Shown one piece after another: positions 1 to 32,494 of a stretch of 32,494 nt of DNA. Numbering within the stretch: the stretch's first letter is position 1; the number at the start of each line of letters is the position of its first letter. Source of the DNA: an uncultured Olsenella sp. (GTDB lineage Bacteria > Actinomycetota > Coriobacteriia > Coriobacteriales > Atopobiaceae). The stretch lies in NCBI GenBank assembly GCA_949287335.1, contig CASEGE010000284.1, positions 1 to 32,494 of the forward strand, written 5' to 3'. Under the pieces are notes generated by a model, which was given only the letters and a program-made list of their open reading frames with translations, made no database searches and was not told the origin of the DNA. The position numbers were made by a program, and so were the translations under genes.

Positions 1-3000
1 ATTGGCAAAGCTGCCGCTCTGAGAAGCGGGCTCAAGCGTGAACTCGGCGCCGGGGAGCTGAGCCCCCCCGTTGGTGCTCACCTTGATCAAGGTGACCGAG
101 GTCTGCTTGTCCGTGGCGGTAATGGTCACAACGCCGGAGGCCGCATCCTCGCTGACGGCATAGTCGCCGGTGCCGCCCGTATGCGTACCCAGCGTCACCG
201 TGCCGTCATCCCCAACGGTGAACTCAACCTTACCTGCAATCTCGTAGCCGTTAGGGGCAACAACTTCGCTGAGAACATACGTGTTGCCCGCAACAAGGGA
301 GGCGCTGTCAATTGAATACGCCGTCGCATCATTATTGGCAAAGACTCGAGTGCCCGTGGTGCCATCAGCCCACGCAGAGCCTTCCTTGGGCGTAATCTCA
401 AACGTCACGCCTGCGAGCAGTTTGCCGTTCTCGTCCACCTTGGCAAGGGAGACCTCGATGGAGGGGTCGGTGGCCTTTATGACAAGGCTGTCGCCAATCA
501 CGCCATAACCGACAGGAACCTGGCCCATGGTCTCGATAGTTCCGTCGGGCTTGACCTTGAACACCAGCGAGCCCTCGATGAGCTCGTAGCCCTTGGGCGC
601 CTTGGTCTCCGTGAGCACATAGGTCTCATTGGCAATGAGAACACCAGTGAGATCGATCTTGCCGTTCTCATCCGTCCTCTTTACCAGATTGCGGTTTCCA
701 TCCAGCTGCGTACCATCGACAAAAGTCCCGCTGATTGTGAACTCAGCGTCGGCATAGGGGTTGACAACAGAGGACGTCTGCGGCTTGTTGCCATCCTTCT
801 CTAGCGTGATAGAAATCTGAGTGTCGGTCGCGGTGGTGAGGTTGATGCCGCCGTCCTTGCTCACGGCGTAGGAGCCGGAGCCGCCCGTGGCGGTCCCGGG
901 GTTCACCACGTTGCCGTTCTTGTCCACCGTGAAGGTGACGGACCCGGCGAGCTCGTAGCCCGCAGGGGCCTCGGTCTCGCGGAGCGTATAGGGCTTACCC
1001 GCGATGAGCAGAGCATCCCGAAGCTCGGCAACACCGTTGACGGTACTGACCGTGACGGAATCCTCCCCGTTGGCAAGCTCGCCCTCAATGACAAAGGCAG
1101 CCTTGCCGGAAAGTACGTTGCCACTGGCATCCGTCTTCTTGATCCTCAGGCGCGTCGCAGCGTTCTCGGCGGTTACCCTCTGCTCGCTCTCGACCGTGGT
1201 GCGGCTGATCGTGAACTCCTGGCTCGTCACAGGCTTGTCGTTCACGTGGCCAACGTAACCGTCCTTGACGCCGGTCTCGACAAAGCGGTACGTGCCCCAC
1301 TCAAGATCGTCAACGGTGATCTGTCCGTTGCCATCCGTGGTGAGGCTGGTCTTGACGTCGGTCCATACGTCGCCGGCAACTTCCTTCTGAAGCGAGAAGA
1401 CCACGCCCTGGAGCACGTTGCCCTCGTCGTCGGTCTTGGTCAGCGTGGCCTTGCCCGTCAGGCGCTCGTTGGGGACGCCGTTGGCATCAAGCTTGAAGTT
1501 CTCCGCGGCGGCACCGAGCTGGCCCTTGGCAGTACCGTCGGTCTGAACGTTGGCGTCGGCCAGGCTGTACACGAACTCGGTGTCATGATCGACGTTCTCA
1601 AGCTCAAAGGTCACGACGAACTTCTCGCCGTCGTTCACCGGCACCTCATAGCCCTGGTTGGCCGTCTCAACAAGGCGGTACTCGCCCTTCATGTTGAGGG
1701 TGAGCTGGAGCACGCCAGCAGTTCCGTTAGCAGGCTTGTCGGCACCTGCCGCCTTGTAGCCATTGCCGTCATCCAGCGTCAGGGTGTAGCTCTTGTCGGT
1801 CTTGAGGCCCGTGGCAACGTCCACCCAGTCCTTGCCGTTGTGATACTGGAGCTTGAACTCAGCGTCGCTGATAGCAGCCTTGTTCTCAGCGTCGGCATCA
1901 TACTTGGGCAGGCTCACCGTCACCTGGAAAGGCGTGTTGAGCAGCGTGTTGCCCGGATTGGACGTTGCGTTGTCCTTGACCGTCACCTTATTGGCGGCTC
2001 CGTGGTTGGTCTCCTGGTCGATAGTGAAGGGGAACTTCAGCTCGTCGCCAGACGGGTAGTAGGCATCGTCGGTGGTCGTAGTCTCGAGCAGGTAGTAGCT
2101 ACCCGCCTGAAGACCGTCAGCGAGGCTCTTGCGCTCGTCGCCGCCCACGCCAAGGTCGACGCCATCCTCAAACTCGACGTCAGTTGCCTTAGAGGAGTCA
2201 AAGACGCCATTCGCGTCGGTGGTCAGCCCCTTGGCGAGAAGGACCTCGGACCCGTCGTCGTTCACGCGGTAGAGGTAGAAGGTCACGCCTTCGAGCTTCT
2301 TGCCGTCCGCGGTGCCGAGCGCCTTCGTGAAGGTGAAGTAGCCGTCGAAGACCTGATCCGTAACCGTGATCTCCTCCGCGTTCTCACCCGGCTTGGTCGA
2401 GTTGACCGAACCGTCCTTGCCGATCGTCAGGTTGGTATCCGCCGCGCGAGCGTAGCCCTCGGGCAGCTCGCCGGTCTCGACGATCTTGTAGGTTCCGGCC
2501 TTGAGCCCAACGATGTAGCCGGCATTGGTATCTTTCATCTCAACGGCGCCAGTGGTGTCGGCAGAGCCGGACTTGATGTTGCCACCCGTCCAAACCTCGG
2601 ACGCCGCCTTGCCGTTCTGCCACACGAAGCTCGTCTCGTTTCCGCTGGCGTCGCGCTTCCACACGGCGTAGACGGTCTGCTTGTTGGTGCTCATAACGGA
2701 GAGCTCAACGTCGTTGACCTCGTCCTTGTCCTTGTCCTTGGAGTCGCTCACCTTGTCGAGCGTGAAGCGCGTGGCGACGTTGGTGATATCTTTGCTGTAG
2801 TCCTTATCAACTGTTGGGTAGAAGCCCGGAACAGAGCCCTCGTCCTCGCTGGCACGGTACTCGTAGGTGTTGCCCTCGCCATCCTTCCCGGGAAGGCCCG
2901 TGTACTCCCATTCCCAGACGCCGTCGTTGTTGGCGTCGGACCACGCGGGCTGCATCAGGGTGCCGTCATCGTAGGTAGCCCTCTCCCACGTCTTGCCATC

Positions 3001-6000
3001 GTCATTGGAGCGCTCGAGCGTCATCTTGACGCTGGGGACACTGCCATCCGAAGGCAGCGACGGCTTGAGGCCGGTTCCGTAGTCGTCCCACGCCTTGGTG
3101 CCCTCGAGCTCAGTGGTGAAGAGCGTGTTGGTATAGGTCTGGGACCTTTCCTCACTTCCCTCAACCCTGTCAAAGTCGACAACCGCGTTGCCCTCGCCAA
3201 CGTTCTCGCTGAGCGCTCCAGTAACGTCATAGCCGCCCGGAACAGCCTCGACGGCACGGTAGATGAGCTCGTTGCCCTTTTTGTCGTAGGCAGGGAGGTT
3301 TCGGAAGGTGTAGGAGTTTGTGTTGAAGGTTTCGGCGCCCTCAGTCAGGCTGCCTGTGACGTCATGACTGATTTGACCCGTTGCGTTTTTGACTTCTGTC
3401 CAAGTCTTACCGTCGTCGCTCGAGACCTGGAGCTGATAGGTCACGGTCCAGATGGGGTTGTGGTACTGATCGAACGCCTCGTCGCGCAGGCCCCAAATGT
3501 TGTCGTCATCGTCCCAGACCTTGGTGACCTTGAGGTCGGTAGTCAGGAGGAAATTCTCGACAAGGGTGCTGCTCAGCATCCCGCTATCGTCGTTCAGGGT
3601 TGTTTCCGAGGTGCCAACGTAAGACTCAGCCTGAGGAGCGTACTGGATGGCACCATCATCCTGCTTGGCGATGTTAATTCCGGTATCGCCCACCTTGGTC
3701 TCGATCACGCGGTACTGGAACTCGTAGAGCGTGGAGTCGCCCGCGCTCCTCTTCGCGAAGATCGGGACGGTGTTCCACTGGTAGTCCCAGCCGCCGTCTT
3801 CGTCTAGGGTCTGCGTGGCGTCGAAGCCCGTGAGGGAGAAACCGCTGCCCAGTGCAGTTGTGAACGCATCGCTGGCATTCAACCATGCGCTCCAAGGATC
3901 GTTCTCACCCGTCCGGTAACGCGCCTGAAGCTCGACCTCAACCGACTTAGGCCTGAAACCCCACTCGTCATCGGCGTTCTGGACAGGATTGCCGTCCGCG
4001 CCAACGCCGTACCACTTCTTCTCCACCTCGGCAGAGCCCTTGAGGCCATTCTCAAGGTCATCGAGAGATCCAGTCCAGCTCCCCTCAGCGCCCTCCTTAG
4101 TACCCTCGCCCTTAGCGGTACCATCGATGATGCGATAGAAATCCGCCGCCGCGGGGATCAGGGACTCGGTAACCTCGTAATTCCACGCGCTGCCATCAGG
4201 TGCCCACTGCTCGAGACCAGAGATGGTGTAGGACCACTCGTCCCCAGTCGTAAACGTCCATTTGAGCTCGTAGCCCTCACCCTCGGTCAGCTCCTCCACC
4301 TGACCACTGTCAGACGTGCGCTTGACTGTGAGGGTAATGTCTTTCGTCGTGAGGCGCACGTTGAACGCGTCGCCGTAGTCGTCCCACTTCTTGCTGCCGG
4401 TCAGCTCAAGCTTTTCGTAGTCATATTTATTGGCGAACGTGATGTCCGGTCTTGTGTCGTCCTTCGCTACCACCGAGTTGCCGTTCGTGTCAACCGCAGC
4501 GGGTGAGCAAGCGCCTTCGACGTCAGTTCCGTTCGGAGCCGTAACGGGCTCGTCCGTCACGTCCAACTCAGAGTTAGCATTACCCAGCACCACCGTAGTG
4601 GTGTAGCCATCAATGGTGCTCTCGACCACGTAGTACTCGTAATCGGACCCGTTGGGAGCCCACATGTCGAGACCATCGAAGGTGTAGGTAAAGCTTCCGC
4701 TCTGATCGACCTTCTGGGCAATCTCTTCACCCGTGAGTGTCACTGAAGTGACCTTCTCGGGTTTGCTCATCGTTTCGCCCGCGCCGCCGGTAAAGAAGCT
4801 GATGAGGCCCTCGAGAATCCCACCCGGCTTCTCGCTGCCGTCCCTGTCGTAGCGGCGATACAGCGTGTAGGTGATGTCCGGATACTTGTCTCCGCTCGCG
4901 CGGTCACCCGTGAAGAACTTCTTCACCGTGAGGTTGCCCTCGGTGGGGTTGAACGCGTTAGTAATGAAGAACGAACCGGTCACACCGTGACGAATGTCGT
5001 AGACTTGCTCGCCGTCCTCGGCAACGTGCTCGTCATCGGCGAAGTTGGTCTCTTCAATCTGTTCGATTGCCATGGAAGCATCGGAGCCGATCAAGCCCGT
5101 AATGACCTCGATGGCACGATACTCGTAGATCTTGCCTTCGGAATCGTAACGCGGGAGCTTCTCTCCGTCGATGTCCTCCGTAATGTTGAAAGTAAAGCGC
5201 TTCGGATCGTCTTTGTCTGGCGTGAGGCCATCCTGATATGCGACAGCGCCTGTTCGAGGGGTAAGGGACTGCGTTTCCTCATCGTAGTCCACATACAGCT
5301 CTGGCCACTCTTCTCCAACATAGCGACGCTGGATGAAGACCGTAACCTTGGGAAGCTCGAGGTCGCTCAGGTCGTAGTTGCCTGGGATGTTGGTCCAGAG
5401 CTTCTCACCGTTGACCTCAAGCTCACCCGTAAGGCTGTTCACGAAGACGTTGCCGGACCTCACGGCATAGTCGGAGCCGGTCGAAGTGACATCGGCATCG
5501 TCGCCGGTCTCGGTATCGACGACATCACCCTTACCGAGGGTTGCGCCAGCGTAGCCCTTGAACTCAACGGGGGCATAGCCCAGGCTTGTGCCGTCGCTCG
5601 ACATGGTCTCAGAGGCAAAGTATTCGTACTCGTAGCCGCTCTCGTCGTACTTCTGCAGACCAGTGATCTTGCAGATCTGGTCATACTGGGCGGCAAGATT
5701 GCTCGAGGTGCCGCCCTGATGGTCCTGCGCGGCCTCCTCGTTGGGCTCCCACAGGAAGTGGACGTAGCCGTCGACGGACTCAAGCTTGCCGTCGGACCCT
5801 CTGCGATAGAGCGTCAGGTAGATATCCGGGCGAGAGCCGCTCTCGTAGGTGTAGGTGTCGTTCCACTCCTTGTAGAACTGAACCTCCGTAGTGCCCTGAC
5901 GCTTGTTCTCGGCGCTAAATGTCTGCTTGTCATGGAAGTGACGGTTGCCAATCTCGTAGGCGTCCTCGGTCACCGATTTCTCGTAGTCCCCATGATTGCC

Positions 6001-9000
6001 AACCCACTCCTCGCTCACCGAGTAGTGGACGACCACGCCGTCTCCCGTGTACTTGGGAAGGCCGTAGATGTAGGTGACGTTCTTCTCGCCAGAGTCGCCG
6101 CTTCTGTCAACGGGAACGACAAGCGTCTTGCCGCCATCCTTGACCGTTGCCCCCGTCAGCGGCTGGTTGCCGGCCTCGTTGGAGAAGAGGGGGATGTTGT
6201 TGCCGTTGGTCAGCTGGACAAATGCCTGGTCCGTGTCCTTGTTTACGGAGAAGACTGCGCCCGCGTCGTCGACCGTGAGCTCGAAGTTGGCCTCGGGGCG
6301 CTTCTCCTTGTCCGCGCCCTCGTCGAGCCAGGTCTTCTCAACGGACAGATCAATCAGGCCAATGCGGCGGTTGCTCACCGAGAGCAGCTGCTTACCGAAG
6401 GGTCCGGGCTGGTCCTTGGAGTCGGTGTAGGTCACCTCGTAGACGTGGTCGTTCGTGGCAACACGCTCGTTATCGGCGTTGATGTAATCGTCATTCCACG
6501 CCGTGTTGATCCAAGAAGCATCGTAGTCCGCAGGCTGAGTATTGCTCCACGCGACCGCCTCGCTGTAGGTCATGACCTCATACTCGGTCCCATCAACATC
6601 GACAAGTTTAGTCTCGACAATATCGAGATCGCTGGTCTTGAGATCTCCCACGGGGATGCTTACCTCATAGAACCAGGCGTTACTTTCCGAGAGCTTAACT
6701 TCGGTGAACACGTGACCCTCTTTGAAGGTGGTTTCGCCGTCCTTCGTAGTGAGGTCACGCGCGGCGCGCACCTCAACCACGCAGGTGAGACGATGCGCGG
6801 AGTCATCGCCGTCGACCCAGTCCTTGGTGATGTGGAACTCGGTCGCCTCACCGGGGCCGTAGGAGTTCCTGAACATTGTGAGGTGTCCCTCGGCATCGTA
6901 CTCGCGCACGGTATGCCAACCCTCAACGGGCTCCTCAACAACACGGTAGGTATAGCGGCCGCCGCTCTCCGTGTAGAGGGGCAGATCGAGAATCTCGAGA
7001 TAGTATGGGCTCGTCTCCTGCACAGTAGGACCAGAGATGCCCAAGTCCTTATTTGTTATCACGGTTGCTTGCTCGTCCACGATGCCGTCGAGCGTGTAGG
7101 AGCCGACTTTGTTGCTTCCCTGGTAGAGAGTGACCGTCACCTTGTCCGCACGGGTCTTGTCGGGCTGCTTGCGGTCGTAGACGGGATCGCCATTATCGTC
7201 GAGCTCAGGCTGCTGCCAGAGCTTTTCAACGTATTCGTCAGTAGTGTTGTCAAAGGAGTTGACAATTTCGCCCGTCTCCTCGTCGACCGTTGAGGTGAAC
7301 ACGACTGAGTCAGTCGTCTCAGAATTGCCCTCGGTGGACTTCAAGGAGAGCGTAAAGGTCGCCTCCGTACCATCCTCGCTGGCTTTGAAGTTAGTCTCTG
7401 CGCCGCCCTGTTTTACATCGGTCTCCACCCAGCGGTACTCGTACTCACGGCCAAGCTTGTCGTAGCGCTCTTCTTCAGAGGAAATGGTCTGCGAGAGCTG
7501 CTCGGCGGTGAAGCCGTTGAGCTCTTGGGTGCGAACCGTCTCCCATTCTGCATCCTCGACACCCTCGGGACGACGCTGGAGGGTGAACTCGCAGGTGACG
7601 TCCTTGAGCTGGTCGGCAAAGGCGTCGACCTTCCAGGTCTTGACCTGTTCGACCGTGATGGTCTCCTCGAGGCGGTTGCTCACAGTACCGCCGTTATAGG
7701 TGAGGCGGTCCGTGGTGGGACGGGTATAGCCATCGTCGAAGACCTCGGTTTCGGTTCTGTCGGCGTTGTAGTAGTTCGGCTTCGTGGTCGTAACGTTACC
7801 GTCCGAGTCCACGCTGCCGAGCACCGTCTCATAGTCCTCCGGGACGGTCTCCTCGCGAACACCGTAAACGAAGGGGTAGCCGTCGGAGTCGTATTTGGGA
7901 AGGCTGAGGCCCTCGTGCTGCTCGAGAAGCAGGGCACCGAGGTCGACCGTGTTCCCCTCTATTTTTGAGGGGTTGAAGGTGATGGTGACAAACGCACCGG
8001 CGTTGTCAGCAACCTGCGAGGCAGTCGCCGCACTTCCGTTATTGGAGTAGCGCCAAAGGGTGAAAGTGATTTCCTCGTCCGGGCGAGCATTGTCTGCGTT
8101 GCTGTTATCGAGCCACTGCTTGGTGGCATCAAAGCTCGTAGTGCCCGTATGGGTGAGCGTCACGGTGCCGTTGTTGTAGGCATGCGTCGTGTCAGAGCCG
8201 TGGTTGGACGAGGCACTGTTATTGAAGGTCGCAGCGTAGTAGTCCTTGTATCCGCCAACGGGCGTCTCATCGCCTCCGGTGTATTCGAGGCGATACTCAA
8301 TCGGCTTTCCGTCGACGGTGTAGCGGGGAAGGTTGCCAGACAGTATCCCGCTGTTTGAGTCATCGTCAGACGGGTTCCAGTTAAGCCCGCCACCAAGGTC
8401 GGTGTTTATCGAACTCTGGTCGGTAATCTTGCCGACCTCGAAGCGCATTCCCTCGACCCGCTTGTTGTCGACAACCGCCTGGAGGAAAAGATACTCCCCC
8501 GTTTTCTTTCCGAGCTCCTCAAACTCCTCGTTGCCGATCTTGCCGACGATATTGAATGTCTGCTCAGCCAGCTTCTGGAACGTCTGGTTGGCCGTGACGA
8601 CATCGCTGCCTGCGGTAGTGGCAACCTCAGGCGCGCCGCTCCTGAAGTAGGAGTCGCTGCTGTACTCGTTCTCATCGACAAGGCGCCAGGTCACCTCGCA
8701 GGTGACATCCTTGCGCTCCCACAGCGGCTCACCGGTCTCGGTATCGTAGAGCTTGTTTCCCTCGTCATCCGTCTTCTGCTCATAGCCAATCTCCGTCACA
8801 GACGTGGGGAGTCCGGAGACGGAGGCGGTGTACTCGTTGACCATGGAGGCAGCGAGGGAGACAGCGGGGGGATTGTCCTTCCAACCCAGCTGCATCTCCG
8901 CATTATCTGCGGTGTACACGTACTCTGTGCCATTGATAGTAAAGTAGAGCTTGTAGCCAGCCTGAAGCGTATCGGTGCTGGGACGGTCGGACTCGTTGTT

Positions 9001-10707
9001 GTCCGCCCACGTGGTCTTTATCGTCAGCGAGGCATTGAAGTTCTCGGGGCTCTTGGCGCCGTTGTCATCGGGTTTGCTCTCATCGGAAGCGTTGACAAGC
9101 GGAAGCAGGCCGTTGATGGAACTCAGTGACGAGATATCGGTTGCGGTCTCGTCGTCGGTCTGGTCGTCCTTCTCGTCTTCCTGCTCCTGAGGCTCCTCAG
9201 GGGCGGGAACCACGACACCGAGCTGATCCGCGAGCTCTGCCATACCGGGAAGCACGAGAGTTGCCTCCTGCTTGACGTTCTCGTCGTCGGCCTTGGTCTG
9301 GAGGGTCCACGTGAGCTCGGAGGCTTCGTCGGTCAGGAGCTCGGCCTTTACGGCAACCTTGAGGTCGATGGAGGCGTCGAGCTTCTCAATCTGCTCCTTG
9401 CCCTCGGTCTGGGCAGCGGGAACGGTCCCCTCGGTGGGGTTGCCCACGTAGTAGGCAGTGGTGTTCTCAGTGTCGGCCGTCTCGACGGGCTCCATGAAGG
9501 TCACCTTGAGCATGGTGCCCTCGTTCTCGATGGTGCCCTCGGCAATCTTAAGGGTGGTGGGGTTGCCCTCTTCGTCCGACTGGAAGATGTCGAAGGAATG
9601 CTTGTCGTTGTCGACCATCTGGTCGGAAATGGTCATGCCCTCCGGAAGGGTGACGGTAAAGGAGTCGCCGGGGAGCACGACGGTGTGGTTGCCCGTGTCG
9701 ACGTCGTCAACGGATGGGTTGAGCTGGAACGTAAGGTCGAGCGTGGCATCAAGCTGCTCAGAGAGGAGAGTGCGGAGAACGTCTGCCGGAGTTGTGGTGT
9801 CGGCTTCGTTGGTCGTTTGGTCGTTTTCGGTTTGGTCGATTGCGTTGTCGGTTTGGTCGGTCGTGTCTTCGGAGTCTGCCTCGGTCTCATCGCCGGCGTT
9901 AGCCTCGGCCTCGTCTTCGGAGTTATCGGTGGTGGCCTGAGCCTCATCGACGATTGCCTTGAGCGCCTCGGTGTCAAACGCAAGGCCGTCGGGCGAGCTC
10001 AGCGTGAGGTTATCGGTCTTTCCTGTCCAGTCCCAGGTTTCCACCTCGACGGAGTCGGCGTCGGTCTCGGTGGTGGTGTTGGGGTCCGGGGTTTCGGTCT
10101 CGGCGGTGTTGGGGTCCGGGGTTTCGGTCTGGGTGGTGTTGGGGTCCGGGGTTTCGGTCTGGGTGGTGTTGGGGTCCGGGGTTTCCGGCTCGACAGGATC
10201 AGAGGTGTCAGTCTTGTTGGGATCGGAGGTTTCAGCGGAGGTTTCGGCCTCAGTCTCAGTGGTGGTATTGGGGTCGGGGGTTTCGTCCTTGTTGGGGTCC
10301 GAGATATTTGTGTCTCCGTCGCCCTTTTCAGCATTGTTGGGCTCAGAACCCTTGTTGGAATCCGTGGGGTCAGAAGAATCGCTGGGGTCTTTTGGATCTC
10401 CAGGCTCATTGGTGTTTTCGGGGTCATTCAAGTCGGTGGGATCATCGGGATCAGTATTGTTGTCCTTCTGACCATCAACGTTGTCGTCAACCTGCTCGGT
10501 TCCCGGCTGGTTGCCAAGCCCATCGGCAAGCGTCTCAGCAAACGCGGTGGACATGCCGTTGTTGAAGAGCGACTCAACCGTCAGGATGAGCGCAAGCGCA
10601 AACGCAAGCGCCTTCTGTGCTGTGGTCCGCTCAGCATAGGACGAGGGTTTGGTACCTCGCTCGAGTGCTCGCGTTTCCGTCCTAGAGCTATACGACTTCC
10701 GACCCAT
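1..10707 (-). CDS. Giant Cna_B/SpaA-repeat surface adhesin (3' end outside window)
   Basis: Open for 3569 codons from the ATG at 10705-10707 to the window edge with no stop. A GAGGTG ribosome site (10712-10717) lies five bases before the start. Residues 1-56 form a long secretion signal: a basic start, a hydrophobic stretch near residues 32-43, and a likely cut after AFA near residue 55. A Thr/Asp/Glu/Pro-rich linker (about 57-310) follows, then a beta-rich domain (about 315-470) and a second acidic linker (about 500-530). From about 9.0 to 2.8 kb I read about thirteen modules of the Cna_B type, each opening with a Lys-x-Trp-like strand (KKWDD, VEKTW, ITKDW) and closing with YEYRVVE-like strands. 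From 2.8 kb to the edge there are about eight SpaA-like modules (LPGAEFTL, GYELAG, YVLTETKAP). Such modules form intramolecular isopeptide bonds in stalks of wall-anchored adhesins and pilins. The expected LPXTG anchor would lie beyond position 1. The ligand cannot be told from sequence. GC is lower than in the housekeeping genes. Confidence 0.93.
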   Translation of the reverse strand, partial: MGRKSYSSRTETRALERGTKPSSYAERTTAQKALAFALALILTVESLFNNGMSTAFAETLADGLGNQPGTEQVDDNVDGQKDNNTDPDDPTDLNDPENTNEPGDPKDPSDSSDPTDSNKGSEPNNAEKGDGDTNISDPNKDETPDPNTTTETEAETSAETSDPNKTDTSDPVEPETPDPNTTQTETPDPNTTQTETPDPNTAETETPDPNTTTETDADSVEVETWDWTGKTDNLTLSSPDGLAFDTEALKAIVDEAQATTDNSEDEAEANAGDETEADSEDTTDQTDNAIDQTENDQTTNEADTTTPADVLRTLLSEQLDATLDLTFQLNPSVDDVDTGNHTVVLPGDSFTVTLPEGMTISDQMVDNDKHSFDIFQSDEEGNPTTLKIAEGTIENEGTMLKVTFMEPVETADTENTTAYYVGNPTEGTVPAAQTEGKEQIEKLDASIDLKVAVKAELLTDEASELTWTLQTKADDENVKQEATLVLPGMAELADQLGVVVPAPEEPQEQEDEKDDQTDDETATDISSLSSINGLLPLVNASDESKPDDNGAKSPENFNASLTIKTTWADNNESDRPSTDTLQAGYKLYFTINGTEYVYTADNAEMQLGWKDNPPAVSLAASMVNEYTASVSGLPTSVTEIGYEQKTDDEGNKLYDTETGEPLWERKDVTCEVTWRLVDENEYSSDSYFRSGAPEVATTAGSDVVTANQTFQKLAEQTFNIVGKIGNEEFEELGKKTGEYLFLQAVVDNKRVEGMRFEVGKITDQSSINTDLGGGLNWNPSDDDSNSGILSGNLPRYTVDGKPIEYRLEYTGGDETPVGGYKDYYAATFNNSASSNHGSDTTHAYNNGTVTLTHTGTTSFDATKQWLDNSNADNARPDEEITFTLWRYSNNGSAATASQVADNAGAFVTITFNPSKIEGNTVDLGALLLEQHEGLSLPKYDSDGYPFVYGVREETVPEDYETVLGSVDSDGNVTTTKPNYYNADRTETEVFDDGYTRPTTDRLTYNGGTVSNRLEETITVEQVKTWKVDAFADQLKDVTCEFTLQRRPEGVEDAEWETVRTQELNGFTAEQLSQTISSEEERYDKLGREYEYRWVETDVKQGGAETNFKASEDGTEATFTLSLKSTEGNSETTDSVVFTSTVDEETGEIVNSFDNTTDEYVEKLWQQPELDDNGDPVYDRKQPDKTRADKVTVTLYQGSNKVGSYTLDGIVDEQATVITNKDLGISGPTVQETSPYYLEILDLPLYTESGGRYTYRVVEEPVEGWHTVREYDAEGHLTMFRNSYGPGEATEFHITKDWVDGDDSAHRLTCVVEVRAARDLTTKDGETTFKEGHVFTEVKLSESNAWFYEVSIPVGDLKTSDLDIVETKLVDVDGTEYEVMTYSEAVAWSNTQPADYDASWINTAWNDDYINADNERVATNDHVYEVTYTDSKDQPGPFGKQLLSVSNRRIGLIDLSVEKTWLDEGADKEKRPEANFELTVDDAGAVFSVNKDTDQAFVQLTNGNNIPLFSNEAGNQPLTGATVKDGGKTLVVPVDRSGDSGEKNVTYIYGLPKYTGDGVVVHYSVSEEWVGNHGDYEKSVTEDAYEIGNRHFHDKQTFSAENKRQGTTEVQFYKEWNDTYTYESGSRPDIYLTLYRRGSDGKLESVDGYVHFLWEPNEEAAQDHQGGTSSNLAAQYDQICKITGLQKYDESGYEYEYFASETMSSDGTSLGYAPVEFKGYAGATLGKGDVVDTETGDDADVTSTGSDYAVRSGNVFVNSLTGELEVNGEKLWTNIPGNYDLSDLELPKVTVFIQRRYVGEEWPELYVDYDEETQSLTPRTGAVAYQDGLTPDKDDPKRFTFNITEDIDGEKLPRYDSEGKIYEYRAIEVITGLIGSDASMAIEQIEETNFADDEHVAEDGEQVYDIRHGVTGSFFITNAFNPTEGNLTVKKFFTGDRASGDKYPDITYTLYRRYDRDGSEKPGGILEGLISFFTGGAGETMSKPEKVTSVTLTGEEIAQKVDQSGSFTYTFDGLDMWAPNGSDYEYYVVESTIDGYTTTVVLGNANSELDVTDEPVTAPNGTDVEGACSPAAVDTNGNSVVAKDDTRPDITFANKYDYEKLELTGSKKWDDYGDAFNVRLTTKDITLTVKRTSDSGQVEELTEGEGYELKWTFTTGDEWSYTISGLEQWAPDGSAWNYEVTESLIPAAADFYRIIDGTAKGEGTKEGAEGSWTGSLDDLENGLKGSAEVEKKWYGVGADGNPVQNADDEWGFRPKSVEVELQARYRTGENDPWSAWLNASDAFTTALGSGFSLTGFDATQTLDEDGGWDYQWNTVPIFAKRSAGDSTLYEFQYRVIETKVGDTGINIAKQDDGAIQYAPQAESYVGTSETTLNDDSGMLSSTLVENFLLTTDLKVTKVWDDDDNIWGLRDEAFDQYHNPIWTVTYQLQVSSDDGKTWTEVKNATGQISHDVTGSLTEGAETFNTNSYTFRNLPAYDKKGNELIYRAVEAVPGGYDVTGALSENVGEGNAVVDFDRVEGSEERSQTYTNTLFTTELEGTKAWDDYGTGLKPSLPSDGSVPSVKMTLERSNDDGKTWERATYDDGTLMQPAWSDANNDGVWEWEYTGLPGKDGEGNTYEYRASEDEGSVPGFYPTVDKDYSKDITNVATRFTLDKVSDSKDKDKDEVNDVELSVMSTNKQTVYAVWKRDASGNETSFVWQNGKAASEVWTGGNIKSGSADTTGAVEMKDTNAGYIVGLKAGTYKIVETGELPEGYARAADTNLTIGKDGSVNSTKPGENAEEITVTDQVFDGYFTFTKALGTADGKKLEGVTFYLYRVNDDGSEVLLAKGLTTDANGVFDSSKATDVEFEDGVDLGVGGDERKSLADGLQAGSYYLLETTTTDDAYYPSGDELKFPFTIDQETNHGAANKVTVKDNATSNPGNTLLNTPFQVTVSLPKYDADAENKAAISDAEFKLQYHNGKDWVDVATGLKTDKSYTLTLDDGNGYKAAGADKPANGTAGVLQLTLNMKGEYRLVETANQGYEVPVNDGEKFVVTFELENVDHDTEFVYSLADANVQTDGTAKGQLGAAAENFKLDANGVPNERLTGKATLTKTDDEGNVLQGVVFSLQKEVAGDVWTDVKTSLTTDGNGQITVDDLEWGTYRFVETGVKDGYVGHVNDKPVTSQEFTISRTTVESEQRVTAENAATRLRIKKTDASGNVLSGKAAFVIEGELANGEDSVTVSTVNGVAELRDALLIAGKPYTLRETEAPAGYELAGSVTFTVDKNGNVVNPGTATGGSGSYAVSKDGGINLTTATDTQISITLEKDGNKPQTSSVVNPYADAEFTISGTFVDGTQLDGNRNLVKRTDENGKIDLTGVLIANETYVLTETKAPKGYELIEGSLVFKVKPDGTIETMGQVPVGYGVIGDSLVIKATDPSIEVSLAKVDENGKLLAGVTFEITPKEGSAWADGTTGTRVFANNDATAYSIDSASLVAGNTYVLSEVVAPNGYEIAGKVEFTVGDDGTVTLGTHTGGTGDYAVSEDAASGVVTITATDKQTSVTLIKVSTNGGAQLPGAEFTLEPASQSGSFAN
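10081..10200 (-). repeat. 30-bp tandem repeat in adhesin linker (PDPNTTQTET)
   Basis: Four tandem 30-bp units start at 10081, 10111, 10141 and 10171. The first three are near identical and the fourth diverges after about 24 bases. In the adhesin frame each encodes a ten-residue unit close to TETPDPNTTQ. Being in frame, gain or loss of a unit changes stalk length without breaking the gene. Confidence 0.9.
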
Positions 10708-10731
10708 AATGCACCTCACAATTCCTACCCC

Positions 10732-10761
10732 GGTTCGTGCTGGTACGAAACGGTACGAACC
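10732..10761. promoter_or_regulatory. Operator-like repeats upstream of the adhesin
   Basis: GGTTCGT (10732-10738) pairs with ACGAACC (10755-10761). Between them lie two direct copies of GGTACGAA-like sequence, with GGTAC at 10742 and 10752. GGTAC recurs at 10833 and 10845, on either side of the candidate -35 element. The site sits 25-54 bases before the adhesin start, between the candidate promoter and the gene. It could be an operator or part of the leader RNA. Confidence 0.45.
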
Positions 10762-10813
10762 GGGCACACCGAAACCTTGCGGCATGCTGCACCCAGAATC
10801 TGTACAGACTCTT

Positions 10814-10844
10814 AAAATATGGCATGCCCGGGGGTACATTTCAA
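10814..10844 (-). promoter_or_regulatory. Candidate promoter of the adhesin gene
   Basis: On the minus strand, TTGAAA (10839-10844) and TATTTT (10814-10819) are separated by 19 bases. This would start transcription about 100 bases before the adhesin ATG, leaving a leader that carries the GGTTCGT/ACGAACC repeats. GGCATGC occurs at 10781 and 10821, on either side of the predicted start. The spacing is long and the match modest. Confidence 0.35.
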
Positions 10845-11203
10845 GGTACCGGGAGGTATTATTTCTTTCGGTTATGGCGCGCGTTATCATTTGTTATTGC
10901 AGGTAGTAAGTGTTGTTTGGTTTTCCAAGCTGGCACGTTATGTAGTGTTCGGGTACAACGGCAGTATTTGGTATAAAGCTCTATTTGAGGGGGCCGTACA
11001 TTTATGTTGCGTCAACAACGGCCGTGCGAATCCCAGGCTCTTCTCGCCAGTGTCTCTAGCGCATCAAGCTGAGGTTTTTCTCGCCCGAGAGCGCTTTGTG
11101 TGCACTCCGTCCATCGTTGTGTACGCTATTCAGTTACTTATGGTTGTTTCTCGACCTGTTTACCTGCGGTTTTAATCCACATGGGACCGTACTATTATCT
11201 CAA

Positions 11204-11236
11204 TTGTGTACATAAAGACTAAGCTGGTGTACACAA
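11204..11236. repeat. Inverted repeat TTGTGTAC/GTACACAA
   Basis: An exact 8-bp inverted repeat, 11204-11211 against 11229-11236, with a 17-base spacer. It lies about 100 bases beyond the ATPase stop codon and some 500 bases before the adhesin start, so it could be a dimeric protein-binding site for either gene. Confidence 0.5.
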
Positions 11237-11264
11237 ACACCGATGTTTTAGGTCAACAAATCAA

Positions 11265-11304
11265 TTGGTCGGTGGTCGACCATTCTTGGTTGATCACCGA
11301 CCAA
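11265..11304. repeat. 10-bp inverted repeat with GTCGACCA core, 3' of ATPase
   Basis: TTGGTCGGTG (11265-11274) pairs exactly with CACCGACCAA (11295-11304). The 20-base loop contains GTCGACCA and TTGGTTGATC, which are related to the arms. It begins about 30 bases after the ATPase stop and is followed, in that direction, by a weak T-rich stretch. It could therefore act as a terminator, or as an operator related to other GTCGACCA sites in the window. Confidence 0.55.
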
Positions 11305-11336
11305 ACACAGCGGAGATGATACCTCGAGTGACACAA

Positions 11337-12443
11337 TCACAGCATTCTATGGCGCAGCCAGTCGCGAAGGTAAGGAACCGCAAAGGTTAGTCTGCCGCGC
11401 CTTGGGCACTCAATAACGCCAGAGTCAATGAGTCGACGGCGGTACTTTTGAGCATAGTCCACTGTCACTTTCATGCGCTCCGCGACACTCGCCACGCTGC
11501 TAAAACCACTGTCGTGAGACATGGCAACCAAGAACTCCACGTCCTTATCGGAAAGCGACCTCAGTGTTGTCTCGCAGACATCATTCTCAAAGTCTGATTT
11601 CGCAGCTGATAAGGCAGCTTGAAGTTGACCCTCTGAAATCTCCCCACTCTCTTCAGCGTAAACCACAATGTTGTGACCTACGAGCTGCAGCAAGTATGGG
11701 GAGCCCTGCGTAAACTCAACGGATTCACGCATTTGGTCTTCCGTAATCCTAACCCCAAGCGATCCAAACGCCTTTGTGAAGAATGCCCGCACATCATCCA
11801 AGCGGAGCGGGCCAAGCTGCATCTTATGCGCCCTGTTGAGGAAAGTGAGAACACGGTCGTTAAGCGTTGCGGACACAGCTCCGGGTAGCCCCGCCATAAC
11901 CAGGGCAACGTTAAGCCCTTCTCCAATTTGCTCTTGGTATACAGAAACGAGCTGACGAACCTCAATTGAATTGGCCTGGAGTTCGTCGATGAGTATGAGA
12001 ACGCCGTGACCCATCTGGTTGAGCTTACGCACGAGTTGAGTGAGTTTGAATTGTGGGGTCTTGGTCTCCTGGACGTCACGCGTAAATTCAAGGCCGACAG
12101 AAAAGCCGAGTACTCCAACACTTCCGCCAGAAAGGCGAGGTGAGGAATCACTTACAAAGCGTGCACCGTTCTCCTGCACCTTCTCAACGATTCGCTCAAG
12201 CATTCCCTCTGAAACGCTCGTTGGCGTGGTGACGACAAAGCCTTGTTCGATAGCGCGATCGCGAAGTTCCCAGAGGAGCACCGTTTTGCCGGCTCCTCTT
12301 TGGCCCAGAAGAACTACCGACCTGCCCTTGCTTCCCGGAGCCTGTGCAAGACCATCTAGAAGCTCCCTTACCTCGAGCTCACGCCCAACGAGCGAGAGCG
12401 GTCTATTTCCAAAAGAGGGCGAAAAGACGGTATCCTCTCTCAT
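11337..12443 (-). CDS. AAA-type ATPase (AAA_16/Orc1-like) with C-terminal winged helix
   Basis: A 368-residue P-loop ATPase. The Walker A motif GQRGAGKT is at residues 47-54 and the Walker B LILIDE at 149-154. The region around residues 185-290 looks like the small helical lid of AAA ATPases. The last 70 or so residues resemble a winged-helix DNA-binding domain. The start is fixed by a strong GAGGAGGC ribosome site (12447-12454). There are no membrane segments. Proteins of this layout (single-chain ATPase plus winged helix) are common in Gram-positives, and most have no assigned role. The gene is lower in GC and codon bias than its neighbours, which suggests horizontal acquisition. It stands alone, with spacers of more than 500 bases on both sides. 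Function unknown beyond ATP binding; a DNA- or stress-linked switch is plausible. Confidence 0.85.
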   Translation of the reverse strand: MREDTVFSPSFGNRPLSLVGRELEVRELLDGLAQAPGSKGRSVVLLGQRGAGKTVLLWELRDRAIEQGFVVTTPTSVSEGMLERIVEKVQENGARFVSDSSPRLSGGSVGVLGFSVGLEFTRDVQETKTPQFKLTQLVRKLNQMGHGVLILIDELQANSIEVRQLVSVYQEQIGEGLNVALVMAGLPGAVSATLNDRVLTFLNRAHKMQLGPLRLDDVRAFFTKAFGSLGVRITEDQMRESVEFTQGSPYLLQLVGHNIVVYAEESGEISEGQLQAALSAAKSDFENDVCETTLRSLSDKDVEFLVAMSHDSGFSSVASVAERMKVTVDYAQKYRRRLIDSGVIECPRRGRLTFAVPYLRDWLRHRML

Positions 12444-12460
12444 GATGCCTCCTCAGTTTT

Positions 12461-12494
12461 CCTTTTTTTCCTATTTTTTCCTTTTTTTCCTATT
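12461..12494 (-). repeat. 19-bp polypurine tandem repeat before the ATPase
   Basis: On the plus strand, CCTTTTTTTCCTATTTTTT (12461-12479) is followed by a second, partial copy at 12480-12494. Read on the gene strand this is a run of A7 tracts broken by GG, ending a few bases before the GAGGAGGC ribosome site. Homopolymer tracts of this kind are prone to slippage. The GGA groups could also act as spare ribosome-binding sequence. Confidence 0.75.
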
Positions 12495-12531
12495 CGTCAA
12501 GTAGCTGGGGTTATTCGATGGTGTTTTCTAT

Positions 12532-12707
12532 TTTTGGTCGATAGAGAATCCCTGACCGAGAGTGCATGGCCAGGGCTAAGTGCGAGCATCTCACCCGAGA
12601 GCTTCACTCTCGAGGAGAAGAAACAACTTCTGCGCGACATAGTCGCGAGCCCCTCCGCCTTCGAGACAGAGAAGGCCGCGTTACGACAAGCGGTTTTGTG
12701 GTATTAA
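12532..12707 (+). pseudogene. Short coding-like remnant, no start
   Basis: A plus-strand frame ending at the TAA at 12705-12707 reads like a real protein C-terminus, with charged helical segments FTLEEKKQLLRDIVAS and FETEKAALRQAVLWY. It has no credible start codon or ribosome site, and its upstream part loses coding character near 12530. The codon use looks genuine in the last 35 codons. It may be the tail of a gene whose front has been lost. I do not recognise the family. Confidence 0.3.
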
Positions 12708-12742
12708 GTAATCGGCTTTCCCAAATAGGGAGGGTTTCCAAG

Positions 12743-12775
12743 TGCCGGGGACGTTTTCCCCGGCATTCGTCTTTT
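12743..12775 (+). terminator. Rho-independent terminator-like hairpin
   Basis: TGCCGGGGA (12743-12751) pairs with TCCCCGGCA (12757-12765) around a five-base loop. It is followed on the plus strand by TTCGTCTTTT. It lies 35 bases after the stop of the plus-strand remnant at 12707 and could have terminated that lost gene. Confidence 0.6.
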
Positions 12776-12786
12776 AAGGGCATGTC

Positions 12787-12942
12787 ATGAGCAATCTGAG
12801 CCTGTTCCTCGACGAGTTGGGGAGCGACAACCTTCGCGACACCTACTACATCCTCGCCCCGTGGTGCACGACCAGGCGGGCGCCGCTTCGTGGAGAGAAA
12901 CATAGTGATGGTGACAGGTGCGAACCGAAATTTGCGATATGA
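12787..12942 (+). pseudogene. 51-codon plus-strand ORF, probably a gene fragment
   Basis: ATG at 12787 opens a frame to the TGA at 12940-12942. The first 27 residues (MSNLSLFLDE..., YYILAPW) look like genuine coding sequence, but the rest (basic, cysteine- and proline-rich) looks like run-on into non-coding DNA. An AAGGG ribosome-like site lies about 7 bases before the ATG. It is most likely the 5' end of a deleted gene. No family recognised. Confidence 0.3.
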
Positions 12943-12984
12943 GCTGAAGTAACTACACAACCGGTGGCTAGTGCTGAGCTGAGA

Positions 12985-13752
12985 TTAGTCGATATTGTCG
13001 GTTTCGTCGTTGTCGTCGATGGGCGTGAGCCTGTGCATGATTGCGTCACAGATGAGCGCACCCACCACGGTCTTGGCGTCCTCGATGCGACCGTCGAGGA
13101 CGGCGTCCACCAGTTCCTCCAGCGGCACGAGGTCCACGTTGATGAACTCGTCCGCATCCGGGTCGGAGCGCGTGAAGGTAAGGCCCGTGGCCATGTAGAT
13201 GTGGATGAGCTCGTCGCAGAAGCCGGCCGAGCTGGCAATTGAGGTGAGGAACGCGATCTTCTCGGCAGACATGCCAGTCTCCTCGAGGAGCTCGCGGCTC
13301 GCGCACTCGAGCGGGTCCTCGCCGGGCGAGAGCTTGCCCGCCGGTACCTCAACGGTCACGCGACCAAGAGCGGTGCGGTACTGGCGCACCAGGCAGATGC
13401 GCCCGTCTTCCGTGAGGGCCACGATTGCCACGGCTCCTGGGTGACGAACGACGTCACGGATTGCGGCGCGGCCGTCGGGCAGCTGAACGCGCAGGCGGTC
13501 CACGTTGAAGATGCGACCGGTCCAGGCAACATCCTCGGTGAGCGGGAGCTCCGCGAGGGCGGCGTCGCGCGGGTCGTCATCGCCCAGGACAAGATCTCGT
13601 TCCTCCGGCGCGCCGGAGAAGTGATCGAGGCTCGAACGGTCACCGTCATAGGTGAACGCCTGGACGGACTCGCGCATGTCGTTGACCGCGGAATCGTAGT
13701 CATCTGTGATGGGCTCGGCGGCAGCGTTCTTCTCGCTATCCTGATCGGACAT
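12985..13752 (-). CDS. Nudix hydrolase, ADP-ribose pyrophosphatase type
   Basis: A 255-residue protein with a complete Nudix box: G139, E145, R153-E154, E157-E158 and G160 fit the Gx5Ex7REUxEExGU pattern that binds Mg2+ and carries the catalytic glutamates. The preceding FNVDRLRVQLPDGR and HPGAVAIVAL segments, and VRQYRTALG, match ADP-ribose pyrophosphatases of the NudF/MutT group, which cleave ADP-ribose to AMP and ribose 5-phosphate. The first 75 residues are acidic, look disordered and are longer than in typical members (about 180-210 residues). The start is set by an AAGGAGG site six bases before the ATG. It is the only gene in its unit, and the exact substrate cannot be fixed from sequence. 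Confidence 0.9.
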   Translation of the reverse strand: MSDQDSEKNAAAEPITDDYDSAVNDMRESVQAFTYDGDRSSLDHFSGAPEERDLVLGDDDPRDAALAELPLTEDVAWTGRIFNVDRLRVQLPDGRAAIRDVVRHPGAVAIVALTEDGRICLVRQYRTALGRVTVEVPAGKLSPGEDPLECASRELLEETGMSAEKIAFLTSIASSAGFCDELIHIYMATGLTFTRSDPDADEFINVDLVPLEELVDAVLDGRIEDAKTVVGALICDAIMHRLTPIDDNDETDNID

Positions 13753-13879
13753 ATGTCCTCCTTGTATGTTGGTGGTGCGGGTGGTTCCCGGTGTGAATAC
13801 TCTAGTCCAATTTGGGTGCTTAGGGATGGTGGCGGGCCTTCACGCACATCGAATGCGTTCTTTGTTGGTATCGACCACA

Positions 13880-13955
13880 TTTTCGACCAGATTGCCAAAT
13901 GCTGTTGGGTATTTGGTTGACAAGGGTCGAATAGTACGACGTGAGACCGTATAAT
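13880..13955 (+). promoter_or_regulatory. Promoter region of the HTH/coiled-coil gene
   Basis: A perfect TATAAT lies at 13950-13955, 52 bases before the preferred start at 14008. A perfect TTGACA is at 13917-13922, but the 27-base gap is too long for one classical promoter, so the -35 in use may be a weaker one. Around it are GTCGACC-type sequences (TCGACCA near 13871 and 13884, GGTTGAC at 13915, GGTCGAA at 13925) that could be operator sites. The rest of 13753-13980 holds no gene. Confidence 0.5.
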
Positions 13956-14007
13956 CAATGGCTGATCAAACGGACATTCGATGAAAAATGGACGAAGGAA
14001 TTTGAGT

Positions 14008-14499
14008 ATGGGAATCACGAAGAGGGAAGTTGCCGACCAGCTTGGTGTTGCCAAGCAGACCGTGGTCAACTACATCGATAAGCTTGGCCTGGCGCCGGAG
14101 CACGTGACGCGCGTGGGGAAGACCGATCTTCTCGACGATTTTGCCGTCTCTGCGCTTGCGGACGCGCTTGGGAAAAACGTTGTCCCGCGCGCGACGACAA
14201 GCGTGCAGGAGGACGAGCTTCCTGAGGTCCAGGACTCCGTGATTGCCGCGCTTAACGGGCGCATTGCCGATCTGAAGCAGCAGAACGACCGTCTGGTGGC
14301 CGAGCTTGCCGAGATGCGCTCCTCCCGCGAGCGCGAGCTTGCGGAGATGCGCGATCAGCTGGCTGCCGCCAACGACCGTGCAGCCCGGCTGGCAGACCGC
14401 GTGGCGGGCATTGCTGAGCGTCAGCAGGCGTTTGCGGCGCTGCCGTGGTGGAAGCGCGGCCTCTTTGCGACCAAGCTCCTTGGCTCCGGCTCCGAATAG
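14008..14499 (+). CDS. HTH plus coiled-coil protein (DUF536-like)
   Basis: A 163-residue cytoplasmic protein. Residues 3-28 form a helix-turn-helix (TKREVADQLGVAKQTVVNYI). A linker follows, then a long charged coiled coil from about 80 to 145 with heptad-like LAEMR repeats, and a C-terminal WWKRGLF patch. This layout is that of DUF536-type proteins, often found on plasmids or mobile DNA, with a proposed role in replication or DNA binding. The upstream ATG at 13981 has no ribosome site. The ATG at 14008 has a GAAGGAA site nearby and begins directly at the HTH, so it is preferred. It is the only well-supported plus-strand gene in the window. Its promoter region carries GTCGACC motifs that recur in nearby spacers and may be its own targets. 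Confidence 0.75.
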   Translation: MGITKREVADQLGVAKQTVVNYIDKLGLAPEHVTRVGKTDLLDDFAVSALADALGKNVVPRATTSVQEDELPEVQDSVIAALNGRIADLKQQNDRLVAELAEMRSSRERELAEMRDQLAAANDRAARLADRVAGIAERQQAFAALPWWKRGLFATKLLGSGSE

Positions 14500-14520
14500 C
14501 TGACCGTTGGGGTCGGGGGT

Positions 14521-14553
14521 TTGTGACACTGGTGACAGGTTAATTTGTCACAT
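14521..14553. repeat. 33-bp palindromic repeat, family B copy 1
   Basis: Ends TGTGACA/TGTCACA with the family core AACCTGTC on the minus strand. It lies 21 bases after the stop of the HTH gene, in a spacer between converging genes. Confidence 0.8.
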
Positions 14554-14577
14554 GTTGTCGGCTTTCAGTTGGTCGAC

Positions 14578-14589
14578 GTGGTCGACCAC
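14578..14589. repeat. 12-bp perfect palindrome GTGGTCGACCAC
   Basis: Exact palindrome preceded by TTGGTCGAC. The sequence from here through the neighbouring family A repeat aligns with the region 15335-15384, so it is part of a longer repeated block. It may be a binding site for a dimeric regulator. Confidence 0.6.
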
Positions 14590-14597
14590 GATGACGA

Positions 14598-14630
14598 CCT
14601 GACAAAGTGCCTCCGTCCCCTTTTGTCAGC
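14598..14630. repeat. 33-bp palindromic repeat, family A copy 1
   Basis: CTGACAAA pairs with TTTGTCAG around the conserved core CCTCCGTCCCC. Its last base is the first base of the HepT stop codon (14630-14632), so it begins directly at the 3' end of that gene. Confidence 0.85.
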
Positions 14631-15049
14631 TAACGGATGCTGTCGTCGGAGGCGTGAAGCATGCTGCCGTAGCGATCGCTAAGGCCGCGGTCGAGGCTCT
14701 CGAATTCGGGGATATACGAGGCGATGATCTTCTCGACAAGCCTCTTTGCGGCTTCACCGTCATAGACATGCGTCGTAGAGTTGCGGTCTCGCAACATGCG
14801 GAGCCAGCGCTCCTCATCCATAAACCCATAGTGGGCCGAGGCGGCCTTGATGATGTCTCGCGGCGAGCCGGTTGCGGCTATTGCCTCACCCTCGTAGGAG
14901 AGAAGGCGCTTGAGGAGCTTCCAGCCAAGCTCAAACTGAAGCGCAAACTTGTCGATGACTCCGCTTTGGACGAACTCATTCTCAAGATCTTGGTGTTGCG
15001 CACTTGAAAGCACCGCGAGCGCGGAGGCGTAGTTCTCATACTTTCTCAT
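14630..15049 (-). CDS. hepT: HepT-like HEPN toxin (HI0074 family)
   Basis: A 139-residue all-helical protein of the nucleotidyltransferase substrate-binding family. It carries the HEPN ribonuclease signature Rx4HxY as R89, H94 and Y96 (RNSTTHVY), so the catalytic residues are intact. In HepT/MntA systems the HEPN protein is an RNase toxin. Its partner MNT enzyme neutralises it by adding AMP to the tyrosine of this motif. The start overlaps the end of the upstream MNT reading frame by 14 bases, which is the usual coupling. That MNT frame, however, lacks a start and its catalytic Gly-Ser, so the toxin appears to have lost its active antitoxin. A family A repeat abuts the stop codon. Confidence 0.85.
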   Translation of the reverse strand: MRKYENYASALAVLSSAQHQDLENEFVQSGVIDKFALQFELGWKLLKRLLSYEGEAIAATGSPRDIIKAASAHYGFMDEERWLRMLRDRNSTTHVYDGEAAKRLVEKIIASYIPEFESLDRGLSDRYGSMLHASDDSIR

Positions 15050-15298
15050 AGAGCACCTTTCCGTCGCGCTCGATCTCCTCGCGCAGCTCCTGGGAGATAT
15101 GGTCGTCCAGATTGACCACGTCTAGTCGAAGGAGCGACCAAAGCTCCTCCTGCAGCCGATCCTCCAGCGCGGCAAAATCCGGGCAGCCCTCGATTGCGAG
15201 GTCGATGTCGCTTCTCTCTTGGTTGGTGCCCCGGGCACGCGTTCTTCTCGCAGAGTTTTGCCCGAGAGCACGGGCTTTACGCTTGTCGGTTTTATTTT
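15036..15298 (-). pseudogene. mntA: MntA-type nucleotidyltransferase antitoxin, N-terminally degraded
   Basis: The frame ending at the TGA at 15036-15038 reads RARGTNQERSDIDLAIEG, the second half of the MNT active site with its two metal-binding aspartates (DID), and continues to a normal C-terminus (DDHISQELREEIERDGKVLYEKV in two parts: DDHISQELREE, then IERDGKVLYEKV). Upstream, the Gly-Ser of the family motif GSx(10)DxD is replaced by Arg-Thr. There is no ATG, GTG or TTG between the in-frame stop at 15297-15299 and the DID motif. Intact MNT proteins have about 20-25 more residues before this point. The family A and B repeats at 15352-15423 lie just beyond the break. A frameshift could explain it, but no other frame supplies the missing Gly-Ser segment. 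Confidence 0.7.
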
Positions 15299-15351
15299 AC
15301 CTAGCTGGGGTTTTGTCATTTGGTTGTCGGTTTGTTCGACCACGTTGCCAA

Positions 15352-15384
15352 CCTGACAAAGTACCTCCGTCCCCAATTGTCAGG
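15352..15384. repeat. 33-bp palindromic repeat, family A copy 2
   Basis: AACCTGACAA (15350-15359) pairs exactly with TTGTCAGGTT (15377-15386) around CCTCCGTCCCC. The left flank TTCGACCACGTTGCCAA resembles 14581-14597 and 13883-13899. Confidence 0.88.
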
Positions 15385-15390
15385 TTGCTG

Positions 15391-15423
15391 ATGTGACAAT
15401 TTAACCTGTCCCAATTGTCACAT
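15391..15423. repeat. 33-bp palindromic repeat, family B copy 2
   Basis: ATGTGACAATT (15391-15401) pairs exactly with AATTGTCACAT (15413-15423), with an 11-base loop holding AACCTGTC. It is the most perfect family B copy and starts 7 bases after family A copy 2. Confidence 0.88.
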
Positions 15424-15426
15424 TAC

Positions 15427-15463
15427 AAAAAGGGGCGCGCCTGGTGGGAGGCCAGGCGCGCCC
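15427..15463 (-). terminator. Strong rho-independent terminator
   Basis: GGGCGCGCCTGG (15433-15444) pairs exactly with CCAGGCGCGCCC (15452-15463), a 12-bp stem with a 7-base loop. On the minus strand it runs into TTTTT (15427-15431). It closes the GH3/membrane-protein transcription unit 27 bases after its stop. Confidence 0.92.
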
Positions 15464-15489
15464 GAAGGGGGAGGAAGGCGTGAGTTGCT

Positions 15490-17076
15490 TTACGCCAGGG
15501 TGAACGAGTACTCGCCCACCTCGTAGGAGGTGTTGCCCGTGAAGCCGGCAACGACCTCGGTGTGCGCGGGGATCGTCAGCGTATCGCCGTCGATCGTGGC
15601 CTCAAACGCCTCGCTTCCGTTCATGGTGACGGTCAGCGCGGTGTCGCCAGCCTCGACGATGGTGCCCGTCTCGACCACGGTGCCGTCGGCGTTCATGACG
15701 GTGAGGGTCTTGTGCGAGTAGTCGACAATCAGCGTGGACTCGGTGTCCGTGACCTCGCCGTTGACGATGAGGCCATAGGTGCCGGTGTAGGTATCGGCAA
15801 CGAGGTCCTCGACGGTCACGTCAAAGGTCGCGGTGGCGCCCAGGAAGGAGGCTGTCACGGTCTTGGTGCCGGCGGTCTCGGAGTCGTAGCCGCTGTAGCT
15901 CACGCGGCCGCCCCAGATGCTCTCCTCGGAGCCGGAGGCGCGCACGGCGGTAACCGCAAGCGCGGACGGGTCGAAGGAATCGCCGGTGTAGAAGGTGCCA
16001 AGCTCAGACGTGTCAATGGTGAGGCTCTGGGCCGGGGCGTACTGCTGACCGTAGAGGTTCATGTTGCGCGTCATGAAGCCGCCGTAGAGACCCAGGCTGA
16101 AGCTCGCCTCCCAGCTGTAGTCACCGTGCTCGGTGTCAAAGATGTGAATGTCGGTGTCCTCGCCAGTGGCGGGGTCGGTCGCTCGGGTGGAGCCGTCGGC
16201 GCTCTGCGTGCCGGTGAAGTGAATGACGAAGTCATCCTCGCCGTCGGCATTGGTGGTGTACCAGTAGCCGTACACGTAGGTGACGCCCGGCGCAACGGAG
16301 GTGTTGGGGCCGCTCAGAGAGCCGTACATGGAGCCGTCCTTGCAGAGGTACATGTCCATGCAGGCGGGATCCACAGAAGTGCCAAAGCCCTCGGTGTACT
16401 GGCCCTCAAAGAAGTACGCAACCTCGCCGTTGGCTTCCTTGGCCTCCCAGTCCGCGCGAGAGATGGCGGTGAGGTCCTCGATGGTCATGTCGGCAAACTC
16501 GTTGTCGGCAAGCGCCATCGTAGCGGCCTCGGATCCGCCGGCCTCGCCGGAGCCGGAGCCGGAGCCACCGGAGATGCTACCGCCAAAGGTCACGTAGCCA
16601 ACGCCCACAACCGCGGCAACGAGGAGCACGGCGGCCACGGGAACCATGCGCTTGGAGGCGGCACGGTCCTCGGCGGCGACGGGCTGCTCGAGGAAGCAGG
16701 CAATCACGCAGAGCAGGCAGCTCACAAGGGCGCCCGCCATGTACATGACGCACAGGCCCGCGTTGCCACCGGCGTAGGTGACCTGGTTAATCACGTCGGC
16801 AAAGACGAGGTAGAGCTGGGTCACCATGAGGTACAGCGCAACGCCGTACACCACGGTCTGGATAAGCGCGCCAAAGCGCACGGGGACGAGCGTCAGCGCA
16901 ACGGCCACCGCAACGCCCGCGACGAGCGCGACGCCGGGCATGATGCCCGTGTGGCCCAGAGGGGCGGCCTCAGCCTGCGTCGCGAAGAACACGACGGCAG
17001 TCACCAGCGCAACGAGCGCCGCCACCAGGCAGAGCAGGCTGCCAAGGCCCCTGCTCTTCATACGTTCAACCAGCAT
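15490..17076 (-). CDS. Polytopic membrane protein with Ig-like ectodomain
   Basis: A 528-residue protein with about five hydrophobic helices in the first 160 residues (near 11-32, 45-62, 68-95, 107-128 and 143-160). A Gly/Ser-rich linker with GSGSGSGEAGGSE follows (about 165-180), then a large extracytoplasmic part. Residues about 340-425 read like a bacterial Ig-like domain of the Big_3 kind (YTGDSFDPSALAVTA, then TKTVTASFLGATATFDVTV). The last 100 residues form another beta-rich module. The start has a GGAGGTG site and lies 15 bases after the GH3 stop, so the two are co-translated and probably work together at the membrane. The ectodomain might bind carbohydrate or help assemble the hydrolase. 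No catalytic motif was seen and no named family is certain. Confidence 0.8.
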   Translation of the reverse strand: MLVERMKSRGLGSLLCLVAALVALVTAVVFFATQAEAAPLGHTGIMPGVALVAGVAVAVALTLVPVRFGALIQTVVYGVALYLMVTQLYLVFADVINQVTYAGGNAGLCVMYMAGALVSCLLCVIACFLEQPVAAEDRAASKRMVPVAAVLLVAAVVGVGYVTFGGSISGGSGSGSGEAGGSEAATMALADNEFADMTIEDLTAISRADWEAKEANGEVAYFFEGQYTEGFGTSVDPACMDMYLCKDGSMYGSLSGPNTSVAPGVTYVYGYWYTTNADGEDDFVIHFTGTQSADGSTRATDPATGEDTDIHIFDTEHGDYSWEASFSLGLYGGFMTRNMNLYGQQYAPAQSLTIDTSELGTFYTGDSFDPSALAVTAVRASGSEESIWGGRVSYSGYDSETAGTKTVTASFLGATATFDVTVEDLVADTYTGTYGLIVNGEVTDTESTLIVDYSHKTLTVMNADGTVVETGTIVEAGDTALTVTMNGSEAFEATIDGDTLTIPAHTEVVAGFTGNTSYEVGEYSFTLA

Positions 17077-17091
17077 CTGTTCACACCTCCG

Positions 17092-20058
17092 CTAGTTCTT
17101 CTCGTTAGGGTTCTTGCTGTCGGAGCCGTCCGCGGCGCCTTCCTTGCGGACGTTGACGGCATACATGACCGCCGCGCCCACGGTTGCCGCCGCGAGGACG
17201 CCGTCGACCCCGTACAGGGCCATCTTCCACCACGGCATGGAGTCCTCGACCACGGTGTCCGCGGAGAGCGTGCCCATGGAAGACTGGAGCATGACGTAGT
17301 AGAGGTAGCGGTTGGAGTCGATGACCTTCTGCAGCAGGTCGCCGTCATCGGTGGACTCGATGAGCTCGCCCACCTCGGTGGGACGCGCGGTGTCGAGGCA
17401 GAAGATGTTGTTGCCGGCCATGAGCATCTCGGGCGCCGAGGAGTACTCGGAGGCGGTGAGGGCGTCATCGATGATGAAGCCCTGGTAGTTCCACTCGTTG
17501 CGTAGCATGTGCTCGATGGGCTTGCTCGCGGCGGCATACATGAGGCCAATGCGGTTGTAGGACGTCATGACGCCAAGGGACTCGCCCGCGGCCAGCGTGC
17601 CCTCGAAGGCACGGGTGTAGATCTCGCGGATGGACTGCTCGTTGGCAAAGGTGGCAATGCCCTGGCGGCCAGCCTCCTGCTCGTTGAGGAAGAAGTGCTT
17701 GATAGTGCCGATGAGGCCCTTGCTCCTCATGCCGGAGATGGCGTTCTTGGAAGCCCAGTAGCCAACCATCGGGTCCTCGGAGAAGTACTCGGAGGTGCGG
17801 CCGGAGTACGGGGAGCGCAGGATGTCGGTGGCCGGCGCGTAGGCGATGGGGATGGAGGCGTAGAGCGCGTCCTCGCCGTACATCTGGCCAAAGCGATACT
17901 GGAGCTCCGGGTTCCAGGTGGCGGCCACGATGGAGAGGGTGGCCCAGCCGGTGCAGTTGCGGCGGTCGCCGTACTTGAACTGGCCGTTCATGCCCTCGGG
18001 GCCGTCAACGATGGTGCAGCCGGGCTTGTTGACCGCCTTGACGGTCTTGATGCCCTTGGAGTCGCCCATGTTGATGAGAAGGTCGTCCAGCGTGAGCTGG
18101 GAGAGGAACTCGTCCCACTTGGGGTCGTCGAGCTCCACGCCCTTCATGTCGAGGAAGTTGATCTTCTCGTCAAGCTCCACGCCGAGCTGGAAGTCGGAGA
18201 CGCTCTTGGCGTCGGCGGCCTTCTGGTAGAACTGCATGTCGAGGCCATCGTACATGGCGTCGTTGACGGTGAGCGTGGCAACCTTGACGGGATAGGTGCC
18301 CTCCCAGTCACTGCGGGTGAGGTAGGTGATCTTCTGGTCCTCGTTCACCCAGTAGTTGATGTCGGCGTCATCGTAGATGTTGGTGACCTCGGCCTCCGCG
18401 TTGTACGGGGACTGACGGTACTTCTCGGTGTCCACGTCGGTGTTCTCGGGCGTCCACACCTTGGCGGCGTCGACGTTGCCCTCGACGGTGTCACCGTTGT
18501 GGTCGAAGAGCTTGCCCTCGACCTCGGCGCCGCACTTGAGCGCGAGGACGTTGTTCAGGGCCTCGTGCGCGCCGTTGCCCACGGCAAAGTAGTAGTCGCC
18601 AGCGTCGAGGATGTAGCCCTTGGCGGTCTTGGAGTCATACGAGGCCAGCAGGTAGGCCGGGAACTCGATCGTCACGCTCTGCGAGTCGCCGGCAGCAACG
18701 TCGATCTTGTCGTAGGCAAGAAGCTGGATCGCGGACTTCTCCACGCCGTTTGCCTTGTCGTAGTCCGTGTAGGGGGACTGCACGTAGATCTGGACGCTTG
18801 CCTTGCCGTCAACGTCGCCGGTGTTGGTGACGGTTGCGGTGGCGGCAAACGTGTCGTTGGCCGCGTCGTAGGCCACCTCGTCGAGCGTGTACTCGTAGGT
18901 GGTGTAGGAGAGGCCAAAGCCAAACGGGAAGCAGACCTCCTTGGCGTAGTTCCAGCCATCCTTGGAGGCCTTCACGCCGGCCTTGGAGTCGGCGTTGCCC
19001 TGGCCGAGGATGCAGTCCTCATAGCGGGTCTCGTAGTAACGATAGCCCACGTAGATGCCCTCGTTGTAGGAGACGAAGACGTCGCCTGCGGCGCGCGGGG
19101 CCTTGGAGCCGTAGTCAAACGGGTGCAGGCCGAAGTTCTCCGCGGAGGGAGCGGAGAGCGAGTTGGCCACAAAGGTGGCCTGCGTGTGACCGGAGGGGTT
19201 GACCTCGCCGGTGAGCACGCGCACGGCGCCGGGCATGCCGTAGAAGCCGGGGTTGCCCACCCAGAGCACGGCGTCCACGTCGTAGTCCTCGAGCCAGCCC
19301 AGCTCGAAGGCAAAGACGGAGTTGAGCAGGACGACGGTCTTCTTGAAGGCGCCGGACTCCTTGATGACCTCGAAGATGGCCTTCTCGTTGTCGTCGAGCT
19401 CGAGCATGCGCTTGCCGGCCTCGTTCTCCATGGCGAGGTCCTGGCCCTCGGTCGCAAAGCGAGAGAGGGTGACAAACGCCACGTCGCCGTAGCCGGAGAA
19501 GGAGCCCTTGACGTCGTCGCTGAGGACGGAGGCGTCGTACTCGCCCACGTTGCTCACGGTACGGCCCGCGGGCTCGGCGGCGTTGGCGTAGGCGTCGAGC
19601 ATGGTCTCGTTGACGTTGAAGCCGGCGTCCTTGAGGGCGTCGACGGGCGTCTTCTGGTAGTCCTTGTTGGTGGAGGAGCCGCCAGCGGTGCTGCGGAAGA
19701 CCGGGTCGATGCTGCCGCGGCCAAAGGCCGTGACGTTGCGCTCCTCGGCCGCAAGCGGCAGGGCGTTGTCCTTGTTGTAGAGAAGGACGCTGCCCTCCTC
19801 CTCCTCGCGCTCGCAGAACTCGTACGCTGCGGTGATGTAGTTGTTGAAGCCCTCGTCGGAGAGCGAGCCGTCTGCGGTGAACTCGGTTCCGCCATAGCCC
19901 GTGCCCGACTCGCTCACACCCAGCGCGTGGTTGATCTCACCCTCCTGCTGGAAGGCGACGGTCGATGCCGACGCGGCAAGGCTCGTGAGCAGTGCCCCGG
20001 CGCCCGCGGCACCGAGCCAGCGCCTGGTCACGTTCCTGGGCGCTTTTGGTTCTGTCAT
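17092..20058 (-). CDS. GH3 family glycoside hydrolase, reversed domain order, membrane-anchored
   Basis: A 988-residue protein of glycoside hydrolase family 3 (beta-glucosidase or related exo-hydrolase). The start is the ATG at 20056-20058 behind a GGGAGG site. The N-terminus has a signal-like stretch with a twin-arginine-like RRWLG. The order is the reverse of the common one. The alpha/beta C-domain comes first (GSVLLYNKDNALPL near residue 90), then a fibronectin III-like part, then the TIM-barrel domain from about 690 on, with DGPEGMNG, GRTSEYFSEDP and KHFFLNEQE. The catalytic nucleophile should be the second Asp of GFIIDDALTASEY; the usual following Trp is Ala here. A hydrophobic helix near the C-terminus (YGVDGVLAAATVGAAVMYAV) followed by a basic tail anchors it. 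Reversed GH3 enzymes are known from rumen bacteria such as Ruminococcus albus. The substrate sugar cannot be assigned. Confidence 0.88.
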   Translation of the reverse strand: MTEPKAPRNVTRRWLGAAGAGALLTSLAASASTVAFQQEGEINHALGVSESGTGYGGTEFTADGSLSDEGFNNYITAAYEFCEREEEEGSVLLYNKDNALPLAAEERNVTAFGRGSIDPVFRSTAGGSSTNKDYQKTPVDALKDAGFNVNETMLDAYANAAEPAGRTVSNVGEYDASVLSDDVKGSFSGYGDVAFVTLSRFATEGQDLAMENEAGKRMLELDDNEKAIFEVIKESGAFKKTVVLLNSVFAFELGWLEDYDVDAVLWVGNPGFYGMPGAVRVLTGEVNPSGHTQATFVANSLSAPSAENFGLHPFDYGSKAPRAAGDVFVSYNEGIYVGYRYYETRYEDCILGQGNADSKAGVKASKDGWNYAKEVCFPFGFGLSYTTYEYTLDEVAYDAANDTFAATATVTNTGDVDGKASVQIYVQSPYTDYDKANGVEKSAIQLLAYDKIDVAAGDSQSVTIEFPAYLLASYDSKTAKGYILDAGDYYFAVGNGAHEALNNVLALKCGAEVEGKLFDHNGDTVEGNVDAAKVWTPENTDVDTEKYRQSPYNAEAEVTNIYDDADINYWVNEDQKITYLTRSDWEGTYPVKVATLTVNDAMYDGLDMQFYQKAADAKSVSDFQLGVELDEKINFLDMKGVELDDPKWDEFLSQLTLDDLLINMGDSKGIKTVKAVNKPGCTIVDGPEGMNGQFKYGDRRNCTGWATLSIVAATWNPELQYRFGQMYGEDALYASIPIAYAPATDILRSPYSGRTSEYFSEDPMVGYWASKNAISGMRSKGLIGTIKHFFLNEQEAGRQGIATFANEQSIREIYTRAFEGTLAAGESLGVMTSYNRIGLMYAAASKPIEHMLRNEWNYQGFIIDDALTASEYSSAPEMLMAGNNIFCLDTARPTEVGELIESTDDGDLLQKVIDSNRYLYYVMLQSSMGTLSADTVVEDSMPWWKMALYGVDGVLAAATVGAAVMYAVNVRKEGAADGSDSKNPNEKN

Positions 20059-20250
20059 GTGACCTCCCTTTCCCTGATACTCCTCGGAGTCGCTCGCCGC
20101 ACGTGAGCTGTGCACCGAACACGCACAGCGAGCGCCGTTACGGTCACGATATTTTTCAGGGGGGAGCGCGGCAACGACGCTGGCACAATTGTCGAGAAAC
20201 GCGACCCAATCTACCGACGCGCCCGCGTGGCGCCGGTGTGACGCCGGTAA

Positions 20251-20283
20251 CTGTGACGCTAGTGACAGGTTGAATTGTCACGT
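20251..20283. repeat. 33-bp palindromic repeat, family B copy 3
   Basis: GTGAC/GTCAC ends with the core AACCTGTC on the minus strand. It starts 22 bases after the stop of the histidine kinase gene, in the 246-base spacer before the GH3 gene. The rest of that spacer (20059-20250) holds no gene and no clear promoter, although one for the GH3 gene is expected there. Confidence 0.8.
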
Positions 20284-20304
20284 CGGCGCCACCGACGCCC
20301 GCTG

Positions 20305-21588
20305 CTAGCGCAGCTGCGCGAGGGGGAGGGCCACGACGAGATAGAAGACGTGGTCGCGCACAAAGAACTCCGCCGTGCCACCGTACTTCTCGGCAATGCC
20401 CTTGATGCTCTTGACGCCAAAGCCGTGGTTGGCGGCGTCGTCCTTGCTGGTGACGAGCGAGCCGTCCTCCACCACCGGGTCGGCCGGGGTGTAGTTCTCC
20501 ACGCGGATGACGGCCATCTCGCCCGAGCGCGCCAGGTTGAGGGTGATGGTGCGCCGCGAGCGGTCCTCGACCTTCTCGAGGCACTCTATGGCGTTGTCGA
20601 TGGCGTTTCCGAAAAGCGAGTAGATGTGGAAGCTCTTCATGGCGCCGAGCGCCTCTCCGTCCGCGGAGCAGACGAGCTGGATGCCCTTCTCGGCACAGGT
20701 GGCCGCCTTCTGCGTGATCACGATGTCAAGCGCCTTGTTGCCTGTGAAGTAGCGCAGGTTGAGGCTCCGCATCTCGTCCTCCAGCCCGGCGCGCTCCTCG
20801 GCCGGCACGCGGGAGTACTGCTGCTTGAGGTCGTGGTAGCGGATGTTGATCTTCTCCATGTCCTCCTTGGCCTGCTCGTACTGGAGGCGATCCTTCTCGA
20901 GCAGGAGCTCAAGTGCGCTGTTCTCGGTCTCAAGACGCTTGACGCCGCAGTTGGTGAGCTCGAGCGAGAGGACGGTCACGGCAAAGAGCACGCAAAACGC
21001 GCCGAGCGAGAGGTAGCTCGAGAGGTAGGTGGGCGCGGTGGCGTCGAGGTTGTCCTCAAGAAGAGAGCTGAGAAAGACGGCCACCACCAGGAAGAACGCG
21101 GCAAAGATGACGGTGCACACGCTGTTGAACATGAGCTGGCCGTCCTTGAGGAGGGTTCGGGTGAAGTAGAGGTAGAGCGGCACGCACACCAGGGCATTTG
21201 TCACAGCGAGAAGGACGAGTGCCGTCCAGGACGGGATGGGTACGTGCTGCGTGTAGAGGGCAATGACCACCATGTAGGTGAGCTTGCTTGTGATGTGCTG
21301 CACGGTGTAGGCGCAGGTTGCCGTAAAGACCGCGTGGACCGTGGAGCAGCCAAAGCAGAGCAGCACCCACAGAAAGACGAGCACGACAAAGGCCGTGAGA
21401 TTGAAGACCGCGGGCTGGCCGGTCATGTAGAGCAGCTCGGAGAGGACCAGAAGCGCAATCGTGCCAAGAAGGGCGCGCGGGGCAAAGTGCGCGCGGCGCT
21501 CGTCCCAGGGCGCGAAGAGGCACGCGCCCAGCAGCAGGCCGAGAATGACCTGGTTGGAGTTGAAAAAGTCGAGAACGAGGGAGATCAC
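20305..21588 (-). CDS. AgrC-like GHKL sensor histidine kinase
   Basis: 427 residues starting at a GTG (21586-21588) whose GTGA overlaps the stop of the response regulator gene. Residues 1-215 hold about six or seven hydrophobic helices, the peptide- or signal-sensing domain of this group. A coiled coil (about 215-260) carries the phospho-accepting His252 in NIRYHDLKQQY. The C-terminal ATPase domain has the N-box NAIDNAIE (near 318) and the glycine box GFGVKSIKGIAEKYGG, typical of GHKL (HATPase_c_5) kinases that pair with LytTR regulators. Members such as AgrC sense autoinducing peptides, but no peptide gene is visible here. Reading could in principle continue upstream inside the regulator gene in this frame, but the helix content and coupling fix the GTG start. 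Confidence 0.88.
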   Translation of the reverse strand: MISLVLDFFNSNQVILGLLLGACLFAPWDERRAHFAPRALLGTIALLVLSELLYMTGQPAVFNLTAFVVLVFLWVLLCFGCSTVHAVFTATCAYTVQHITSKLTYMVVIALYTQHVPIPSWTALVLLAVTNALVCVPLYLYFTRTLLKDGQLMFNSVCTVIFAAFFLVVAVFLSSLLEDNLDATAPTYLSSYLSLGAFCVLFAVTVLSLELTNCGVKRLETENSALELLLEKDRLQYEQAKEDMEKINIRYHDLKQQYSRVPAEERAGLEDEMRSLNLRYFTGNKALDIVITQKAATCAEKGIQLVCSADGEALGAMKSFHIYSLFGNAIDNAIECLEKVEDRSRRTITLNLARSGEMAVIRVENYTPADPVVEDGSLVTSKDDAANHGFGVKSIKGIAEKYGGTAEFFVRDHVFYLVVALPLAQLR

Positions 21589-22346
21589 GGGTGCGGCGCC
21601 TCCCAGTCCTGCGTGACCAGGTGCCGCGCAAACTCGCGCTTGAACGAGTCCTTGTAGGTGCGTCCGATGGGCAGCACGCGTTCGCCGAGATAGACGTCCG
21701 CGCCGTTGACGGCGGTCACGTAGTTGAGGTTGACGAGGAAGCTCGCCGAGCAGCGGGCAAAGCCATAAGGGGTGAGCTCGGCCGCGAGGTCGCGCATGGA
21801 GCCGCGCGACTGCAGGACCGCCTCGCGCCCGGACGCGCGGTCGCGGACCACGTAGAGCAGGTTGTGCTTGCGAACCTCGATGCAGGCCAGGTTTGCCACG
21901 TCCACCACGCGCGAGGCGGCGCCGTCCTTGACGACGATGCGCTTGCCGGACTTGGAGCGCAGGCGCGTGCGCACCGCCACGGCCTTGAGCGCGCGCTCGA
22001 GGTAGAGCTGGAAGGGGTACCACTCGATGGGCTTCACGAGAAAGCCCAGGGCAGAGACCTCGTAGCCGTTGACCGCAAACTGCTGGAGGTTGGTGCAGAA
22101 GATGATAACGAGGCTCTGGTCGGTCTGGCGAATCGTGGCGGCGAGCTCCATGCCGGACATGCCGGGCATGTCGATGTCCAGGTAGAGGATGTCGAACAGA
22201 TTGTCCTTGTCGGCAAGGTATGCGCCAGCGCCGGAGTACGAGCGGACCTCAAACTCCAGGTTCTTCTCGGCGGCAAAGCGCTCTATGGCCTCGCTGATCT
22301 GGCGACGGGCATCCGCCTCGTCGTCGACGATTCCAATCCTTACCAT
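21585..22346 (-). CDS. LytTR-family response regulator
   Basis: 253 residues. The receiver domain is at 1-120, with the acidic pocket D8-D9, phospho-acceptor D57 (YLDIDMPGMSG) and K105 (FLVKPIE). A LytTR DNA-binding domain covers about 145-245 (VVDVANLACIEVRKHNLLYV, FARCSASFLVNLNYV). LytTR regulators bind pairs of short direct repeats upstream of virulence, bacteriocin and cell-surface genes. The start has a GGGGAGG site. The gene is first in a two-gene unit with the kinase. Its nearest likely targets are the GH3 gene downstream or its own promoter, but I found no clear LytTR repeat pair. Confidence 0.92.
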   Translation of the reverse strand: MVRIGIVDDEADARRQISEAIERFAAEKNLEFEVRSYSGAGAYLADKDNLFDILYLDIDMPGMSGMELAATIRQTDQSLVIIFCTNLQQFAVNGYEVSALGFLVKPIEWYPFQLYLERALKAVAVRTRLRSKSGKRIVVKDGAASRVVDVANLACIEVRKHNLLYVVRDRASGREAVLQSRGSMRDLAAELTPYGFARCSASFLVNLNYVTAVNGADVYLGERVLPIGRTYKDSFKREFARHLVTQDWEAPHP

Positions 22347-22404
22347 TGTTCCTCCCCGCCTCTTTTGTAACGCATAACACCAGAAAAGGGCAACCCCACC
22401 TCAA

Positions 22405-22437
22405 CCTGACAATTGGGGACGGAGGCGTTTTGTCAGG
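22405..22437. repeat. 33-bp palindromic repeat, family A copy 3
   Basis: AACCTGACAA (22403-22412) pairs exactly with TTGTCAGGTT (22430-22439). Compared with copies 1, 2 and 5 it lies in the opposite orientation, with the core read as GGGGACGGAGG on the plus strand. It is followed by TTT on the plus strand. Confidence 0.88.
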
Positions 22438-22487
22438 TTTTTGCGCGCGCGGCGGGGCGAGGCGTGGCGCGGGGGCGGCACACGCTG

Positions 22488-22619
22488 ACTCACGCTTACG
22501 ATCACTTTGCGAGAAATACTGAGCGTTTGTGTGGGAGCCGCACCGGCGAGAAGAACGCCCGCGCCGCCAAACTCACGCTTGCGATCACTTTTTAGCGAGA
22601 AGTGAGCGTTTTCGTGAGT
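22488..22619. repeat. Two copies of a ~49-bp palindromic repeat (family C)
   Basis: Copies at about 22488-22535 and 22571-22619 share ACTCACGCTT, CGATCACTTT, GCGAGAA and TGAGCGTTT in order. The second is a clear palindrome, with ACTCACG (22571-22577) against CGTGAGT (22613-22619) and TCACTT (22585-22590) against AAGTGA (22600-22605). They lie between family A copy 3 and family B copy 4. The rest of the spacer 22347-22681 holds no gene. Confidence 0.75.
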
Positions 22620-22640
22620 CGGCGGCGCGGGCGTATCGGC

Positions 22641-22673
22641 ATGTGGCAAATGAACCTGTCTCAAATGTCACGT
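22641..22673. repeat. 33-bp palindromic repeat, family B copy 4
   Basis: Imperfect ATGTGGCA/TGTCACGT ends with the core AACCTGTC on the plus strand. It lies 9 bases beyond the purD stop codon. Confidence 0.78.
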
Positions 22674-22681
22674 CACCCGTG

Positions 22682-23968
22682 TTATGCGAGAAGGGCGCGG
22701 GCTCCAATGTCGCTGCGATAGGTCTTGCCGTCGAAGTCGATGAGCTCGCAGGCGACGTAGGCGCGCTCGCGGGCCTCCTCAAAGGTGGGCGCCACGGCCG
22801 TGACGTCGAGCACGCGGCCACCGGCCGTGACCAGCTCGCCGTCACGCAGCGCGGTGCCGGCGTGGTAGACGGTCACGCCCTCCAGCGCCTCGGCGCGCTC
22901 GATGCCCGTGATGACCTTGCCCTTCTCGTAGCTGCCGGGATAGCCGGCAGAGGTGAGGACCACCGAGACGGCCCAGTCGTCGTCCCAGGAGACCATGTCC
23001 TCGGTGAGCGTGCCGTTGTCGCAGGCAAGGAACACGTCCACGAGGTCGGCCTTCATGCGCGGGAGGACGACCTGCGTCTCCGGGTCGCCAAAGCGCGCGT
23101 TGAACTCCAGGACCTTGGGGCCATCGGCCGTGAGCATGAAGCCGCCGTAGAGGCAGCCCGAGTACGTGATGCCCTCCGCGGCGAGCTCGGCAACCACGCG
23201 GTTCTCGATGTCCACCATCGCGGCGAGCTCCTCGGCAGAGACAAGGTGCTCGGGAACGGGGGAGTAGACGCCCATGCCGCCGGTGTTGGGGCCCTTGTCG
23301 CCGTCGAGGGCGCGCTTGTGGTCCTGAGCGGTGGCGAGCGGCACCACGGTGCGCCCGTCGGTGAGGGCAAGCAGCGAGCACTCCGGCCCGTCGAGCATCT
23401 CCTCAACAACCACGGTTGCCCCGGCCTCGCCAAACGCGCCCGAGAAGCACTCGTGCACGCCGGCCAGCGCCTCCTCCGTGGTCTTGGCCACGATGACGCC
23501 CTTGCCCGCGGCCAGGCCGTCGGCCTTGACCACCACGGGGCCGCCGACCTGCTCCACGTAGGCGGCGCAGGTCTCCTCGTCGGTGAAGCTGCGGTAGGCC
23601 GCGGTGGGAACGCCGGCGCGGCTCATGACCTGCTTGGCAAACTTCTTGGAGCCCTCCATCTGCGCGGCCTTTCCGTTGGGGCCAAAGCAGGGGATGCCCG
23701 CGGAGCGAACCGCGTCGCCCACGCCCGCCACCAGCGGCGCCTCCGGGCCAATGACCACGAGGCCAATGCCGTGCTCGCGAGCCCAGTCGGCCACGGCCAC
23801 GGGAGACTCGATGTCAAGCTCGACCGGCTCGGCGACGGCGTTCATGCCGCCGTTGCCGGGAGCCACGTAGAGCTTGCCGGCGCGCGGGGACTCGGCAAGC
23901 TTGGCGAGAAGCGCGTGCTCGCGGCCGCCCGACCCAAGAAGCAGGATGTCAACCTTGGTGTTGCTCAT
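22682..23968 (-). CDS. purD: Phosphoribosylamine-glycine ligase (GARS)
   Basis: A 428-residue ATP-grasp enzyme of purine synthesis. It joins 5-phosphoribosylamine and glycine with ATP to give glycinamide ribonucleotide. The N-terminal LLLGSGGREHALL, the middle VVKADGLAAGKGV, and NARFGDPETQ near residue 290 are the diagnostic GARS motifs. The length is normal for the family (about 420-430). An AAGGAG site precedes the ATG. It is last in a purA-degV-purD unit, with 63 bases between it and degV. Confidence 0.97.
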   Translation of the reverse strand: MSNTKVDILLLGSGGREHALLAKLAESPRAGKLYVAPGNGGMNAVAEPVELDIESPVAVADWAREHGIGLVVIGPEAPLVAGVGDAVRSAGIPCFGPNGKAAQMEGSKKFAKQVMSRAGVPTAAYRSFTDEETCAAYVEQVGGPVVVKADGLAAGKGVIVAKTTEEALAGVHECFSGAFGEAGATVVVEEMLDGPECSLLALTDGRTVVPLATAQDHKRALDGDKGPNTGGMGVYSPVPEHLVSAEELAAMVDIENRVVAELAAEGITYSGCLYGGFMLTADGPKVLEFNARFGDPETQVVLPRMKADLVDVFLACDNGTLTEDMVSWDDDWAVSVVLTSAGYPGSYEKGKVITGIERAEALEGVTVYHAGTALRDGELVTAGGRVLDVTAVAPTFEEARERAYVACELIDFDGKTYRSDIGARALLA

Positions 23969-24031
23969 GTGTGTCTCCTTCTTTGCCTGATGAAACGCCT
24001 GTTAAGGGGCATAGCCTCTCGGCGGGGCGCG

Positions 24032-24877
24032 TCATCGTCTCTTCTCGTCGTCCTTCTCGTCACGGTCGTAGGCCGCGGCAGGCGCAAAGGCCACGGCCAC
24101 GGCGCCGGTGCCTATAAGCGTCTCGACGGCCGGGGTCGCGCGGACGGTCCCCAGGCAGCGAGACTCAAACTCGTTGGTGTCGAGCGGCTTCTCCGCGGCG
24201 CGCAGCGTGCGGGCGTCTCCCGTCTCGACAAGCGCGTAGACCAGCGGGCCCTCGCTCGCGGCAACCGCGCTCATGGCATGCGCCAGTCGGCTCGTGAGGT
24301 CGATGAGCTCCGTGGCGCGCGCCAGCTGCGTGATCTCTCCGCGAGAGAGCAGGTAGAGCCCACGCTCGCCCGAGATACGCACCCTCAGCGAGCTCGTCGC
24401 CCGCGCGAGCGCCCCAAGGCGGGAGCGACCGGCGCGGCGGCGCCCAAAACGAGCCGAGGTCGTGGGCACCACGAGCAGGCGCACGTGCGGCGCCAGCGCC
24501 TCGACGGCAGCCACGGCCCGCTCAAAGGGAACGTCAAAGTAGCGATGGCGCGCGATGCGGTCCACGAGCATGCCCGTTGCCGCGGAGCCGGAGCCGGAGT
24601 CAACGGGCGCCACCTCGATCGCATCGGCGCAGCTCGCGGCAGCCATGCGCGCCGCCTCCAGCGCGGGCGAGAAGCACGGTGCGGAGTGCACCGAGACCAC
24701 GCGCGCGTACCCGCGCGCGGCAAGGTCGCGGTAGGCGCGCTCGAGCGCCGGGGCAACGGCATCCGCCGAGTCCCCCGGCGACGAGAGCTCAACATGCGCG
24801 ACGCCGGCGCGCTCGAGGAACGACGCCGGCAGGTCGCAGCTGCTGTCTGTGACTATCGCAAAGTCCTTCTCGGCCAC
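24032..24877 (-). CDS. Divergent DegV family protein
   Basis: 281 residues that open with the DegV motif VTDSSCDLP. DegV/FakB proteins bind a fatty acid and present it to the kinase FakA. Here about 35-40 residues that normally follow the first strand are missing. The usual TSQPS motif is reduced to SSPGD, and the usual SGTYxSA is HSAPCFSPALEAA, so lipid-head contacts differ. GRSRLGALARATSSLRVRI corresponds to the conserved GR..G..AllGslL.ikPil region. It lies 18 bases after purA and is co-transcribed with it. Family membership is likely, but fatty-acid binding is uncertain. Confidence 0.72.
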   Translation of the reverse strand: MAEKDFAIVTDSSCDLPASFLERAGVAHVELSSPGDSADAVAPALERAYRDLAARGYARVVSVHSAPCFSPALEAARMAAASCADAIEVAPVDSGSGSAATGMLVDRIARHRYFDVPFERAVAAVEALAPHVRLLVVPTTSARFGRRRAGRSRLGALARATSSLRVRISGERGLYLLSRGEITQLARATELIDLTSRLAHAMSAVAASEGPLVYALVETGDARTLRAAEKPLDTNEFESRCLGTVRATPAVETLIGTGAVAVAFAPAAAYDRDEKDDEKRR

Positions 24878-24895
24878 GTGCGCGTCCCGGGAGCG

Positions 24896-26176
<1,281 letters not shown>

Positions 26177-26211
26177 GTGCGCCCTTTCGTCGCGTTTCAC
26201 ATACGGGTTTC

Positions 26212-26217
26212 ATTATA
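26212..26217 (-). promoter_or_regulatory. -10 element of the purA operon
   Basis: A perfect TATAAT on the minus strand, which would start transcription about 28 bases before the purA ATG. No good -35 sequence lies at 16-18 bases, so an activator or an unusual spacing may be involved. Confidence 0.5.
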
Positions 26218-26315
26218 CGGCAATTGTCTGGAGGGGCACCCGCAACCGGTCAACACGACACTGGCGTCAGAACTGGCTGTCAGAGCGTCAAAGCGCCTGA
26301 CAGGGCGCCGCGCCG

Positions 26316-26348
26316 CCTGACAGTTGGGGGCGGGGGCGTTCTGTCAGG
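26316..26348. repeat. 33-bp palindromic repeat, family A copy 4
   Basis: CCTGACAG (26316-26323) pairs exactly with CTGTCAGG (26341-26348). The core reads GGGGGCGGGGGC on the plus strand, so it is the most diverged copy. Partial copies (GCGCCTGACAGGGCGCC and GGCTGTCAG) lie just to its left at 26273-26310. Confidence 0.8.
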
Positions 26349-26377
26349 TTTTGCTAGACCAAGCCCCCCTCTCGTCC

Positions 26378-26598
26378 GCGCAAAATCGCCGCTCGTGCCA
26401 CAAACGGGCTTTCCGCCGTGCAAAAGTCGCGCTCGTGCCACTTGTTTTTGGGGGTACCCCGAGTAGTCGGGGGACAAAAGCCCAGATGACACCATAATGT
26501 TTTGAACCAAAACCGCACAGGGCACCGTTTTGGTGTGGCACGAACGCCGTTTTTGCACGCGGCATCGCACGTTTGTGGCACGAGCGGCGATTTTGCGC
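26378..26598. repeat. 221-bp element with nested inverted repeats
   Basis: The outer 29 bases at 26378-26406 and 26570-26598 are exact reverse complements (GCGCAAAATCGCCGCTCG... and ...CGAGCGGCGATTTTGCGC). A related, imperfect inner pair lies at about 26419-26443 and 26533-26558 (GTGCAAAA...CTCGTGCCAC and GTGGCACGAA...TTTTGCAC). The central 90 bases are less GC-rich and hold no gene. It looks like a non-autonomous mobile element or a pair of REP-like units in head-to-head order. Confidence 0.85.
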
Positions 26599-26649
26599 AG
26601 GGCAGCAGGGTCGACAGGCGCAGGGCGGCAACGGGGACGCGCCCGCGAA

Positions 26650-26682
26650 CCTGACGGAATGCCTCCGTCCCCAATTGTCAGG
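26650..26682. repeat. 33-bp palindromic repeat, family A copy 5
   Basis: CCTGAC (26650-26655) pairs with GTCAGG (26677-26682) around CCTCCGTCCCC. It ends 3 bases from the dnaB stop codon. Confidence 0.83.
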
Positions 26683-26685
26683 CGG

Positions 26686-28074
26686 CTACTCGTGGAAGCT
26701 GTCGATCTCGACGAACTTGGTGGAGCCCGGCAGGAACGTGAGCGGAATGTCCGCAAGGGCACCGGAGCGGTTCTTCGCGATGATGAACGTGGTCTCGTTC
26801 ATGGCGGGGCGGTCCTCGCGCGCGGCCTCGTCCTCGTTCATCGAGCGGTCAAGAAGGGCAACGATGTCGGCGTCCTGCTCGATGGAGCCGGACTCGCGCA
26901 GGTCGGAGAGCTGCGGGCGCTTGCCCTGGCGGTTCTCGACGGTACGGTTGAGCTGCGAGAGCGCAACGACGGGGACCTCGAGGTCCTTTGCCATGATCTT
27001 GATGCCGCGGCTCATCTCAGAAACCTCGGTGGCACGGCTGTCAGCACGGCGCTGACCGGCGGGGGGAGAGATGAGCTGCAGGTAGTCGATAATGACGATG
27101 CCGAGCTTCTTGCCGTGCAGGATGCGACGCGCCTTGGCGCGAATCTCCGTGACGGTGGTGCCCGGGGTATCGTCGATCATGATGTCGAGCTGAGAGAGGC
27201 TGTTGGTGGCCTCGAGAATCTGCGGCCACTGCTCGTTTCTGATGCGCGCGGAGCGAATCTCCTGCAGCCCAACGCGCGCCTCGGCGGCGAGCAGACGCTG
27301 CGCAATCTCCACCTTGGACATCTCGAGCGAGAAGAGCGCCACGGAGGCCCCGGCAAACGCCGCGTTGGTGGCAAGGTTGAGCGCAAACGACGTCTTGCCC
27401 ACGCCCGGGCGCGCGCCAATGACCACCATCTGGCCGGGCCTCAGACCAAGCAGCGTCTCGTCGATACGCTTGAAGCCGGTTGAGACGCCGAGCTGCCCGC
27501 CGGGGTTGGCAGCGTTTTGGCCCAGCTCCTCGTAGAGGTCGGCCATGATCTCCTCGAGGGACTGCTCGCCGGACTTGACGTCACGGTTGGTCACGTCGAG
27601 AAGCAGCCTCTCGGCGCGGTCCACAACCTCCTTGGTATCCTCCGGCGCGTCAAAGGCGAGCGCCGTGATCTGCGCGGAGGCGTTGATCATCTTGCGCAGC
27701 GTGGTGTCGCGGTGCAGCATCTCCACGTGGCGGCGCCAGCCCACAAGGGCAAGGGAGTTGGTTCCGAGGCCAAGGAGGAAGCTGCGCCCGCCCACGCGCT
27801 CGAGCTCGCCCGTGCTCCTCAGGTAGTCTGCCAGCGAGATGGTGTCGATGGGGAGGTTCTTGTCGAACATCTCGCGCATCGCAATGAAGACGGTGCGGTT
27901 GGACGGCAGGTAGAAGTCGTCGGGCTCAAGGTCGATGAGGCACTCCTGCAGCGCGTCGGGGGAGACCATCATCGCGGAGAGGACGGAGGCCTCGGCCTCG
28001 GTGTCCTGCGGCATGGCGGCTCCCTCGCCGATGGTCATTCTCGTTGGGTTGACGTCGTATTCGCGCTTGGGCAC
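26686..28074 (-). CDS. dnaB: Replicative DNA helicase DnaB
   Basis: A 462-residue replicative helicase that unwinds DNA at the fork as a hexamer. The N-terminal helical domain (about 20-125) contains PQDTEAEASVL. The RecA-like domain has Walker A GARPGVGKT (220-228), Walker B IVIIDYLQL (about 326-334), and the H4-type LSQLNRTVE and LRESGSIEQDAD. No intein is present. The start is a GTG (28072-28074) behind a GAGGAG site. It is separated from rplI by a terminator and a 410-base spacer, so it probably has its own promoter (a weak TAGAAT at 28105-28110). Confidence 0.96.
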   Translation of the reverse strand: MPKREYDVNPTRMTIGEGAAMPQDTEAEASVLSAMMVSPDALQECLIDLEPDDFYLPSNRTVFIAMREMFDKNLPIDTISLADYLRSTGELERVGGRSFLLGLGTNSLALVGWRRHVEMLHRDTTLRKMINASAQITALAFDAPEDTKEVVDRAERLLLDVTNRDVKSGEQSLEEIMADLYEELGQNAANPGGQLGVSTGFKRIDETLLGLRPGQMVVIGARPGVGKTSFALNLATNAAFAGASVALFSLEMSKVEIAQRLLAAEARVGLQEIRSARIRNEQWPQILEATNSLSQLDIMIDDTPGTTVTEIRAKARRILHGKKLGIVIIDYLQLISPPAGQRRADSRATEVSEMSRGIKIMAKDLEVPVVALSQLNRTVENRQGKRPQLSDLRESGSIEQDADIVALLDRSMNEDEAAREDRPAMNETTFIIAKNRSGALADIPLTFLPGSTKFVEIDSFHE

Positions 28075-28205
28075 GGCTCTCTCCTCGCTCGCTGTGGTCC
28101 GTCTATTCTAACCCGCCAGGCGCCCGCGCGGCACCCGCCCTATCGTGACGCCCAGCTCTGACGTCACGTTAGAAACGTGGGGCGTCTGAACGGGGCTTTT
28201 CTCGT

Positions 28206-28277
28206 TTTTCGACGTTTTCAACAAAATGTTTTCCCAGCAAATCTCGTTGTTTTCAACATCCCACAGGGTTTTCAACA
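28206..28277. other. Cluster of DnaA-box-like nonamers
   Basis: TTTTCAACA occurs exactly at 28215-28223, 28250-28258 and 28269-28277. Related TTTTCGACG lies at 28206-28214 and TTTTCCCAG at 28229-28237, all in the same orientation. TTTTCAACA differs from the DnaA-box form TTTTCCACA at one base. An AT-rich stretch (CTATATAAAAGG, 28313-28324) follows. The cluster is in the dnaB-rplI spacer. It could be a replication origin component, a DnaA-controlled site for dnaB, or an unrelated operator. Confidence 0.45.
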
Positions 28278-28379
28278 GTGCCGACAGGCGCCAAGAAAAG
28301 ACTTTGTCTTTCTATATAAAAGGATGTATCGACTTACAAAACCGCAGGTAGAAACTGGTATGACTTCGGTGAACCACAA

Positions 28380-28416
28380 AGAGACCCCGGGTGGGAACCT
28401 TCCCTCCGGGGTCTCT
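28380..28416 (-). terminator. Hairpin terminator after rplI
   Basis: AGAGACCCCGG (28380-28390) pairs exactly with CCGGGGTCTCT (28406-28416), with an inner GGGAA/TTCCC extension. It lies about 70 bases past the rplI stop. T-rich sequence follows in both directions but is short, so it may work bidirectionally. An outer 10-bp inverted repeat, AACCGCAGGT (28340-28349) and ACCTGCGGTT (28432-28441), encloses it. Confidence 0.85.
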
Positions 28417-28484
28417 CCTTACACTTTTCTGACCTGCGGTTATTGTAGAAACCCGCAGCTCAGCGAGAAGTGCGTTGAAAAGTG

Positions 28485-29012
28485 CTACTCGGCCTCAACA
28501 GCCTCGGTCTCGGTGGCCTCGACCTCAGCCTCGGCAACCTCGGCCTCCTCCTCAACGGTCTCCTCCTCGGTCACGCCCACGAGGACGTTGACCACAGCGG
28601 TGATCTCGCGATAGAGGTTGACCTCGACGGCGTGCTTGCCGGAGGTCTTGATGTTGTTGCCACGGCCAACGCGCTTGCGGTCGACCTCGACGTCGAGCTG
28701 GGCCTTGATGGCCTCGGCGATCTGGGCGGGGGTGACGGAGCCAAAGAGCTGGCCCTCCTCGCCGATCTTGGCGTCAACGGTCACCGACTTGCCATCGAGG
28801 GCGGCCTTGGTGGCCTCGGCAGCGGCGATGCGCTCGGCCTCGCGCTTCTCGATGTTGTGGCGACGCTCCTCGAGCTGCTTGATGTTGCCCGGGGTGGCGG
28901 GCTGGGCGATCTTGTTGGGGAACAGGTAGTTCTCCGCATAGCCCTGGGCGACGTCGACGATGTCGCCCTCTCCGCCCTTGCCCCGGAGCTCACCCAAAAG
29001 GATGACCTTCAT
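28485..29012 (-). CDS. rplI: 50S ribosomal protein L9
   Basis: A 175-residue large-subunit protein. The N-domain begins MKVILLGELRGKGGEGDIV and contains GYAENYLFPNKIA, the 23S rRNA-binding part. The long connecting helix (about 40-75) and the C-domain follow the family pattern. L9 is usually near 150 residues. Here the last 28 or so are Glu/Ala/Val/Thr-rich (TEEETVEEEAEVAEAEVEA), an acidic tail outside the normal fold. An AAGGAG site precedes the ATG at 29010-29012. It is last in the rpsF unit. Confidence 0.96.
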   Translation of the reverse strand: MKVILLGELRGKGGEGDIVDVAQGYAENYLFPNKIAQPATPGNIKQLEERRHNIEKREAERIAAAEATKAALDGKSVTVDAKIGEEGQLFGSVTPAQIAEAIKAQLDVEVDRKRVGRGNNIKTSGKHAVEVNLYREITAVVNVLVGVTEEETVEEEAEVAEAEVEATETEAVEAE

Positions 29013-29055
29013 GTGATACTCCTTCGGTCGGTCGGCTTGCGCCGAACCTCTCTTG

Positions 29056-30108
29056 CTACGCGGTACCCTGCGCGCCCGAGCTCTCGCCACGCGGAAGGTG
29101 GCGAAGGTTTGCCCAGACGTCAACAAGGCCCACGACGGTCAATACGACGAACTGTACTTCGAGATAGAGCGCCAAGGCGCCGAGAAGGGCCTTGGTGAGC
29201 GCGCCGGACCCGTTCCGGTTGAGAAACCAGACGAGAACGGCGAGCCCCTGCGCGGCAAACGCAAGCCTAAGGCCCATGACCACGTTAGCCGAGGCCATGA
29301 GCGCCGCGTCAGCGGCAGGTCCGTCGACGGTGAGGCCAAAGGCCAGCACCGCCGCCGCGGCCACGAGCACGGCTACGACCCAAAGGGGCAGGTCGTAATC
29401 GACAAGCCTCGGGACCGCGATGGTCCTCTCGGTGGTCTTCCTCGCGGCCGCCCCCGCGCCGATGACGGCGAACAGGTACGACCCAAAGGCCGAGACCACG
29501 TAGGCCGTGGGCCACAGGACGCTCAGGACCGAGCGAACCTGCTGCACCAGGGACGCAGCCGTGACGGAAACGCTCGAGAACTCCTCAGCGTAGAGGCTGA
29601 GAAGAGACTCCACGTCCGCCGCCACCGTGGTCCCCCTCGTCGCCGCAACGAGCGAGTCCGCACCAAAGGTGCACACCGCCGCGCCCGCGACGACAAGGCA
29701 GCCAAGACCCGGGGTGAGCCTGCCGGAGAGAAGCGCCTCGACTGCCACAAGGGCAACGAGACAGCTCGCGATGGCGGCCACCACCGAGGACGCGCCGAGC
29801 GAGAAGCTCAGGGCCACCGCAGCGACAAGCGCCGCTGCTGCGCCCATGAGCCTGCCCCTCGTCCCACCGCAGTCAGCGGCGGAGACGTAGCCGTACCCCA
29901 CGAACACCGGGGCGAGGAACGAGAACGTCGAGGACGCAACCGCTCCCCCCAGCGCGCAGAAGAACAGCCCGGAAGGAAGCGAGAGGGCCGGTCGGCTCCC
30001 CTGGGGGCCACCCACGGGGACGATTCCGCGGCGCCCTTGCTGCGCGCCGTCCTTCTCGCACGCCCCCTGCGGAGAGGGCGGGAACCCGTTTGTGGGACAG
30101 TCGCTCAT
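29056..30108 (-). CDS. DUF2232 (YybS-like) membrane protein
   Basis: 350 residues. A hydrophilic N-terminus (about 1-42) is followed by some eight hydrophobic helices through to about 325, typical of DUF2232/YybS integral membrane proteins. In Bacillus subtilis yybS also lies near rplI and dnaC (dnaB helicase), next to gdpP. Here it sits between rpsR and rplI with gaps of 29 and 43 bases, so it is in the same transcription unit. Its role is unknown. The ribosome site is weak (an AGG a few bases before the ATG). Confidence 0.8.
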   Translation of the reverse strand: MSDCPTNGFPPSPQGACEKDGAQQGRRGIVPVGGPQGSRPALSLPSGLFFCALGGAVASSTFSFLAPVFVGYGYVSAADCGGTRGRLMGAAAALVAAVALSFSLGASSVVAAIASCLVALVAVEALLSGRLTPGLGCLVVAGAAVCTFGADSLVAATRGTTVAADVESLLSLYAEEFSSVSVTAASLVQQVRSVLSVLWPTAYVVSAFGSYLFAVIGAGAAARKTTERTIAVPRLVDYDLPLWVVAVLVAAAAVLAFGLTVDGPAADAALMASANVVMGLRLAFAAQGLAVLVWFLNRNGSGALTKALLGALALYLEVQFVVLTVVGLVDVWANLRHLPRGESSGAQGTA

Positions 30109-30137
30109 CGCCTGCGCTCTTCTAGCGAAGAAACCGC

Positions 30138-30410
30138 CTAGCCGCGGTTGCGGCCGCCGCGGCTGGAGACCACGGGAACGGTGTAGGGGAGAAGCGCCAT
30201 CTCACGGGCGCGCTTGATGGCAAGCGCGATGTCGTGCTGGTGCTGCGTGCAGGCGCCAGTGACGCGGCGCGGCTTGATCTTGCCGCGGTCGGTCATGTAC
30301 TTGCGGAGGAGCTGCACATCCTTGTAGTCGATGTACTCGGTCTCCTCCTTGCAGAACTGGCAGTACTTGCGACGCGGCTGGCGCTGAAAATCCTGCTTCT
30401 GCTGAGCCAT
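30138..30410 (-). CDS. rpsR: 30S ribosomal protein S18 (zinc-binding form)
   Basis: A 90-residue small-subunit protein that pairs with S6 on the platform of the 30S. The family motif is [22 protein letters not shown]. Cys17, Cys20, Cys54 and His57 (YCQFC...ACTQH) mark the zinc-ribbon (C+) version; many bacteria keep only a C- version. An AAAGG site precedes the ATG. It lies 54 bases after ssb. Confidence 0.97.
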
Positions 30411-30464
30411 GTCATTTTGCCTTTCTGTTGCGAGAAGGACGCGCGCGCCCTGCTCGCCGGATGG

Positions 30465-30968
30465 TTAGAACGGGATGTCCTCGTCGAAGACGTCTGCCGA
30501 CGTCGGGGTCTGGACGGGCGCCGCGTACGTCTGCTGCGGCATGGGTGCCGCCGCGACGGGCATCGGCGCGGCCGCGGCGGGCGCGGCGTAGGTGGGGTTG
30601 GCGTAGGCGGCAGCCTGAGGGGCGCCACCCTGCGGGTTCCTCGAGGAGAGGAACTCGACCTCGTCAACCACGACCTCGAGCTTGCTGCGACGCTGGCCGT
30701 CCTTCGTCTCCCAGGAGCTGTAGCGAAGCTTGCCCTCGAGGGCAACCTTCGATCCCTTGGAGAGGAAGCGGGAGAGCGGTTCGGCGCGGGCGCCAAACAC
30801 GACGCAGTCCACAAAGTTGGGAACGTCCTCCCACTCGTTGGTCTGCGGGTTGCGACGGCGGTCGTTCACGGCAACGCCGAAGGAAAGGATCTGCGTGCCG
30901 CTGCCCGTCATGCGCAGCTCGGGGTCGCGCGTGAGGTTGCCCGAGATGTTTACCCTGTTGATGCTCAT
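30465..30968 (-). CDS. ssb: Single-stranded DNA-binding protein
   Basis: 167 residues. An OB fold (about 1-110) opens INRVNISGNLTRDPELR and includes NFVDCVVFGARAEPL. An Ala/Pro-rich flexible linker follows. The acidic tip DEDIPF at the C-terminus is the standard docking site for replication and repair partners. The ATG at 30966-30968 has a GGGAG site and the normal N-terminus. It sits between rpsF and rpsR, as in most bacteria. Confidence 0.97.
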   Translation of the reverse strand: MSINRVNISGNLTRDPELRMTGSGTQILSFGVAVNDRRRNPQTNEWEDVPNFVDCVVFGARAEPLSRFLSKGSKVALEGKLRYSSWETKDGQRRSKLEVVVDEVEFLSSRNPQGGAPQAAAYANPTYAAPAAAAPMPVAAAPMPQQTYAAPVQTPTSADVFDEDIPF

Positions 30969-31016
30969 GTTCTCACTCCCTCTCACCTGCGGGCCATGCG
31001 GCCCGCGCTTCCATGC

Positions 31017-31307
31017 CTAGTCCTTGTCGACGCGGCGCACGACCATGTGGCGCTTGACGGCGTCGTTGATGCGCAGAACTCGATCGAGCTCGGCGATAAC
31101 GGTGGGATCTGCGTGGAAGTTGATGAGGGTGTAGTCACCCTCGGTGAGGTCGTCGATCTCGAAGGCGAGCTTGCGCTTGCCCCAGTCCTCGACGCTGTCG
31201 ACCTTACCGGTCTCGCCAAGAGCGACCTCGATGCGCTTCATAACAGCGGCGCGGGTCTCCTCGTTGCACGTGGGGTCGACAAAGTACAGCAGTTCATAGG
31301 CCTTCAT
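31017..31307 (-). CDS. rpsF: 30S ribosomal protein S6
   Basis: A 96-residue small-subunit protein of the ferredoxin-like fold that dimerises with S18. The N-terminus MKAYELLYFVDPT and the segment VEDWGKRKLAFEIDDLTEGDY are typical. The ATG at 31305-31307 follows a GGAGGTG site. It is first gene of the rpsF-ssb-rpsR-DUF2232-rplI unit, behind a good promoter and a structured leader. Confidence 0.97.
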   Translation of the reverse strand: MKAYELLYFVDPTCNEETRAAVMKRIEVALGETGKVDSVEDWGKRKLAFEIDDLTEGDYTLINFHADPTVIAELDRVLRINDAVKRHMVVRRVDKD

Positions 31308-31332
31308 GTGGTTCACCTCCTCTGGGCTAATG

Positions 31333-31362
31333 GCCCCGGGAAGTGAAGGTTGCACCCGGGGC
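31333..31362 (-). promoter_or_regulatory. rpsF leader hairpin, possible S6:S18 autoregulatory site
   Basis: GCCCCGGG (31333-31340) pairs exactly with CCCGGGGC (31355-31362). The hairpin lies between the promoter and the rpsF ribosome site, in the transcribed leader. Many bacteria have an RNA structure here that binds the S6:S18 complex and contains an exposed CCG and GGUGC-like sequence. The minus-strand read CCGGGTGCAACC is suggestive, but I have not matched it in detail. Confidence 0.5.
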
Positions 31363-31381
31363 AGGAAAGGTTCGGCGAAGC

Positions 31382-31410
31382 ATCATACCACAGAATTGAT
31401 GACCTGCTAA
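31382..31410 (-). promoter_or_regulatory. Promoter of the rpsF operon
   Basis: TTAGCA (31405-31410) and TATGAT (31382-31387) on the minus strand, with a 17-base spacer. It would start transcription about 65-70 bases before the rpsF ATG, leaving room for the hairpin leader. Confidence 0.65.
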
Positions 31411-31447
31411 AACCCTCCACGAATCCCTTGGATTCGATGGTACCCGG

Positions 31448-31469
31448 CCAAACTTGCACCAAACTTGCA
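31448..31469. repeat. Tandem 11-bp repeat upstream of the rpsF promoter
   Basis: CCAAACTTGCA occurs twice in tandem (31448-31458 and 31459-31469), 38-59 bases before the candidate -35. One-turn direct repeats at this distance are typical of activator sites. The rest of the 278-base spacer holds no gene. Confidence 0.6.
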
Positions 31470-31585
31470 CGTAACTTACAGCTAGCTGCCACGGGCGCGG
31501 CCCACGTGGGCCCAGACGTGGCACAACGCAAAGACGGCGAGAAGAGCGCGCCCTTCACGCCGTCATACAATCTCCACAGGTTGGC

Positions 31586-32494
31586 CTAGAGGCTCTCGTC
31601 CGTGATGGGGTTTTGCGAGTCCGCGTCCTTCTCGCCAGCCGGGGACACGGGGTTGGTGGATTGAGACTCTGACTGGGACGTAGGGTGCGGCTGTGGTGCG
31701 GGCTGGGGGTCCGGCTGGGGTGTCGGCTGGGGTGTCGGCTGCGGCGCGGGCTGGGGGCCAGGCTCCGGCGCCGCTGTCTGGGGGCCCGCCGCCGGCTGCG
31801 GCTGGGGCTGCCAGGTGGCGTACGTGGGCGGCACCTCATCCCTGGGATCGGGGATGGTGGGCGGAAGCGGGTCCTCGTCGCGGCCCCACGAGGGCACGTC
31901 AAACTGACGCATCCAGAGACCCGCGGCCGTGGTCCCAAGCAGCATGAAGATCACGCTCACAAACCCCGTGACGAGCCCCATCACCACAAGGGCGGGAAGG
32001 GCCACCGAGAGCAGCGAGAAGATCGCCTGGACGAGCATCTGTGCCTGGGTGGTCTCGGAGATGAGGCCGTCGTAGCGGATGACGTAGTCGATGACGCTCA
32101 AGAGCTGCGGAATGGTGCCGACAAACACCGTGAGCAGGATCACGAGCGAGACGCCGCCCACCATGAGCCAGCCAATCACGCCGATGCCGAACACGCGCAT
32201 GAGTCCGCCGAGGTCGTGCGAGATCATGGCACGGATGGCCGAGACCCTAAAGCCCGCGCCGAGCTTCTTGTAGATGGTTGCGCGGAGCTCAGCGACGAGG
32301 ATAACGGTGCCCATGAAGATGTTCACGATCGACCATGCAAACGCAAGCAGGCCGCCGAGCAGCGGAATCGCGTCAAGCACCGCGGTGACAATCGCGGAGA
32401 CAAAGCCCCATGCCAGGATGATGACGAAGGCGCGGGCGCCGCTGCAGATGCACTCGCCCACGCGGACGTTTCTCTGCTTGGGCGCCGCGTTGAC
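31586..32494 (-). CDS. DUF4013-like membrane protein (5' end outside window)
   Basis: At least 302 residues. The frame is open to the right edge, reading VNAAPKQRNVRVGEC before the first possible internal start, so the true start is probably outside. About five hydrophobic helices lie in the first 215 residues, with a glycine-rich membrane core (FVSAIVTAVLDAIPLLGGLL, LGTTAAGLW). The C-terminal 80 residues are Pro/Gln-rich, with tandem PQPTPQPTPQPDPQPAPQ units, then an acidic-polar tail. The layout resembles DUF4013 proteins of Gram-positives and archaea, of unknown role. It is upstream of rpsF but separated from it by a promoter. Confidence 0.7.
   Translation of the reverse strand, partial: VNAAPKQRNVRVGECICSGARAFVIILAWGFVSAIVTAVLDAIPLLGGLLAFAWSIVNIFMGTVILVAELRATIYKKLGAGFRVSAIRAMISHDLGGLMRVFGIGVIGWLMVGGVSLVILLTVFVGTIPQLLSVIDYVIRYDGLISETTQAQMLVQAIFSLLSVALPALVVMGLVTGFVSVIFMLLGTTAAGLWMRQFDVPSWGRDEDPLPPTIPDPRDEVPPTYATWQPQPQPAAGPQTAAPEPGPQPAPQPTPQPTPQPDPQPAPQPHPTSQSESQSTNPVSPAGEKDADSQNPITDESL

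Follow-up and report, generated by a model that had tools for sequence, protein, structure and literature searches.

A conserved four-gene cassette joining a LytTR two-component system to a predicted membrane-tethered GH3 enzyme in an uncultured Olsenella

Genes and surroundings of the cassette

We analyzed a 32,494-nucleotide stretch of DNA from an uncultured Olsenella sp. (the window). Four genes lie on its minus strand in the order response regulator (RR), sensor kinase (HK), GH3 hydrolase and a membrane protein, P4, followed by a terminator, which confirms the single direction given in a preliminary description of this DNA. The RR and HK reading frames share 4 nt, HK and GH3 are separated by 246 nt, and GH3 and P4 by 15 nt.

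The RR gene (21585..22346, 253 aa) encodes a receiver domain (Response_reg, E 6.8e-16, Pfam) and a LytTR DNA-binding domain (E 6.2e-9), with D57 as the probable phospho-acceptor by motif. Beside it, HK (20305..21588, 427 aa, GTG start) has a GHKL domain (HATPase_c_5, E 4e-21, Pfam) preceded by about six hydrophobic helices and no sizeable ectodomain, with an HDLK motif at H252; the two thus have the make-up of a LytTR two-component system. The kinase had been called AgrC-like, which holds for its architecture but not for its score, since it reached 21.9 bits with the AgrC model against a cut-off of 500; RR reached 29.6 bits with the AgrA model (cut-off 400).

The GH3 gene (17092..20058, minus strand) encodes a protein of 988 aa in which Pfam places Glyco_hydro_3_C at 91-339, a fibronectin type III-like (Fn3-like) domain at 422-495 and Glyco_hydro_3 at 711-915, so that the two halves of the enzyme are swapped. 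Both GH3 domains scored over their curated cut-offs and both catalytic carboxylates were found, E204 and D865 being the putative catalytic residues by alignment to PDB 2x40, whose corresponding residues we take to be catalytic. Hydrophobic segments near both termini agree with the signal and the C-terminal anchor proposed previously. Structure prediction was unusable for this protein (mean pLDDT 29), and among the matches listed the best named GH3 equivalog scored 218 bits against a cut-off of 1300. Two structures named only as beta-glucosidases carry the counterpart of the Glyco_hydro_3 region late in the chain, PDB 5wug (955 aa; GH3 681-865 at 567-747) and PDB 5k6l (921 aa; GH3 676-865 at 523-709), as would be expected if they shared the domain order of the GH3 of the window, which differs in having hydrophobic segments at both ends.

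P4 (15490..17076, minus strand, 528 aa) consists of a four-helix membrane module, a fifth helix and a beta-rich ectodomain made up of a Big_3 domain (361-422, E 4.3e-11, Pfam) and a C-terminal beta domain, in agreement with the polytopic protein with an Ig-like ectodomain described before. Its predicted structure was weak overall (57.5) and better only from about residue 350; fold matches were likewise weak, one having E < 0.001 with a TM-score of 0.12, and a lipocalin-like or NHBA-like barrel is only hinted at by the model.

Downstream of P4 lies an intrinsic terminator (15433..15463, minus strand) of 12 pairs, 11 of them GC, followed by CTTTTTG. It was the strongest of six terminator-like sites, but shuffled sequences yielded as many (mean 5.9), and on its own the scan is no proof. 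The repeat clusters said to bracket the genes consist mostly of a palindromic interspersed element that matches at 50 sites genome-wide (control, 0), and therefore do not mark the cassette. Its nearest identified neighbours are purD, purA, a NUDIX gene and an NTase-binding gene, among which we did not find the transporter and several GH genes that would define a polysaccharide utilization locus (PUL); neither a transporter nor a second glycan gene occurs among the four genes themselves. Membrane proteins are encoded farther away in the window, at 29056-29847 and 31586-32494. By GC content the cassette is not clearly foreign.

Distribution of the cassette and related modules

The order RR-HK-GH3-P4 was found in the window, in O. 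pullicola (L027), in O. profusa (L028) and in three Oscillospiraceae metagenome-assembled genomes (L029-L031), the last three so closely related that they amount to nearly one comparison. Across the two phyla, RR, HK and GH3 share 55-76% identity. In O. uli An733, the tail of a GH3 gene and P4 stand at the end of one contig, while another contig end carries a LytTR gene and part of a GH3, so that the cassette appears to be split over contig ends. Full-length P4 was present in 3 of 396 genomes of the class.

Linkage between LytTR and GH3 genes extends beyond the cassette. In the window genome, 11 of 16 LytTR genes have a two-domain GH3 gene no more than 6 kb away, where uniform placement predicts 1.54; six complete permuted modules are found among these 11. 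Over 19 genomes of the genus the count was 28 of 86 (expected 3.49), leaving out 11 same-order genomes, 19 rows of single-domain NagZ-like GH3s (one from each genome) and 2 rows for fragments. The pair occurred in only 5 of the 19, and none of the 38 LytTR genes in the other 14 had a GH3 nearby. The three Oscillospiraceae genomes gave 29 of 40 (expected 3.4; 2 NagZ-like and 3 fragment rows omitted), or singly 13/18, 4/7 and 12/15 against 1.66, 0.22 and 1.48. The unit is thus kept across two phyla, and the separation of pair and GH3 that would have spoken against it is not seen among carriers, although any LytTR-GH3 pair is confined to 5 of the 19 genus genomes. On gene order and linkage, the four genes form a genuine and conserved unit, carried together with several related copies by a few bacteria of two phyla.

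Thirty-nine modules, that is, fetched loci that passed length limits, were compared. The GH3 gene follows RR/HK in 21, is divergent in 13 and is otherwise arranged in 5. Simple motif patterns matched 30 kinases and 29 regulators in this set, and we claim conservation of the HK and RR motifs for the window alone. Across distant modules, co-variation was strong between RR and HK (r 0.87) and lower for HK-GH3 (0.35) and RR-GH3 (0.27); the GH3 only loosely tracks the kinase, and enzyme and sensor therefore seem to have been re-paired over time. The membrane half of P4 recurs in other modules as a separate four-helix (4TM) gene after the GH3, a form that is new here; P4 or a 4TM gene directly follows the GH3 in 10 of the 39. 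Homology of the P4 ectodomain to the lipoproteins of about 395 aa that follow 4TM genes found no support (hhalign probability 1.8%).

We collected 61 permuted GH3s, including near-identical orthologues from different genomes. The acid/base column holds Glu in all of them and the nucleophile column Asp in 60; the one exception, in L067, has its domain broken over two overlapping ORFs. With the carboxylates retained, the permuted GH3s look like enzymes rather than decoys. A C-terminal hydrophobic helix is present in 48/61 of the permuted proteins and in none of the 12 linked GH3s of canonical domain order, several of which begin like Tat or lipoprotein signals. Eleven of the 61 count as having no LytTR gene nearby within the stretch examined, among them L029, whose regulator was detected in the orthologue comparison yet lost by the retrained gene caller.

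Conserved elements between HK and GH3

Cross-phylum alignment of the HK-GH3 gap revealed a conserved block, putatively a promoter, at 20146..20215 (minus strand). The window matched L029 at 32/42 nt (best of 30 shuffles, 25) and L030 at 29/42 (shuffle maximum, 28); in O. profusa, where identity was 25/42 and equalled the shuffle maximum, the block is not kept. With that exception, we regard it as a candidate cross-phylum element that is new here. Read by eye from the alignment, it includes a -35-like TTGCCG (20174-20169) and, at 17-nt spacing, a -10-like TATCGT (20151-20146); a generic scan called no promoter in the gap.

LytTR regulators bind pairs of direct repeats of about 9 bp, some 21 bp apart, upstream of the promoters that they control. 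Such a pair had been proposed for 20059-20250, and the best 9-mer direct repeat there (20211-20203 and 20190-20182, minus strand) is spaced 21 nt, but lacks significance when spacing is left free: column shuffles did as well in 438 of 1000 cases at any spacing and in 56 of 1000 at 20-22 nt. In L029-L031, a terminator-like hairpin with a T-run, read by eye, lies between HK and GH3 and suggests that GH3-P4 forms a separate transcript in these genomes.

Between the block and the GH3 start lies a hairpin (20093..20132, minus strand), also kept in O. profusa; its loop, GGUGCACA (20116-20109), is near-constant across orthologues. Among the six orthologues, 12 of 16 stem pairs were altered on both sides. 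In all, 22 cells were changed in this way where shuffles averaged 7.6, and 0 of 500 shuffles reached 22. Folding z-scores were -1.74 (window), -0.76 (L027), -4.49, -3.19, -2.30 and -3.45, so that for the first two of the six, folding is not clearly better than in shuffled sequences. No known RNA family was found in the region with Rfam (best match 22.2 bits, gathering threshold 58.8, E 0.71), and we regard the hairpin, with its covarying stem, as a candidate new structured leader RNA. It was rejected as a general feature: among 64 sources, the intended matches were the six model-building orthologues only, the others being three reverse strands of the same near-palindromes and five matches at E >= 0.7. 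Under stricter filters, in a sample of 61 family genomes holding no other carriers, it was found in one, the window genome itself, where the same 10-mer occurs at three further places without a comparably long hairpin.

Interpretation and relation to known systems

The reading that we favour, and consider somewhat probable, is that a dedicated glycan-responsive two-component system drives its own tethered exo-glycosidase. The surface glycan-sensing and trimming unit proposed earlier thus keeps its unit, through the gene order in two phyla and the LytTR-GH3 linkage, and its glycan cue stays presumptive. At the cell surface, the membrane kinase would answer a cue related to sugars and phosphorylate the regulator, which would bind the conserved block and activate a promoter specific to GH3 and P4, behind which the conserved leader lies. 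GH3, presumably held outside the membrane by its terminal helices, would cleave terminal sugars off a glycoside of dietary, host or microbial origin by the usual chemistry of its family, with P4 as a membrane partner whose ectodomain probably binds substrate or cell wall. The six permuted modules of the window genome presumably serve different glycosides.

The same parts could be assembled otherwise. The tethered GH3 might itself be part of the receptor, the kinase detecting a cleavage product, or a substrate-bound state relayed through the membrane helices of GH3 and P4, with nutrition secondary. This we consider possible though clearly less probable: it suits a kinase lacking a sizeable ectodomain, the catalytically intact GH3s beside such kinase-regulator pairs, the C-terminal helix of most permuted GH3s, the absence of a sugar transporter from the four genes and the P4 or 4TM gene next to some GH3s, whereas GH3-HK co-variation is weaker than direct contact would predict and the 12 canonical-order GH3s lack the helix, several having Tat- or lipoprotein-like starts instead. 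A joint version merits a similarly guarded place: an active tethered permuted GH3 would make or present the ligand for the AgrC-like kinase, P4 or the 4-helix protein would couple them, the new leader RNA could dimerise or be bound in trans through its palindromic GUGCAC loop, and the module would be traded whole between phyla.

Rather unlikely is a system that monitors the state of the envelope and cuts back the surface glycan of the cell itself, much as LytSR-type systems are related to autolysis. LytTR regulators often control envelope functions, and both GH3 and P4 have predicted surface locations, but the distribution is patchy, with full-length P4 so rare in the class and the cassette in two phyla, and several paralogues per genome would better suit diverse external substrates.

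We give very little credence to Agr-like peptide quorum sensing with GH3 as an incidental target. The cassette resembles AgrC/AgrA systems in its polytopic GHKL kinase with HDLK motif and its receiver-LytTR regulator, but differs in scores far below the model cut-offs and in having a glycosidase as neighbour, and no AgrB match was found in the window genome (88.65% complete; none of 14 control genomes passed the cut-off either). None of the three coding-strand frames of the HK-GH3 gap contains an ATG codon, and in the orthologues no additional gene of at least 50 aa interrupts the four. With AgrB not found, the peptide signal that the preliminary description associated with AgrC-type kinases is without support. 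That the genes are chance neighbours is scarcely credible, since linkage well in excess of expectation in both phyla and the shared four-gene order outweigh the 14 genus genomes whose LytTR genes lack a GH3 nearby.

Beyond the PUL systems, which are well studied, little is established about how Gram-positive gut bacteria sense glycans. The cassette provides a well-delimited example of a regulated enzyme unit common to Actinomycetota and Bacillota and a candidate leader RNA. As many as 13 LytTR genes in one genome lie near a GH3, so that promoter-reporter work on a handful of strains could assign substrates to many orphan kinases.

Among known systems, the Gram-positive PULs of Roseburia also place a regulator next to glycoside hydrolases; in the arabinoxylan gpPUL Ros-7 a LytTR regulator and a kinase are listed with GH25, GH43 and GH51 and with ABC and GPH transporters (PMC5320581), whereas our cassette has one GH3 and no transporter. 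Mentions of LytTR and GH in another paper are unrelated (PMC5945754). In the rumen Bacillota species Butyrivibrio proteoclasticus B316, a LytTR regulator lies near a secreted GH3 whose C-terminus carries a TM helix at three places in the genome, and carbohydrate sensing was proposed for these in 2010 (PMC2914790), so that calling the sensing unit a new hypothesis was too strong. The window has the same combination, a likeness drawn from the published description. Unlike the cassette, the Butyrivibrio pairs are listed within PULs, and P4, the promoter block, the leader hairpin and the domain permutation do not figure in the available text of that account (PMC2914790). As LytTR genes beside membrane-anchored GH3s were already noted there, we regard the cassette as a better-defined variant of that arrangement.

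Gene order of the cassette and its spread between phyla

The preliminary description had placed a regulator, a kinase, a GH3 hydrolase and an Ig-like membrane protein in one direction. Pfam confirmed the domains: the LytTR response regulator (RR, 21585-22346), the GHKL sensor kinase (HK, 20305-21588), the GH3 hydrolase (17092-20058) and the polytopic membrane protein P4 (15490-17076) all lie on the minus strand, and the strong terminator claimed for one border is located 3' of P4. Past the regulator lie purD and purA, and purD also adjoins the cassette in O. pullicola (L027) and O. profusa An794 (L028). Elsewhere in the window, a minus-strand open frame (1-10554, 3518 amino acids) containing five SpaA and five Cna_B stretches is, by its sequence, a giant surface-protein-like gene truncated at the contig end.

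A P4 pattern scan over the contigs of one genome per species (84,980 species), sensitive to close relatives only, recovered six loci: L027, L028, one in O. uli An733 (L026) and three in Oscillospiraceae MAGs of the Bacillota, named Pseudoflavonifractor (L029 and L031) and Galloscillospira (L030). The RR-HK-GH3-P4 order, whose conservation had been proposed as a check, is kept in all five loci with sufficient contig reach (L027-L031). The O. uli locus comprises the end of a GH3 plus P4 at a contig end, and another contig of the same genome opens with a LytTR gene and part of a GH3, as a split cassette predicts. A class-wide search found full-length P4 in 3 of 396 genomes and weak partial matches in five more. 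An SASP endospore protein gene lies upstream of the cassette in L029 (E 2.3e-30) and L031 (E 1.1e-30), which identifies these two contigs as Bacillota rather than misbinned Olsenella. Among 19 Oscillospiraceae modules compared, L031 was closest to the window for GH3, HK and RR alike (76%, 59% and 55% identity, respectively). Together, the cross-phylum gene order, the Bacillota contigs and these identities mean that the cassette has probably moved between phyla as one unit, in either direction.

LytTR-GH3 linkage, the enzyme and P4

We counted a LytTR gene as linked when a two-domain GH3 was at most 6 kb away, with the expectation taken from uniform placement. In the window genome (317 contigs; completeness 88.65%, contamination 6.25%), which belongs to the genus that includes O. 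uli An733, 11 of 16 LytTR genes were linked, against 1.54 expected; across 19 genomes of the genus the figure was 28/86 against 3.49. Linkage in the genus was confined to five genomes (11/16, 5/9, 7/10, 2/5 and 3/8), the remaining 14 having none of their 38 LytTR genes near a two-domain GH3, and three Oscillospiraceae genomes gave 13/18, 4/7 and 12/15. Regulator, kinase and permuted GH3 formed 39 modules, six of them in the window genome: 21 co-directional with RR/HK first, 13 divergent, 3 convergent and 2 with GH3 first. Over these modules RR and HK co-varied strongly (r 0.94; 0.87 after removing close pairs), and correlations were lower for HK-GH3 (0.77; 0.35) and RR-GH3 (0.71; 0.27), so that the enzyme part seems to have been exchanged more frequently than the two sensor genes. 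Next to some modules (L036, L063, L084, L097, L099) lie genes for an esterase or an alpha/beta hydrolase, a hint that the substrates could be acylated glycans.

The window GH3 carries its C-terminal-type domain (residues 91-339) ahead of the Fn3-like (422-495) and N-terminal-type (711-915) domains by Pfam, with hydrophobic segments close to both termini. Two-domain GH3s in the annotated loci numbered 75, 61 permuted and 14 canonical. Positions counted from an alignment to the solved GH3 2x40 match D865 to its residue 242, the nucleophile, and E204 to its residue 458, the acid/base. The D865 column holds Asp in 60 of the 61 permuted GH3s, the single exception having its domain broken over two overlapping ORFs, and the E204 column holds Glu in all 61; judged by these residues, the permuted GH3s look like enzymes rather than decoys. 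Of the named enzyme models, the closest to the window GH3 was that for exo-alpha-(1->6)-L-arabinopyranosidase, at 218 bits far below its cut-off of 1300. A second, canonically ordered type of LytTR-linked GH3 (L032, L045, L048, L093 and other Olsenella loci) has a Tat-like or lipoprotein-like start (TRRNFLAA..GC) and often adjoins a gene for a possible lipoprotein of 130-155 amino acids.

P4 consists of five hydrophobic helices followed by a beta-rich ectodomain containing a Big_3 domain. Seven Oscillospiraceae loci have, directly behind GH3, a gene for a protein of 112-138 amino acids that contains two to four hydrophobic helices and fits a profile of P4 residues 1-165 (E 2.4e-8 to 3.2e-4 in a 37-sequence set); in profile-profile comparison the P4 N-terminal part aligned with six of these four-helix (4TM) proteins over 131 columns at 29% identity (probability 96.4%, E 1.3e-9). 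By eye, a separate lipoprotein-like gene of about 380-405 amino acids follows the 4TM gene in all seven loci, and the six such proteins compared showed no detectable relationship to the P4 ectodomain (profile-profile probability 1.8%). In P4, then, the four-helix protein may have been fused to a different surface domain. P4 or a 4TM gene lies directly 3' of GH3 in 10/39 modules.

Conserved elements in the HK-GH3 gap, and interspersed repeats

Alignment of this gap across six orthologues, the window and L027-L031, revealed two conserved parts, a promoter-like block and a leader hairpin. The hairpin (20093-20132) lies 5' of the GH3 ribosome-binding site. In this small set of six, of which L029 and L031 are nearly alike, changed stem letters were still paired in 82.3% of cells, compared with 30-49% in slid controls, and 12 of 16 stem pairs were altered on both sides, which none of 500 shuffles reached. 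Searches of further loci and genomes did not find this hairpin outside the cassette. Its loop is GGUGCACA in five of six orthologues, with the palindrome GUGCAC, and AGUGCGCA in L030, with GUGCGC. Palindromic loops of the GUGCAC kind can kiss with a second copy; the L030 loop could self-pair via wobbles.

The block ends with a pair of hexamers resembling -35 and -10 elements, separated by 17 nt and picked by eye from the alignment (TTGCCG/TATCGT in the window, TTGACG/TATCAT in L029-L031). With the best of 30 mononucleotide shuffles as control, the window block matched L029 at 32 of the best 42 nt (control 25), L031 at 31 (26) and L030 at 29 (28); the match to L028 was only 25, the same as its control. 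The best direct repeat in the block has a spacing of 21 nt, the known spacing of LytTR sites, but was equalled by 438/1000 column shuffles at free spacing and by 56/1000 when held to 20-22 nt. By eye, L029-L031 carry a terminator-like hairpin and T-run 3' of HK; their gaps also contain an extra GC-rich hairpin upstream of the leader hairpin.

Two interspersed repeats were also observed. A REP-like palindromic element, TGACAA-N4-CCTCCGTCCCC-N3-TGTCA, occurs at 14600-14628, 15354-15382, 22407-22435 and 26652-26680, several copies forming close inverted pairs, with 50 genome matches at ≤2 mismatches and none for the reversed control pattern. The second (14522-14553, 15391-15422, 20252-20287; about 32-36 nt) contains GTGACAGGTT..AATTGTCAC or its complement and occupies stretches between genes, one of them the gap between HK and GH3.

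Proposed working and relation to known systems

Sequence comparison demonstrates the gene order, the linkage, the catalytic residues, the covarying leader and, in most orthologues, the upstream block. The kinase would detect a sugar-related cue and the regulator would drive GH3-P4, the enzyme trimming surface-accessible glycosides with the assistance of P4. Our literature search, with subscription journals mostly outside its coverage, found no experimental study of such a LytTR-GH3 module; PMC5945754 was unrelated. Two reports are closer: in Butyrivibrio proteoclasticus each of the three LytTR regulators has nearby a secreted GH3 that bears a C-terminal TM helix (PMC2914790), and one Roseburia PUL includes a LytTR regulator plus kinase (PMC5320581). 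As the association was noted in Butyrivibrio and, as far as seen, left undeveloped, the window cassette is a new and better-defined form of it.
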